A stretch of DNA of 58,469 bases from Dokdonella sp. Lineage in GTDB: Bacteria; Pseudomonadota; Gammaproteobacteria; Xanthomonadales; Rhodanobacteraceae. The notes beneath the pieces were generated by a model, which was not told the DNA's origin, did no database searches, and saw only the letters and a program-made list of their open reading frames with translations. Position numbers and translations under genes: made by a program. Positions within the stretch are counted from its first letter, which is position 1. Every line of letters starts with the position of its first letter. Below, piece after piece: positions 1-58,469 of this stretch. The stretch spans positions 1 through 58,469 of the forward strand of contig NZ_JAHCAQ010000020.1 of NCBI RefSeq assembly GCF_019634845.1, in the 5' to 3' direction.

Positions 1-133
1 CCGCTGCGCTTGCTCTTGCTGCCGCGGCGCGGGGCGGGTGGCTCGCGTGGGTCCATGCCAAAAGTGTATCCCGGCGGCAGCCGCCCAAGCGGGCTATGCT
101 CGTGGCATTGCCATCGCTTTCAGGGAGCTGTCG

Positions 134-1774
134 ATGAACGGCCTGTCCTCGCGCCATCTCGTGTTCGTGATCTGCCTGGTGGCCTGCGCGTTGGCGCTGC
201 TGGGTTGGCAGGAGGGCTGGCCGCTGCGCGTGCTGGCGCTGGTGAGCGGCGCCCTGGTGCTGGTTGGCGTGACCGACCTGCTGCAGCGGCGCTCGACCCT
301 GCGGCGCAACTACCCGATCAGCGCCCACATCCGCTTCTTCTTCGAATACTTCCGCCCGATGCTGCGCCAGTACGTGGTCGAGTCCGATACGGAGGAGGTG
401 CCGTTCTCGCACGTGCAGCGCGCGGTGGTGTACCAGCGCGCCAAGAACATCTCCGACGTGCGTGGTTTCGGCAGCGAGCTCGACATGTATGCCGAGCGCT
501 ACGAGTGGATCAATCACTCGATCAGGCCGAGCATCATCGACAACGCCGACTTTCGCATCGACGTCGGCGGCGCCCAGTGCACGCGACCATATTCGGCCAG
601 CGTGTTCAACATCTCGGCGATGAGCTTCGGCGCGCTGTCGCCCAACGCGGTTCGCGCGCTCAACGAGGGCGCGCGGCGCGGCGGCTTCTACCACGACACC
701 GGCGAAGGCTCGCTGTCGCCGTACCACTGCGAAAATGGCGGTGACATCGTGTGGGAACTGGGCTCGGGCTATTTCGGCGCCTGCGAGCGCGCCGGCGTGT
801 TCAGTGAAGCCAAATTCGTCGACAAGGCCGCGCTCGACCAGGTCAAGATGATCGAGGTCAAGCTCTCGCAGGGCGCCAAACCCGGTCACGGCGGCGTGCT
901 GCCGGCGGCCAAGGTCAGTGCCGAGATCGCGGCCACGCGCGGTGTGCCGATCGGCGAGGACTGCATCTCGCCGGCGCGCCACTCCACGTTCGATACACCC
1001 GAAGGCCTGTTGCGCTTCATCGCCCGCCTGCGCGAGCTGTCGGGCGGCAAGCCGGTCGGGTTCAAGCTCGCGATCGGTCACCCTTGGGAGTGGTTCGGCA
1101 TCGCCAAGGCGATGGGCAGCACCGGCATCCGCCCCGACTTCATCGTGGTCGACGGCGGCGAGGGCGGCACCGGTGCCGCGCCGGTCGAGTTCTTCGACCA
1201 TGTCGGCGTGCCACTGCGCGAGGGACTCATGCTGGTTCACAACACGCTGGTCGGGCTGGGCCTGCGCGAACAGATCCGCATCGGTGCCGCTGGCAAGATC
1301 ATCACCGCGGTGGACCTGGCCCGCACGCTCGCGCTCGGTGCCGACTGGTGCAACGCCGCGCGCGGGTTCATGTTTGCGCTGGGCTGCATCCAGGCCCGGC
1401 TGTGCCACACCGATCGCTGCCCGACCGGCATCACGACGCAGGATGCGCGTCGCTGGCGCCAGCTCGACGTGCCCGACAAGGCCGAGCGCGTGGCCAATTT
1501 CCACCGCAACACCGTGCATGCCTTGCGCGACCTGCTGCAGGCCGCCGGGCTCGGGCATCCGAGCGAGCTCGGTCCCGAACACGTGATCCGCCGTGTCTCG
1601 GCCGAGCAGGTGAGGCCGCTGGCGAGCTTGTACCGCTACCTCGAACCGGGTGAGTTGCTCGGCGGGCATGTGCCCGAGCATGCGGTGTTCCAGCGCTTCT
1701 GGCATCAGGCCCGGCCCGACAGCTTCGGCGCGCCCGATGCACTGCTGGCGCGGCGCGCGAGCAAGCTGGTCTGA
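134..1774 (+). CDS. FMN-binding glutamate synthase family protein, membrane-anchored
   Basis: This 546-residue protein has only the FMN/Fe-S glutamate-forming barrel of the glutamate synthase large subunit. Two hydrophobic stretches (about residues 8-25 and 30-45) precede the barrel, so it is probably fixed to the inner membrane with the enzyme in the cytoplasm. Visible motifs are FNISAMSFGALS near residue 157, the KPGHGGVLPAAKV loop, a VDGGEGGTGAAP phosphate-binding loop near 340, and CIQARLCHTDRC near 417 with all three cluster cysteines. There is no amidotransferase domain and no small subunit nearby, so the physiological donor and substrate are unknown. An in-frame ATG exists at 38, but 134 places the membrane segment at the N-terminus as usual for this family. 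Confidence 0.85.
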   Translation: MNGLSSRHLVFVICLVACALALLGWQEGWPLRVLALVSGALVLVGVTDLLQRRSTLRRNYPISAHIRFFFEYFRPMLRQYVVESDTEEVPFSHVQRAVVYQRAKNISDVRGFGSELDMYAERYEWINHSIRPSIIDNADFRIDVGGAQCTRPYSASVFNISAMSFGALSPNAVRALNEGARRGGFYHDTGEGSLSPYHCENGGDIVWELGSGYFGACERAGVFSEAKFVDKAALDQVKMIEVKLSQGAKPGHGGVLPAAKVSAEIAATRGVPIGEDCISPARHSTFDTPEGLLRFIARLRELSGGKPVGFKLAIGHPWEWFGIAKAMGSTGIRPDFIVVDGGEGGTGAAPVEFFDHVGVPLREGLMLVHNTLVGLGLREQIRIGAAGKIITAVDLARTLALGADWCNAARGFMFALGCIQARLCHTDRCPTGITTQDARRWRQLDVPDKAERVANFHRNTVHALRDLLQAAGLGHPSELGPEHVIRRVSAEQVRPLASLYRYLEPGELLGGHVPEHAVFQRFWHQARPDSFGAPDALLARRASKLV

Positions 1775-1847
1775 CCCGCACCGTCGTTGGCGTGGCGACG
1801 GGCGCTGCCGTAGGCTGCACGATACCGTCGCCGCCGGAGCCTCGCCG

Positions 1848-2543
1848 ATGATCGATCTCCACTACTGGCCCACGCCCAATGGCCACAAGATCACGCTGTT
1901 CCTCGAGGAAGCCGCGCTCGACTACACGTTGCGCCCGCTCGACATCGGCAAGGGTGAGCAGTTTGCGGCCGACTTCCTCGCGATCTCGCCCAACAACAAG
2001 ATGCCGGCCATCGTCGACCACGCACCGGCCGACGGCGGCGAACCGATCAGCGTGTTCGAGTCGGGCGCGATCCTGCTGTACTTGGCCAACAAGACGCGCC
2101 AGTTCCTGCCCAGCGACGTGCGCACGCACACCGTGGTCAACGAATGGCTGTTCTGGCAGGTCGGCGGACTGGGTCCGATGACGGGCCAGTACGGGCACTT
2201 CAGCGTGTACGCACCCGAGCCGATCGCCTATGCGATCGAGCGCTACACGCGCGAGGCGCTGCGCCTGTGCGCGGTGCTCGACCGGCGCCTGGCCGGCCGC
2301 GAATTCATTGCCGGCGACGAGTACACGATCGCCGACATGGCCTGCCATCCGTGGATCGATCCCTACCGCAAGGCGCCGCTCGATCTGCGTCCGTTCGCCA
2401 ATCTGCGGCGCTGGCACGACGCGATCGCGCAGCGCCCGGCCAGCGTGCGCGCCTATGCGCGCGGCGCCGAGTTCGCAGCGCAGGCCGGCGCGCCATTGAG
2501 CGCGGACGCTCGCCGCACGCTGTTCGGCCAGGGCCCGCGTTGA
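1848..2543 (+). CDS. Glutathione S-transferase, YfcG/YghU (Nu-like) type
   Basis: A 231-residue cytosolic protein with a thioredoxin-like N-terminal domain beginning MIDLHYWPTPNGHK, where the usual catalytic Tyr/Ser region is replaced by the Thr-Pro-Asn found in disulfide-bond reductase-type GSTs. Motifs NNKMPAIVD and FESGAIL form the glutathione-binding half. The alpha-helical C-terminal domain has the YTIADMACHPW helix-capping motif. It likely acts as a glutathione-dependent disulfide or peroxide reductase. The gene follows the glutamate-synthase-like gene by 73 nt on the same strand; no terminator is visible between them. The start at 1848 is fixed by the first conserved beta strand. Confidence 0.88.
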   Translation: MIDLHYWPTPNGHKITLFLEEAALDYTLRPLDIGKGEQFAADFLAISPNNKMPAIVDHAPADGGEPISVFESGAILLYLANKTRQFLPSDVRTHTVVNEWLFWQVGGLGPMTGQYGHFSVYAPEPIAYAIERYTREALRLCAVLDRRLAGREFIAGDEYTIADMACHPWIDPYRKAPLDLRPFANLRRWHDAIAQRPASVRAYARGAEFAAQAGAPLSADARRTLFGQGPR

Positions 2544-2552
2544 GCGGCCACC

Positions 2553-3473
2553 TCAGTCGCGCATCAGGGTGGACTTGCCGAACAGGCTTTCGACCAGATC
2601 CACCGCGAGCAGCGCGGTCTGGTTGCGCGTGTCGAGCGCGGGATTGAGTTCCATGATGTCGAGCGAACCCATGCGCCCGCTGTCGGCGATCATCTCCATG
2701 CACAACTGCGCTTCGCGATAGGTCGGGCCGCCGGCGACCGTGGTGCCGACCCCTGGCGCGATCGACGGGTCGAGGAAGTCGACGTCGAAGCTCACGTGCA
2801 GATGGTCATTGGCACCGAGGCCGGTCAGCGCCTCTTCCATCACGCGCCGCATGCCGACCTCGTCGATGTAGCGCATGTCGTAGATGTCGAGCCCGACATC
2901 GTGCACGAGGCGCTTTTCGGCCTGATCGACCGAGCGGATGCCGATCTGGCGCAACTGCCCAGGCGCGAGCTGCGGCGCACTGCCGCCCAATTCGGTCAGG
3001 CCGGCGGGGCCAAACCCGCACAGGCAGGCCACCGGCATGCCATGCACGTTGCCCGACGGCGTGATTCCGGCCGTGTTGAAGTCGGCGTGCGCATCGAGCC
3101 AGAGCACGGTCAGGCGCCTGCCGTTGGCGCGGCAATGGCGCGCGACCGCGGTGATCGAACCGATCGCCAGGCAATGGTCGCCGCCGAGCAGGATCGGCAT
3201 GCGCTGCTGGTCGAGCTCCTGCGCGACCGCCGCCATCACGGCGCGGTTCCAGGTCACCACCTCGGCCAGGTGACGATAGCCCTCATGCGGCGGCAGCCAC
3301 GGATTGACCGGTCCCTGCAGGTTGCCGCGATCGATCACGTCCAGGCCACGTGCCGCCAGCGCGGTGCCGAGGCCGGCGACACGCAGCGCCTCCGGACCCA
3401 TCGCCGCGCCACGCGCGCCGGCGCCGATGTCGGTGGGTGCGCCGATCAGGGAAATTGCCTTTTGCACAGCCAT
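2553..3473 (-). CDS. rocF: Arginase
   Basis: A 306-residue ureohydrolase that should convert arginine to ornithine and urea in the cytoplasm. The two-manganese site is complete: GGDHCLAIGS, DAHADFN and SFDVDFLDPS supply the His and Asp ligands. A GNVHGMP loop typical of arginase rather than agmatinase is also present. The start at 3473 (MAVQKAISLIGAPTDIG) gives the normal family length; the open frame extends 34 codons further upstream but without conserved sequence. It is convergent with the GST gene (9 nt between stops). A second nitrogen-handling hydrolase of the CtlX type lies at 27251-28165, not adjacent. Confidence 0.92.
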   Translation of the reverse strand: MAVQKAISLIGAPTDIGAGARGAAMGPEALRVAGLGTALAARGLDVIDRGNLQGPVNPWLPPHEGYRHLAEVVTWNRAVMAAVAQELDQQRMPILLGGDHCLAIGSITAVARHCRANGRRLTVLWLDAHADFNTAGITPSGNVHGMPVACLCGFGPAGLTELGGSAPQLAPGQLRQIGIRSVDQAEKRLVHDVGLDIYDMRYIDEVGMRRVMEEALTGLGANDHLHVSFDVDFLDPSIAPGVGTTVAGGPTYREAQLCMEMIADSGRMGSLDIMELNPALDTRNQTALLAVDLVESLFGKSTLMRD

Positions 3474-3558
3474 CCGCAGCCTCCGCATGATGCGCGTGGG
3501 GCGCATCGCAAACGGCATATTCTCGGGCAATCGGGCGGGTGCGTCACGCCCATGACGC

Positions 3559-3900
3559 TCACGCGCTGCGGGCACCCTCGTCGATCGCGCTGTCGATCGC
3601 GTTCAGCAGCAAGGACATGGCGCGGTCGAGCCCGGGCAGGTCGACGCCGGCGGCACCGGCCAGTGCGCCGCTGGCCAGCGCGTCGAGCTCGCCGGCGCGC
3701 GCACCGACCGTGGCATAGCCGTAGCAGCCGGCCGAACCGGCCAGGCGGTGGGCCTGCACCGCCAGTTCGTGCAGAGGCGCATCGTCGCACTGCGCCACAC
3801 GCCAGGCGCGCCAATGCGCCAGCAGCGCACTGCGCTTGTCGGCGAGGGCGGCGGCGTAGCGCTGCCGCAGGGCCTGCATGGCGGGGTCGTCGGCGATCAC
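3559..3900 (-). CDS. Hpt (histidine phosphotransfer) domain protein
   Basis: A small all-helical protein of about 113 residues. The phosphoacceptor motif is HRLAGSAGCYGY, matching the H-x-LKGS core of Hpt four-helix bundles, so it should relay phosphate between response-regulator receiver domains in the cytoplasm. No kinase or receiver gene lies next to it. The start is uncertain: a GTG at 3900 and an ATG at 3879 (MQALRQRYAAAL) are both reasonable, and the open frame reaches 4011. The GTG is given here without a strong ribosome binding site. It lies upstream of the arginase gene on the same strand, 85 nt away. Confidence 0.72.
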   Translation of the reverse strand: MIADDPAMQALRQRYAAALADKRSALLAHWRAWRVAQCDDAPLHELAVQAHRLAGSAGCYGYATVGARAGELDALASGALAGAAGVDLPGLDRAMSLLLNAIDSAIDEGARSA

Positions 3901-4058
3901 GATGCGGATCGATGGCGGCGGGAAGGTCACTATAGGCCCGAGGCTGCCCGCGAGTGTGTACAAATGCAACGAGTCACGAAGATTCACCGCAGCGCCGCTA
4001 TGCTGCCGCACCGACGCGCGCCGCGCGCCGCTTGCACCTTTGCGCGGAGATTCCAGCG

Positions 4059-4637
4059 ATGAGCGACTTCACCAGCGAGATCCTCGGCCAGCTCGATGCG
4101 AACCGCATCCAGGCCATTGCCAGCCAGCTCGGCCTCGACCCGGCCCAGGCACAGGCGGCCATCACGCAGGCCGTGCCGGTGGTGGTCGGTGGCCTGGCCC
4201 GCAACGCCTCGACCGAGTCCGGCGCCAGTGCGCTGCGCAGCGCGCTCGACGCCCATGGCGGTGCCGACTTCGGCACGATCCTCGGCAGCGTGCTCGGTGG
4301 CGGTGGCCAGGGTGGCGCCATTCTCGGCCACATCTTCGGCAACCGGCAGGACCAGGCCGCGCAGCAGATCGGCCGCAGCAGCGGCATCGGCACTGCCAAC
4401 GCGGGCGCACTGCTGGCGATGCTCGCTCCGCTCGTCATGGGCATGCTCGGCAACCGCGCGCAGGGCCAGGGCATTGATGCCGGCGGTCTCGGCAGCATGC
4501 TGGGCCGCGAGTTGCAGGGACTGGGCCGCGGTGCCCAAGGTGGCCTGATGGGCGCAGTGTTCGATCAGGACGGCGACGGCCAGTTCGGCCTGTCCGACGT
4601 GCTCAAGCTCGGTTCGCAGTTCTTCGGTCGCCGCTAG
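4059..4637 (+). CDS. DUF937 domain protein
   Basis: A 192-residue protein of the DUF937 family, with the typical start MSDFTSEILGQLDANRIQAI, two helical repeats and long glycine-rich stretches (LGSVLGGGGQGGAI, LLAMLAPLVMGMLG). Near the C-terminus VFDQDGDGQFGLSDV resembles an EF-hand-like Asp-rich loop that could bind calcium. No biochemical function is established for the family that I can rely on. It is divergent from the Hpt gene and convergent with the following glycosyltransferase. The two stop codons overlap inside the same four bases at 4634-4637. Confidence 0.75.
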   Translation: MSDFTSEILGQLDANRIQAIASQLGLDPAQAQAAITQAVPVVVGGLARNASTESGASALRSALDAHGGADFGTILGSVLGGGGQGGAILGHIFGNRQDQAAQQIGRSSGIGTANAGALLAMLAPLVMGMLGNRAQGQGIDAGGLGSMLGRELQGLGRGAQGGLMGAVFDQDGDGQFGLSDVLKLGSQFFGRR

Positions 4638-5806
4638 GCGTCCCCGGGGCCCGCCGCAGCGCCAAACTCGCGATAGGCGGCCACGGTCGCCTCGACGCAG
4701 CGCGACCAGGTGAAGCGCCCGGCCTGCGCGATCCCGCGCGTGCGCGCCTGGGCGCGCCAGGCGTCGTCGGCGAGCAGACGCCGCAGGCCATCGCCAATGG
4801 CGGCCTCGTCGAGCGGATCGATGCCGAGCGCGATCGCGCCGTCGGCGTCGCGTGCCACTTCGTCGAGCGATGAACCGCGCGAGGTGAGCACGGGAATCCC
4901 GCTGGCCATGGCCTCGAGCACCGGCAGGCCGAAACCCTCGTACAGTGATGGAAACGCGAACGCATGGGCGCCCGCATACAGCAGCGGCAGCTCGGCTTCG
5001 TCGACATAGCCGAGCCGGCGCGCCTCGTCGCGCGCCTCGAGCGGTGCGATCGCCTGTTCGAGCTCGCGGTTGAGCCAGCCGCGGCCGCCGGCGATGACGA
5101 GTCGATGCTGCGCGCGCAGCGCCGCCGGCAAGCCCGCGTAGGCCCGCACGAGACGGGCAAGGTTCTTGCGCGGTTCCTGCGTCGCCACCACGAGCAGGTA
5201 GCGCTGCTGGGCGAGGCGATGACGCTGCAGTACCGCAGCCAATTCCCCGGTGGTCCGTGGCCGGTAACTCGCATTGACGCCGAGCGGCACCACGCGCAAC
5301 CGCGCCGGCGACACCCCGAGCCGGGCCTCGATCTCGCTGGCGATGAACTGCGAATCGGTCAGTACGCAGGCGGCCTGTTCGAGTGAACGCGGCAGATGGC
5401 GCTCGAGGAAGCGCACGCGCTCGCGCGGATGCGCCTGCGGATAGCTCAGCCACGACAGGTCGTGCACGGTGGTGAAGGCCGGTCCGTCGAACGGCAGCAG
5501 CACGTAGTTGGGCGTATGCAACACCCAGCCGCGCAGCTGGCGCGCGTGCAGCCGGAACAGGCCCGCGCGCAGCTGCGCATACAGCTCCAGCGCCGCGCTC
5601 TTGAACGGCACGCGGCGCCGCACGGCCGCGATCGTGCGATTGGCGCGCAGCGCATGGGCGGGATCATCGACCCAGTGGTAGGCCGAATACAGGCGCAGCG
5701 CCTCGACCTGGCGATGCACGGCCAGGCCGCGAGCCAGTTCGAGCGCATAGCGGCCGATGCCGGTCAGCGGCGCGCTGATCGCATCGACGTTGAAGATCAC
5801 GCGCAT
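4634..5806 (-). CDS. Glycosyltransferase family 4
   Basis: A 390-residue GT-B fold retaining glycosyltransferase. The N-terminal domain starts MRVIFNVDAISAPLTGIGRY, with the GIGRYALELARGL acceptor loop. The C-terminal nucleotide-sugar domain contains VVATQEPRKNLARLVRAYA and the E-x7-E motif in YEGFGLPVLEAMASG. It resembles mannosyltransferases that act on lipid-linked glycans. It is the last gene of the leftward polysaccharide operon and overlaps the preceding dehydratase gene by 10 nt, which supports use of GDP-mannose-derived sugars; that substrate is inference. Its stop overlaps the convergent DUF937 stop. Confidence 0.88.
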   Translation of the reverse strand: MRVIFNVDAISAPLTGIGRYALELARGLAVHRQVEALRLYSAYHWVDDPAHALRANRTIAAVRRRVPFKSAALELYAQLRAGLFRLHARQLRGWVLHTPNYVLLPFDGPAFTTVHDLSWLSYPQAHPRERVRFLERHLPRSLEQAACVLTDSQFIASEIEARLGVSPARLRVVPLGVNASYRPRTTGELAAVLQRHRLAQQRYLLVVATQEPRKNLARLVRAYAGLPAALRAQHRLVIAGGRGWLNRELEQAIAPLEARDEARRLGYVDEAELPLLYAGAHAFAFPSLYEGFGLPVLEAMASGIPVLTSRGSSLDEVARDADGAIALGIDPLDEAAIGDGLRRLLADDAWRAQARTRGIAQAGRFTWSRCVEATVAAYREFGAAAGPGDA

Positions 5807-6849
5807 GGGGCGCGATCCGGCGCCAGCCGCGCGAGGTCGGCCTCGACCATCGTGCGGGCGAGCCCCGCCAGGTCGCGGCTCGACACGAAGCCGAGCTCGC
5901 GTCGTGCCTTGGCCGCATTGCCGACCAGCAGCGGCGCATCGAACGGCCGCAACAGGTCGGCATCGACGCGCACGCGCACGGCGCCGCTGGCGCGATCGAT
6001 ACCGACCTCGTCGGCACCGGCACCGTGCCACTGCAGCGCAACGCCGATGGCGGCAAAGGCCGCGTCGGCAAACTCGCGGATGCTGGCGGCGTGGCCGGTG
6101 GCCAGCACGTAGTCATCACCCTGCGCGCGCTCGACCATTGCAGCCATCGCGGCCACGCAGTCGGGCGCATGGCCGAAATCGCGGCGCGCATCGAGATTGC
6201 CGAGCACGACCTCGTGCGCGCTGCCACGCGCGATGGCGGCCACCGCCAGCGAGATCTTGCGCGTGACGAAGGCGGGATCGCGCAGCGCGGATTCGTGGTT
6301 GAACAGGATCGCACTGGAGGCGTGCAGGCCGTAGCTGGCGCGCCAGGCACCGACCGCGCTGTGCGCCAGCAGCTTGGACACGCCATAGGGCGAGCGCGCC
6401 GCGAGCGGGGTGGATTCGTCCTGCGGTGCCTGTGCCGGTGCGCCGAAAATTTCGGCGCTCGAGGCGAGCACGAAGCGGCAGCGTGGCGCATGCCGACGCA
6501 GCGCCTCGAGCAGGTTGAGCGTGCTGCCGCCATTGGCCGCGATGCTGGCCTGCGGCTCGCGGAACGATTCGGCCACGCGCGATTGCCCGGCCAGGTGGAA
6601 CAGCGCGTCGGGTTGCAGGTCGCGCACGATGGCCGCGCAGGCGTCGGCAGCGGTCGGATCGAGCGCGACGCTGCGCAGGTGCCGGTGGCGAGCGATGCCG
6701 AGCTCGCGCAGGCGCCAATCGTCGAGCGCCCGACCCGGCCGGTGGGTGCCGCTGACGGCGATGCCGCGCGCCAGCAACTGCGCCGCCAGCAGGGCGCCAT
6801 CCTGACCGCTCAGACCGGTGATGAGCGCGTGGCGCAACTGCCAGCTCAT
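5797..6849 (-). CDS. GDP-mannose 4,6-dehydratase-like NAD(P)-dependent sugar epimerase
   Basis: A 350-residue extended short-chain dehydrogenase. It has the nucleotide-binding ITGLSGQDGALLA, the active-site region SSAEIFG, the Tyr-x3-Lys pair in SPYGVSKL, and the GMD hallmarks FNHES and GNLDARRDFGHAPDCVAAM. These match GDP-D-mannose 4,6-dehydratase, which makes GDP-4-keto-6-deoxymannose, the precursor of fucose, rhamnose and perosamine-type sugars. The catalytic Thr of classical GMD appears as Ser and the protein is at the short end for the family, so a related GDP-sugar reductase or epimerase activity is possible. It overlaps the upstream GT2 gene by 4 nt (ATGA). Confidence 0.82.
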   Translation of the reverse strand: MSWQLRHALITGLSGQDGALLAAQLLARGIAVSGTHRPGRALDDWRLRELGIARHRHLRSVALDPTAADACAAIVRDLQPDALFHLAGQSRVAESFREPQASIAANGGSTLNLLEALRRHAPRCRFVLASSAEIFGAPAQAPQDESTPLAARSPYGVSKLLAHSAVGAWRASYGLHASSAILFNHESALRDPAFVTRKISLAVAAIARGSAHEVVLGNLDARRDFGHAPDCVAAMAAMVERAQGDDYVLATGHAASIREFADAAFAAIGVALQWHGAGADEVGIDRASGAVRVRVDADLLRPFDAPLLVGNAAKARRELGFVSSRDLAGLARTMVEADLARLAPDRAPCA

Positions 6850-8411
6850 GGCAACTCCCCGAAGCAACGCAAATCGCGATCGGTGCCGGCCAACGCAGCG
6901 GCGGCGGTCGACGCAAACGGCTGCGCCACGGTGACGATCGGCAGGTCGAGCAGGCGGCACAGGATCTCGACCGCGCTGTCGCCCTCGCGCGCCACCAGCA
7001 GGCGCTCGATCGCGAACACCTGCAGCCAATCCCACAGCGCCCGGTACGAAGGCTCGGGATCGTGCGCCTGCCAGGTGCAGGCGGCGACCACCTCGCCGGC
7101 GCGCAACAGCTCGTTCTCGCTGCCGTTGGCGACGAGATTCCAGACCTCGGCGTCGGGCCAGTCGGGCGCACCGGCGCCGACCCACAGCAGGCGCGGCCGC
7201 GGCGCGGACACCTGCGCGAAGGCGCGTCGCACGCGCCAGTCGAGCACGCGCCGCGCGAAGGAATGCAACTGGCGGCCGACATCGCGTTCGTAGTCGGGCC
7301 AGCGCTGGCGCAGCACCGCCATGCCGGCGCGACCGAGCGCAGCGCGCCGCTCGCTGCCGAAGCTCGCGCTGCGCTCATGGCGCACATAGACGTTGCCGGC
7401 GATCAGGTGGCGCAGGCCGTGTCGTGCGGCGCGCTGGCAGAAATCGTTCTCCTCGCCGTAGCCCTGCGGGAACGCCGCCGCATCGAGCGCGCCGATCGCG
7501 GCGATCACGCTGCGCCGGATGTACATGCAGAAGCCGTTGCCGGTCGGCAGCTGCGGGTAGGCCAGGCCGGCCTCCTGCCACAGTGCACGCGCGGCATCGA
7601 TGAAACGCCAGGCCTGGGGCCAGCCATTGGCCTGCTCGAGCTCGGGTACCGAGAACGCGCCGGCGTTGTCGGACACCGCGGTCACGGTGGCAACGAGTGG
7701 ATCGCTGCAGGCCGCGCGGCGCAGGCCCTGCAGCCAGTTCGGACCGACCTCGGTATCGGCATTGAGCAACACGACATCGGCATCGCCGGCGGCCTCGATG
7801 CCGCGATTGGCGCTGCTCGTGAAGCCGCAATTGTGCTCGTTGCGCAGCACCTGCACGCCAGGCAGGCGCGCCACGCGTGCGAGCAACGGGGCGATGGCGG
7901 GATCGTCGCTCGCGTCGTCGATCACGATGAGGCGCGCCTTGCCGGTGGTGTGGGCAAGGATGCTGACCAGGCAGCGCTCGACGAGGGCCGCGGCGTTGTA
8001 CACCGGCACCACGATCGTCACTGCGGGCGCCGCCGCGTCGGTGCCGAACGGCATCGGCTGGGCGCCGCCGACGCTGCGCCGTGGCGCCGCGCTGGGCGCC
8101 GCCGCGGCGCGATGACCGGCGTGGCCCGGCATTAGCTGCAGGGCTGCGCTGCTGAGCAGCGCGCCGGCGCGTCCCAGACGCGGTTGCGCGGCGATGCCGA
8201 GGCGACCGTTGGGTGCGAACTCGAAGTCGAACCCGGCACGCCCCTCGGCATCACAATCGGCGGTCGCGAACCAGGCGCCGTCGAGGTCGAGTGCGAGCGA
8301 CTGCGTGCCGGGTTGCGCGCGCAGCAGCAGTCGGCGGCCGTCCCAGTCGGCTGCGAGCAGCGGCGGTTGCAGGCTCACCCGCGACCGGCGGCGCAGCCAG
8401 CCCAACATCAT
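6846..8411 (-). CDS. Glycosyltransferase family 2 with extra N- and C-terminal regions
   Basis: A 521-residue protein. A poorly conserved N-terminal part of about 125 residues precedes a GT-A fold GT2 domain with AVTIVVPVYNAAALVERCL, VIDDASDD, RNEHNCGFTSSANRG and the DxD-like NADTEV, followed by TGNGFCMYI and GYGEENDFC. The last 120 residues (from about 400) form a separate alpha/beta region starting PRPRLLWVGAG that I do not recognise. It likely transfers a sugar to the growing surface polysaccharide at the cytoplasmic face. The start is the first of two adjacent ATGs; it overlaps the upstream gene as ATGA. Confidence 0.82.
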   Translation of the reverse strand: MMLGWLRRRSRVSLQPPLLAADWDGRRLLLRAQPGTQSLALDLDGAWFATADCDAEGRAGFDFEFAPNGRLGIAAQPRLGRAGALLSSAALQLMPGHAGHRAAAAPSAAPRRSVGGAQPMPFGTDAAAPAVTIVVPVYNAAALVERCLVSILAHTTGKARLIVIDDASDDPAIAPLLARVARLPGVQVLRNEHNCGFTSSANRGIEAAGDADVVLLNADTEVGPNWLQGLRRAACSDPLVATVTAVSDNAGAFSVPELEQANGWPQAWRFIDAARALWQEAGLAYPQLPTGNGFCMYIRRSVIAAIGALDAAAFPQGYGEENDFCQRAARHGLRHLIAGNVYVRHERSASFGSERRAALGRAGMAVLRQRWPDYERDVGRQLHSFARRVLDWRVRRAFAQVSAPRPRLLWVGAGAPDWPDAEVWNLVANGSENELLRAGEVVAACTWQAHDPEPSYRALWDWLQVFAIERLLVAREGDSAVEILCRLLDLPIVTVAQPFASTAAAALAGTDRDLRCFGELP

Positions 8412-11005
8412 GGCGCCCCCGCGGTTGCGGCGAGGATGCTGCGGTCGGCGATCGCGGCCTGCAGTGCGCGCTGCGCGGGTGTCGCCGCGCCCACGGCCTG
8501 CGGCCGATGCGTCGGTGCCTCGATCCAGCTCCGCACCACCTCGTCGCCGGGCCAGCGGAGCCCGCCGACGCCGCACGCGGCCAGCTCGTCGAGCAGCCCG
8601 CGCGCCACCACCAGCGGCTGCGCGCACAGCGCATCGTAGTCGACGAGCAGGCGCGGCCAGCCCAGGCTCGCCGCGAACGCGGCGCGCGTGTACTGCTCCC
8701 ACAGCGCCCAGGCCTGTGCGGGCGGCATCGCATCGCGCCGCACCAGCGAGGCGACGACGGCGTCCGGCTCGCGCACCACGTGCACGAACAGCGGGCGCGT
8801 CAGCAGCGGCAACAGTTCGCGCGCAACGAGGCACAGCCGTGGTTCCTTGATGAGCCATGGTCGCTGCGCATCGAACTCGGCGATGAGGGCGCCCACGCTG
8901 CGCCGAAACGCATCGACGGCGGCCGCGGGAGCCTGTGCGGGCGGTGTGCGCCAGTCGCCACCGGCCTGCGCCAGCCGCGTCAGGCAGGCGCCATGCAGAC
9001 GGCCCGATTCGTAGTGACCCTTGGGGTTGTCGGGGCCGACAAGGAGGTCCTCGGTCGGACCGACGTGGACGCCGAGGCGGGCCAGCAAGCCGGCCACGCT
9101 CGACGTGCCCGAGCGATGCATGCCGAGCACGACGAGCTGGCCGCTCGCCGGGCGGGCGAGCTGCAGCGGTCGGTGCGGCGCCGGCGGTGGCGGCGGTGGC
9201 GGCAACGGCGCGAGCGCGGTCAGGCGCGCGGCCAGCGCATCGGCGCTGACTTCGATGTCGTGTTCGTGTGCGAACGCCGCACCGGCCTCGGCGCGCTCGC
9301 CGGGGTTGCGACACTGCAGCCGCGCCGCGCGCAAGGCGGCGACCAGCGCGTCGCGCTCGGGCTCGGCCCAGCCCAGGCCGTGGCGCGGATCGATGGCGCG
9401 GCGCGCCGCCACGGCGATGCCGTGCGCACGCGCGAGCACTCCGTTGCTGCCGTAGGCGGTGGCGACGAGGGTCAGGCCGCAGGCCAGTGCCTCGGCCACC
9501 ATCGGATCGTGGCCGGCGCCGCGTCGCGCGGCGACGTAGACATCGCCACTGCACAGGAACTGCGCGCGCTGGTGCCAGGGCCACTGCCAATCACGCAACA
9601 CGCGGATGCGCGCGTCCTCGCCAACCTGCTGCGCCAGCAGCGCGGCCAGCGTGGCCTGCGCCGGACCACGCACATGCAGCAGCAGGACGACCTCGGCCGC
9701 GGCGTCGAACGCGGCGCGGAACGATTCGATCAGCAGCTCCGGTGCGTCGCGCAGCGCATCCTCGACCACGGCGAGGAACACGCAGCGGCCACGCGGATCG
9801 CGCAGGCCCGGCACCTGCGGATGGCAATAGTCGGCGTCCACGCCCAGCGGCAGCAGCTCGATCGGCGTGCGCACGCCGGCAGCCACGAAGGCCTCGCGCT
9901 GGAACGCATCGGGCACCAGCAGCAGATCGAGCGCGCGGCTGCCGTCGCACCATGCCGATGGCACGCGGTCCCACTCGCCGCAGGCCAGCGCCACGCGCCG
10001 GCGTCCGGCCGCACGAGCGAAATGGTCGCCGCCGGCGCAGACCAGCGCGATGTCGGCCGGTGGCTGCCAGCGCAGGCCGGCGGCGAGCTCAAGCCGGAAA
10101 TCCTGAGCATCGAGGATCTCGTCGGCGACGCCGGCGTAACTCGCGCGCAGGCCACGCGCATCGAGCCGGCGCAGCAGCAGGCGGGTCCACTGCGCGTACG
10201 CCGCATCGCCGCGCGTGACGCCCTGCCACAGCACGTTGCCGCGGTAGTGCGCGTACAGGCGACCGAGCCAGCGCGCGGCGAAGGTGGCGCGGCTCGCGGT
10301 CCACAGCCGCTGGCGGAAACCGCCATCGTCGCGCGTGGAGGCGTGTTGGTCGTGACGCAACGTCACCGTGCCGGCATTGAGCGTGGCGATGCCGAGCTCG
10401 GCCGCCCGCAGGCAATAGTCGGTGTCCTCGAAATAACTGTGGAAGGCCTCGTCGAGACCGCCGATGCGGTCGAGGCAATCGCGGCGGATGTAGGCCAGTG
10501 CGAACGCGACCTGCTGCACGCGCCGCACGCGCCGGTACTGGCCGACCTCGCGCTCGACCCGACCGGCCTCGGTCTGCTGGCCCCACAGTCCGTCGGCCTC
10601 GATGAATCCACCCGCGTGGTACAGGCGCCCTTCCGCCTCGGGTCCAAGCAGGCGACAGCCGACGATGCCGACATCGGGCGCGACGTAGGCCGCATCGCGC
10701 AGGCGTCCGAGCCAGTCGGCCTGCGTGAACACGAGATCGTTGTTGAGCAGCACCACGTCGGCATCGGGCCCCGCCGCGGCAATGCCGGCGTTCATGCCGC
10801 GCACGAAGCCCCGGTTCTCGCCGAGGCTGACGACCTGCACGCGCCCGGCATAGGCCTGCAGCGCGGTCGCAGTCTCGTCGCTGCTGCCGTTGTCGACGAC
10901 GATGACACGTGCCGCGAACAGGTCGCTGGCCAGCAACGAGTCGAGGCAGGCCCGCGTCGTCGGCCACTGGTTCCAGGCCAGCACGATGAGCGCGGCGTCG
11001 CGCAT
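8408..11005 (-). CDS. Trifunctional fusion: GT2 glycosyltransferase - GT4-like domain - sulfotransferase-like domain
   Basis: An 865-residue multidomain protein. Residues 1-250 are a GT2 domain (LIVLAWNQWPTTRACLDSLL, VVDNGSSDET, LNNDLVF, YFEDTDYCLRAAE). Residues about 300-600 resemble a GT-B transferase: PIELLPLGVDADYC and DPMVAEALACGLTLVATAYG stand where GT4 enzymes have the donor-site helix. A poly-proline linker (seven Pro in a row) near 620 leads to a sulfotransferase-like P-loop domain, VVLGMHRSGTSSVAGLL, with a later VHVVREPDAVVASLVRRD segment typical of the PAPS 3'-phosphate site. It may add a sugar and then sulfate it; that coupling is inference. A start at 11005 (MRDAALIVLAWN) is two bases after the upstream stop. 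Confidence 0.82.
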   Translation of the reverse strand: MRDAALIVLAWNQWPTTRACLDSLLASDLFAARVIVVDNGSSDETATALQAYAGRVQVVSLGENRGFVRGMNAGIAAAGPDADVVLLNNDLVFTQADWLGRLRDAAYVAPDVGIVGCRLLGPEAEGRLYHAGGFIEADGLWGQQTEAGRVEREVGQYRRVRRVQQVAFALAYIRRDCLDRIGGLDEAFHSYFEDTDYCLRAAELGIATLNAGTVTLRHDQHASTRDDGGFRQRLWTASRATFAARWLGRLYAHYRGNVLWQGVTRGDAAYAQWTRLLLRRLDARGLRASYAGVADEILDAQDFRLELAAGLRWQPPADIALVCAGGDHFARAAGRRRVALACGEWDRVPSAWCDGSRALDLLLVPDAFQREAFVAAGVRTPIELLPLGVDADYCHPQVPGLRDPRGRCVFLAVVEDALRDAPELLIESFRAAFDAAAEVVLLLHVRGPAQATLAALLAQQVGEDARIRVLRDWQWPWHQRAQFLCSGDVYVAARRGAGHDPMVAEALACGLTLVATAYGSNGVLARAHGIAVAARRAIDPRHGLGWAEPERDALVAALRAARLQCRNPGERAEAGAAFAHEHDIEVSADALAARLTALAPLPPPPPPPAPHRPLQLARPASGQLVVLGMHRSGTSSVAGLLARLGVHVGPTEDLLVGPDNPKGHYESGRLHGACLTRLAQAGGDWRTPPAQAPAAAVDAFRRSVGALIAEFDAQRPWLIKEPRLCLVARELLPLLTRPLFVHVVREPDAVVASLVRRDAMPPAQAWALWEQYTRAAFAASLGWPRLLVDYDALCAQPLVVARGLLDELAACGVGGLRWPGDEVVRSWIEAPTHRPQAVGAATPAQRALQAAIADRSILAATAGAP

Positions 11006-11007
11006 GC

Positions 11008-11301
11008 TCAGCCCCGCGCCGCCGCTTCGGCCGACCAGGTCAAGGTGAGCAGGCGATCGAGTTCGTCGAGTGCGTAGGTCGTGGGTTCCAGACGCAGCAG
11101 GGCCGCGCCGCGCGCGGTCGCCGCCGCTGCGCCGCGCACGCGCGCAAGCTCGCCGGCCAGGCGCGCACCGTCGAGCCGCGCGTCTGGTGCCTGCGCCAGA
11201 CGCGCGAGCAGCACGACGAGCTCGGCCGGCGACAGTCGCAGGCGCCGCGCCAACGCCAGCAGTCGCGGCCCGCCGAAGGTGGCTTGCGCGTCGGCGTTCA
11301 T
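11008..11301 (-). CDS. Small helical protein of unknown function in polysaccharide operon
   Basis: A 97-residue Ala/Leu/Arg-rich protein beginning MNADAQATFGGPRLLALARR. It is predicted to be mostly helical and has no signal peptide, membrane span or cysteine. I do not recognise a family. It is clearly part of the operon: its ATG overlaps the stop of the ABC ATPase gene as ATGA, and its stop is two bases before the trifunctional transferase gene. The position between exporter ATPase and transferase suggests a chaperone or adaptor, but nothing in the sequence proves that. Confidence 0.6.
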   Translation of the reverse strand: MNADAQATFGGPRLLALARRLRLSPAELVVLLARLAQAPDARLDGARLAGELARVRGAAAATARGAALLRLEPTTYALDELDRLLTLTWSAEAAARG

Positions 11302-12005
11302 GCCGCCGCCGGCGCGGGCTGCGCGGCCTGCCGATAGGCGGCCAGCACGGCGTCGCGCTCGCCCTCGAGCACGCTGCGACCATGTTCGATCCACAGCACG
11401 CGATCGCAACGCTGCGCGATCTGGTCCTCGCTGTGGCTCACCAGCACGACCGTCTGGCCCTCGCCCATGCGCGCCCGCAGCGCAGCGCCCGACTTGCGCT
11501 GGAATTCGGCATCACCCACCGCGAGCACCTCGTCGATGAGCAACACGTCGGGCTCGGCCTGCATTGCCACCGAGAACGCCAGGCGCATGTTCATGCCGGC
11601 CGAGTAGGTTGAAATCGGCTGCTCGAAGAAATCGCCGAGTTCGGAGAACTCGCGGATCGCGGGCAGGCGCGCGGTGATCTCACGCCGACGCAAACCGAGC
11701 AGCAGTCCCGACAGGATCGCGTTGTCGCGCCCCGACAGATACGGCACGAAGCCGAGCGACAGCGACATCAGCTGGCACGACACGTTGCGCCGCCGCACCT
11801 GGCCGCGATCGGGCACGAGGATGCCGGCCAGGACGCGCAGCAGCGTGCTCTTGCCGGCTCCGTTGCGACCGACCACGCCCAGGCGTTCGCCGCGCCGCAG
11901 CTGCAGGCTGACATCCTCCAGCGCCCAGAACCGGCCGCCGCCCATGCTGCGTTGCGCATGGAACGCGATGCCGACGTGTTCGAGCTCGACGATGATGTCG
12001 CTCAT
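11298..12005 (-). CDS. Polysaccharide ABC exporter, ATP-binding subunit (Wzt/TagH type, short form)
   Basis: A 235-residue ATPase. Walker A is GRNGAGKST, the signature is YSAGMNMRLAF (the variant typical of Wzt/TagH/KpsT exporters), Walker B is VLLIDEVLAVGD and the switch histidine lies in VSHS. It drives export of an undecaprenyl-linked glycan across the inner membrane together with the permease encoded 1 nt upstream. It lacks the C-terminal carbohydrate-binding domain of long Wzt proteins, so chain-end recognition, if any, must come from another protein. The start at 12005 is set by MSDIIVELEHVGIAF. Confidence 0.92.
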   Translation of the reverse strand: MSDIIVELEHVGIAFHAQRSMGGGRFWALEDVSLQLRRGERLGVVGRNGAGKSTLLRVLAGILVPDRGQVRRRNVSCQLMSLSLGFVPYLSGRDNAILSGLLLGLRRREITARLPAIREFSELGDFFEQPISTYSAGMNMRLAFSVAMQAEPDVLLIDEVLAVGDAEFQRKSGAALRARMGEGQTVVLVSHSEDQIAQRCDRVLWIEHGRSVLEGERDAVLAAYRQAAQPAPAAA

Positions 12006-12006
12006 G

Positions 12007-12768
12007 TCAGTTGGCCAGCTTGGGGAAACGCGGCGCCATCCAGCGCACGAACAGCACGCCGGCCGCGCACAGCACGATCGAGATCGCGTAGATCTTGGCC
12101 AGGCCGACCCAGTTGGGCAACTGGTTGTGCATGAGGATCGCGCGCGCATCGTCCATGACCACGGCCACCGGATTGATCGCCATGAGCCACTTGAGACTGT
12201 CGGGCACCTGGCTGAGCGGGAACACCACGCCCGACAGGAACATCACCACGGTCAGCACCTGTTCGATCACGAAGCGCAGGTCGGGCACCAGCGGCACCAC
12301 TGCCGACACCACGAAGCCGACTCCGGCGCCGGCGAGGAACACCGCGAGGAACAGGATCGGCAACGCCCAGTACTTGTCGTTGGGTGGATAGCCCAGTGCC
12401 CACAGAATCGCGACCAGCAGCACGAAGATGAAGCAGAACTTGACCGTGTCCGACAGCATCGCCACCAACGGAAACACCAGCGGCGGCAGCGGCACCTGGC
12501 GCACCATCGGCAGGTTCGACCAGATCGCGTAACCGCCATGCGTGATGCACGACTTCATCCACTGCCACAGTGTGATGCCAACGAGCAGGAACGGGATGTA
12601 GTCGGGTCCGCCGGTCTTGAGGATCACGTCGAACACGAGCCAGAACGCAGCCATCATCATGGCCGGATCGAGGATCCACCACAGCAGGCCGAGATAGCTG
12701 CGCGCGGTTTCGGCGCGCAGCTCGGCATAGGTACTGAACAGGACGAGTTCAACGAGGTGGCGGCGCAT
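12007..12768 (-). CDS. Polysaccharide ABC exporter, permease subunit (Wzm/TagG type)
   Basis: A 253-residue ABC-2 type permease with about six hydrophobic segments. The N-terminus carries AETARSYLGLLWWILDP, the conserved amphipathic gate-helix region of Wzm/TagG/KpsM permeases. It is the membrane half of the exporter whose ATPase follows after 1 nt. Together they would move a lipid-linked O-antigen or exopolysaccharide to the periplasm. It lies 60 nt downstream of the GT39-like gene in the same operon. Confidence 0.9.
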   Translation of the reverse strand: MRRHLVELVLFSTYAELRAETARSYLGLLWWILDPAMMMAAFWLVFDVILKTGGPDYIPFLLVGITLWQWMKSCITHGGYAIWSNLPMVRQVPLPPLVFPLVAMLSDTVKFCFIFVLLVAILWALGYPPNDKYWALPILFLAVFLAGAGVGFVVSAVVPLVPDLRFVIEQVLTVVMFLSGVVFPLSQVPDSLKWLMAINPVAVVMDDARAILMHNQLPNWVGLAKIYAISIVLCAAGVLFVRWMAPRFPKLAN

Positions 12769-12828
12769 CGGCAGGACATGGCGAAAACGTCGCCCAGAAT
12801 AACCGATTCCGCGCGCCGCCCGCCTGGA

Positions 12829-14214
12829 TCACGGTGTGCACGGATGGTCGAGCGCGACCGGTGCGAAGGCAAGGAACAGCAACGCGGCGGCCAGTGCCGT
12901 AGCTGTGAGCAGGCGCGGCGCGGTAGGCGCGAACGCAGCCACGGCGCGGCGCGGCGCCACGCCACGCGCGAGCGCATCGCCGGCCAGGCCGCACAGGAAA
13001 GGCAGCATCGGCAGCAGGAAGCGCGCCTTGACATGGATGAACGCAAACAGCGCCAACTGGCAGGCGATCAGCAGCGCGACCACCCGCTCGAGCATGCCGA
13101 TGCGGCGCCGCCAGCAGGCCAGGCCGAACGCCGCCGCGCCGAGGATCAGCGCATGGCTGGCCTCGCTCAGCCAGGTCAGGCTGCGCGTGAGCCAGGCTGG
13201 ACTGTGGTAGACCGACAGCTGGCCGGCGCAGGCCGGCCCCGGCAACTGCGACACCAGCAGCGTCTTGGCGTTGAACAGGCGGAAATACTGCCGGCCAAGC
13301 TGCGCCGTCAACACCGTGCCGAGGCCGTGCGCTTCGACATAGCCGCGCACCTTGTCGCGATACACGGCATTGCGCTGCTGCGGCGTGGCGCCACTGGCGA
13401 GGAAGGCCGGCAGCTCGACCCCGCCCATGTCCTGCACGTAGTCGCTGCGCCAGCGATCGGTGAGGCCGACCCACAGGTTGTAGACCGAGCTGTCGGCGAT
13501 CATCGGCGTGCCGTACTGGCGCCAGCCGTGCACGAGCGCCGGGGCGGTGACGAGGCCGATGCCGCAGACGAAGGCCGCGCCGGCCCGCCAGCCGGCGCTG
13601 GGCCGCGCGCGCTGCACGAACATGAGCAGGAACAACGGCCAGAACACGCTGAGCAGGCTCTTGGCCAGCAGCGCCAGGCCCACGCCGAGGCCGGCCAGCA
13701 GGGCGGTGACGCTGGCGCGCGCCGATGCGTCAGCGGCCTGCAACTGCCCGCGCGCGCGCGCCAGCAGGCGCAACGCGGCCAGCAGCAACAGCAGGTGCGG
13801 GATCTCGGGCCACAGCCAGTGGGCGTAGGCGGCGATCTGCGGACTGAGCAGGAACAGCGCGGCGGCCCAGTTGGCGGCCGCCACGCTGCCGCCCAGATCC
13901 CGCCACAGGCCGCGCAGCAGCCAGCCGCAGCCGACCAGCAGCAGTGTCTGCGCGATCTGCACCACCAAGAGCTGCGGCCCGAACACGGCATACAGCGCCG
14001 CCAGCAGCAACGGCTGCAGCGGCGGCCAGATCGAGCTCGGCATCCACGCCCCACCGGCCAGGATCGCCAGCGCCGTGTTCTGGTAACCCTGCTCGTCGCC
14101 GACCAGGGCCTTGGCGCCGTGGCCGTAATAGGCGTACCACAGCAGCGCCTGGCTCAGCGCGAACAGCGCGACGAAAGCCAGCGCCGCGCCGCGATGGCGC
14201 ACGCGCAGCCTCAC
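12829..14214 (-). CDS. GT39-like membrane glycosyltransferase (GT-C fold)
   Basis: A 461-residue multi-spanning membrane protein with at least nine hydrophobic segments. The first periplasmic loop contains VGDEQGYQN, the acidic motif expected in GT-C enzymes that use polyprenyl-phosphate sugars, and RFLLPMLPFLCGLA near the C-terminus is typical of the ArnT/PMT superfamily. It probably modifies a lipid or polysaccharide on the periplasmic face. It precedes the Wzm/Wzt genes, consistent with a decorating role on the exported glycan. Donor and acceptor cannot be read from the sequence. Confidence 0.82.
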   Translation of the reverse strand: MRLRVRHRGAALAFVALFALSQALLWYAYYGHGAKALVGDEQGYQNTALAILAGGAWMPSSIWPPLQPLLLAALYAVFGPQLLVVQIAQTLLLVGCGWLLRGLWRDLGGSVAAANWAAALFLLSPQIAAYAHWLWPEIPHLLLLLAALRLLARARGQLQAADASARASVTALLAGLGVGLALLAKSLLSVFWPLFLLMFVQRARPSAGWRAGAAFVCGIGLVTAPALVHGWRQYGTPMIADSSVYNLWVGLTDRWRSDYVQDMGGVELPAFLASGATPQQRNAVYRDKVRGYVEAHGLGTVLTAQLGRQYFRLFNAKTLLVSQLPGPACAGQLSVYHSPAWLTRSLTWLSEASHALILGAAAFGLACWRRRIGMLERVVALLIACQLALFAFIHVKARFLLPMLPFLCGLAGDALARGVAPRRAVAAFAPTAPRLLTATALAAALLFLAFAPVALDHPCTP

Positions 14215-14254
14215 GCCACCACCATCGCGCGGACGGCGCCGTGCGCCGCAACGA

Positions 14255-14803
14255 TCAACGCTGCGCGTCTACGGCTGGCGGAGTCGGTGCCGCCGGCCCG
14301 GCCGGTGCGGCTGCAGCAGGCGCTGCGCCACGCGGGCGCACCTTGGCCGGGGCATGGAATACCGGCGAGAAGCGCTCGTGCGCGCCGCTGGTGGAAATGC
14401 CCTCGATGTAGTACCAGTAGTCCTTGCACGGATCGATGCTGTCGTCGCGGTATTCGTACTTGTGGGTTTCGTCCGAGGTGCCGGCGCCGAGGATCGATTC
14501 GGCCGTGAGCTTGGTGAACGGACCCGCTTCGGCATCGCCGCGGAACACATCGAAACCGAAGTTGTTCTGCTCGCTGGCGGTGGTCCAGCGTGCGGTGTTG
14601 GCGACGCGCTGCTCGGCGGGCAGCTTCGACTGGTCGCCGCAATCGCCTTCGGGGACTTCCTTGGCTGGCGCGGCGGGGGCGGCGGTCGCAGCGGGCTTGG
14701 CCGGTGCGGGCGCAGCGGCCGGCGGCGCGCTCGCTTCGGGAGCGGAGGGAGCGCACGCAGCGAGCGTGCAGGCGATCAGGGCCGCAAGAACTTGGCTGCG
14801 CAT
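14255..14803 (-). CDS. Lipoprotein with a fibronectin-III-like region
   Basis: A 182-residue protein with a lipoprotein signal peptide, lipobox LAAC with Cys17, so it is probably acylated and membrane-anchored. An Ala/Pro-rich linker (residues 20-50) leads to a compact domain of about 90 residues: ARWTTASEQNNFGFDVFRG, DPCKDYWYYIEGIS. Its W..A.E.NN.GF.V.R pattern matches fibronectin type III-like domains of bacterial surface proteins. A second Pro/Ala-rich tail follows. It is the first gene of the leftward operon and divergent from the transglutaminase-like gene. Role unknown. Confidence 0.7.
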   Translation of the reverse strand: MRSQVLAALIACTLAACAPSAPEASAPPAAAPAPAKPAATAAPAAPAKEVPEGDCGDQSKLPAEQRVANTARWTTASEQNNFGFDVFRGDAEAGPFTKLTAESILGAGTSDETHKYEYRDDSIDPCKDYWYYIEGISTSGAHERFSPVFHAPAKVRPRGAAPAAAAPAGPAAPTPPAVDAQR

Positions 14804-14864
14804 GGCGAAATTCCCCTGCAGGGTGGACTGGACATCGGTCGTGGCCGGCAACGATAGTGCGCCG
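14804..14864. promoter_or_regulatory. Shared divergent upstream region of the two polysaccharide operons
   Basis: Only 61 bp separate the start codons of the leftward (lipoprotein) and rightward (transglutaminase-like) operons, so both promoters must lie here or inside the neighbouring genes. A short CCTGCAGG palindrome lies in its left part and a GATAGT -10-like hexamer faces the rightward operon. No convincing -35 can be assigned. The arrangement would allow joint regulation of the whole locus. Confidence 0.35.
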
Positions 14865-16031
14865 ATGCTTCCTCGCGCAACCGCCCTAGCCGGGCGCCGC
14901 CACCGCCTGATCCTGAGCCTGCTGCTGGCCCTGCTGGCGGCGCCGCTGGCGCAGGCCCTGGAATGGCAGGTCGAGGTCACGCCGGTCGGCGAGCTGTATC
15001 CGGCCCTGCACTGGTCGGCACGGGCGGGCGGCGGCGACGGTCTCGTCGCAGTGGTCGTCAACGGCGCAAGGGCCGGGACCGAGCTGCGTGCGCGGCTCAC
15101 GACGCCGGGCCTGCGCGCGCCCGCCGTGGCCGTCGCCACGGCGACCGGCGGCGAGGTCATCCTGCGACCACGCCTGGTGTGGGATGCGAGCGCCCTGCGC
15201 GAGGTCGACACGGTGCGACGGCAGCGCCTGCAGGTCACGCTCGACGCTGGCGATCAGGTGCTGCAGCGCCAACTCGAGGTACGCCTGCACCCACTCGACG
15301 AAGCGGCCTACTACATCCGTGACGGCGCCGTGCGGGTCGACCTGTCGTGGGCGTTCGCGGCCTACGTCGATCCACTCGATCCGGCAATCGACCTGCTGCT
15401 GGCCGACGCCGACCGGCTCGCGGCGGGCCGCGCTGGCGACAGCGATGGCGCGCCGCCGGCGCAGCGCCGTTTACGTGGCGCCTGGGCCGCGCTGGCCGCG
15501 CGCGGCGTGCGCTACGACGCCACCGATCCGGCACTGGCGCGCGGCCCAGCGGTGTGGAGCCAGCGCGTGCGCTCGGCCAGCCAGGTGTTGCGCGAGCGGC
15601 GCGCCAACTGCATCGACGGCAGCGTGCTGGTCGCATCGCTGCTCGAGCGCATGGGCTTGCGCGCACAGATCGTGCTGGTGCCGGGCCATGCCTTCGTCGG
15701 CTATCAGGTGCCAGGCGGCACGACGATGGTCCATCTCGAAACGACCCTGCTCGGCGCGGTCGATTTCGATGCCGCCCTGCGCGCGGGCCGGCAGCGCTGG
15801 CGCCGGGCCGCGCCCCGCCTCGATGGTCACCACGCGCCGGACTATGCGTTGATCGATGTCGGCACTGCGCGCAGCTATGGCATCATCCCGCTCGGCGCGG
15901 CGCTGCGCGATGCCGAAGCAGACGCGGTGCCGGGCACGGGAGGGGCGGATGTCGCGTCATGCGCGACGGGATCGCCCGCCGCTCAAGGAAGCCAACGTTG
16001 TGAAACCCGATCCAGCCACTCCCGACCTTGA
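14865..16031 (+). CDS. Exported transglutaminase-like (cysteine peptidase fold) protein
   Basis: A 388-residue protein with an N-terminal signal peptide (hydrophobic core LILSLLLALLAAPLAQA). An N-terminal beta-rich domain is followed by a transglutaminase-like core: Cys in RRANCIDGSVLVASLL, His in PGHAFVGY and Asp in ALIDVGTARS give a plausible Cys-His-Asp triad. It is probably periplasmic or surface-acting, cutting or modifying a peptide. The last 40 residues look unstructured and overlap the next gene by 83 nt. First gene of the rightward operon. Confidence 0.75.
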   Translation: MLPRATALAGRRHRLILSLLLALLAAPLAQALEWQVEVTPVGELYPALHWSARAGGGDGLVAVVVNGARAGTELRARLTTPGLRAPAVAVATATGGEVILRPRLVWDASALREVDTVRRQRLQVTLDAGDQVLQRQLEVRLHPLDEAAYYIRDGAVRVDLSWAFAAYVDPLDPAIDLLLADADRLAAGRAGDSDGAPPAQRRLRGAWAALAARGVRYDATDPALARGPAVWSQRVRSASQVLRERRANCIDGSVLVASLLERMGLRAQIVLVPGHAFVGYQVPGGTTMVHLETTLLGAVDFDAALRAGRQRWRRAAPRLDGHHAPDYALIDVGTARSYGIIPLGAALRDAEADAVPGTGGADVASCATGSPAAQGSQRCETRSSHSRP

Positions 16032-17349
16032 GTCGATCAAGGCCGAAATCCGTAGCGCTGCGGCCGCGGCGCGCGCGCGTGCGCCGTTGCCGCGCGTGGA
16101 TCCAGCGCCGCGCGCACAGGCGGCGGCGAGCGACGGCATCGAGCGCGAACGTCTCGATTACGACGTATCCGAGCTCACGGGGCTCGATCATGGCGCCTTC
16201 GTCGACAACGCGTACCGCGCCTTGCTCAAGCGCAACCCTGACGAAGGCGGCGCGGGCCTTCAACTGCATCTGCTCATGACCGGCGCCGACAAGACCGAGA
16301 TACTCGGCAACCTGCGCTGGTCGGCCGAGGGTCGCCACATTGGCGCGCGCGTGCGTCGCCTCCGGCTGCGTTATGTGTTGGCCAAACTGTCCCGCCTGCC
16401 CCTCGTGGGCTATCCGGTGGGCTGGCTGCTGGCGCTGCTCAAGCTGCCAGCGATGCTGCGTGACCAGCGCTTGCTGCAGGCTGCGCTCTGCGAACGCGCA
16501 TCGCTCCTGGCCATGGCCCAGGCGACGCTGCAGCGCCAACTCGAGCAGCTCGAGGTGGCACAGCGTGGCTTGGTGGCGCAGGCACCGCATCGCGACGAGC
16601 AGGCGCGACAGCTTGCGGCACGCGTCGATGCCGTGGAACGTGCAGGCGCCGAGCTGCGCACGGACCTGCAGGCGGCGGCGCGCGAACGGGCCGACGTGAG
16701 CGCCGCAATCGAACCGTTGCGCCACTACGTGCACACCACCCACCACTGGCTGACCAGCCTGCGCGAGGGCATGGTCGAGCTCGAGGCCGCGGCAACGCGC
16801 GAACAGCGGCGCGCCGATGAACTGGTGGCGGCGCTGGTCGCACACGAAGCCGCGCAGGAATCGCCGGCCCAGGCGCATCGCGACTGGGCCGCGACACTGG
16901 CGCAGCACTTGCCGGCTGGCGCGCTGGTCATGGACCTGGGCAGTGGCGATGGTGCCTGGCCGGCGGCACTGATCGGACAGGGCCTGGCGGTGGCGGCGGT
17001 GGATGCCAATGCCGTCCTTGTCGCCCGCGCCCAGGCGCGCGGCATCCACGTCGCGCTGGGCGACCCGGCGGCCGTGCTGGCGCGCTGCGCCGACGCCAGC
17101 GTCATTGCGTTGAGCCTGTCGGCCACGTTGCTGGGCGATGCCGTGACCGCAGCGCGCCTGTTCGACGAGGCACGTCGCGCGATGGCCGACGGTGCGCCGC
17201 TGCTGCTGCGCGTCGAGACCGGCGCGGCGCCCGCCGCGCTGGTGAACGATGCGCGAACGGCAGCAGCCTGGCTGCAGGCGGCCGGCTTCGGCGAGCCGCG
17301 CACGCTCGCCGCGCAGGCGCGTGTGGCCGTCCTCGTGCACAAGCGCTGA
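15949..17349 (+). CDS. DUF4214 / coiled-coil / SAM-methyltransferase fusion
   Basis: A 466-residue protein. Residues about 80-140 form a DUF4214-type domain (DHGAFVDNAYRALLKRNPDE). A helical membrane-associated segment follows (residues about 160-180), then a long coiled coil rich in Gln/Arg/Ala (190-330). A C-terminal Rossmann methyltransferase has VMDLGSGDGAW (residues about 357-367), the SAM-binding motif. Chain-length-controlling O-antigen methyltransferases such as WbdD also join a methyltransferase to a coiled coil, so a capping role for the exported glycan is a reasonable inference. The ATG at 15949 has a strong GGAGG site; a GTG at 16000 is an alternative. Confidence 0.72.
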   Translation: MSRHARRDRPPLKEANVVKPDPATPDLESIKAEIRSAAAAARARAPLPRVDPAPRAQAAASDGIERERLDYDVSELTGLDHGAFVDNAYRALLKRNPDEGGAGLQLHLLMTGADKTEILGNLRWSAEGRHIGARVRRLRLRYVLAKLSRLPLVGYPVGWLLALLKLPAMLRDQRLLQAALCERASLLAMAQATLQRQLEQLEVAQRGLVAQAPHRDEQARQLAARVDAVERAGAELRTDLQAAARERADVSAAIEPLRHYVHTTHHWLTSLREGMVELEAAATREQRRADELVAALVAHEAAQESPAQAHRDWAATLAQHLPAGALVMDLGSGDGAWPAALIGQGLAVAAVDANAVLVARAQARGIHVALGDPAAVLARCADASVIALSLSATLLGDAVTAARLFDEARRAMADGAPLLLRVETGAAPAALVNDARTAAAWLQAAGFGEPRTLAAQARVAVLVHKR

Positions 17350-17357
17350 GGCCAGCC

Positions 17358-18443
17358 ATGCGCTTTGCGATGCTCGCGCCGGGCCTGGCACCCCATGATG
17401 CGGTCAGCAACGATGCGCTGGGCATGTGCGCGGCGCTGCGCGCGGCCGGTCACGAGGTGAGCCTGTTCGCGCCGCATGCGCGCGGCATCGCCGAGCCCGT
17501 GCTGGACCCGCATCGCATCGAAGGCTGGCTGCGCAGCGCCGACGACTGCGTCATCTACCACTACTGCGTCGGTTGGGATTTCGCGCTGGCGCTGCTGCGC
17601 CGGCTGCGTGCGCGCCGCATCGTGCGTTACCACAACATCACGCCGCCGGATTTTTTCGCCGATTGGTCGCCTGGCTACGTCGCGGCCTGCCAAGAGGGAC
17701 GCGCCCAGCTCGATGCATTCGCCGCGCTCGGCTGCGATCTGTACCTGGGTGACTCGCCGTACAACCTCGAGGACTTCACCACCCGTGGCGTGCCGGCGCA
17801 GCGTTGCGCGGTGCTGGCGCCGTTCCACGAGGTCGAGCAACTGGCGGGGCTGGCCCCCGACGTGCGTCGCATCCCCGACGGCGCGCCGCTGCTGCTGATG
17901 GTCGGCCGCATCGCGCCGAACAAGAATTACCTGGAGCTCATCGACGCGCTGGCGGCGAGCGTGGCGATGGACTTGCCCAACGCCCATCTGCTGCTGATCG
18001 GCAAGCTCGATCCCAATCTCGCCCGTTATGGCGAGGCGCTGCAGGAACGCATCGCCATGCGCGGCATGCAGGCCCATGTGAGCTGGCTGCAGGATGCCAA
18101 CGGCACCGAACTGCGCGCCGCGTTCGAGCGCTCGCGCATGCTCGTGATGCTGAGCCGGCACGAAGGATTCTGCGTGCCACTGGTCGAAGCAATGGCGCTG
18201 GGCACGCCCGTGGTGGCACTGGCCACCGCGGCGATGCCCTCGACGCTTGGCGATGCCGGCCTGCTGTGGCCCGAAGATGCCGATGCCTGGCTGATCGGCG
18301 CGAGCATTGCACGCCTGCACGCCGACGATGCCCTGCACGCACAGCTGCGCGCCCGTGGCCAGGCCCGTTACGCGGCCCAATACGCGCCGGCATCACTCGC
18401 GCGGCGGCTGCAGCAGATTCTGGCGGAGCACGCATTCACATGA
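17358..18443 (+). CDS. Glycosyltransferase family 4 (tandem copy A)
   Basis: A 361-residue GT-B glycosyltransferase. The N-terminal domain carries VIYHYCVGWDFAL and VRYHNITPPDFF. The donor half has LLMVGRIAPNKNYLELIDAL and the E-x7-E motif in RHEGFCVPLVEAMALGTP. It is the same length as the next gene and shares its motif order throughout, so the two are a tandem duplication. Position after the DUF4214/methyltransferase gene (8-nt gap) and a 4-nt ATGA overlap with the next gene show co-expression. It probably adds one residue of the exported polysaccharide. Confidence 0.88.
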   Translation: MRFAMLAPGLAPHDAVSNDALGMCAALRAAGHEVSLFAPHARGIAEPVLDPHRIEGWLRSADDCVIYHYCVGWDFALALLRRLRARRIVRYHNITPPDFFADWSPGYVAACQEGRAQLDAFAALGCDLYLGDSPYNLEDFTTRGVPAQRCAVLAPFHEVEQLAGLAPDVRRIPDGAPLLLMVGRIAPNKNYLELIDALAASVAMDLPNAHLLLIGKLDPNLARYGEALQERIAMRGMQAHVSWLQDANGTELRAAFERSRMLVMLSRHEGFCVPLVEAMALGTPVVALATAAMPSTLGDAGLLWPEDADAWLIGASIARLHADDALHAQLRARGQARYAAQYAPASLARRLQQILAEHAFT

Positions 18444-19525
18444 AGGCGGCGATCCTGCTTCCGGTGCTGGCCGGCAAGGACGCGGTCGGCAACGATGCGC
18501 TGATGATGGCGCGCCTGCTGCGCGAACGCGGCATCGACACCCGCGTTTTCTGCGGCACCGCCGTCGGCGTCGACGAGCCCCACTACCCGATCGCGGGCCT
18601 GGCGGCATTCGCGGGCGGCCCCGACGACCTCGTGATCTATCATTTTTCGGTGGGCTGGCAGCCGGCGCTCGACCTGCTGCGGCGCGTGCGCGGCTATCGT
18701 GTGGTGCGTTACCACAACATCACGCCGGCGCGGTTCTTTGCGCCCTATTCACCCGAACACGAGGCCGCCTGCGCGGCCGGTCGCGCGCAGATCGCCGCCG
18801 TCGCGCAGTGTGGCGCCGAGCTCTACCTCGGCGCGTCGCAATACAACCTCGACGAGCTCGTTGCGCATGGCGCGCCCGCCGAGCGTGGCGCCGTGCTCGC
18901 GCCATTCCACCGCGTCGAACACCTGCTCGATGCCGAGGCCGACCTCGGCCTGCTCGACCAACTGGGCGACGGCAGCCACAACGTGCTCATGGTCGGGCGC
19001 GTGGCACCCAACAAAGGCCACGTCGCGCTCGTCGACGCATTCGCCGCCTTCGTCGACGGCTGGGGCGACCCGGCGCGCCTGCTCATCGTCGGCAAGAGCG
19101 ACCCGAGCCTGCGTGGCTACACCGACCGCATCCACGCGCGCGTCGCCGAACATCGACTCGGCGACCGCGTGCAGTGGCTCGAATCGGTCAGCGAAGCCCA
19201 GCTCAAGGCGGCCTACCTGGCCAGCCACGCCTTCATCACGCTGAGCGAGCATGAGGGTTTCTGCGTGCCGCTGATCGAGGCGATGGCGCTCGGCATACCG
19301 GTCGTTGCGCATGGCTCAAGTGCCATCCCGGAAACGGCCGGCGACGGCGCCATCGTATGGGACGAGACCGACCCCTGGCTGTATGCGGCGAGCCTCGCCC
19401 GTCTGCGCGAGGATGCACATTGCCGCAACGGCTTGCGCGACCTCGCGCGGCGGCGCTTCGATGCCGTGTTCGCCACCGCGGTGATGCGCGAGCGCTTCTT
19501 CGCGCTGCTGGGAGGGGTCCTGTGA
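18440..19525 (+). CDS. Glycosyltransferase family 4 (tandem copy B)
   Basis: A 361-residue paralogue of the preceding gene: it begins MKAAILLPVLAGKDAVGNDA and keeps VIYHFSVGWQPAL, VRYHNITPARFF, VLMVGRVAPNKGHVALVDAF and SEHEGFCVPLIEAMALGIP at matching positions. The ATG overlaps the preceding stop as ATGA. The acceptor half (first 170 residues) has diverged more than the donor half, as expected if both use the same nucleotide sugar on different acceptors; that reading is inference. Confidence 0.88.
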   Translation: MKAAILLPVLAGKDAVGNDALMMARLLRERGIDTRVFCGTAVGVDEPHYPIAGLAAFAGGPDDLVIYHFSVGWQPALDLLRRVRGYRVVRYHNITPARFFAPYSPEHEAACAAGRAQIAAVAQCGAELYLGASQYNLDELVAHGAPAERGAVLAPFHRVEHLLDAEADLGLLDQLGDGSHNVLMVGRVAPNKGHVALVDAFAAFVDGWGDPARLLIVGKSDPSLRGYTDRIHARVAEHRLGDRVQWLESVSEAQLKAAYLASHAFITLSEHEGFCVPLIEAMALGIPVVAHGSSAIPETAGDGAIVWDETDPWLYAASLARLREDAHCRNGLRDLARRRFDAVFATAVMRERFFALLGGVL

Positions 19526-20712
19526 AGCGCATCGCGATCGTCGTGCCGCGCTGCCATGAATCGCTGGTCGGCGGTGCCGAGGCGCACGCCTGGCAGTACG
19601 CGACCCTGTTGGCCGATTCTTGCGCGGTCGAAGTCCTCACCACGACGGCCAGCGACTATGTGAACTGGGCCAACGACCTGCCCGCGGGCGAGGAATGGCG
19701 CGACGGTGTGTTGATCCGCCGCTTCCGCGTCGCGCGTGGTCGCACCGGCTATTTCCACGATCTGCACCGCCGCTTGCTGGCCGAGTTCGCGGCCAGCGCC
19801 GGCGCCGCGGCGGCGCAGCGCGTGCGCTGGCCGGAGGCGCTGCAGGACGAGTTCATCCGCGCGCAGGGTCCGGTCAGCCACGACCTTGTCGCCCATCTGG
19901 CACAGCACGGCGACGATTACGCGGCGGTGATCTTTCTCACCTACCTCTACCCCACCACGCATGATGGCTCGCGCGTGCTCGGGCACCGCCGCTGGGGCAT
20001 CGTGCCGACCCTGCATGACGAGCCGCCCGCCTACCTGCGCGTGGTGGCCGAGCTTGGCGCCCGCGTGCCGCGCATCCTGTGGAACACGCCTGCGGAACGC
20101 CGCCTTGCGGCACGCCTGTGGGGCGTCGATGCCGGCAACATTGTCGCGATGACGGTGGCCACCGCGCCGGTCACGCCCGCGCGCGAAGCCGCGCCCTACC
20201 TGCTCTACTGCGGCCGCATCGACAGCCACAAGGGCTGCGCGATGCTCATCGATGCGTTCCGCGCCTACCGCCGCGCGCGAGGCACCGCTCTCGAACTCGT
20301 GTTGACCGGCGCCGACACGCTCGGCGTCAAGTCGGGCGAAGGCGTGCGCTATCTCGGCTTCGTCGACGAGGCGCGCAAGTTCGCGCTGATGGCCGGCGCT
20401 GTTGCATTCGTGCAGCCATCACCCAATGAGAGCCTCAGCATCGTGCTGCTCGAGGCGATGGCGCAGGGCACCCCCGCGATCGTCAACGGCGCCTGCGAGG
20501 TGCTGGCCGACCATGTGCACGACAGCGGCAGTGGTTACGTGTTCAACGACGTGGCGCAGCTCCACGCCGCAATCGACACGGCCATGGCGCTGGATGAGAC
20601 CGCGCGCGCCGACCAGGCCCGCCGCGCGCGCGGCTATGTGCTCGAGCACTACGCCCGCGACAGCGTGCGTGCGCGCCTGGTCGCCGAAATCGAGGCGCTG
20701 GCCGCCGCCTGA
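19522..20712 (+). CDS. Glycosyltransferase family 4
   Basis: A 396-residue GT-B glycosyltransferase, last gene of the rightward operon. The start is a GTG at 19522 that overlaps the preceding TGA (GTGA) and sits 6 nt after a GGAGGGG ribosome binding site. N-terminal IVVPRCHESLVGGAEAHAWQ is an acceptor-side glycine-rich loop; the donor half has YLLYCGRIDSHKGCAMLIDAF and SPNESLSIVLLEAMAQGTP with the E-x7-E pair. It is more distantly related to the two tandem GT4 genes before it. The stop is three bases from the convergent sensor kinase stop. Confidence 0.87.
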   Translation: MKRIAIVVPRCHESLVGGAEAHAWQYATLLADSCAVEVLTTTASDYVNWANDLPAGEEWRDGVLIRRFRVARGRTGYFHDLHRRLLAEFAASAGAAAAQRVRWPEALQDEFIRAQGPVSHDLVAHLAQHGDDYAAVIFLTYLYPTTHDGSRVLGHRRWGIVPTLHDEPPAYLRVVAELGARVPRILWNTPAERRLAARLWGVDAGNIVAMTVATAPVTPAREAAPYLLYCGRIDSHKGCAMLIDAFRAYRRARGTALELVLTGADTLGVKSGEGVRYLGFVDEARKFALMAGAVAFVQPSPNESLSIVLLEAMAQGTPAIVNGACEVLADHVHDSGSGYVFNDVAQLHAAIDTAMALDETARADQARRARGYVLEHYARDSVRARLVAEIEALAAA

Positions 20713-20715
20713 GCG

Positions 20716-22098
20716 TCAGCGCGCCGGCAGCGTGACACTGAAGCGCGCGCCGCCAAGCTGCGGCGCGCGGTCGACCTGCAGCTCACCGCGGTAGGCCTTG
20801 ACGATGTCCTGCACGATCGACAGACCGATGCCATGCCCCTGCACGCGCTCGTCGCCGCGCACGCCCCGCTGCAACAGGTGCTCGACCTGGTCGGCAGCGA
20901 TGCCGGGGCCATCGTCCTCGATGCGCAGCAGCAGGCCGGGTCGCTGGTCGCCGGCGATCGGCTCGGCGGTGAGCACGACACGGCGCCGCGCCCACTTGAA
21001 TGCGTTTTCGAGCAGGTTGCCGAGCAGTTCCATGAGGTCGCCCTGGTCGCCGTGGAAGCGCGCCGCCGCGGCCAGTTCGAATTCGCACAGCACGCCCTTG
21101 GCGGCGTACACCTTCTCGAGGCTGCGCACGATTTCCTCGGCGAACGGCTCGATCGGCAACGGCGTGGCAAAGGTCTGGTGGCCCGAGGTGGCCGCGCGTG
21201 ACAGCTGGTAGGCGACGATTTCATCCATGCGGCCAACTTGTTCGAGCACCGTCCAGCGCAGGGTGCGATTGTCGCTCTCGTTCTCGAGCTGGCTGCGCAT
21301 CACCGCCAGTGGCGTCTTGAGGCTGTGGGCGAGATCGGCCAATGTGTTGCGATAGCGCTTGAGGCGCTCGCGCTCGCCCTCGATGAAGTTGTCGATGCTC
21401 GTCGTCAACCCGCTGAGCTCGCGTGGATAGGCGCCGCCCAGCCGCTCCTGCGCGCCGCGCTCGACCTCGGCCAGGTCGATCGCCACGCGGCGCAGTGGTG
21501 CCAGGCTCCAGCGCTGCACCAACAGCAGCAACAGCAGCAGTGCGGTGCCAAGGATGCCGAGCCAGAACAGCAGCGTGCGGCGGAACGTCACCACCTGCTG
21601 GTCGAGCGCGGTGCTGTCCTCGGCCACGTAGATCGTCAAGTGCAGCTCGGTCTTGGCCTCGGTGAGCCAGTCCACGCCTTGCGCGAGCACGTACAGCGTG
21701 CCGACCGCACTCGGCAGCGGACCCTCGAAACGCGACTGGCCGCGCGCCAATGGCTCGTCGAACGGCAGCTCGCGATCAACTGCGGAAGGCGAACGCCATT
21801 GCTGGGCCTTGGAGCCGGCGATCCTGTCACCGAGGATCGCCGCGTACAGGCCGCTGGCGGTGGGGCGGTCGAAGCGTGGATCGGGGCCGATCTCGGGCGG
21901 AATCAACGCGCCGCTGCGCGAGGTATCGGCGGCGGCCAGATAGGCGTACATGTAGCCCTGCAGGCGCTCGTGCAGCGCGCTCTGCGCGGCGCTGTAGAAC
22001 GCATTGTCGAGGGCGAGGAACGCCAGCGCGAGAAAGGCGGCCAGCACGCAGCCGGCCGCAGCCAGCGAGCGCGCCTGCAGCGACAGCGGCCGCGCCAC
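20716..22098 (-). CDS. phoQ: Sensor histidine kinase, PhoQ-like
   Basis: A 460-residue membrane kinase with two transmembrane segments (about residues 12-32 and 160-180) flanking a periplasmic sensor domain. A HAMP-type linker leads to the H-box LADLAHSLKTPLAVM, N-box ELLGNLLENAFKWA, G1 IEDDGPGIAA and G2 GHGIGLSIVQDIV. It autophosphorylates the H-box His and passes phosphate to the regulator encoded 10 nt upstream. The start is taken as the GTG at 22098, preceded by GAGG; no suitable ATG exists. The PhoQ assignment rests on the pairing and overall architecture, not on a recognised ligand site. Confidence 0.82.
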   Translation of the reverse strand: MARPLSLQARSLAAAGCVLAAFLALAFLALDNAFYSAAQSALHERLQGYMYAYLAAADTSRSGALIPPEIGPDPRFDRPTASGLYAAILGDRIAGSKAQQWRSPSAVDRELPFDEPLARGQSRFEGPLPSAVGTLYVLAQGVDWLTEAKTELHLTIYVAEDSTALDQQVVTFRRTLLFWLGILGTALLLLLLLVQRWSLAPLRRVAIDLAEVERGAQERLGGAYPRELSGLTTSIDNFIEGERERLKRYRNTLADLAHSLKTPLAVMRSQLENESDNRTLRWTVLEQVGRMDEIVAYQLSRAATSGHQTFATPLPIEPFAEEIVRSLEKVYAAKGVLCEFELAAAARFHGDQGDLMELLGNLLENAFKWARRRVVLTAEPIAGDQRPGLLLRIEDDGPGIAADQVEHLLQRGVRGDERVQGHGIGLSIVQDIVKAYRGELQVDRAPQLGGARFSVTLPAR

Positions 22099-22108
22099 GC
22101 GCGCGACC

Positions 22109-22819
22109 TCAGCCGCTCGCGCTGGCGTCGTCGGCGCTGGTCTGGCTGCGCTCGAGGGCGAAGCGATAGCCGCGACCGCGTACGGTCTCGATCGGCTTGA
22201 TCGCGTTGTCCGGATCGAGCTTGCGGCGCAGACGACCGATGAATACCTCGAGCACGTTGGAATCGCGATCGAAGTCCTGCTGGTAGATGTGTTCGGTGAG
22301 GTCGGCCTTGGACACCAGCTCGCCGGCATGCAACATGAGGTATTCGAGCACCTTGTACTCGTAGCTGGTCAGGTCGACGTTGCCGCCGTTGACGCGCACG
22401 GTCTGCGCCGTGGTGTCGAGCACGACCGGGCCACATTCGAGCGTCGGCCGCGACCAACCGCTGGCGCGGCGCACCAGCGCGTTGAGGCGGGCCAGCAGTT
22501 CCTCGACATGGAACGGCTTGACCAGATAGTCGTCGGCGCCGTACTTGAGCGCCTGCACCTTGTCCTGCCACGACGAGCGCGCGGTCAGGATGAGGATCGG
22601 ATAGCGCTGACCGGCCTCGCGCAGGGCCTTGACCAGATCCATGCCCGACAGCTTGGGCAGGCCCAGGTCGATGATCGCGACGTCGAACGGCACTTCGCGG
22701 CCCAGGTACAGGCCTTCCTCGCCATCGCCGGCGGCATCGACCGCAAAGCCGTCGCGCTTGAGGCGCGCGGCGAGGGTTTCGCGCAACGGCGCTTCGTCTT
22801 CAACCAGCAATACCCGCAT
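22109..22819 (-). CDS. phoP: OmpR/PhoP-family response regulator
   Basis: A 236-residue regulator. The receiver has acidic residues E7, D8 and E9, phosphoacceptor D51 in AIIDLGLPKLSG, T79 and K101 in GADDYLVKPF. The winged-helix DNA-binding domain contains LTSYEYKVLEYLMLHAGELV and VLEVFIGRLRRKL ending RGRGYRF. It is cotranscribed between the PepSY gene (33 nt upstream) and the kinase gene. In Xanthomonadales PhoP controls envelope and stress genes; the targets here cannot be read. Confidence 0.88.
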   Translation of the reverse strand: MRVLLVEDEAPLRETLAARLKRDGFAVDAAGDGEEGLYLGREVPFDVAIIDLGLPKLSGMDLVKALREAGQRYPILILTARSSWQDKVQALKYGADDYLVKPFHVEELLARLNALVRRASGWSRPTLECGPVVLDTTAQTVRVNGGNVDLTSYEYKVLEYLMLHAGELVSKADLTEHIYQQDFDRDSNVLEVFIGRLRRKLDPDNAIKPIETVRGRGYRFALERSQTSADDASASG

Positions 22820-22852
22820 GTCTGTTCCTTTGTGCTGAAGCGGCGGGCCGAA

Positions 22853-23155
22853 TCACTGTTCCGCCGCGATCTGGACGATGCGCACCTGGCCGTCGGGCGT
22901 CAAGATCTTGATGCGGTAGATCTTGCGCTTGCCCAGGCGCAGCGTCTGTGCCGAGAGGACCTTGCCCTGGGTCTGCTGCTGGGCCTGGGCGATCGCCTCC
23001 TGCACGTCGATTTCGCGCGCATGCACGCTCGAGAGTGCCAGCAAGCAGGCGCCGAGCCAAGCCAGCGCGCAGCAGCGCGCAAGCACGCGCGGCCGGCGAC
23101 GCACACGGTCGGCGCATGCGCGACGCTCGGTGATGGGTGCGAGGGAGTGCTGCAT
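22853..23155 (-). CDS. Exported PepSY-domain protein
   Basis: A 100-residue protein with an N-terminal signal peptide (core LARCCALAWLGACLLALSSVHA) followed by one PepSY domain: IDVQEAIAQAQQQTQGKVLS, then KRKIYRIKILTPDGQVRIV. PepSY domains bind and often inhibit proteases or act as periplasmic sensors. As the first gene of the PepSY-phoP-phoQ operon it is well placed to modulate the kinase sensor domain. The start at 23155 is the ATG nearest the signal peptide. Confidence 0.83.
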   Translation of the reverse strand: MQHSLAPITERRACADRVRRRPRVLARCCALAWLGACLLALSSVHAREIDVQEAIAQAQQQTQGKVLSAQTLRLGKRKIYRIKILTPDGQVRIVQIAAEQ

Positions 23156-23204
23156 CGCCGCCAGTCTCGGCAGCAGGCATTGAATTCGGGCTGAATCCGC
23201 GCCG

Positions 23205-23232
23205 AAAAAAAAGCCCCGCTCGAGGCGGGGCT
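23205..23232 (-). terminator. Factor-independent terminator of the S8 protease gene
   Basis: Read on the minus strand, an 8-bp perfect stem AGCCCCGC/GCGGGGCT with a 5-nt loop (23212-23232) is followed directly by eight T residues (23212-23205). It lies 48 bp past the protease stop. A second strong hairpin (23245-23268, 10-bp stem) sits between stop and terminator. Confidence 0.85.
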
Positions 23233-23279
23233 GCGCAATGGAACGGTGGCGCCGCAAGCGGCGCCACCGCGGATGTGGC

Positions 23280-26200
23280 TCAGTTCGCCTGGCAACCGGC
23301 AACCTTGAGATCGTCGAGCGCCCAGCCCGGGTTCGGGCGGCCGACCGACGAGTCATTGGCCATGCGGAAGCGGAACTGCACGGTCTGACCTGCATAGGCC
23401 TGCAGGTTGACCACCGAACGCAGGTAGGCCTGCGGATTGCCGCACCACGCATCCTTGCCGCCGAGCGGGTTGCTGTAGCTCGTCGAGATCGGGCCATCGT
23501 AGGGATCGGTCAGCATCGACGCGCCCGGCACCTGGGTCCAGGTCGCACCGGCATCGGTGGAGATCTCGAGGATCGCGCCATCGAAACAACCACCGGTGCG
23601 CGATTCCATCGACTGCTGGTTCCAGAACGTGAGGTTGAGGCCGGTCAGGCTGGCCGGCAGGGTCACGCTCGGCGAAACCAGGCGCTGATCGGAAACCGAG
23701 GCGAAGTTGTTGGCCTGCCAGGCCTTGGTGCCGCCATGCGCGGCGCTGCCGATCGCCCACGAATCCTGCGTGCCGCTATGCGACCAGCCCGTGGTGGCAC
23801 CTTCCAGGTCATCGCTCCACAGCACCTGCTCGGTACTGCCGATCGAGCAATCACCGGGCAGGGCCTGGGTGATGAACGAGTTGACCTGCGCCAGCGGCGG
23901 CAGCGGCACGCCATCGAAGCCATCGCCGAAGATGCGGTCACCATCGGCGCTGCTGCTGTCGCCACAGGCATTGCCAGCCGACACCCGCCACCAGTACTGG
24001 GTGTTGGAGTTGAGCGCGGGTGTCACCACCCAGCTCGTGTCGCTGACGATCGCGCTGGCAACGATGGTGGCAAAGTTCGGATCACTGGCCACCTCGACGA
24101 GGTAACTCGAAGCCTGCGCGCTCGGCAACCAGCTCAACACCGGCGTCTGGCTCAGGTTGGGCGTGCCGTCGGCCGGCGCATCGAGCGTCGGTCCCAGCGG
24201 CACCATGCTGGCGTAGGTCAGGTCGAAGTCGATCGACTTGACCAGCACACCCGAGGTTCCCGTCAGCGTCATCGTGTAGCTGCCGGCGGCCACTGCCGCC
24301 GAGTCGCCGACGCCAACGAGCGCGGTACTTGGCGGCGTCACCGTGTCGGGCGCCACCACCCCGGTGGCGCTGGCTGGCACGTTGCTCAGCGCCAGCGCGA
24401 CCGGATCGGCATAGCCCTGGATCGAACCGACCGCGAGCGAGGCCGAGAACTCGCTTCCCACGCACATCTCGGCCGCCATCGGCGTCGCGTTGAGCGTGAA
24501 CGATGGCGCCTGCGAGCAGTTGCTGCACACCAGCGCGAAATCCTGGTCGGTGGCATCACCGGTGTTGGGAACGCCATCGCCAGCGATGTTGGTCGCGGTC
24601 ACCGTGATCGTGACGTCACCCGTGGTGCCGGCGGGCAGGAACACCGCTTCGTAGTTGTTCTTGGTGTCGGCGGCACCGCCGGTCACGCTGTACGCACCGG
24701 TGAAGCGGTTGCCGAGGTAGGTCTGGCCATTGACCTCGACCTTGAGATCGAGGTTGTTGACCTGCGGACTCGTGCCGAGCGCGCCGAACGCATCGGTGTA
24801 GGCCATCGCGATGCGCACCGGCTTGGTGCTGTCGACGATGCCCCAGGTGTAGCTGCGCGTCTCGCCGGTGTTGTCGAAGATCTCGCTCTGGTCGAGCATG
24901 ACCTTGGGCGTGGTGTCGAACATGTCGGTCATGTTCGGCATGCCGTAGCCCTGCGCGTTGGACGGCAGCGTGTCATTGGCGCTGACGCCAGTCAGGTACT
25001 TCGGGAATGCCATCAGCCAGGCCTTCATGCCGGCCGGGCTCGGCGCGCGGTTGCCGCCGATCATGTCGACCGTGCCGGCCGCCGCACCGACGCCGCCGTG
25101 CTCGATCCAGTAGTAGGCCAGCGAGGCGATGCCGGCCATCGCGGGCGTCGAGTGGCTCGTACCCGACGATGCCGCGAAGATGGTCTGTCCGGTCGGGTGG
25201 TACTTGTCGCAGACGCCATTCCCGTTGTACCCGGAGTAGTTGCTCGCGCCGGACTGGATGTGGGTGCCGGGGCCGATCACTTCGGGTTTGGCGCGCTGGC
25301 CCGGTGCCGGACCGCGACTGGAGAAGTTGATCACGTCGTTGGCGTTGTCGGCGCCGGAATTGCCGACCCCGCAGCCGTCGGTCCAGCCTTGCCGCACGTT
25401 CTCGGAGGCACCGACCGTGATCACGTTCTTGCCGGCGCCGGGCGAGGACACCGTTGCTGCATTGGGGCCACTGTTGGCGGCCGCAAACAGATAGATCAGC
25501 TGCTGGTTGCCGGACGTGCCCGGATCGGCGTCACGCGTGCCGATGTCATAGGCCTGATCGGAGTCATCATAGGTCGTCGGCGGCGTGGTGGCGCCCCAGG
25601 AGTTGGTGCTGATGCGCGCGCCCGACTGCCAGTTGGCGAGGATCACGCCAGCGTCAGTATTGCCGCACGCGGCAATGCTGTAGCCCGGCACGAAGATCGC
25701 GGTGGAACCGACGCGACCGAACGGATTGATGCCGAGACCGAGCTGGTGGCCGTCGCTGTCCTGGTAGGGCGAGCCCGTGGTCTGGTCGTAGCCGATCACG
25801 ATGCCGGCGTTGAGCGACCCATGACCATCGATCGCGCCGACCGACGTGCTGGCCGTCGACGAGCAATTCTTGAACGCCACCACGCGCACCGCGCCGGACG
25901 GACTGCCGGCCACGCGCAGCTTCGGGTCGGTCGTGTTGAGCACGGTGACCCCGGTGCCGCCTTCGTTGATCGTGCTGTCGGTGATGTCGACGATCGGGTA
26001 GTCGGCCGGATTCTGGCTGAAGCCGCGATCGAGCAGGAACTGCAGGTAATCGATCGAGGCGGCGCCGGGCGTGAAGTCGCCCGTCATGATGATGTCCTGC
26101 TTCTCGTCCATCATGCGGCGCGGCGAGAACGCACCGACGTAGGTGACGTCGGGACGGTCGGCGATCGCCGCGAGATCGGCCACCTTCACGGTCAGGCGCA

Positions 26201-26960
26201 AGTTGTCATAACGATCGACCACTGGCGCCCAGGTGTTGTCGGGCTTGCCGGGACCGAGCGGACCAAGCTGCTGCGGCGGGATGATGGCCAGGCTCTCGAC
26301 CCAGTCGCGCGTCTGCTTGGCGTCGGCATGGCGATACACCTGCACGACGATATCGATCTGCTCGTTGGCGGCGCCGGGCTTGGTCATGTGCGCCGACACG
26401 GTCGGGTCAACCTTGAGGAAGCCGTACAGCGGCGCCGCGAACTGCAGCCAGGACGCGCGGCTGCGCAGGTCGGTCAGGCGCGCCTGCGCGGCGGCGTCGG
26501 TCCATACGATGTAGCCGTTGTTGGCCACGTACTGCACGGGCTTGATGCCGCGCGCGGACAATGCATCGAGCCATTCCTGCTTGACCGGGCCGACGAACTG
26601 CACCACCTGCAGCTGCGGGCCGCTGGTCGCGTGCATCGAGAACGGTGCCGGCGCCTGCAACTGGCTGCGCTGGGTGTCGAATGGATGGGCCGTGAACAGC
26701 AGCATGTCGGCCTCGGGATCGGCCTGCGCGTCGGGCGACAGCGCCTGCATGGCGTCGCGCGTGGAACCATCGACGCGGTACAGGCCGAAGCGGCCATAGC
26801 TCTCGACGAGCTCGGCGCCGGCCGGCGCCACCGACTTGGGCGCGAAGACCTTGTAGTCGTGCGCCGGCGGCGCGGATGCGTGTGACCCATGCATCGGTGC
26901 GAGCGTACCGCCGGCACCGACGATCGCGGCCAGGATGGCCGTGGTGATTGGCTTTTGCAT
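23280..26960 (-). CDS. Large secreted subtilisin-like (S8) serine protease
   Basis: A 1226-residue exported protease with signal peptide MQKPITTAILAAIVGAGG. A long pro-region precedes the S8 domain: Asp328 (VDITDSTI), His380 (GAIDGHGSLN), oxyanion Asn496 (LFAAANSG) and Ser602 (SSGTSHSTPAMAG). After it come a jelly-roll P-like domain, a beta domain with cysteine pairs, a fibronectin-III-like domain (PADGTPNLSQTPVLSWL), the motif RIFGDGFDG near 1008-1016, and a terminal MAM-like carbohydrate or adhesion domain of about 200 residues (DLEGATTGWSHSG). It probably degrades extracellular protein. Monocistronic, with its own terminator. The tag-like motif is internal here, unlike the other tagged proteins in the window. 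Confidence 0.88.
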   Translation of the reverse strand: MQKPITTAILAAIVGAGGTLAPMHGSHASAPPAHDYKVFAPKSVAPAGAELVESYGRFGLYRVDGSTRDAMQALSPDAQADPEADMLLFTAHPFDTQRSQLQAPAPFSMHATSGPQLQVVQFVGPVKQEWLDALSARGIKPVQYVANNGYIVWTDAAAQARLTDLRSRASWLQFAAPLYGFLKVDPTVSAHMTKPGAANEQIDIVVQVYRHADAKQTRDWVESLAIIPPQQLGPLGPGKPDNTWAPVVDRYDNLRLTVKVADLAAIADRPDVTYVGAFSPRRMMDEKQDIIMTGDFTPGAASIDYLQFLLDRGFSQNPADYPIVDITDSTINEGGTGVTVLNTTDPKLRVAGSPSGAVRVVAFKNCSSTASTSVGAIDGHGSLNAGIVIGYDQTTGSPYQDSDGHQLGLGINPFGRVGSTAIFVPGYSIAACGNTDAGVILANWQSGARISTNSWGATTPPTTYDDSDQAYDIGTRDADPGTSGNQQLIYLFAAANSGPNAATVSSPGAGKNVITVGASENVRQGWTDGCGVGNSGADNANDVINFSSRGPAPGQRAKPEVIGPGTHIQSGASNYSGYNGNGVCDKYHPTGQTIFAASSGTSHSTPAMAGIASLAYYWIEHGGVGAAAGTVDMIGGNRAPSPAGMKAWLMAFPKYLTGVSANDTLPSNAQGYGMPNMTDMFDTTPKVMLDQSEIFDNTGETRSYTWGIVDSTKPVRIAMAYTDAFGALGTSPQVNNLDLKVEVNGQTYLGNRFTGAYSVTGGAADTKNNYEAVFLPAGTTGDVTITVTATNIAGDGVPNTGDATDQDFALVCSNCSQAPSFTLNATPMAAEMCVGSEFSASLAVGSIQGYADPVALALSNVPASATGVVAPDTVTPPSTALVGVGDSAAVAAGSYTMTLTGTSGVLVKSIDFDLTYASMVPLGPTLDAPADGTPNLSQTPVLSWLPSAQASSYLVEVASDPNFATIVASAIVSDTSWVVTPALNSNTQYWWRVSAGNACGDSSSADGDRIFGDGFDGVPLPPLAQVNSFITQALPGDCSIGSTEQVLWSDDLEGATTGWSHSGTQDSWAIGSAAHGGTKAWQANNFASVSDQRLVSPSVTLPASLTGLNLTFWNQQSMESRTGGCFDGAILEISTDAGATWTQVPGASMLTDPYDGPISTSYSNPLGGKDAWCGNPQAYLRSVVNLQAYAGQTVQFRFRMANDSSVGRPNPGWALDDLKVAGCQAN

Positions 26961-27250
26961 GAAACCCCCAAGAATGGACTGGATCCAGCGATGCGCCGCG
27001 TCGATTCCCATCGCGGCGTCATCGTTCCCCTTTGGCAACGATCCCCCGTTGCAGCGCAGCTGGCGCACGGGATCGCCGGGCAGACTAGCACGCCTTTTGT
27101 TCAATGCTCGTTGGTAGCGGCGCCGAGGTATTGTGCGACGCAGCAGTCGGTGCCCGCGTCCGCTGCGGCGCCAGACCCTCCACCGCAGCCAGGCCCTGAT
27201 CAAACCGCGCACCGGGCGCTGCGACCATTGCGGAATCGACCGCGCCCGCG

Positions 27251-28165
27251 CTAGAAGATCTCGGCCACGCAGCAGCGCAGGCTGCCGCCCGCTTTCTCGA
27301 TCTCGTCGAGCGGCACCGCGCCGACCGCAAAACCGTGGCGCGCGAGCGCCAGGTATTGCGCGGGCGCGAGCGCCGCGGCGGCGCGCTGGCTCATCCACAC
27401 ACGCTGCGGCGCGAGCGCGATCGCATTGGCCGCGAATGCAGCCTTCTGCGCCTCGTCGAGCAACACCGCGCCATTGCCGTACACGGCCGCGATCGCCTCG
27501 GCGTCGGCCGGATCGGCAAAGCCGCTGGGCGCGAGCAGCGCGGCGCGGCCGGCCAGCACCGCGAGCACGACATTGGTGTGGTATTCGCCGCGGGCCAGCG
27601 GGAAGGCAAAGCTCAGGCGCAGGCCGAAGGCCGCGTGCATCGCGCGGGCGCCAGCCAGGTCGCAGCGCTCGGACAGGCCGCAATAGCCGATGCCGCGCGC
27701 ACGGTCGATGACAAGCGCGCCAGTCAGCTCGGCCACGCAGTCGCGCTGCGACAGGTCCAGTTCGGCATAGTCGAGCACGTCGCGGAACCAGCGCCGGATG
27801 TCATCGCGCCGCGCCTCGCGCTGGCGCACCGCATGCCGCATGCGACCGATGATGAGGCGATCCCGCACGGTCGCAAACACGTTGTTGGGGAACATGCCGT
27901 CGGGGCAATCGGGCCTGCCGGCGAACAGCGCGACCGGCACGTCGGGACCGAGCGCAAGCGCCAGCGCGTCGTGCTGCGCGCGCGCGCGGGCCAGGTCGAT
28001 CGTCGTGTCGCTGGCCATGTAGGCGTTGTCCTGCCCCGACTCGATCGCAAGCTCGGTGCTGGCAGGCGCCACGAGGAAGGCGCCGCGCGCGGTTGCGGCA
28101 TGGCGTGGCGGGTACTTTTGCGGCGAATACTCGGCGCGGAAATCGCTGGCGGAGGTGACGATCAT
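27251..28165 (-). CDS. ctlX: CtlX/DDAH-like arginine deiminase-superfamily hydrolase
   Basis: A 304-residue protein of the pentein (amidinotransferase) fold. DGMFPNNVFAT provides the substrate Asn/Asp loop, GIGYCGLSERCD and GEYHTNVVLAVL the catalytic Glu/His region, and GGSLRCCVAEIF carries the nucleophilic Cys near the C-terminus. This matches citrulline-utilisation hydrolase CtlX and dimethylarginine dimethylaminohydrolase relatives. The substrate (citrulline or methylated arginine) is inferred. The ATG overlaps the stop of tag as ATGA, so the two are cotranslated. Confidence 0.78.
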   Translation of the reverse strand: MIVTSASDFRAEYSPQKYPPRHAATARGAFLVAPASTELAIESGQDNAYMASDTTIDLARARAQHDALALALGPDVPVALFAGRPDCPDGMFPNNVFATVRDRLIIGRMRHAVRQREARRDDIRRWFRDVLDYAELDLSQRDCVAELTGALVIDRARGIGYCGLSERCDLAGARAMHAAFGLRLSFAFPLARGEYHTNVVLAVLAGRAALLAPSGFADPADAEAIAAVYGNGAVLLDEAQKAAFAANAIALAPQRVWMSQRAAAALAPAQYLALARHGFAVGAVPLDEIEKAGGSLRCCVAEIF

Positions 28166-28740
28166 CGGGATGGGCGCTCGGCGTGGTGGCGGTGGCAGGC
28201 GACCAGATGGTCATCGACCATGCCGGCCGCCTGCATGAAGGCATAACAGATGGTGGGGCCGACGAAGCCGAAGCCGCGACGACGCAGTGCCTTGCTCATC
28301 TGCTGCGAAATCGGCGTGCTGGCTGGAACCTGGGCGGCGTCGCGCCAGCGGTTGCGCTGCGGCCGACCATCGACGAACGACCACAGGTAGGCATCGAGCG
28401 AACCGAGTTCGGCGATCAGCGCCAGCGCGGCGCGCGCATTGGCGCCGATCGCGCTGAGCTTGGCGCGATTGCGGATGAGGCCCGGATCGCGCAGCAGACG
28501 CTCGACGTCGGCTGCGTCGAGGCGCGCGCAACGGGCGATGTCGAAGTTGGCGAACACGGCGCGATAGTGGGCGCGCCTGGCGAGCACGGTGCGCCACGAC
28601 AGCCCCGCCTGCGCGCCTTCCAGGCACAGCAATTCGAACAGTTCACGATCGCCGTGCAGCGGCACGCCCCACTCATTGTCGTGGTAGTCGCGCAAGTCGG
28701 GGCTGCCGTCGGCCCAGGGACAGCGGATCAGCGTGCTCAT
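28162..28740 (-). CDS. tag: DNA-3-methyladenine glycosylase I
   Basis: A 192-residue base-excision repair enzyme that removes 3-methyladenine from alkylated DNA. The zinc site is visible as Cys7 (IRCPWA), His20 (DYHDNEWG) and the C-terminal DDHLVACH with the last His and Cys. The catalytic Glu lies in LLCLEGAQAGLSW and the RRRGFGFVGPTICYAFMQA segment is diagnostic. It has normal family length and is the first gene of a two-gene unit with the CtlX-like gene. Divergent from the EamA transporter gene, 69 bp apart. Confidence 0.94.
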   Translation of the reverse strand: MSTLIRCPWADGSPDLRDYHDNEWGVPLHGDRELFELLCLEGAQAGLSWRTVLARRAHYRAVFANFDIARCARLDAADVERLLRDPGLIRNRAKLSAIGANARAALALIAELGSLDAYLWSFVDGRPQRNRWRDAAQVPASTPISQQMSKALRRRGFGFVGPTICYAFMQAAGMVDDHLVACHRHHAERPSR

Positions 28741-28809
28741 GTCGGATCGTTCCGCGCCGGTGGCGCCGACCGCTATGATACGCGCCCGCCCGCTCGTCCC
28801 AGCCCGCCC

Positions 28810-29697
28810 ATGATCGCCAGCGCCATTTCGCGCCGTCCGGCGTTGCTCGCGCTGGGCGCGCTCAGCCTGATCTGGAGCTACAACTGGATCGTGATGAAGC
28901 AGGCGCTGGCCTGGGCCGGGCCGATCACGTTCTCGGCCTGGCGTTACGGTCTGGGCACGCTCGTACTGTTCGCCCTGCTCGTGCTGCGCCGCCGCCCGCT
29001 GCGGCCGCCGCCGTTGTGGCCGACGTTGTGGATCGGTCTGGCGCAGACCACGGGCTTCCAGTTGCTGGTGCAGGCCGCGCTGCTGGCCGGTGGCGCCGGC
29101 CGCACCGCGCTGCTCGCCTACACGATGCCATTCTGGGTGGTGCTGATGAACTGGCTCGCGTTCGGCCAGTGGCCGACGCGCCGCCTGTGGCTCGGTCTGG
29201 GCATCGCCGCGCTCGGCCTGCTGCTCGTGCTCGAACCGTGGCACGGCGCAGGCACCGGTGCGATCAGCAGCGCACTCGCACTCGGCGGCGGTGCCTGCTG
29301 GGCGGTCGGCGTCGTGCTCAGCAAGCGCCTGTTCGAGCGCACGCAGGTCGGCGCCTTGTCGCTGACCGCGTGGCAGATGCTGCTCGGCACGCTCGCCATC
29401 ATCGCCTGCGCACTGCTGGTCCCCGAGCGGGCGGTGGCCTGGACGCCAGGCTTCATCGCCGCGCTGGCCTACAACGTGCTGCTCGCCTCGGGCCTGGGCT
29501 GGGCGATGTGGTCGTTCATCGTGGCGCAGCTGCCCGCCAATGTGGCCGGGCTGTCGGCGCTGGCGATCCCGGTGCTCGGCATCGGCTTTGCCTGGCTCGC
29601 GCTCGGCGAGCGGCCGAGCGTGTACGAGAGCATCGGCATCAGCCTCATCGTCGCCGCGCTCGCGCTCGTCAACCTGCGCCGCACGCGTCAATCGTAG
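28810..29697 (+). CDS. EamA/DMT-family inner-membrane transporter
   Basis: A 295-residue permease with ten hydrophobic segments arranged as two EamA repeats (first around LIWSYNWIVMKQAL, second around GGACWAVGVVLSKRLF). These transporters export amino acids or metabolites; the substrate is not evident. The start at 28810 is the first ATG before the first membrane helix. It is convergent with the dehydratase gene and their 3' ends overlap by 10 nt. Confidence 0.88.
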   Translation: MIASAISRRPALLALGALSLIWSYNWIVMKQALAWAGPITFSAWRYGLGTLVLFALLVLRRRPLRPPPLWPTLWIGLAQTTGFQLLVQAALLAGGAGRTALLAYTMPFWVVLMNWLAFGQWPTRRLWLGLGIAALGLLLVLEPWHGAGTGAISSALALGGGACWAVGVVLSKRLFERTQVGALSLTAWQMLLGTLAIIACALLVPERAVAWTPGFIAALAYNVLLASGLGWAMWSFIVAQLPANVAGLSALAIPVLGIGFAWLALGERPSVYESIGISLIVAALALVNLRRTRQS

Positions 29698-30653
29698 CCA
29701 GCGAACAGCGCCTGCAGATCGACATTGCCACCGCTGAGGATGATGCCGACGCGTCGCCCGGCATAGTGGTCGCGGCGCGCCAGCACCGCAGCGAGCGCGA
29801 TCGCCGAGGAGGGTTCGACGACGAGCTTGAGACGCTCCCACACCAGTCGCATCGCCGCCAGGGTCGCCGCATCGTCGACCGTGGTGACCTGCACCCGGTG
29901 CGCGCGCAACAACTCGAAGTCGATCGCCCCGATCAGCGCGCGCAGGCCATCGCACACGGTATGCGGCGTGAGCGCGTCGATGCGCTCGCCGCGCCGCAGC
30001 GACTGCGCCGCATCGTCGGCACCGCTCGGTTCGGCAGCGCAAACCTCGATGCGCGGATCGATGCCATGTGCCGCCAGCGCAGTGCCGGCGGCCAGTCCAC
30101 CGCCGCCGATCGGCACCACCAGCACGTCGAGCGGACCGACCTCGCGCAGCAGCTCGAGCGCGGCCGTCCCCTGACCGGCAATGACCTGCGGATCGGTGTA
30201 GGGGTGCACGAGCGTGGCGCCGGTCTGCGCGCGCACCGCTTCGCAAGCCGCCTCGCGCGCAGCCAGCGTCGGTGCGCAGCGATGCACGGTGGCGCCGCTG
30301 ACCTCGATCGCGGCGAGCTTGGCCGCGACCGCGCCCTCGGGCACGATGATGTGGGCGGCGATGCCGCGTGCACGCGCGGCCAGCGCCAGCGCCGCGCCAT
30401 GATTGCCCGAGGAGTGCGTCACCACGCCGCGCGCCGCCACTGCGGCGTCGAGTGCCCACACCGCATTGCTGGCGCCGCGGAACTTGAAGGCTCCGGCGCG
30501 TTGCAGGTTCTCGCATTTGAACCACAGCTGCGCCCCGGCGAGGGCGTCGAGGCTGCGCGAGCGCAGCACGGGCGTGCGCTGGACGTACGGCGCGATGCGC
30601 GCGGCGGCCGCCTCGACAGCGGCGAAATCGGGCACGGTGACGGCTTGGGACAT
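29688..30653 (-). CDS. PLP-dependent serine/threonine dehydratase or serine racemase
   Basis: A 321-residue fold-type II PLP enzyme. The Schiff-base Lys lies in GAFKFRGASNAV, the substrate loop is SSGNHGAALA and the phosphate of PLP is held by the GGGGLAAG loop. EPSGADDA resembles the metal-binding segment of serine racemase. There is no C-terminal ACT regulatory domain, so it is a catabolic-type threonine/serine dehydratase or a racemase, not biosynthetic IlvA. The start at 30653 (MSQAVTVPDF) matches family length. Confidence 0.85.
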   Translation of the reverse strand: MSQAVTVPDFAAVEAAAARIAPYVQRTPVLRSRSLDALAGAQLWFKCENLQRAGAFKFRGASNAVWALDAAVAARGVVTHSSGNHGAALALAARARGIAAHIIVPEGAVAAKLAAIEVSGATVHRCAPTLAAREAACEAVRAQTGATLVHPYTDPQVIAGQGTAALELLREVGPLDVLVVPIGGGGLAAGTALAAHGIDPRIEVCAAEPSGADDAAQSLRRGERIDALTPHTVCDGLRALIGAIDFELLRAHRVQVTTVDDAATLAAMRLVWERLKLVVEPSSAIALAAVLARRDHYAGRRVGIILSGGNVDLQALFAGYD

Positions 30654-30810
30654 GGGGACAGGCGGCGCAGGCAGCGGGAGGGCACGATAGCGAGGCGCCG
30701 CGCCGCCACGCCAGTGCAGCGCGGCCGGCGACATGACTTTCGTGCGTGGGCGACGCGCCGGGCTTGGGTTAGGGTGCGCAGCTTCCCGTTGCGTCACCAG
30801 CGAGCCCGCC

Positions 30811-33450
30811 ATGTCCAGTTCCAGCGGCGCCAAGCCGACCCGTTACCTGCGCGACCATCGCGCGCCCGAGTGGCGCATCGACGCGGTCGCGCTCGAGTTC
30901 GACCTCGACCCGGCCGCCACCATCGTCAGCGCCCGGCTCGACCTCGAGCAGCAGGTGGCCGGCGCGGTACTGTGCCTGGATGCGTGCGACATGGACCTGC
31001 TCGAAGTGCGCGTCGACGAGCGCGCGCTCGGGCGTGACGAATTCAGCCATGCCGACGGCGTGCTGCGCGTGCCCGGCGTGCAGGGCCGCGTGCGGCTCGC
31101 CACGCGCGTGCGCATCGCACCGGCGACCAACACGACGCTGCAAGGTCTGTACACGAGCGGCGCCGGCGAACACGGCTTTCTCATCACCCAATGCGAGGCC
31201 GAGGGCTTTCGCCACATCACGCCGTTCCTCGACCGCCCCGACGTACTGGCCCGTTACGAGGTGACCCTGCGCGCCGACCGGGCGCGCTTCCCGCTGCTGC
31301 TCGCCAATGGCAATTGCGTCGAGCAGGGCGATCTCGGCGATGGCCGTCACCAGGCGCGCTTCATCGATCCACACCCCAAGCCGAGCTACCTGTTCGCCCT
31401 CGTTGCCGGCGCGCTCGACAACATCGAGGATTCGTTCGTGACCGCCGAAGGTCGGCGGGTGCGCCTCCTCATCCATGCCCAGGCCGACGTCATCGACGGC
31501 TGCGGCTGGGCCATGCAATGCCTCAAGCAGGCCATGCGATGGGACGAACAGCGCTTCGGCCGCTGCTACGACCTCGACGTGTTCCACATCGTCGCCACCC
31601 ATGATTTCGCAATGGGCGCGATGGAGAACAAGGGCCTCAACATCTTCAACGCCAAATACCTGCTGGCCAGTGCCGACGCCGCCACCGACGACGACTTTCG
31701 CCATGTGCTGGCCGTAGTCGGCCATGAGTATTTCCACAACTGGAGCGGCAATCGCGTCACCTGCCGCGACTGGTTCCAGCTCAGCCTCAAGGAAGGGCTG
31801 ACCGTGTATCGCGAGCAGGAGTTCGAGGCCGACACCGCCTCGCGCACGCTGCGCCGCATCGACGACGTGCGCCTGCTGTGGCGCGCCCAGTTCGCCGAGG
31901 ACGCCGGTCCGCTGGCGCATCCGGTACGCCCCGACCGCTACAGCGAGATCAACAATTTCTACACCGCGACCGTGTACGAGAAGGGCGCCGAGATCGTGCG
32001 CATGCTCGCCACGCAACTGGGCCGCGACGGTTTCCGGCGCGGCCTGGACCGGTATTTTTCGCGCCACGACGGCACCGCGGTCACGGTCGAGGATTTCCTG
32101 GCCGCCCTCGGCGAGGCCAATGCCGTCGATCTCGGCCCTTGGCTGGCCTGGTATGCGCAGGCCGGCACGCCAACCGTGCAGGCCCGCGGCCACTACGATG
32201 CGGCCGCGCGCAGCTACACGCTGCACCTGCGTCAGTCGACACCGCCGACGCCGAACCAGCCCGACAAGCAGCCACTGCCGATTCCGGTGGCGCTCGCCCT
32301 GATCGATGCCACGACCGGAGCGCTACCACTGCGACTGGCTGGCGAGGCCAGCGCCGGTGCCAGCGAGCGCGTGCTGCTGCTCGATACCGCGCAGGCGAGC
32401 TGGTGCTTCCTCGACGTGCCGGCCGAACCCGTGCCGTCGTTGTTGCGCGGCTACTCGGCCCCCGTGCGTCTCGACCTCGACGCCACGCCCGATCAGCGGG
32501 TGGCGCAACTGCGTCATGACTCCGATGGCTTCAACCGCTGGTTCGCCGGTGACGCGATCGCGCGGCGCCTGTTTGCGCAGACGCTTGCCAGCGGCTCGCC
32601 CGACCCGGCCACGCTGCAGTCCTGGTGCAGTGCGCTCGCCGCCGCGCTCGACGAGCGCGAGCTCGATGCTGCGCTCATGGCCGAACTGCTGAGCCTGCCC
32701 GATGCACATTCGCTCAGTGGCGAACTCGCCGACATCGACCCCGAGGCCGTGCACGCGGCCCGCAGCGCACTCGAAAGCGCGCTCGCACAGCAACTGCACG
32801 CCAGGCTCCGCGCGCGCCATCAGCACAACGCCACCACGGCCTGGTCGCCCGCCACCGCGGCAGCGGCGCAGCGCCGCCTGCGCAACGCCTGCCTGGCCCT
32901 GCTGGTGCGGGCCGATCCGGCCCACGCCGCACTCGCGGCCAGCCAGTATGCGCAAGCCGACAACCTCACCGATCGCCTCGCCGCACTTGCCGCCCTGCTG
33001 CACGCCGACCCGGTGCGCGGCGCTGCGCTGGCCGACGAATTCGCCAGTCGCCATGCCAACAACGCGCTCGTGCTCGACAAGTGGTTCGCCCTGCAGGCGG
33101 CACAGACCACGCCCGCTGCGCTCGCGCGCGTGACCGAGCTCACCAGCCATGCGGCGTTCCACTGGAGCAATCCGAACAAGGTTTACGCGCTGGTCGGTAC
33201 GCTCGCGCAGCGCAACCAGCGCGTGTTCCACCGTGCCGACGGCGCCGGCTATCGCTTTGTCGCGGCCGCGATCGCCCGCGTCGACGCGCTCACGCCGCAG
33301 GTTGCCGCGCGGCTGGCCACGGCGTTCGGCGCCTGGCGCCGCTACGAGCCCGGTCGTCGCGCGCTGATGCAGCAGGAACTGGCGACCTTGCGCGCGAAGT
33401 CGGGTCTGTCGGCTGATCTGTGCGACATCCTCGAGCGCCTGCTCGCCTGA
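30811..33450 (+). CDS. pepN: Aminopeptidase N (M1 zinc metallopeptidase)
   Basis: An 879-residue cytosolic aminopeptidase. It has the exopeptidase motif GAMENKGLNIFN and the zinc site HEYFHNWSGNR followed by the third ligand Glu in LKEGLTVYREQEF. The catalytic Tyr is in FYTATVYEKGAEIV. The Ig-like and long alpha-helical C-terminal domains of proteobacterial PepN are present. The start at 30811 (MSSSSGAKPTRYLRDH) matches the family; 26 upstream codons are unconserved. It ends in a clear terminator. Confidence 0.95.
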   Translation: MSSSSGAKPTRYLRDHRAPEWRIDAVALEFDLDPAATIVSARLDLEQQVAGAVLCLDACDMDLLEVRVDERALGRDEFSHADGVLRVPGVQGRVRLATRVRIAPATNTTLQGLYTSGAGEHGFLITQCEAEGFRHITPFLDRPDVLARYEVTLRADRARFPLLLANGNCVEQGDLGDGRHQARFIDPHPKPSYLFALVAGALDNIEDSFVTAEGRRVRLLIHAQADVIDGCGWAMQCLKQAMRWDEQRFGRCYDLDVFHIVATHDFAMGAMENKGLNIFNAKYLLASADAATDDDFRHVLAVVGHEYFHNWSGNRVTCRDWFQLSLKEGLTVYREQEFEADTASRTLRRIDDVRLLWRAQFAEDAGPLAHPVRPDRYSEINNFYTATVYEKGAEIVRMLATQLGRDGFRRGLDRYFSRHDGTAVTVEDFLAALGEANAVDLGPWLAWYAQAGTPTVQARGHYDAAARSYTLHLRQSTPPTPNQPDKQPLPIPVALALIDATTGALPLRLAGEASAGASERVLLLDTAQASWCFLDVPAEPVPSLLRGYSAPVRLDLDATPDQRVAQLRHDSDGFNRWFAGDAIARRLFAQTLASGSPDPATLQSWCSALAAALDERELDAALMAELLSLPDAHSLSGELADIDPEAVHAARSALESALAQQLHARLRARHQHNATTAWSPATAAAAQRRLRNACLALLVRADPAHAALAASQYAQADNLTDRLAALAALLHADPVRGAALADEFASRHANNALVLDKWFALQAAQTTPAALARVTELTSHAAFHWSNPNKVYALVGTLAQRNQRVFHRADGAGYRFVAAAIARVDALTPQVAARLATAFGAWRRYEPGRRALMQQELATLRAKSGLSADLCDILERLLA

Positions 33451-33470
33451 GCGCTGGCCGCGACGCTGCA

Positions 33471-33502
33471 AAAAAAAGGCCGCGTCAAGCGCGGCCCTTT
33501 CC
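33471..33502. terminator. Terminator between pepN and the convergent small gene
   Basis: A 7-bp perfect stem GGCCGCG/CGCGGCC (33478-33484 and 33490-33496) with loop TCAAG is preceded by seven A and followed by CTTTCCCC. It can act for pepN, with a weak T-tract, and for the convergent small gene, with a good T-tract on the minus strand. Confidence 0.75.
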
Positions 33503-33530
33503 CCTGTTCCACACGGTGGATCTGGTGCTG

Positions 33531-33722
33531 TCAGGCCGGCAGGCGGCTCAGTGCTTCCTGGATGCGCGCGCAACGCGACTCGAGTGCCGTGAGCGTGTCC
33601 ATCTGCACGGCGTTGGGGCCGGCGCGCACGTTGTCGAGAACCATTTCCAGGCGGCCCAGCTCAACCATGAGCTCGTAGCGCTGGAAGGCCGAGGTTGGAA
33701 TGACGTTGCTGGCGAGTTGCAT
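33531..33722 (-). CDS. Small helical protein of unknown function
   Basis: A 63-residue acidic/amphipathic protein beginning MQLASNVIPTSAFQRYELMV. It is predicted to be one or two helices with heptad-like leucines (ELGRLEMVLDNV), no cysteines and no signal peptide. I do not recognise the family. The coding case rests on a sensible start with GGGAGCC upstream and a terminator 28-60 nt beyond the stop facing this gene. Confidence 0.55.
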   Translation of the reverse strand: MQLASNVIPTSAFQRYELMVELGRLEMVLDNVRAGPNAVQMDTLTALESRCARIQEALSRLPA

Positions 33723-34187
33723 GGTCGGCTCCCTGAGCACCGATTGATTCGACACTCGAGGTGATGCAACTCGCGTGCCAAGTGTGACGGCGCCCACACC
33801 GGGCGCATCGGGCGACGCGGAATCGTCGCAAGTTGACGCGCTGCGGCCAATTTGCCCGCCCGACGCCGCTGCTGTCACCGCGCGTGGCGCCGCCTCGCCC
33901 CGGCCCCTCGCTGCCGCTGCCGGGTTGGCCTGGCGCGATCTCCGTCACAGAAAAGCGTAAAGACAAGTGCCCGGCGCTTGGTTAAGCTATGGGGCGTGGG
34001 ATGAGAAGCTTTGGTCGGCGCGCAACGACGCCGACGTCTTTCACTGGCGCCCGGCACACGGTCCTCTTGGATTCCCCCTGTTCCTACGACCGCCGGGCGC
34101 CAGCCTTCTTTTCCGGCCAGATCGCGATGGATTCGGTCATGCGTCGGCAGCGCAGCGATGGCTGCGCGCGCGTGCAAGGGAAAGGTG

Positions 34188-34258
34188 CTCCCACCGACGC
34201 AAGCCGGCCCCTGAATTCCGGCAGCAGCGTGCTCGCAAACGCCGTGCGTCGGTGGGAG
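34188..34258. repeat. 14-bp perfect inverted repeat, 43-nt spacer
   Basis: CTCCCACCGACGCA at 34188-34201 is the exact reverse complement of TGCGTCGGTGGGAG at 34245-34258. The arms resemble the TGTGGGAGCG-type arms of REP-like palindromes of pseudomonads and xanthomonads. It may be a REP doublet or a stable RNA structure. It ends 93 bp before the mnmG start. Confidence 0.65.
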
Positions 34259-34282
34259 TGTATGAATCCAGCAGCAGGAAAC

Positions 34283-34312
34283 GTGCCAACGCTCGGGCAC
34301 GCGTTCTAGAAT
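34283..34312 (+). promoter_or_regulatory. Possible sigma-70 promoter of mnmG
   Basis: A TAGAAT -10-like hexamer at 34307-34312 lies 39 bp before the mnmG ATG. A poor -35 candidate, GTGCCA, sits 18 bp upstream. Assignment is weak. Confidence 0.3.
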
Positions 34313-34351
34313 CGACGCCGCGCCCTGCCCGGGTGCGGTGGGACAGACACG

Positions 34352-36226
<1,875 letters not shown>

Positions 36227-36251
36227 GGCAAACCCGACCAGGCCGCGTGAC

Positions 36252-36920
36252 ATGCGCATCCTCGTGGTGGAAGACGACACCCTCGTCGCCGACGCGATCC
36301 GGCGCGGCCTGCAGGACGCTGGCCATGCGGTCGATTGCGTCGGATCAGCCGAACAGGCACTGGCCGCGGTCGATGCCGAGAACTTCAACCTGGCCGTGAT
36401 CGACATCGGCCTGCCCGGCGCCGATGGCCTGGCCCTGCTGGCGCAACTGCGCCGCCAGCATGCGGCCCTGCCGGTGCTCATGCTCACCGCGCGCGATGGC
36501 ATGGCCGACCGCGTCGGCGCGCTCGACCAGGGCGCCGACGACTACATGGTCAAGCCGTTCGCGCTGGCCGAACTCGTGGCGCGCTGCCGCGCGCTGCTGC
36601 GACGCAGTCATTCGGTCGCTGCGATGCAGCTGCGGTTCGGTGCCTGCGTGCTCGACTTTGGCGCGCGTCGCGCCTGCGGCCGCGACGGCGACATTGCCCT
36701 GACCCGGCGCGAATGGGCCGTACTCGAATGTCTGGCGCTCAACACCGGCCGCGTGGTGGCCAAGGACCGACTGCTGCAGGCGATCGCGAGCTGGGATGCC
36801 GACATCGGCGCCAATGCCATCGAGGTCTACGTTTCGCGCCTGCGCAACAAGCTCGGCGCCGAGGTGCCGCTGCGCACCGTGCGCGGTCTCGGCTACCGCC
36901 TCGATGTCGATGCCGGCTGA
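36252..36920 (+). CDS. OmpR-family response regulator (QseB/TctD-like)
   Basis: A 222-residue regulator. The receiver has E7, D8, D9, phosphoacceptor D51 in AVIDIGLPGADG, T79 and K101 in GADDYMVKPF. The winged-helix domain has LTRREWAVLECLALNTGRVV and IEVYVSRLRNKLG ending RGLGYRL. It is followed by its kinase gene with an 11-nt overlap. The D-I-G-LPGADG and A-L-[DT]-x-GADDYMVKP pattern fits the TctD/QseB branch. Confidence 0.9.
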   Translation: MRILVVEDDTLVADAIRRGLQDAGHAVDCVGSAEQALAAVDAENFNLAVIDIGLPGADGLALLAQLRRQHAALPVLMLTARDGMADRVGALDQGADDYMVKPFALAELVARCRALLRRSHSVAAMQLRFGACVLDFGARRACGRDGDIALTRREWAVLECLALNTGRVVAKDRLLQAIASWDADIGANAIEVYVSRLRNKLGAEVPLRTVRGLGYRLDVDAG

Positions 36921-38283
36921 ACCCCGCGCCTCCTCGGTCAGCCGCCGCCTGCTCGGCTTGCTGCTGCTGCCACTGGGTCTGCTGCTCGGCATCGGCCTGT
37001 TCGTCGACTATCGCAGCGGCGCGGCGGCGATCCACGGCGGCTACGATCGCGCGCTGCGCGAGATGGCGCTGGCGATCGGGGCCCACCTGCACGATGCCAA
37101 TGACGATGGCCGCGTCGACGCCGACCTGCCGCCGCAGGCGATCGCCGTGCTGCGCGCCGACAGCCAGGATGACATCCACTATGCAGTGCGTACCGCCGGC
37201 GGCGAACTCGTCAGCGGTGACGCCGACCTCGCGGTACTGCCGCCCACCAGCGGCGATACGGTGTTTCGTGACGCCCGGCTCGGCGGCGAACCGATCCGGA
37301 TCGTCGAACTGGCGTTGCCGGTGGGGCGGGCCCGAGTCACGATCGCGGTGGCCGAGACCCTCCACAAGCGCAGCGCCGCCTTGCGCCACCTGCTCGCCAG
37401 CAGCGTGATCACCGATCTGGTGCAACTGCTCGGCACCTTGTTGCTGGTATGGCTCGGCGTGCGTTATGGCGTGCGCCCGCTGCGCGCACTCGGCGAACAG
37501 ATCGCACAGCGTTCGGCGCTCGATCTGGCACCGCTGCGGGCCGCGCCGGTGCCAGCCGAAGTGCGCCCGCTCGTGCACACGCTCAATGCGCTGTTCGCAA
37601 CCGTGCGCGAGGCGGCGCGCGCGCAGCAGCAGTTCATCGCCGATGCCGCACATCAGGTGCGCACGCCGCTGGCGGGCATCATCGCCCAGCTCGACACGCT
37701 CGAGCGCGAGCCGATGGCGGAGTCGTTGCGGCTGCGCCTGCGCAGCCTGCACGATGCCTGCGTGCGGCTGGCGCACACGGCCAACCAGTTGCTGGCGCTG
37801 GCGCGCTCCGAGCGCACCGCGATCACGGGCGAAGACTTCACCCGCGTCGATCTCGCGCAGCTGGCGCAGGAGGTGGTTGCGCACGAGCTGGATCGTTCGC
37901 TCGGCCGCGGCATCGACCTCGGCGCCGAGGTGGCCCCGGCGATCGTGCGCGGCAACCCGTGGCTGTTGCGCGAGCTGCTCGCCAATCTCGTCGACAACGC
38001 GCTCGCCTACACCCCGCGCGGCGGTCACGCCACCGTGCGCAGCGGCGCTGACGCCAGCGGCCGCTGGCTCGAGGTCGAGGACGATGGTCCCGGCATCGCC
38101 CCGCACCGCCGCGACGAGGTGCGCGCGCGCTTTGCGCGCCTGCCGGGCTCGCCCGGTGACGGCTGTGGCCTGGGCCTGGCGATCGTCGACGAAATCGCGC
38201 GCGTGCACGATGCGCGCTTCGTGCTCGAAGCCGGCGGCGACGGTCGCGGCACGCGCGCCCGCATCACGTTCGCTGATCGCTGA
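36910..38283 (+). CDS. Sensor histidine kinase (TctE/QseC-like)
   Basis: A 457-residue membrane kinase. A first transmembrane helix (about residues 13-30) precedes a periplasmic domain of the 2CSK_N type (GYDRALREMALAIGAHLHD), then a second helix near 160-180. The H-box is FIADAAHQVRTPLAGI, N-box LANLVDNALAYTP, G1 VEDDGPGIAP and G2 GLGLAIVDEIARVHDA. In this branch the kinases sense carboxylates or other small molecules; the signal here is unknown. The start used is the ATG at 36910 (MPAEPRASSVSRRLL); another ATG lies 6 nt upstream. Confidence 0.87.
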   Translation: MPAEPRASSVSRRLLGLLLLPLGLLLGIGLFVDYRSGAAAIHGGYDRALREMALAIGAHLHDANDDGRVDADLPPQAIAVLRADSQDDIHYAVRTAGGELVSGDADLAVLPPTSGDTVFRDARLGGEPIRIVELALPVGRARVTIAVAETLHKRSAALRHLLASSVITDLVQLLGTLLLVWLGVRYGVRPLRALGEQIAQRSALDLAPLRAAPVPAEVRPLVHTLNALFATVREAARAQQQFIADAAHQVRTPLAGIIAQLDTLEREPMAESLRLRLRSLHDACVRLAHTANQLLALARSERTAITGEDFTRVDLAQLAQEVVAHELDRSLGRGIDLGAEVAPAIVRGNPWLLRELLANLVDNALAYTPRGGHATVRSGADASGRWLEVEDDGPGIAPHRRDEVRARFARLPGSPGDGCGLGLAIVDEIARVHDARFVLEAGGDGRGTRARITFADR

Positions 38284-40639
<2,356 letters not shown>

Positions 40640-40683
40640 CCGCCGGCTGACACGCTGGCACAGCCGGCTTGCGGTCCCATGCC

Positions 40684-40720
40684 GGGGCGCGCCGCCATCG
40701 TGGTGGCGCGCCCCTTTTTT
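40684..40720 (+). terminator. Terminator of the M4 protease gene
   Basis: A 14-bp stem (40684-40697 with 40701-40714, one G-T pair) with a 3-nt loop is followed by six T. It lies 45 bp after the protease stop. Confidence 0.92.
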
Positions 40721-40776
40721 CGCCTCGTGCGGATGAATCGCCGCGCGGCGGACAAGCTCGCCTGACGTGGCGCGGC

Positions 40777-41595
40777 TTACTTTTTGCGGCTGGCGTCGTA
40801 GCGTTCCTGCGCCATGTGCAGTGCGCGCTGGCCGGCGTCGCGCAGCGCATCGATTTCACCCTGCGCCAGTTGGCCGCCGCCGCGCTTCTCGTTGACGATG
40901 AGCTCGCCGGCGTCGTTCCAGCCCAGTGAGGCACCGCCCTTCTGCTGGACGAACATGAGCTTGCCATCCTTGCTGAACGCGTAGTGGACGGCCTCGCGAC
41001 CACCCGCGTCGAACAGCGTATTGACGCGCACGAAGCGCACCACGTTGGTCTCGGCAAACGCATCCCAGGCAATCGAGGCCGCGTCGGTGGTGTAGTTGCC
41101 ATTGACCGACTTCATGCCGCCGATGCGGCCCTGCAGCTTGGCGAACTCGGCCTTGAGCGCTTCGGCCGGCGTCGCCTCGGCGGTCAGCATGATCTGTACA
41201 TTGGTGCCGGCGCCGTGGGTGAGCACGGGCGTGGCGAGCCCTGCCTTGTACACGCGGTCGCCGTCGATGAGCAGCGCCCTGACCTCATAGCTGCGCCCTG
41301 CTTCGACGCGCGCCGGATCGAAGTCGAGGCTGAAGTTGTACGGCGGGTTGCCGCTCACGTCGATGGTCTTCTCGGCCAGCGGCGCGTCCGGCAAGGCCGA
41401 ATCGATGAGCTTGGTACGCAGCTTGGCACCCGGGCCGAGCACCGCCGGATCATGCAGCAGCACCGAGGCCGAGATCGTCGAGCCGGGCGCGATCGCGGGC
41501 TTGCCGTTGGCCGCCGTGGCGGCATTCTGCTGGCCGGAATCGCAACCGCCCAGCAGTGCCAGCGCGGCGAGGACCGCGATCCAATATGTGCGCAT
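40777..41595 (-). CDS. YbaY-like lipoprotein
   Basis: A 272-residue lipoprotein with lipobox LLGGC (Cys18). Residues about 35-130 form a YbaY/YscW-type beta-sandwich (STISASVLLHDPAVLGPGAK, then YNFSLDFDPARVEAGRSYEV). The second half, ending YDASRKK, is a less typical region with QQKGGASLGWNDAGELIVNE and is not recognised. YbaY-type lipoproteins act as envelope chaperones or adhesion-related factors; the function here is unknown. Convergent with the M4 protease gene. The last solidly intact chromosomal gene before the remnant region. Confidence 0.8.
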   Translation of the reverse strand: MRTYWIAVLAALALLGGCDSGQQNAATAANGKPAIAPGSTISASVLLHDPAVLGPGAKLRTKLIDSALPDAPLAEKTIDVSGNPPYNFSLDFDPARVEAGRSYEVRALLIDGDRVYKAGLATPVLTHGAGTNVQIMLTAEATPAEALKAEFAKLQGRIGGMKSVNGNYTTDAASIAWDAFAETNVVRFVRVNTLFDAGGREAVHYAFSKDGKLMFVQQKGGASLGWNDAGELIVNEKRGGGQLAQGEIDALRDAGQRALHMAQERYDASRKK

Positions 41596-41793
41596 GATGA
41601 ATGACCTCCGAAACTGGTGACGGTAATGACCTGACCCCGGATCGCGCTGCCGGCGCGGTGCCGATGCCGAGGGCAGGCCCGGGGGCGCCGCGATGGAACG
41701 CCGGCTGCCCGATTGCGGCGGGCGCTCGGCGCGGCGTGAGTGGCCGACGATAATCCGCCGCGTCGGCAGGCGCAACGTCCAAGGCCCGGCCCT

Positions 41794-41820
41794 GCGGTCG
41801 CGGCGGTCGCGGCGGTCGCG
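41794..41820. repeat. Three perfect copies of a 9-nt tandem repeat
   Basis: GCGGTCGCG is repeated three times without a mismatch directly beside the point where the transposase fragment loses homology. It may mark slippage or a deletion junction. Confidence 0.7.
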
Positions 41821-41827
41821 TCATGCG

Positions 41828-41969
41828 TTGGTCGTGCGCCCAGGGACTGCGCCGCCGCCGGCACCCCGTCCTTCACCGCCCTCAGCAGCGCTTGCTGCTT
41901 GAACTCCGCGCTGAAGCGGGCGCGCCGCGCCTTCTGTCCTGCCGTCTTCTTTGTTCCCATGCCATGCAC
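41828..41969 (-). pseudogene. Transposase orfA N-terminal remnant (IS3-like)
   Basis: About 44 codons starting MHGMGTKKTAGQKARRARF, followed by SAEFKQQALLRAVKDGVPA, match the beginning of IS3-family OrfA helix-turn-helix proteins (xxFSxEFKxxAxxxAxxxG). After LGA the homology stops and low-complexity repeats follow. No orfB and no second inverted repeat are visible, so only a fragment is left. Confidence 0.6.
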
Positions 41970-41994
41970 CTCGGTTTGCGATAGTGAATCGCTT

Positions 41995-42219
41995 AACCGG
42001 GTGTCCGTCGAGCGCGAGCAAGATCAGACTGACTTCTGGCTGGCAATGACGGCCTTCGGCTACGCGCTGGATGATCCCGACGCCGCGCTGCGCGCGTTCC
42101 GCCGACGCTTCCGCGCCATGGAAGGAAGCGACGCACCGCGCGATGCCGAAGACGCCCGCATCCTTCATTCGCTGGTGGAACCCCTGCGCTCGCCCCGCGC
42201 AGCCAGCCCTGCAGACTGA
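41995..42219 (+). pseudogene. 3' remnant of an N-acetylmuramoyl-L-alanine amidase gene
   Basis: An open stretch of 74 codons without a proper start encodes DQTDFWLAMTAFGYALDDPD, then ALRAFRRRFR and DAEDARILHSLV. This looks like the C-terminal peptidoglycan-binding end of AmpD/AmiD-type amidases (AFGY...LRAFQRHFR...AILxxL). The 5' part of the gene is absent and replaced by the transposase remnant on the other strand, so this is probably a truncated gene. Confidence 0.5.
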
Positions 42220-42266
42220 GCCGCCGGACGCTGCGGACCGCACGGCAGCAACCTCCGGATTGAGGC

Positions 42267-43784
42267 TCAACCTCCCTCGAATCCATTCATGAACACGCGA
42301 TCGGTATTCCGGCCACGCGAGAGCAGTTCCAGATAAACCTCCAGGTTGGTGTAGCCGGCCACGCCCAGAAGCGGCAGCGACAGCGTGGAACCGTTGTTGT
42401 CGGCGGCGTTCGGGTTGAGGCCGTGGGCCAGCTCGAAGGCATCGGGCATACCGTCCTCGTCGCTGTCGGACGGTGGTACGGGCGGATTGGCCGGAGGGAA
42501 ATCAAGGTTCAGGGCGTCGTTGGCGACGGGCTGCTCGTGCGGAACGTTCGGAATCGTGCCGCCGAGCGCGGAAGCGGTGATGCGCCGATCCATCGGATCG
42601 TGCGGTCGGGCGCCCGCCGACGGTACGACGATAGACAGCAGGTTGGCCGTTGGGACATAGCCGATCGCCGGGAACGGGTGCCGCGTACTGCGCCGGGTCG
42701 CGCTGCCCATGTCGGTATTGCCGGTCGGCAGCGTCGCTGCAAAGTCGTTGCAGCAGTAGAACAGCGCGTAGTCCTGCAGGGAGGGATACCGGTCGACGCG
42801 GTTGTCGCTCACGTAGAGGCTGTTCTGGCTGTTGTGCAACATCGCGATCTCGACCATGCCGTAGGGAAACGCCGGGCGCACGTGGAACAGGTTGCCGACC
42901 ATGTTGTACTGCACCCGATAGGGCCCGTTGGCGGCATCGCCATCGACCCATTGCGCATAGGTGACGTAGTAGTACGGATCGAAGTAGTAGTTGTTGGAAA
43001 CCTCCAGCCGCAGCGGCACGCTCTGGCAGGCATCGATGAGGCGCGGCGGTATATCGTCCTGCGAGCTTGATTCGCAGTTGATCTCGGGCAGGCGGCCCAT
43101 GATGCGGTAGAACAGGTTGCGCACGAGGCTGATGCCGTCCTGCGGCCAGGCGGTGTTGGCATAATTGAGCAGGATGCCGCCGTAGATCGCGTGTCCGCCC
43201 TCGGTTTCGGCCAGGATCGAGTTCTGGATCGTGACCTCCGAGGCCCAGCTCAGCTGCACCGCCTCGTCGTTGGCGTTGGCCATGGAAACGTGGTCGATCA
43301 TCACGCGCTTGACGCCGTCCAGTCGCAATGCGTCGTCGTGCGGGCAATGCCCCGGCGTAACCTGGCAAGCCGGACGCAGGCGCAGGTGGCGCACGATGAG
43401 GTTGTCGCAGGATTCCCCGCCGTAGTGGACGCCGCAGGACAGGCCGCGCACGATCACCCCACCCGGTGAGGTCTGTCCCGCGATGGTGACGTTGCCCGAT
43501 CGCACTTGCACGGGACCGTCGATGACCCCGCTGACCTCGAACACGATCGTGCGTGCACCGGGCTGCCGCAGCGCCCAGCTGAGCGAACCGCGATTGCCCG
43601 AACCTTGCGTCCCTCCCGGATCGACCGCCAAGGTATCGACGATCAACACCTGCCCACCGCGTCCACCCGAGGCGACGGCGCCGAATCCCTCCGCCCCTGG
43701 GAAACTCGGCAAAGGCTGCGCCCCCAACGGCAAACCGCAAGACATCCCGCCCAGCAAACCCACCACCACAAACAAGGCGCTCAT
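42267..43784 (-). CDS. Exported pectate lyase-like (PL1-type beta-helix) protein with C-terminal VFMNGFE tag
   Basis: A 505-residue exported protein. After a signal peptide (MSALFVVVGLLGGMSCGLPLGA) it starts LPSFPGAEGFGAVASGGRGG, the usual start of bacterial pectate-lyase-like beta-helices, with NRGSLSWAL, TIVFEVSG, NVTIAGQTSPGG and the HLRLRP/DDALRLDG coils. A later DSDEDGMPDAFELAHGLNP is a calcium-binding thrombospondin-3-like motif. The last residues, DRVFMNGFEGG, match the shared tail. Catalytic Lys/Arg residues cannot be assigned with confidence, so the polysaccharide substrate is open. An alternative start lies at 43829. Confidence 0.82.
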   Translation of the reverse strand: MSALFVVVGLLGGMSCGLPLGAQPLPSFPGAEGFGAVASGGRGGQVLIVDTLAVDPGGTQGSGNRGSLSWALRQPGARTIVFEVSGVIDGPVQVRSGNVTIAGQTSPGGVIVRGLSCGVHYGGESCDNLIVRHLRLRPACQVTPGHCPHDDALRLDGVKRVMIDHVSMANANDEAVQLSWASEVTIQNSILAETEGGHAIYGGILLNYANTAWPQDGISLVRNLFYRIMGRLPEINCESSSQDDIPPRLIDACQSVPLRLEVSNNYYFDPYYYVTYAQWVDGDAANGPYRVQYNMVGNLFHVRPAFPYGMVEIAMLHNSQNSLYVSDNRVDRYPSLQDYALFYCCNDFAATLPTGNTDMGSATRRSTRHPFPAIGYVPTANLLSIVVPSAGARPHDPMDRRITASALGGTIPNVPHEQPVANDALNLDFPPANPPVPPSDSDEDGMPDAFELAHGLNPNAADNNGSTLSLPLLGVAGYTNLEVYLELLSRGRNTDRVFMNGFEGG

Positions 43785-44042
43785 GAACCGCACGGCATCG
43801 CTCCCAATCGTTCCGCGTGCACACCGCATCGCCCCTATCCAAGCGCAACTCGGCACCGGAAGGAGACAGGTCGATGTGATGGGCTTCACGAAAACCAGAT
43901 CGGGCAACGATGGGCCGCAGCTTTGCGCCGGAAGCCGCCTCAGGCCCGCGCCAGGCCGGCGTAGATCTCTTCCTCCCGCGCAGAGCGCCCTTGCCCCTCC
44001 TCGGGACTGTGGCACCTCCGCGCCGCTCCGGGCCGGGAGGAA

Positions 44043-46136
44043 TCACGACCCATCAAACCCGTCGGCGAACAGGGGTGCCTCGTTCACGTGGATTGGAATG
44101 GCGACAATGACTTCGTTGAACTGGCCAAGGCCATTGGTGATACGGAAGGTCACGCCATAGGTTCCTTCGCTGCCCAATGGAGGCGTGCCGGATAGGACGG
44201 CAGTATCCGGGTTCAGGCTCAATCCGGGTGGAAGGCCGGTGGCGGTGAAGATCACTGCGCCGCCCTGGCCGTTGGATTGCAGGGTGTAGTTTTCGTAAGG
44301 CACGCCGACATGGCCATCCGGCGGGTTCACGTCGTAAAGCACGGGTGCGGCGACGGGGGTTTCCAGGGCGCCGGCGTCCTGGATGCCGAAGGTGTTGGGC
44401 ACGGCGGGGATGTCGATGTTGCGGTTGCCGCGATCGCGGGTCGGGTCGCTTGCGGTGTAGGGCGCAAAATCGCGGCCTGCACCGCCGGCAAGGTAGTACT
44501 TGCCATTGTTCGCATCGGCGAACACCGGCGTGCCGACGATGTTCACCGGCAGGCCGCCCACGGTCACTGTGTTGATGCCGCTGAGATCGTTGACGACGCT
44601 GTAGCGCACCACATCGCCCAGGGTGCTTCCCAGCACCACACGCTTGCCGGGCTGATGCACGAGGCTGCGCTGGAGCGAGAAACTCCCCAAGGTTCCGTTA
44701 CTGCCAAACATGACGGCAGTGGCTCCGATGAGGTTGTCGGCAATGGTGACGGCGGCGAAGTGGCAGGTCGAACGGAAGTGGCAGCCATCAAACAACATGC
44801 CGGTGACGTCGTTGTGATCAAAGAGGGCGCCCTCCGACAGGAAATACGAAGAACCCGGAGTTATATCGTCGACAAACTGGAACAGCGTGGCACCGGCATT
44901 GCCCGTCAGGCGCGTGCCGCGCAGGAAAACGGAAAGATCGCCGCCATCGTCGTCGCGCGACGCGCGGATCGCGGCGCCGGGCTTGGCCTGGCTGCCGTCG
45001 TAGGCAAGGTTGTTGGCAATGAGGTTGCATTCGATCGTGCGCGAGCAGCGTTTGCGTCCTTCCTGTTCGGCAAAGTCGGAGGTGGCGGTGAAACGGCCTT
45101 CATCGCCCTCCACGTACAGGGCCACCGCACCGCCGCCCTGTCTGGCGGAGTTGTCCGCAACGATGCTGTCGTAGAGCGTTGCTTGCGCGGCCTTCTCCAG
45201 CGTCATGCCGCCGCCGAAGCGATCCGAGCTGTTGCCCGTGATGCGCGTGGGCATGGTGGGCGTGAGATTGCCCACGGCAAGGCGCGAGGTGTAGTAGATC
45301 ATGGCAAGACCGCCGCCCGGGCCGCTGGCGGTGTTGCCAAAGATTGCGGGCAGTGGGCCTGCCGCCAGTTTGAGGTCGCAATGCCGCCCGAGTACGCCGC
45401 CGCCATAGGCACCACCTGATGGTGGTGTGCTGCCGGTTTCCACCGCACCGCCTGCCACGTTCTGCCAGAACGTGGTGTACATGCCCTGCACCGTCACGAG
45501 TGCCTGAGAGCAGTAAAAACCTCCGCCGCCGTACGCGCCGCGGTTGTTGCTCATGACCACATTGTCAAGCAGGTACAGCGAACTGGTGGCTCCACCACTG
45601 CCATCGGGCAAGTTCGGGCCACGCACGCTGACAGCCCCGCCGTAGCCTGCGGAATTGCCGCTGAAAAGAACGTTCTGGATCACGATCAGATGCGGGCCCG
45701 CGGTGACATCCAGCGCTCCGCCGTAGCTTTCGTCATCGAGCAGTTCATCGCCATTGCGGAACTCCAGGTTCTCGAGACGAATATCCGTGGAGCCGCCATT
45801 GACATTGAGAATGCTTCGACGCGCGCCACCTGTACCGCTCAGCACCGGGCGCGTCCATGGAATGCCAACGCTGTCGCAGGGCTGCGCACCCACGAGCCGG
45901 ATGAACTTGTTGGATATGTCCAGATTTTCGTTGTAGGTGGCATTGCCTGAGATCAGGATGGTGGTGAAGTCGCCCGGCGACGACGACGCGGCATTGATGG
46001 CGGCTTGCACGGTCGAATGGGTGCAGCTGCCGATCGGTCCGACCGGACCGACGCGCAGGGTGAACTCGGCGCCGTGAAGTGCCGGAGTCGCTGCCAGAAA
46101 CAGCGGGGCAAGAAGACAGACAAGGCGGGAGAGCAT
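44043..46136 (-). CDS. Exported beta-helix (Pmp-like repeat) protein with Ig-like domain and C-terminal LFADGFD tag
   Basis: A 697-residue exported protein with signal peptide MLSRLVCLLAPLFLAATPALHG. SCTHSTVQAAINAA begins a right-handed parallel beta-helix with repeated GGA/GGG and NN turns (ESYGGALDV, NRGAYGGGGFYCS, SDRFGGGMTLEK, RQGGGAVALY) like chlamydial Pmp repeats. Around residues 600-690 is a putative Ig/He-PIG domain (ATGLPPGLSLNPDTAVLSGTP). The protein ends NEAPLFADGFDGS. It is paralogous to the beta-helix gene at 49159-50871. Probably exposed on or released from the cell surface. Confidence 0.8.
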   Translation of the reverse strand: MLSRLVCLLAPLFLAATPALHGAEFTLRVGPVGPIGSCTHSTVQAAINAASSSPGDFTTILISGNATYNENLDISNKFIRLVGAQPCDSVGIPWTRPVLSGTGGARRSILNVNGGSTDIRLENLEFRNGDELLDDESYGGALDVTAGPHLIVIQNVLFSGNSAGYGGAVSVRGPNLPDGSGGATSSLYLLDNVVMSNNRGAYGGGGFYCSQALVTVQGMYTTFWQNVAGGAVETGSTPPSGGAYGGGVLGRHCDLKLAAGPLPAIFGNTASGPGGGLAMIYYTSRLAVGNLTPTMPTRITGNSSDRFGGGMTLEKAAQATLYDSIVADNSARQGGGAVALYVEGDEGRFTATSDFAEQEGRKRCSRTIECNLIANNLAYDGSQAKPGAAIRASRDDDGGDLSVFLRGTRLTGNAGATLFQFVDDITPGSSYFLSEGALFDHNDVTGMLFDGCHFRSTCHFAAVTIADNLIGATAVMFGSNGTLGSFSLQRSLVHQPGKRVVLGSTLGDVVRYSVVNDLSGINTVTVGGLPVNIVGTPVFADANNGKYYLAGGAGRDFAPYTASDPTRDRGNRNIDIPAVPNTFGIQDAGALETPVAAPVLYDVNPPDGHVGVPYENYTLQSNGQGGAVIFTATGLPPGLSLNPDTAVLSGTPPLGSEGTYGVTFRITNGLGQFNEVIVAIPIHVNEAPLFADGFDGS

Positions 46137-46352
46137 GGCGCGGCCCGTGGCAATGACCAGCGAAAGACTGGCCTTCGCTGGAATTGACGAGTTTTCGTGC
46201 GCAGACCCGACGTGGTGTTGTGCATGAGCCAGCTCGGCCCAGACTGAGTGGCGGCTGCACCGGCAACTTTGCCGGTTTTGATCGTCAAGGCCGTGTGTGG
46301 CGGAAGCGCTGGTCCAGCGCCGGAAACGTCAAATGGCGTCCGTATCCGTTGT

Positions 46353-49172
46353 TCAGCGTTGCATGTTGAAGCGTTGACGCAGGCTGGCAAGCTTGAGCCG
46401 TTGCGGATGGTTGGCTGGCAGTGCGCTTGCCAGCACCGACTCGGCTTGTTCCATGTCTGCGTTGGCACCAGAGCGGTCGCCAGCGGCAAGACGCAGCGTG
46501 GCGCGTGCCAGCAACGCCCCGCCGGCAGCGAAATGCTGCAACTCGCCCAGCTTCTCGCAGTGCGCGATGGCGCGATCAAGCAGCACCATCGCCTCGCCTT
46601 CGCGCCCACGAGCTTGCAACCACAAAGCAACGCTGGCGGCGAATGGCGAAACCTCGTTGCATCGGAGTTTGTCGAATTGCTCCAACGCGACTGCCGTCAG
46701 ACGTTCGGCACGATCCCCGTCGCCCTTCGCGATGGCGATCCGTGCTTCAAGAAAATCCACGCGCCCGGGCATGAGCGCGTGCGCACCCTCCGGGGTTTTC
46801 ATCCAGCCACGGTAGGAATCCACCCACTGCTGCGCCAACGCCGGATCGGCGCGATCCAGCGCGACGCGTGCCAACAACAATTCCGGCTCGCGCCCAACCG
46901 GCGATTCGGGTGCGACACGGCGACTAATGCCCAGTGCCGTTTTGGCGGCGCCTTCCGCACCGCCCAGATCGCCCAGATTACGCAGGACATTGCTGAGGTT
47001 GATCCAGGTGTTGAGTCCGCTGCCGGCCTGATCGACGCCGCTAGCTCGGTCGGCGTCGAGCTTTTCGCGTAGCAGGGGCAACGCTTCGGCGAACCGACCA
47101 CGCTTGATCAGCAGATTGGCGAGATTGTTCTTGGATTGCCCCAATGCAGGATGGTTTTTGCCGTACACCCGCTCAAGGATGGACAGGCTCTCGCGCGACA
47201 CCGTTTCGGATTCCTGCAATTGCGCGCTATGGGTCAGGCACAGCGACAGTGCCGACAAGGCGCCGGCCGTGGCGGCGTGTTCGTTGCCCCAGGCTTGTCG
47301 CGCCATTGCCACCGATTGACGCAGGTGAGGCTCGCCACGCGCGCAGTCGTCGCTACGCCACAACGCCACGCCAAAGCTATTGTGGATCTCGGCGAGCAGC
47401 GATTTCGGTGTGTCGTGACGTGGTTCGACCAGAGCCAGAGCCTGCTCGAAGTCCGCGAGCGCCGGCTCGATGCGGCCGACGAAGGCAAGTGCTTCGCCGC
47501 GAGCGCGCAGGGTTTCCAGCCGACCCAGACCGTCAGGGTCGTGTTGCTGCTGCAAGGCCAGGGCTGCATCGAAGTCGGCGAACGCACGCTCAGGATTTCC
47601 CAGGCGCGACTGCAACTCGCCGCGCCGGCTCAAGGCGCTCGCATACGCTATGTCGTTGCGCGGCGCTTGGCTCTCCAGCAGGGTCACGGCTTCATCCTGC
47701 AGTTCCAGCGCCTGTTTTTCGCGCTGCAGGCCAAGGTAGATGCGGCCGAGCAAGGTCAGCATGTCGGCGCGGATTTCAGGCGATTTCGTACTTGCCGCCA
47801 GCGCCGTGCGGCGACCACTTTCGAGCAAGGTTGCGGTGTCTGGAATCTGGTCGGCCGGCAGGCCTGCACCGCCGGTCTCGAACACTTCAACTACGAAATC
47901 GCGTACCGCCTTGGTTCGCGCCAGCGCGGCGCGTGCACGCTGGGCCTCATTCATGGCGCGGGCGCTTTCAAGCTGCGCCACGCGCGTCTGCCACAGCGCC
48001 ATGCCGAAGCCGATGAGTGTTGTGAGCAGCAGCAACGCGGTGAGGCTGACGCCGCCCCGATGCCGCGCCACGAACTTGCGCGCGCGATACCAGTTTGATG
48101 GCGGATGCGCGCGCAGCGGACGCTGGGCGCGGAAGTTCTCGATGTCTTCCAGCAGTTCGGCAGCATCGCGGTAGCGTCGTGCAGGCTCCTCTTCGCAGCA
48201 TCGCTCGAACACCCAGCGCAGTTCGTGCGAAACGTCGAGGGGCCAGGCTGGCCAGGAGTCACCGGGTTTGCTGGGCGGGGATTGCCCGGCGATGAGTTCA
48301 CGCAGGAGTACGCCAAGCGCAAACACGTCGCTTGCGGGCGTGGGGGTGTCGCCGCTGCGCTGCTCCGGCGCGCCATAGCCCGGCGTGAGCATCAATGCAT
48401 CGGTGCGGTTCGCGGCGTCCTCATCGATGAGGCGCGCGATGCCGAAATCCAGAACTTTCACCTGACCATCCCCATCCACCATCACGTTGGAAGGCTTGAG
48501 GTCCCGATGAACGATCAACTGACGGTGCGCGGCGGCAGCCACCTCGCACAGTTGCGCAAAAAGCTCGAGGCGCACGGCACGACTCGCATTGCGCTGTGCG
48601 CACCAATGATCCAGCGGCTGTCCATTGACGTATTCCATCGCGAGGTACGGCAGGCCGAACTCACCCAGCCCGGCATCGATCAGTCGCGCGACGCCTGCGT
48701 GGCTGAAGCGCGCCAGGATGTCGCGTTCGCGCCGGAAGCGGCGCAGGTCGGCTGCATCCAGGATCGCCTCGCGCAGCAGTTTCACCGCCGCCTGTTGCAC
48801 GAATTCGCCATCGTCGCGTTCACCCAGGTACACCGCACCCTGACCGCCGCTGCCAAGGAGACGCACGAGCTTGAACGACCCGCAATGACTGCCGATGAGA
48901 TCGGGCAGGGCCGCAAAGTCGTCGGCCAGGAGATCACCCAGCTTTTGCAGCGGCGCAGCTTCGAAGGGATCGGTTGAGCTTTCATCCTGCGCCAGCATCA
49001 GCGTCAGCTCCATCCGCATCGCTTCATCCGGGACATGCTGTTCAATGAATGCAAGGCGCTCGCCTTCCGGCAGATCAACACACTCATCGAACAGCATCCG
49101 CAATTGGGCGTAGTTCGCAGCGTGGCCTGTGTGTTGACGTGTGGAAAAGGCATCACCGCTATTCGAAGCCAT
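46353..49172 (-). CDS. Membrane Ser/Thr protein kinase with TPR domain
   Basis: A 939-residue Hanks-type kinase. The kinase domain (residues about 97-350) has the loop LLGSGGQGAVYLG, Lys131 (AAVKLL), HRDLKPSNVMVD with Asp224, DFGIARL and the activation segment TPGYGAPEQ, so it looks active. One transmembrane helix (about 376-395) separates it from a long periplasmic TPR array (AEIHNSFGVALWRSDD, NNLANLLIKRGRFAEALPLL). The TPR part may sense an envelope signal. The start at 49172 has a GGAG site and overlaps the beta-helix stop by 14 nt. It is the likely partner and activator of the ECF sigma factor encoded at 50951-51460. Confidence 0.9.
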   Translation of the reverse strand: MASNSGDAFSTRQHTGHAANYAQLRMLFDECVDLPEGERLAFIEQHVPDEAMRMELTLMLAQDESSTDPFEAAPLQKLGDLLADDFAALPDLIGSHCGSFKLVRLLGSGGQGAVYLGERDDGEFVQQAAVKLLREAILDAADLRRFRRERDILARFSHAGVARLIDAGLGEFGLPYLAMEYVNGQPLDHWCAQRNASRAVRLELFAQLCEVAAAAHRQLIVHRDLKPSNVMVDGDGQVKVLDFGIARLIDEDAANRTDALMLTPGYGAPEQRSGDTPTPASDVFALGVLLRELIAGQSPPSKPGDSWPAWPLDVSHELRWVFERCCEEEPARRYRDAAELLEDIENFRAQRPLRAHPPSNWYRARKFVARHRGGVSLTALLLLTTLIGFGMALWQTRVAQLESARAMNEAQRARAALARTKAVRDFVVEVFETGGAGLPADQIPDTATLLESGRRTALAASTKSPEIRADMLTLLGRIYLGLQREKQALELQDEAVTLLESQAPRNDIAYASALSRRGELQSRLGNPERAFADFDAALALQQQHDPDGLGRLETLRARGEALAFVGRIEPALADFEQALALVEPRHDTPKSLLAEIHNSFGVALWRSDDCARGEPHLRQSVAMARQAWGNEHAATAGALSALSLCLTHSAQLQESETVSRESLSILERVYGKNHPALGQSKNNLANLLIKRGRFAEALPLLREKLDADRASGVDQAGSGLNTWINLSNVLRNLGDLGGAEGAAKTALGISRRVAPESPVGREPELLLARVALDRADPALAQQWVDSYRGWMKTPEGAHALMPGRVDFLEARIAIAKGDGDRAERLTAVALEQFDKLRCNEVSPFAASVALWLQARGREGEAMVLLDRAIAHCEKLGELQHFAAGGALLARATLRLAAGDRSGANADMEQAESVLASALPANHPQRLKLASLRQRFNMQR

Positions 49173-50871
49173 TGGCAAAAATCTCCGAAGGAGGCAGCTG
49201 CAGCTCGAACGCACCCAGATCGTACGGTCCATCCAAGTCGGGAACGTCGGGCAAGTCTATGCCGCGTGGCTGGGCGCTGGCATCGGTTTCCCGTTCCACG
49301 ATGTCCGCGCAGGCATCCACGGCGGGGCTGATGGATTGCAGGGTGAAGTCGCCTGCGCCGGGATTGACAAAGGCCGGGTCGCCCACGCGCACCTCGCCGC
49401 TCATGGGAAACACCTCATGCGCAAGCACGCAGGCCGCCGAGACGGTCGAGGCTGCATCCTTGAACAGTACCGAATAACCGGGCTGATGGAGAATGGAATA
49501 AAGCAGGCTGGCGCTGCTGCCCCCATCCATCCGCATCAGTGAACTGCCGCCAATGCTGGCAGCCAGGGTGAGGCCGTTGGCGAAGAAATGCGAGCCGGAA
49601 CCCAGGAAGACCGTACCAAGATTGCCTCGGTCATACGAATCTGCAATCAGCACCGAGTCCAGTTCCACCCGCTCCGCCGCATTGCCATACACGGCCGCGC
49701 CGACCTGTGCGGCATTGCCTTTGGCCTGGGTTCCTAGCAGCAGCACCTTGGCACCGAATGTCGCGCAGATGCCGCCGCCCTGCGTGGCATCGTTTTCGTC
49801 GAGCCGCGAGCAGGCTTCCGTCGGCGAGCAGACGGGCGCGGGGAGATCACCGAACATCGTGATGGCCGCTCCGCTGTCGGCGTAGATGCCTCCACCACAG
49901 CCGACCGTGTTGCCATCGCTGTCGGCGCGATTGCCGTGCACCTTCGTCGCGAACAGGTACACCTGTGCCGTACCGCCATAGGCCGCGATGCCGCCGCCAT
50001 CGGCCGACGCCTGATTGTCGGCGATGGTGTAACCCGGATCCACGGACAGAAATCCATCGTTGTCCACGAAAACGCCGCCGCCCACAACGGCCTGATTGCG
50101 TTCCAGCCCTGGCGCCGGCGGCAAGACGGTGCCCGTGCTCACGTTCAGCTGTGCCTGTCCCGAACCGGCGACGTAGAGTCCACCGCCGGAATTGGCCTGG
50201 TTGTCGGCAATCGCGACCGCATTGCTACCGAACAGCGCCTGGGCGTTGCCGCCAACGAACACGCCGCCGCCTGCGCCAGTCGGCGCACGGTTCTGATCGA
50301 TGACGCTGATGCGATTCGCGCTCGCGCCCACGCGCAACAGCGCCGGATGGGTCGAGTCGTGCCCGAACACGGAAATTCCGCCGCCCTGGGCGGCCTGATT
50401 CTGGCGGACTCGCACCCCCGCCAACTCGACCTGCACATGGCCCTGCACCCGCATTCCGCCACCCGTGGAGTCGTGGCTGCCGCCGAAGGCGAGCACCAGA
50501 TTGCTGAGCTTCACCACGCGGGGCGGGTCGGTGGAGAAGTTCTGTACCACCAGGACCGGCAATCCGCCGTTGCCCGCACCCAGGATTTCCGTGGGTGGCG
50601 CGTTCGGCGCCGGGGCGCTGCAATTGGCAAAGCCGCCTTCGATGGAAAGGCTCACGCCATCGGCCACCAAGGCCTGTCCGGTGTAGCTGGCATTGTTCGC
50701 CACGATGATGGTGTGGATAGCCGTGTCGCCCAATGCCTTGGCGGCATCGATCGCGGCCTGGATGGTGGTGTGGGTACAGGCGGCATCGTTGCCGACGCTG
50801 AACGCGTGGGCGGCGGCGCTGGCGAAAAGGCAGATGGCGCAGGCGAAAGCGCGCCGGGTGGAGAAGAACAT
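49159..50871 (-). CDS. Exported beta-helix (Pmp-like repeat) protein with C-terminal EIFANGFE tag
   Basis: A 570-residue exported protein with signal peptide MFFSTRRAFACAICLFASAAAHA. ACTHTTIQAAIDAAKALG begins a right-handed beta-helix with GGG turns (DSTGGGMRVQG, AAQGGGISVFG, GAGGGVFVGG, ATQGGGICATFG). It ends PPSEIFANGFE exactly at the C-terminus. It shares the CTH-x-T-x-QAAI-AA start and an ILHQPGYSVLF segment with the 697-residue protein, so they are paralogues. A strong AGGAGG site lies 8 nt before the ATG. Between sigma factor and kinase in one unit. Confidence 0.82.
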   Translation of the reverse strand: MFFSTRRAFACAICLFASAAAHAFSVGNDAACTHTTIQAAIDAAKALGDTAIHTIIVANNASYTGQALVADGVSLSIEGGFANCSAPAPNAPPTEILGAGNGGLPVLVVQNFSTDPPRVVKLSNLVLAFGGSHDSTGGGMRVQGHVQVELAGVRVRQNQAAQGGGISVFGHDSTHPALLRVGASANRISVIDQNRAPTGAGGGVFVGGNAQALFGSNAVAIADNQANSGGGLYVAGSGQAQLNVSTGTVLPPAPGLERNQAVVGGGVFVDNDGFLSVDPGYTIADNQASADGGGIAAYGGTAQVYLFATKVHGNRADSDGNTVGCGGGIYADSGAAITMFGDLPAPVCSPTEACSRLDENDATQGGGICATFGAKVLLLGTQAKGNAAQVGAAVYGNAAERVELDSVLIADSYDRGNLGTVFLGSGSHFFANGLTLAASIGGSSLMRMDGGSSASLLYSILHQPGYSVLFKDAASTVSAACVLAHEVFPMSGEVRVGDPAFVNPGAGDFTLQSISPAVDACADIVERETDASAQPRGIDLPDVPDLDGPYDLGAFELQLPPSEIFANGFE

Positions 50872-50950
50872 GCTTGCAACCTCCTGGATGGGGTTGCAGG
50901 GTTTGACGAGGAACCGTGAGCAGACCCGACATGGGCGCGGAAAGATGGCG

Positions 50951-51460
50951 TCAGTCGCTCTCCAGTTCCCGCTTCAGCCACGCTTTCGCCGCACGCCAGT
51001 CGCGCTGCACGGTGCGATCGGAAAGTGACAACTGCCGTGCGATATCAACGAGTTCCATTCCCGCAAAATAGTGCAACTCGACCACGCGCGCCGCGCGCGG
51101 ATCGACTTTCGCCAGCGCAGCGAGGGCCTCGTCCAGATCGAGCGTGCGCTGGGTTTCGCGCGCCAGCGCCTCATCCATCGCCGATTCGAATTCGTCGCGC
51201 TGCCAATCCCCGCCATGTTTCGGGCGGGCGCGCTTGCGAGCCTCGTCCACCAGCAGGTTGCGCATCGCCCGCGCCGCATAGGCATGGAAATCGCGCGGCG
51301 CGGCGTGGCCATGCTGACGCAGGTTCAGATACGTCTCATGCACCAAGGCAGTGGTGTTGAGCGTGGGCGAGGCCCCGTTGCGTCGACGCTCGCGGTGGGC
51401 GAGCGTGCGCAGCTGCTCATAGAGGCTGCGGTACAGGGCTTGGTCGGAAAGTTCATCCAT
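50951..51460 (-). CDS. ECF43-like RNA polymerase sigma factor (TIGR02999-type)
   Basis: A 169-residue ECF sigma factor. The sigma-2 region has ASPTLNTTALVHETYLNLRQ and FHAYAARAMRNLLVDEARKR; sigma-4 has RVVELHYFAGMELVDIARQL and a helix-turn-helix SDRTVQRDWRAAKAWL. Where ordinary ECF sigmas have an acidic DAEDLVQE helix, this one has NTTALVHE with Thr36, Thr37 and Thr43. That is typical of ECF43 factors that need phosphorylation by a Ser/Thr kinase. No anti-sigma gene is nearby, but a kinase gene is in the same unit. Start at 51460, MDELSDQALYRSL. Confidence 0.88.
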   Translation of the reverse strand: MDELSDQALYRSLYEQLRTLAHRERRRNGASPTLNTTALVHETYLNLRQHGHAAPRDFHAYAARAMRNLLVDEARKRARPKHGGDWQRDEFESAMDEALARETQRTLDLDEALAALAKVDPRAARVVELHYFAGMELVDIARQLSLSDRTVQRDWRAAKAWLKRELESD

Positions 51461-51574
51461 GGCCGCAGTATCGCCGCAAACCACGTCTGCAGGCGAAACA
51501 TCGGCCTCGCCGCCAACCGTCGTGCGCTGACCCGCGACTGACACGCCCACGATCTCACCGCAGGAGCGGGTGCG

Positions 51575-51844
51575 TTAGCCGATGGCGAACACCGACAGCG
51601 CCGCGGCGAGCAGCCAGATCGCGTCGACGGGCTCGCCGCGCCGCAAGGCGACGACGCCGAGGCAGATCGCGCCGGCGACCGCGACCGCGGCCCAGACGAG
51701 TTTCGAGACGGGGCCGGGCGGATGGCCGGCAACGGCGGAATTCAGGGACGGGCTCCAACGGCGGATGGGCCAATGAAGCGTGTGCCATCGATTCGGGTCG
51801 GTTGATGCGCGAACGGATACGACTTTGATCAAAGCGCCGCGCAT
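51575..51844 (-). pseudogene. cstA: 5' remnant of cstA (carbon starvation protein)
   Basis: The last 45 codons of this 89-codon frame (KLVWAAVAVAGAICLGVVAL, RRGEPVDAIWLLAAALSVF) match the first transmembrane helix and loop of CstA peptide/pyruvate transporters (L-V-W...G...LG-ALxRGExxNALW). CstA is about 700 residues; here the frame stops after FAIG and nothing further matches, so only the 5' end remains. The N-terminal 44 codons before it are not conserved. Confidence 0.6.
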
Positions 51845-51926
51845 GCGCTGGCGGCAAGGAGGCCGTCCATGGCCGCGTTGTTATTCCGTGGGGTGGCGCA
51901 GGAGTTTCTTGCGGCCGTGGCCGCGA

Positions 51927-53525
51927 TCAATCGCCGCCGCCGCCGCCGAACGCGTCGGCGAAGATGCTGTCGGTGGCCTTGAGGTGGATGAGCGTGGCGT
52001 CGAAGTCGGTGCCCGAATACAGGCGCGTGCCGACCACGGCGATCACTTCCTCGCCGGTACCGTCCACGCCGCCGATCCATTGGCCGGTATGGCCCATCCA
52101 CATGCCGAACGGGCGCGACCAGCGCGTCACGCCGGCACCGCCGGCGTAGTCCACGTCCAGCGCCGCGTGCACGCGGTTGCCGTCGGCGCTGTATTGCTCC
52201 ATGCGCGTGATTACGTTGGTCGGCGGCATGCTGCCGTTGTTCTTCGAGCGCATCGCGACGACCAGGTCGCGGTTCTGCGCGCGCTCGGCAAGCGCGACGG
52301 GTTGCGAATCGGGTTTGTAGAATTCGTCGATGTTGTGTTCGACCATGCAGCCGTATGGGCCGCGGTTCGAGTTGCCCTTGCAGAAGTTCGCGTCGAAGCC
52401 ACCGTTGCTGTTGACGCGGCCCATGATCATCGGCCTGAGATTGGCGTCGTCCGTTTCCGACCAGCCGGCGAAGGCGACCTTGCCGTTGCGCAGCGGCGCC
52501 AGCGCGGTGATGGCATCCTTCTTGTAGCCGGTGTTGTCGTTCTCGTAGTAGAAGGCGCGCCAGTCCCAGTCCGGGGAGACGACGCCAGTGGCTGGCGCGA
52601 GGCCGAGAATGAAGCCGTCGTGATCGCCGGCCACATCGCGCTTCATCTGTCCGCCTACGTACAGGTGCGGGGTGCCGGCGTAGCCGTAGGGCGTGACGGC
52701 CAGCGCGTTCACCTTCACTTCCGCGCCGCTGGCCGGCGCCCAGGCGGGCAGGCCAAAGTAGTAGCCATCGCCGTTGAACTGAGGGATGAGCGCGCCGCTG
52801 CCGGCGCTGATGCGCGCGACGCCTACTTCCTGGCCGCGCGTGGTGTTCATGATGCGCGCGGCGACGAACAGGCCGTAGCGGGCGTCGTAGATCAGGCGCT
52901 GGCCATAGGCGGCGGTGCGCGGACCGCTCGCGCTGACGCCCCAGGTGAGCAAGCCGGCGAAGCCCGTGAAACAGCTGTTGCCGGTCGGCGTGCTCAGGTC
53001 GATGCAGGCCACGCGCGTGGCCGCGCCCGCAGACATGTTGCTGAGGATGAAGGCATAAGGCCTGCTGACGATCACGTCGACGATTTCGCCCTGCGCCCCG
53101 CCGTAGATCCAGCCGTTGGTGCCGAACGTGGTGTCGGTGATGCCGCCGAGGTCCACGCGCGTGATCCACACGCGCCACGCATCGCCAGCAGTGTTTTTCT
53201 GCTTGCCGACGACGTAGTAGCCCTTGTGCACATTGGTCGTGACCGGCGGCGGGCCGGGCAGGGTGCCCACGCCGTCCCACGGGAACACGCCCACGCCGTC
53301 CTCGGTGTTGGACCAGCCGTCCTGATTCGGCGCCCACAGCGCTCGCATGCCAGTGGCGCTGAAGTTCGTATCAAGCGTGAGGTCGCTCGGCGTCGGCGAG
53401 CCGTCGGGCGCGAGGTTCAGTTGCAACGGCTGCGTGGCGTCGGTGGCGCGCTTGGCGAAGTCGTCGGCGGCGTGGGCGCTGCCGATGGCGAGGGCGGCGA
53501 AGGCGAAGGCGAAGGTTTTGAGCAT
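51927..53525 (-). CDS. Exported delta-60-repeat-like protein with C-terminal IFADAF tag (tandem copy A)
   Basis: A 532-residue exported protein with signal peptide MLKTFAFAFAALAIGSAHA. It has repeated units of the form D-x-x-F-G-x-G-G/W followed by value strings (TDTTFGTNGWIYGG, NGKVAFAGWSETDD, DANFCKGN), the pattern of delta-60/DUF5122 beta-propeller-like repeats. The C-terminus is TDSIFADAFGGGGGD. It is a tandem paralogue of the next gene (same APDGS.PSDL start of the mature part, same ..GYKKDAITAL segment). Function unknown; probably a surface or secreted beta-propeller. Confidence 0.82.
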   Translation of the reverse strand: MLKTFAFAFAALAIGSAHAADDFAKRATDATQPLQLNLAPDGSPTPSDLTLDTNFSATGMRALWAPNQDGWSNTEDGVGVFPWDGVGTLPGPPPVTTNVHKGYYVVGKQKNTAGDAWRVWITRVDLGGITDTTFGTNGWIYGGAQGEIVDVIVSRPYAFILSNMSAGAATRVACIDLSTPTGNSCFTGFAGLLTWGVSASGPRTAAYGQRLIYDARYGLFVAARIMNTTRGQEVGVARISAGSGALIPQFNGDGYYFGLPAWAPASGAEVKVNALAVTPYGYAGTPHLYVGGQMKRDVAGDHDGFILGLAPATGVVSPDWDWRAFYYENDNTGYKKDAITALAPLRNGKVAFAGWSETDDANLRPMIMGRVNSNGGFDANFCKGNSNRGPYGCMVEHNIDEFYKPDSQPVALAERAQNRDLVVAMRSKNNGSMPPTNVITRMEQYSADGNRVHAALDVDYAGGAGVTRWSRPFGMWMGHTGQWIGGVDGTGEEVIAVVGTRLYSGTDFDATLIHLKATDSIFADAFGGGGGD

Positions 53526-53621
53526 GGCGTGAGTTCTCCGTTCAGGGGCCGTGGCGCCTGAGCGCCACGGTCGGAAGAGAAAAGCGCAAGTCGGCGCGCC
53601 GACCTGACATCGCGCGTCGGC

Positions 53622-55274
53622 TCAGTCGCCGTGGGCACCGCCGAAGGTGTCGGCAAAAATGCTGTCGTTTTCGAGCAGGTGACTCAGAGTCACGTCGAAG
53701 TTGCGCAGGATGTCGACGATGGCCCACTTGCGTGTGCCGGCCACGACGAGGTTGCGCTTGGCGTTGGGGATGGTGTCGAACACCATCGGCGTGGTGTCTA
53801 GCGCGATGCCGGCCGGGCGTGACCACCAGGCTTGCCCGCTCGATGCGGGGAAGTCGATGACTTGCTGCGCGTGCAGCACATTGCCGCTCGCGCCGTACTG
53901 AAGCACAAATTGTGCGGGATGGTAATCGCCGGAGGTCTGGTTGCGTTTCAGCGCGACCACCAGATCGCCATTGTCTGGACGCTCGAGGATCGCCGTCGGC
54001 TCATCGACTGGGCTGCCGGTCGCATCGTTGCGGCGACACACGCCCTTGTTGTCGCAAAAGCCAAGATCCTTGCTGCCATCCGTATTGAGCCGTCCGAGGA
54101 TCATGCGCTGGTCGGGCGCAATGAGGCCATCGGACCAGCCGGCGAGTGCGAGCTTGCCGTTGCGCTGCACGGTGATCGCGGTGACTGCATCCTTGCGGTA
54201 GCCGGGATTGTCCAGCTCGTAGGTGATGTACTGCCAGGAACCGAAGGCGGTGATGCCATTGCCGGTGGTCGGATCGAGTGCGAGCACATAGCCGTTGTAG
54301 TCGACGCCATCGCTGCTGATTTTCACGTTGCCGGCCAGGTACAGCCGCGAGCCGCCCGGAGCCGTTGCCGGCGCCAATGCCATGCTGAACACATTGACAT
54401 CGCTGCCGGTCTGGGCGCCAGCCGGCGGCATGTAGACGCGTTGGCCATTGGGTCCGAACGCAGTCACGCGTTCTCCGGTGGTGGCGTTGAGCTTGACGAC
54501 CGCGATGCGCCAGCCGTTGGCACTGTCGGCAAAGCCGGCTACGTACAGATAGGGCGGCGTCGAGCCGCTGCCCGGCTCGAAGATCACGCGTTGCGCGACA
54601 TCGCGGTTGGAGCCGCCGAGGTTGAACGCGATGCTGGTGAGACTGCCGACGCCGTCGCAGGGATTGCCGGTGGTGATGTTGCGGCAGCGCACGGCAAAGT
54701 CTTCGGCGTTGCTGCCCAGAGCCCACGAGCCGACGAAATACATGCTGCCGGTCGCCGCGTCGAAAGCGGCATCGTTGATCGAGGTGATCGGCGGTGTCGT
54801 GATCGCCTGCCAGCCGCCGGCGCCGAACGTGGTGTCCAGCGTGCCATCGAGTTTGACCTTGCCGATCAGCGCGTCGTAGAGGCCGGTGTCGTAATGCTTG
54901 CGCCTGCCCGCGACGTAGTAGCCGCGCTCTTTCACGTAGAAGATCGGAAAGGTGCCACCCGTGACGTCCAGGGTCTTGAACGGAAACACGCGCAAGCCGC
55001 CTTGTTCGTAGTCGTTGGTGGTGTCCGGCGAGAACGCGGCCATGCCGCTGTTGCCGAAGGCCGGATTGAAGTTGAGGTCGCTCGGCAGCACGCTGCCGTC
55101 TGGCGCCAGCGGTTCGTCATGGTGCGTGGTGGCGTCGATCGCTTCCTTCCAGTCGGTAGCGCAGGCGCTGCCAGCAGCGCCTGCGAGCAGGGCGAGCGAC
55201 ACGCATGCGCGGCTCATGAGTGCGCGCGCGTGGCGGTTGGATCGGGACGGACGGGACATCGTTGCTTGTGGCAT
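53622..55274 (-). CDS. Exported delta-60-repeat-like protein with C-terminal IFADTF tag (tandem copy B)
   Basis: A 550-residue exported protein with a signal peptide ending near VSLALLAGAAGSACA. Repeat units include LDTTFGAGGWQAI, NGKLALAGWSDGLI, DLGFCDNKG. It shares EPLAPDGSVLPSDLNFNPAF and NPGYRKDAVTAITV with copy A and ends NDSIFADTFGGAHGD. The ATG at 55274 has a GAGG site 6 nt upstream; ATGs at 55259 and 55217 are alternatives. Copy A follows after 96 nt, so both are probably one transcript. Confidence 0.8.
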   Translation of the reverse strand: MPQATMSRPSRSNRHARALMSRACVSLALLAGAAGSACATDWKEAIDATTHHDEPLAPDGSVLPSDLNFNPAFGNSGMAAFSPDTTNDYEQGGLRVFPFKTLDVTGGTFPIFYVKERGYYVAGRRKHYDTGLYDALIGKVKLDGTLDTTFGAGGWQAITTPPITSINDAAFDAATGSMYFVGSWALGSNAEDFAVRCRNITTGNPCDGVGSLTSIAFNLGGSNRDVAQRVIFEPGSGSTPPYLYVAGFADSANGWRIAVVKLNATTGERVTAFGPNGQRVYMPPAGAQTGSDVNVFSMALAPATAPGGSRLYLAGNVKISSDGVDYNGYVLALDPTTGNGITAFGSWQYITYELDNPGYRKDAVTAITVQRNGKLALAGWSDGLIAPDQRMILGRLNTDGSKDLGFCDNKGVCRRNDATGSPVDEPTAILERPDNGDLVVALKRNQTSGDYHPAQFVLQYGASGNVLHAQQVIDFPASSGQAWWSRPAGIALDTTPMVFDTIPNAKRNLVVAGTRKWAIVDILRNFDVTLSHLLENDSIFADTFGGAHGD

Positions 55275-55888
55275 TTCGGCCTCACATCAGTGGTTTGCGG
55301 CGGTGCGACGCGCGCCCGGAGGCGCGTTGCGTCGTTGCTGCGGAGAAAAGCGCAAAGCAGCGCCGAAACCAGACATGGCAGGTGCAAATTGATCGTCAGC
55401 GGGCGAAAACCGCGCTGCCGCGGCGCGGCAGGCCCGCACGCCGGTAACCGATGCATGCTCGGGACGTTGCGCCCAGGTCATGAGGCGACGGTGTCGGGCG
55501 CTGCCGCGGCGGTTCCGCCGGCCACGCCGGGATTGGGCGTGGGGAGTGCGCGCGGGCGAGCGCCGGTTCCGCGGCCGCTCCTGGCTGCGCTGTCCTCGAC
55601 GGCCGAAACCGCACATCGAGGTTTTTTCCCGGAGCCGGAGAACCGTCCTCGTTTTTTTCGCCCGCAACCGCTGACCGCGCAAGGAATTTCTGGCCCGCCG
55701 GCTACGACGGCGCGTCTGCGTCACCAGAGTTCGCAAATGGCGCGGGGGTCCATGCGAAAGAGAAGAGGGCGAACGAGGGTGTAGGGCAGGTTGACGTTTC
55801 CCCGATTCATGGCGGCTTTTCCCTGCTTTTTGCGTACCCACTTCACGTGGGATGCTGTTCCCGCCGATTCGACGAAGGGAGTTCTGCC
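55275..55888. other. Divergent intergenic region between delta-60-like genes
   Basis: This 614-bp region lies between the leftward pair and the rightward 615-residue gene and must hold both promoters. I see T-rich patches (55620-55660) but no gene with family features and no clear promoter hexamers. Confidence 0.5.
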
Positions 55889-57736
55889 ATGAAATACCTG
55901 TTGCCTGCCCATCCTGGGCATCGTGCGCTTGGCGGCGTTGGCTCGCTGGCGCTGTTGGTCCTGACCAGCCTGAGCCTGGCCACCACCGCCGTGCTTGCCG
56001 ACGACTCTCCGCTGTCGGACAGCCATGTCGCCCCGTCCGCATTCACGCCCACAACCATCGTCATCGGTGGTCCCGAGGGCGCCGACCTGGTGCGCAGCCC
56101 TGGCGCCTCCGACGAGACCCGCCACACGGCGTGGTATTCCGAGTCGATGGAGGAGACGGAAGCCAAGCGCTGGGTCGATGACCAAATCAAACGCATCGAA
56201 ACCGGCAAGGCTAAGGAAACCGACGAAACCGACACAGCGGTCAAGGCCGGCAACCTGGGCAAACGCGAGGGTGATCTGGATCCCACCATCAACGTCGCCC
56301 ACCATCCCGGCGAGCCGGGCATCCACCGCGTGGCGATCGACGGTGGCAATACCGCGCATGATCGAGCGGTCGGCGTCGCGCAGCGCAGAGACGGCAAGAT
56401 CTACCTGGTTGGTCAGTCGGGTGGCCCCGGCGCAAACGCACGCATTGCCATCGCCCGCCTGACCTCGCATGGCCAGCGCGACCCCGACTTTGGGGCCAAC
56501 GGCGTCCAGATCGTCACGGTGGTCAATCCACAACTCACCCTGGTCAAGGCCATTGGCGTGATGCGCGACAACTACGAACGCTTCTACATCGTGGCCCAGG
56601 ACAGGGAACTCACCAATAACCACGACTTCGCCCTGATCTGCCTGCGCACGCCGACAGTCGGTGGCAACCAGCCCTTCGAGGTCTGTCCAGGGTTCGGTTC
56701 CACAGCGGGCAACATCATCCGCTACTACAATTTCGCGGGCGCGTCGGGCTGCGATTCCAACCACGACGTTCCCCAGGACATGTTTCTGGACGACAGCGCG
56801 CCCTCTTCGCGCCGGTTCTATCTGGCCGGTAGCGCGGAACGTCAGTTCAACAACTGCGGCGACACGGACTTTGCCGTGCTCCGCGTGGACATGAACGGCG
56901 ACCTGGACACCACCTTCAACACGACCGGACGACTCATGCGGGGTATCGCACCGGTGGTCGGCGGTGGGAACTGGGTCGCGTCCGCGTACGCCGTTGCCCG
57001 GCGCGCGGATGGCAAGGTGATCGTGGGGGGCGGCGTCGGAGCCGGCGCCAATCTGCGAGCGGTGGCTGCGCAGTTTACCAGCGCAGGAGCCATAGACTCC
57101 GGCTTCTGCGCGGCCAGCGTCAGCACTTGCGAATCGCCCGCAACGCATCGAGGCGGCATTCGCGCCTGGAGCAACGACGATGCGGCATCGAGGGTCAGGG
57201 CGTTGGCCCCGACCTTTGGCGGCGGCCTGTACGTCGCGCGCTGGCGGGATCTCGGCACAAATGCCACGCTGGGACGGTTGACCCGCATGGACGCCACCGG
57301 CGGATGCGTGTCCTATTGCAATGAAGCCACCATGTACCCGGCTGCCGGCACCCATACCATCCCCGAATCGATGGTCTTCCATGCCGGCCCGGCGGGCACG
57401 GATGGCCAGGTCGTCGTCGCCAACTATAACTACCCCGATGGCGCCGCCGAGCAATCGAAGTTCGTCGTGTACCGGTTCGACGCCAATACCAGCAGCAACA
57501 CGCTATCGGCCGATACGCAATTCTCGACCGGTCCAATCCCTCAGCGCCAGGACATCACGTTCCCCGGCGCCAATTCTGCCAGTTTCGAGCGCAACGCGCG
57601 GCCTTCGATGATCACACTCGACCAGCAAGGGCGCTACCTGATCGCCGGGTTTGCCGCTTTCAGCGCCACCGACCGGGACTTCGGGTTCGCGCGACTGCAG
57701 CGCGATGTAATCTTCATCGACGGATTCAATCGCTGA
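55889..57736 (+). CDS. Exported delta-60-repeat-like protein with C-terminal IFIDGF tag
   Basis: A 615-residue exported protein with a long signal peptide (VGSLALLVLTSLSLATTAVLA). A charged segment at residues about 70-115 (ETEAKRWVDDQIKR, ETGKAKETDET) is unusual. Repeats such as DPDFGANGVQIV, DLDTTFNTTGRLM and DGKVIVGGGVG match the delta-60/DUF5122 pattern. The C-terminus is RDVIFIDGFNR. It is divergent from the two paralogues at 51927-55274 and longer. An AAGGGA site lies 9 nt before the ATG. The start of the mature part differs from the tandem pair, so it is a more distant relative. Confidence 0.8.
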   Translation: MKYLLPAHPGHRALGGVGSLALLVLTSLSLATTAVLADDSPLSDSHVAPSAFTPTTIVIGGPEGADLVRSPGASDETRHTAWYSESMEETEAKRWVDDQIKRIETGKAKETDETDTAVKAGNLGKREGDLDPTINVAHHPGEPGIHRVAIDGGNTAHDRAVGVAQRRDGKIYLVGQSGGPGANARIAIARLTSHGQRDPDFGANGVQIVTVVNPQLTLVKAIGVMRDNYERFYIVAQDRELTNNHDFALICLRTPTVGGNQPFEVCPGFGSTAGNIIRYYNFAGASGCDSNHDVPQDMFLDDSAPSSRRFYLAGSAERQFNNCGDTDFAVLRVDMNGDLDTTFNTTGRLMRGIAPVVGGGNWVASAYAVARRADGKVIVGGGVGAGANLRAVAAQFTSAGAIDSGFCAASVSTCESPATHRGGIRAWSNDDAASRVRALAPTFGGGLYVARWRDLGTNATLGRLTRMDATGGCVSYCNEATMYPAAGTHTIPESMVFHAGPAGTDGQVVVANYNYPDGAAEQSKFVVYRFDANTSSNTLSADTQFSTGPIPQRQDITFPGANSASFERNARPSMITLDQQGRYLIAGFAAFSATDRDFGFARLQRDVIFIDGFNR

Positions 57737-57772
57737 CCGGCGGCCAATGCTTCACTGCTCTGGATGCACCGG

Positions 57773-57797
57773 CACCGCCGCCCGCAAAGGCGGCGGT
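57773..57797 (+). terminator. Possible terminator of the 615-residue gene
   Basis: A 10-bp perfect stem CACCGCCGCC/GGCGGCGGTG with loop GCAAA lies 37 bp after the stop, but no T-tract follows, so a factor-independent role is uncertain. Confidence 0.45.
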
Positions 57798-57909
57798 GCT
57801 CGTTCGCCAAGTATGCCTTTGTTGAACATCCCATCGGGCGACCCACCGCCACTATCACAAAATCTTGTGTTGACGCTCAGTAATGACTGCCATATCTTGT
57901 GGCGGTCGG

Positions 57910-57931
57910 TACCCGCCAGCTTCGGCGGGTA
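57910..57931. repeat. 8-bp inverted repeat beside oriIS
   Basis: TACCCGCC at 57910-57917 pairs with GGCGGGTA at 57924-57931 with a 6-nt loop. Its right arm runs into the first oriIS-like copy. It could be a structural part of the element end or a terminator of the target DNA. Confidence 0.6.
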
Positions 57932-57966
57932 TAGGAAGTTTAAACGGCGTATAGGAAGTTTAAACG
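57929..57966 (-). mobile_element. Tandem oriIS-like end of an IS91/ISCR-type element
   Basis: GTATAGGAAGTTTAAACG occurs twice at 57929-57946 and 57949-57966 (period 20). Read on the minus strand the outer copy is CGTTTAAACTTCCTATACCC, which from memory differs by one base from the oriIS core of ISCR/IS91 elements (GTTTGAACTTCCTATACCC). It lies downstream of the transposase 3' end, the expected side for oriIS. Two copies in tandem are unusual. Confidence 0.65.
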
Positions 57967-58190
57967 CCCCTTCCGGTCAGTCTGTCGGATAGGCGATGGT
58001 CACACTAGCGCCGTTTGGGGCGCGGATCGGACGTCTGTGGGAGAGATTTCGGCTCGCGGGGCCACGCAGTGGCGTTGTCAGCAGCCACTCTTCGCCGATT
58101 CCCGACGGCGGGCCGACCGCAAGCCTGCGGGATCCAACGGCCGCATCGAATCGGGCTCCGGATTCTGCCGGCGTCGTGGCCGACCGGGTG

Positions 58191-58469
58191 TCACGCGACC
58201 ACCGTGGGTGGTGCGCGCGCTGCAGGCCTGTAGTGCGCGTCTTCCCGCGCACCGTGCTTCTCGAAGTGTGCCAGGATGGCACGGATGGCTGCGGGTTCCT
58301 CGATGCTGGCGACGATCCGCACCGCGCCGCCGCAGTAGACGCAGGGGGTCACGTCGATGGAGAAGACCCGCTTGAGGCGTTGCGCCCAGTTCATCGCGCG
58401 GCGCTTCTGCTCGGGGCTGCGCGGCTCCTCGTTGGCGCTGACCTCAACCGGTGCAGCATCGGTCGCAGG
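58191..58469 (-). CDS. IS91-family transposase, C-terminal part (runs off the window)
   Basis: The frame is open from the window edge. SPEQKRRAMNWAQRLKRVF, then VTPCVYCGGAVRIVASIEEP and AAIRAILAHF, are the characteristic C-terminal zinc-ribbon region of IS91-type rolling-circle (Y2) transposases (WAQRLKRVFxIDxxxCxxCGGxxRxIASIEdPxxIxxIL). The catalytic HUH and tyrosine motifs would lie beyond the window. The protein would nick at oriIS, which is found 224 bp downstream of its stop. Confidence 0.85.
   Translation of the reverse strand, partial: PATDAAPVEVSANEEPRSPEQKRRAMNWAQRLKRVFSIDVTPCVYCGGAVRIVASIEEPAAIRAILAHFEKHGAREDAHYRPAARAPPTVVA

Follow-up and report, generated by a model that had tools for sequence, protein, structure and literature searches.

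What does a short C-terminal tail do when it recurs on exported proteins of different folds? The question is raised by the window analysed here, a stretch of 58,469 nucleotides from Dokdonella sp., in which a preliminary description had noted six such tails and suggested that they act as a signal for sorting, processing or secretion. All six C-termini are exact in the translations, with stops at 42267, 44043, 49159, 51927 and 53622 on the minus strand and at 57736 on the plus strand. The tagged proteins, an internal copy of the tag and two adjoining genes are as follows.

42270..42302, minus strand: tag DRVFMNGFEGG of a pectate-lyase-like exported protein, P0001 (ORF 42267-44015; weak domain matches)
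44046..44078, minus strand: tag APLFADGFDGS of a Pmp-like exported protein carrying a He_PIG domain, P0002 (ORF 44043-46136; domain match)
49162..49188, minus strand: tag SEIFANGFE of a Pmp/choice-of-anchor-Q-like exported protein, P0003 (ORF 49159-50871; choice_anch_Q at 18.6 bits, below the cut-off of 25)
51930..51971, minus strand: variant tag DSIFADAFGGGGGD of a delta-60-like exported protein, P0004 (ORF 51927-53525; TIGR02608 below cut-off)
53625..53666, minus strand: variant tag DSIFADTFGGAHGD of a delta-60/DUF5122 exported protein, P0005 (ORF 53622-55274; domain matches)
57704..57733, plus strand: variant tag DVIFIDGFNR of a delta-60/DUF5122 exported protein, P0006 (ORF 55847-57736; TIGR02608 above cut-off)
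23913..23939, minus strand: internal tag copy DRIFGDGFD in a 1467-aa S8-protease ORF (23280-27683)
50951..51550, minus strand: ECF sigma factor (PF07638), upstream of the P0003 gene (ORF 49159-50871)
46353..49232, minus strand: TPR-repeat Ser/Thr kinase that overlaps the end of the P0003 gene (ORF 49159-50871); its real start is probably a later Met

The three fold groups described earlier were recovered as pectate-lyase-like (P0001), Pmp-like (P0002 and P0003, which fall in one cluster) and delta-60/DUF5122-like (P0004-P0006), several of the matches lying below curated cut-offs. Signal peptides, claimed for all six, appear by inspection as an export-like N-terminal stretch in each, but P0001, P0005 and P0006 need internal Met starts to have one. 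The internal DRIFGDGFD copy sits 210 residues ahead of the stop of the S8-protease ORF, flanked by weak Ig-like and MAM-like matches. An AlphaFold model of P0003 was uninformative on the tag, as its C-terminal half is poor (pLDDT < 50 over 387-570). ECF sigma genes are recurring neighbours of tagged genes.

Genome-wide, the tag has the nine-residue consensus D-x-[IL]-F-x-[DN]-G-F-[DE]. A DNA pattern for it has 77 copies in the window's genome, against one for the reversed control. A tighter pattern has four copies in the window and none in 100 shuffles of it; this pattern covers three of the six window tails, the rest being variants (ADAF, ADTF, DGFN). Fifty-seven of 76 distinct copies lie 0-6 residues before the stop and 19 lie further in, three of them directly behind a signal peptide. 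The earlier statement that 0-7 residues always separate the motif from the stop therefore fails genome-wide, and the tag seems to be a linear motif whose position is mostly, but not always, C-terminal. The 57 C-terminal tags comprise 51 distinct 9-mers coded by 56 distinct 27-nt versions, which points to selection on the protein, not on the DNA.

Could the tails be alike through chance, common descent or a DNA repeat copied into gene ends? In line with descent, the six window proteins include one homologous pair and three members of a single repeat family. Against this, the 57 C-terminal carriers, with their tails removed, fall into 37 unrelated clusters (the two largest of 11 and 7), common descent being judged by sequence clustering and not by structure prediction. 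Together with the copy and shuffle counts and the near-unique DNA behind each tag, these clusters already refute such an origin, to which we give practically no weight.

By a crude home-made rule, signal peptides were assigned to 36 of the 57 C-terminal carriers and 14 of the 19 internal carriers, as against 65 of 311 other coding ORFs; a looser rule flagged 41 of the 57. The cleavable Sec or Tat signal of T2SS substrates is thus present as an enrichment under the crude rule. A restriction of the motif to signal-peptide proteins, which the preliminary description had proposed checking, was borne out to the same degree: carriers are enriched, but 21 of the 57 C-terminal ones were unflagged by the crude rule. 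At the level of sequence, the enrichment and the 37 clusters lend indirect support to the suggested role in sorting, processing or secretion, and as far as tested the motif proved neither equally frequent on cytosolic proteins nor confined to one family. The carriers include pectate lyase, S8, M12B, M14, M28, M23, GH44 and an ExeM/NucH-like nuclease. Several such degradative enzyme kinds are known among T2SS cargo. When 11 choice-of-anchor-Q-like carriers, chosen for carrying the tag and 17-30% identical to P0003, are aligned, the only invariant residues are one Gly, the D, G, A and E of the domain, and the F, G and F of the tag.

Our next question was whether the tag belongs to a described sorting system. 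CTERM models matched in none of 16 protein scans against NCBIfam, and no named sorting model matched among the proteins scanned. Like the tag, the GlyGly-CTERM of the rhombosortase system (model TIGR03501 in the available part of PMC3237569) is a short C-terminal element on unrelated exported proteins, in many cases hydrolases; it co-occurs with T2SS and is swapped for other tails in homologues. However, it has a tripartite tail (Gly-rich, helix, basic), which the 57 tag tails lack, ending 0-6 residues after the motif, and only the tag is also found internally and directly behind signal peptides. PEP-CTERM and IPTL-CTERM resemble the tag as C-terminal sorting elements behind choice-of-anchor domains, and in genome G434 the tag is replaced by a tail that we take to be IPTL-CTERM-like. 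In PEP-CTERM a membrane helix and an Arg-rich tail follow the motif, whereas the 0-6 residues after the core of the tag leave no room for a helix and a basic cluster. In T9SS, the C-terminal address on many unrelated cargos is a long beta domain; this domain has conserved motifs, while the tag has nine residues in all. The earlier observation that the tails have neither the hydrophobic helix and Arg-rich tail of PEP-CTERM nor the long beta domain of T9SS agrees with the tail sequences and the tag length. The T2SS substrates VesB and PelI, paired with EpsC and OutC, are like the tagged proteins in being folded exported enzymes with a PDZ-type GspC and recognition in one part of the cargo; that part is an Ig/Fn3 fold or loop, whereas the tag would be a nine-residue linear motif on dozens of proteins (PMC12369372, available part). 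In the open-licence PMC literature, tag variants matched just chance strings in unrelated papers among the matches listed, and papers on sorting signals and T2SS held no description of the tag among the matches listed.

The distribution of the tag was followed in 200 genomes of the order, using a tag score made of two overlapping pattern counts minus their reversed controls, in which a single tag may count twice. Some lineages have high tag counts while others stay at background level, and 104 of 200 genomes score at least 10 (tag-positive). These are 90 of the 101 genomes with canonical GspD and 14 of the 99 without, canonical GspD being credited by judgement despite incomplete contig-end matches in G482, G492, G517, G531, G541, G478, G416 and G556, two of which pass the threshold anyway. 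Among genomes at least 95% complete and in at most 200 contigs, 45 of 49 with canonical GspD are tag-positive, and 4 of 76 without. The contrast comes from family f1 (5/5 with canonical GspD, 0/29 without), family f2 (1/1 and 0/34) and one f189 genome, G384, the single tag-free member of its family and likewise without a GspD match. Family f188 runs against the trend (2/6 with, 7/28 without); its genome G427, 97% complete, has 11 strict pattern matches and no canonical GspD, and the three matches read (one in locus L107, two in L125) are all C-terminal. The remaining seven tag-positive genomes without canonical GspD are fragmented or incomplete assemblies (G412, G423, G487, G546, G532, G542, G552), and the 11 genomes with canonical GspD below the tag score belong to f188 (four) and to genus g293 of f190 (seven).

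In a 68-genome panel labelled by hand (37 tag-positive; 31 tag-negative, including G413, which has no strict match yet a tag score of 11), GspD was above cut-off in 66 genomes, and canonical GspD was present in 36 of 37 tag-positive genomes and none of the 31 others. The widespread second, Xps-like T2SS shows no such correspondence with the tag. Of 369 genomes of the class, 206 have a canonical-like GspD (E <= 1e-120), 203 of them outside the order, with tag counts of 0-9, so the tag is not a general T2SS requirement. For the co-occurring secretion or processing gene that the preliminary description had suggested seeking, canonical GspD is a candidate: among the three candidate partner families profiled, it follows the tag across the 200 genomes, but not in f188. 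Physical clustering of tags with gspCDEF was considered and rejected: 425 kb around 22 loci hold 7 tags, about the 7 expected from the density in the window's genome, and clustering is confined to a few f1 and f189 loci.

With contrasts as few as f1, f2 and one f189 genome, and no T2SS link in f188, the co-distribution could reflect shared ancestry or lifestyle, the tag having some other periplasmic or surface role (a chaperone, an HtrA-type PDZ protease, or ECF sigma/Ser-Thr kinase signalling). Tagged genes have ECF or kinase genes next to them in the window and at several loci, and at least four ECF sigma genes are found in 31 of 37 tag-positive genomes against 5 of 31 tag-negative ones. In these same 68 genomes, however, ECF number tracks the tag worse than canonical GspD does: five of the six tag-positive genomes with fewer than four ECF genes have canonical GspD, and the five tag-negative genomes with at least four show none. 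We consider such a role improbable. The copy number of choice-of-anchor-Q domains also co-varies with the tag.

The main rival to T2SS sorting is a surface-anchoring tag: canonical T2SS would export the proteins by other features, and once they are at the surface a candidate enzyme or receptor would recognise the tag and retain, cleave or modify its bearers, much as rhombosortase acts on GlyGly-CTERM proteins. In tag-rich genomes the tag lies 13-24 residues after the choice-of-anchor-Q domain, where tag-poor G434 has its IPTL-CTERM-like tail, and canonical T2SS occurs elsewhere without the tag. GlyGly-CTERM species generally have T2SS too (PMC3237569, available part), and GlyGly-CTERM needs a second secretion signal besides (PMC13393428, available part). 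But a membrane helix and a basic tail are both missing from the tag, and copies behind a signal peptide or between domains misfit a C-terminal cut-and-attach reaction. Rhombosortase (TIGR03902), the sole known partner tested, was rejected: it is above cut-off in 3 of the 68 genomes (G413, G165, G417) and in none of the 37 labelled tag-positive, though G413 has its score of 11. A processing gene beside a lone tag is the usual sortase clue; in few-target genomes the recurrent neighbours seen were ECF sigma and kinase genes. We regard surface anchoring as rather unlikely.

How might a T2SS read the tag? In a tree of 40 GspD, a long branch (3.09, support 100/99) parts the canonical from the Xps-like kinds, Xps-like and Xcs-like being inferred labels given without comparison to a named Xanthomonas sequence. 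The 13 canonical rows all come from tag-positive genomes and form a clade (support 86/93, with a long-branch warning), the tree including none of the 11 canonical-GspD genomes below the tag score. The 21 GspC sequences aligned from canonical loci all reach across the C-terminal PDZ region. The Pfam PDZ model is above cut-off in GspC of L177, L224 and L230 and below it in L217, L221 and L225 (the L197 sequence ends before the region), and a GspC model finds its best PDB matches in the EpsC and PulC PDZ domains, so the cognate system has a PDZ-type GspC. Internal and N-terminal tag copies are ill-suited to classical PDZ binding of a free C-terminus. A PDZ profile built from canonical GspC had no match in seven Xps-like stretches from six genomes; an HR profile found no GspC there either, so that their lack of a PDZ domain rests partly on the literature, where XpsC has a helix in place of the PDZ (PMC11981180, available part). 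The second system of G425 has a PDZ-type GspC, yet this genome is without tags. Secretion of VesB requires the PDZ domain of EpsC, according to the available part of PMC12369372.

We tentatively favour, at close to even chances, the reading of the tag as a linear sorting tag of canonical T2SS substrates that may dock on the PDZ domain of GspC. Tagged proteins, exported by Sec or Tat, would expose the tag as a short linear motif, and this motif would single them out in the periplasm for the canonical T2SS (gspC-D-E-F), separate from the Xps-like system. As the tag is found mostly where canonical T2SS is present, it may be an address label that this system reads; we infer this recognition from the co-distribution, and the PDZ domain as reader is our guess. 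A stronger form, in which D-x-I-F-x-[DN]-G-F-[DE] is a transplantable nine-residue address on dozens of unrelated exoproteins, read by the canonical GspC PDZ, while a co-resident PDZ-less Xps-like T2SS takes untagged cargo, seems to us unlikely.

The choice of cargo by T2SS is unsolved. In the available parts of the sources, T2SS substrates are said to have no sequence in common (PMC10128026), T2SS to have no linear universal secretion signal (PMC12369372), and transport across the outer membrane to have no conserved signal identified (PMC11981180). With a nine-residue tag shared by dozens of cargos, the question can be put to a direct test, in genomes where a second T2SS whose distribution does not follow the tag is often present as well. 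If the tag instead serves surface retention, it would still define an unannotated sorting system, giving a label to many exported proteins now called hypothetical in 104 of the 200 genomes sampled from the order, roughly half, and it could be used as a rule for genome annotation.

The six C-termini of exported window proteins that the preliminary description had reported as sharing a short tag all proved exact on translation. The DNA pattern for hydrophobic residue-F-x-[DN]-[GA]-F-[DE] occurs 77 times in the window genome (3.26 Mb, 27 contigs, 90% complete), versus once for the backward-read pattern. Each copy was placed in its reading frame from its surroundings, and the 76 with distinct context were kept. 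A stop codon follows 0–6 residues after the tag in 57 of the 76, while 19 lie further in. Three of these 19 are 16–20 residues before the stop; at loci L047, L059 and L064 the tag, by inspection, comes immediately after the signal peptide and sits at the N-terminus of the mature protein, not at its C-terminus; the remainder fall between domains or within larger proteins. One further-in copy adds to those in the window:

23913-23939, tag copy in a subtilase ORF

The nine-residue consensus of the 57 C-terminal tails is D (50/57), x, I/L/V (49/6/2), F (57), x, D/N (33/24), G (56), F (57), D/E (41/16), most positions being dictated by the search pattern but not the leading D. Same-strand pattern pairs 27–36 bases apart, seen as pattern positions only, are possible tandem double tags:

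Genome G400, contig C1, 871659/871695, one strand
Genome G400, contig C1, 1176939/1176966, one strand
Genome G462, contig C3, 9229/9262, one strand

The tag is neither chance, nor one family, nor a DNA repeat. The pattern was absent from all shuffles of the window. Of 469 real protein ends, from stretches mostly picked for their tags, 55 fit a looser C-terminal rule, versus 1 of 2063 artificially shortened ends. Sequence clustering with the last 25 residues removed left the 57 C-terminal carriers in 37 clusters, and their tags comprise 51 distinct nine-mers coded by 56 distinct DNA versions. A crude home-made signal-peptide rule flags 36 of the 57 C-terminal carriers (41 with a looser rule) and 14 of the 19 internal ones, compared with 65 of 311 non-carrier coding ORFs. 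Domain scans covered 29 carriers from outside the window (20 with Pfam, 10 with NCBIfam, one with both). The enzymes matched include pectate lyase, GH44 and M28/M14/M12B/M23/S8 peptidases; other matches include glucose dehydrogenase-like, ExeM/NucH-like nuclease, DUF1501, and kelch, NHL and delta-60 propellers. Five of the 20 Pfam-scanned carriers had no Pfam match, and NCBIfam scans of 16 proteins gave no match to any named C-terminal sorting model.

By its name, the choice-of-anchor-Q domain is one that precedes varying anchors. Behind several of its copies in tag-rich genomes come the tag and then the protein end, all within 13–24 residues. These are listed here together with two variant tags that have Arg for Gly and with a tagged nuclease relative:

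L148, L149, L150, L157, L172 and others, choice-of-anchor-Q with the tag behind
L162 and L174, the same arrangement with variant tags
L146 (genome G401), variant tag IFNDRFE
L167, variant tag IFGSRFD
L074:468-3437, minus strand, tagged ExeM/NucH nuclease relative (NCBIfam model exonuc_ExeM-GG)

G401 is of genus g293, a genus seemingly tag-poor by the first pattern; the IFNDRFE of G401 means that the Gly is not universal. At L166, in tag-poor genome G434 (family f188), the tail behind choice-of-anchor-Q at the tag's place is what we take to be IPTL-CTERM-like, a possible swap of sorting systems; in genome G465 just two residues follow the domain. Many choice-of-anchor-Q matches carry long further domains past the motif and are uninformative either way. 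The name exonuc_ExeM-GG possibly stands for a GlyGly-tailed form, in which case the L074 protein may have the tag in place of GlyGly-CTERM.

In a class sample of 369 genomes, the only outliers were the window genome (77) and one of the same family (37); all others had 0–9 copies, as did reversed controls. Across 200 genomes of the order, counts were two-humped: families f183-f186, f189 and f192 (most genomes), part of f190, four f1 genera and one f2 genus show tens of copies, and counts elsewhere are low. A wider pattern, free at both positions ahead of the second Phe, made many g293 genomes (f190) positive as well. The strict pattern matched in 21 of 56 low-count genomes; of 31 such matches read in 30 loci, 24 end 0–7 residues before the stop and 7 sit 30–360 residues before it.

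Candidate partners profiled were GspD, rhombosortase and one ECF sigma family. In a 68-genome panel, ECF sigma number co-varies with the tag (four or more genes in 31 of 37 tag-positive genomes, these having 5–36 PF07638 ECF sigma factors each, versus 5 of 31 tag-negative ones), and tag-rich genomes mostly have more choice-of-anchor-Q copies; thus several deep-lineage traits travel together. PF07638 ECF sigma and Ser/Thr kinase-TPR genes recurrently adjoin tagged genes, and in some genomes gspCDEF:

Window 46353-51550, ECF sigma/kinase-TPR neighbourhood
L177, L217, L218, L230 and L234, further such neighbourhoods

GspD profiling of the 68 genomes gave two kinds by match class. In a tree of 40 sequences, one a PilQ-like outlier, these are parted by a branch of 3.09 changes per column (support 100/99). 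The Xps-like kind has 25 rows; the second has 13 sampled rows (support 86/93, with a program warning of meeting long branches), all from tag-positive genomes, the tree leaving out all 11 genomes with the second kind but few tags. The second system of tag-negative G425 is its long-branch neighbour. At a cut-off of E 1e-120, which Xcs-like ones clear as well, the second-kind profile matched 206 of the 369 class genomes, identifying this kind as the canonical gammaproteobacterial type II secretion system (T2SS).

Among the 200 order genomes, 90 of 101 with canonical GspD were tag-positive (score at least 10) versus 14 of 99 without (p 1.4e-28, ignoring relatedness); at ≥95% completeness and ≤200 contigs, 45 of 49 and 4 of 76 were tag-positive. 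Family by family, with versus without, the counts were 5/5 and 0/29 in f1, 1/1 and 0/34 in f2, 2/6 and 7/28 in f188, and 82/89 and 7/8 in the rest. G384 (f189; 100% complete, 2 contigs) has background tag counts though its family is otherwise tag-rich, and GspD profiles found no match in it at all. Independent support therefore comes from f1 and f2, with one joint loss or gain in each, and from G384, which has neither; f188 adds no support. An Xcs-like second system (450–571 bits) is present in nine f2 genomes with background tag counts, and elsewhere in the class the canonical T2SS is present without the tag. The main rival explanation gives the tag a role in retention, with docking and passage relying on features other than the tag.

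In the window genome, the canonical locus runs gspC-gspD-gspE-gspF, then ftsE; gspC-D-E recur in 19 of 20 further loci, with gspF and ftsE too in 13 (some stretches are short). Relatives of the window genome's Xps-like pseudopilins were not found in the canonical-locus stretches, so such genes are presumably elsewhere. All 21 aligned GspC cover the C-terminal PDZ region. AlphaFold models this region of the window genome's GspC with fair confidence (block means 70–93). The PDB entries that match the model best are the EpsC (2i4s) and PulC (5hj1) PDZ domains. A PDZ profile built from canonical GspC matched once at G425's second system, and found nothing in seven Xps-like stretches (six genomes) or at G404's second system; the absence from Xps-like stretches is a soft result, because an HR profile found no GspC in the PDZ-negative stretches either. 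Extracts of two papers describe a single helix in XpsC at the place of the EpsC/OutC PDZ (PMC11981180) and a requirement of the EpsC PDZ for VesB (PMC12369372).

Our preferred reading is tag-directed secretion. The signal peptide, as predicted from sequence, would take the tagged protein to the periplasm, where the tag, judging by its varied positions, would remain exposed on a flexible tail or linker; the predicted structure of P0003, a tagged Pmp/choice-of-anchor-Q-like window protein (ORF 49159-50871, minus strand), was too poor to show such exposure. Co-distribution and precedent suggest that the tag may dock on the canonical T2SS, perhaps on the GspC PDZ, and we assume that passage via GspD would follow, ending in release or surface retention.
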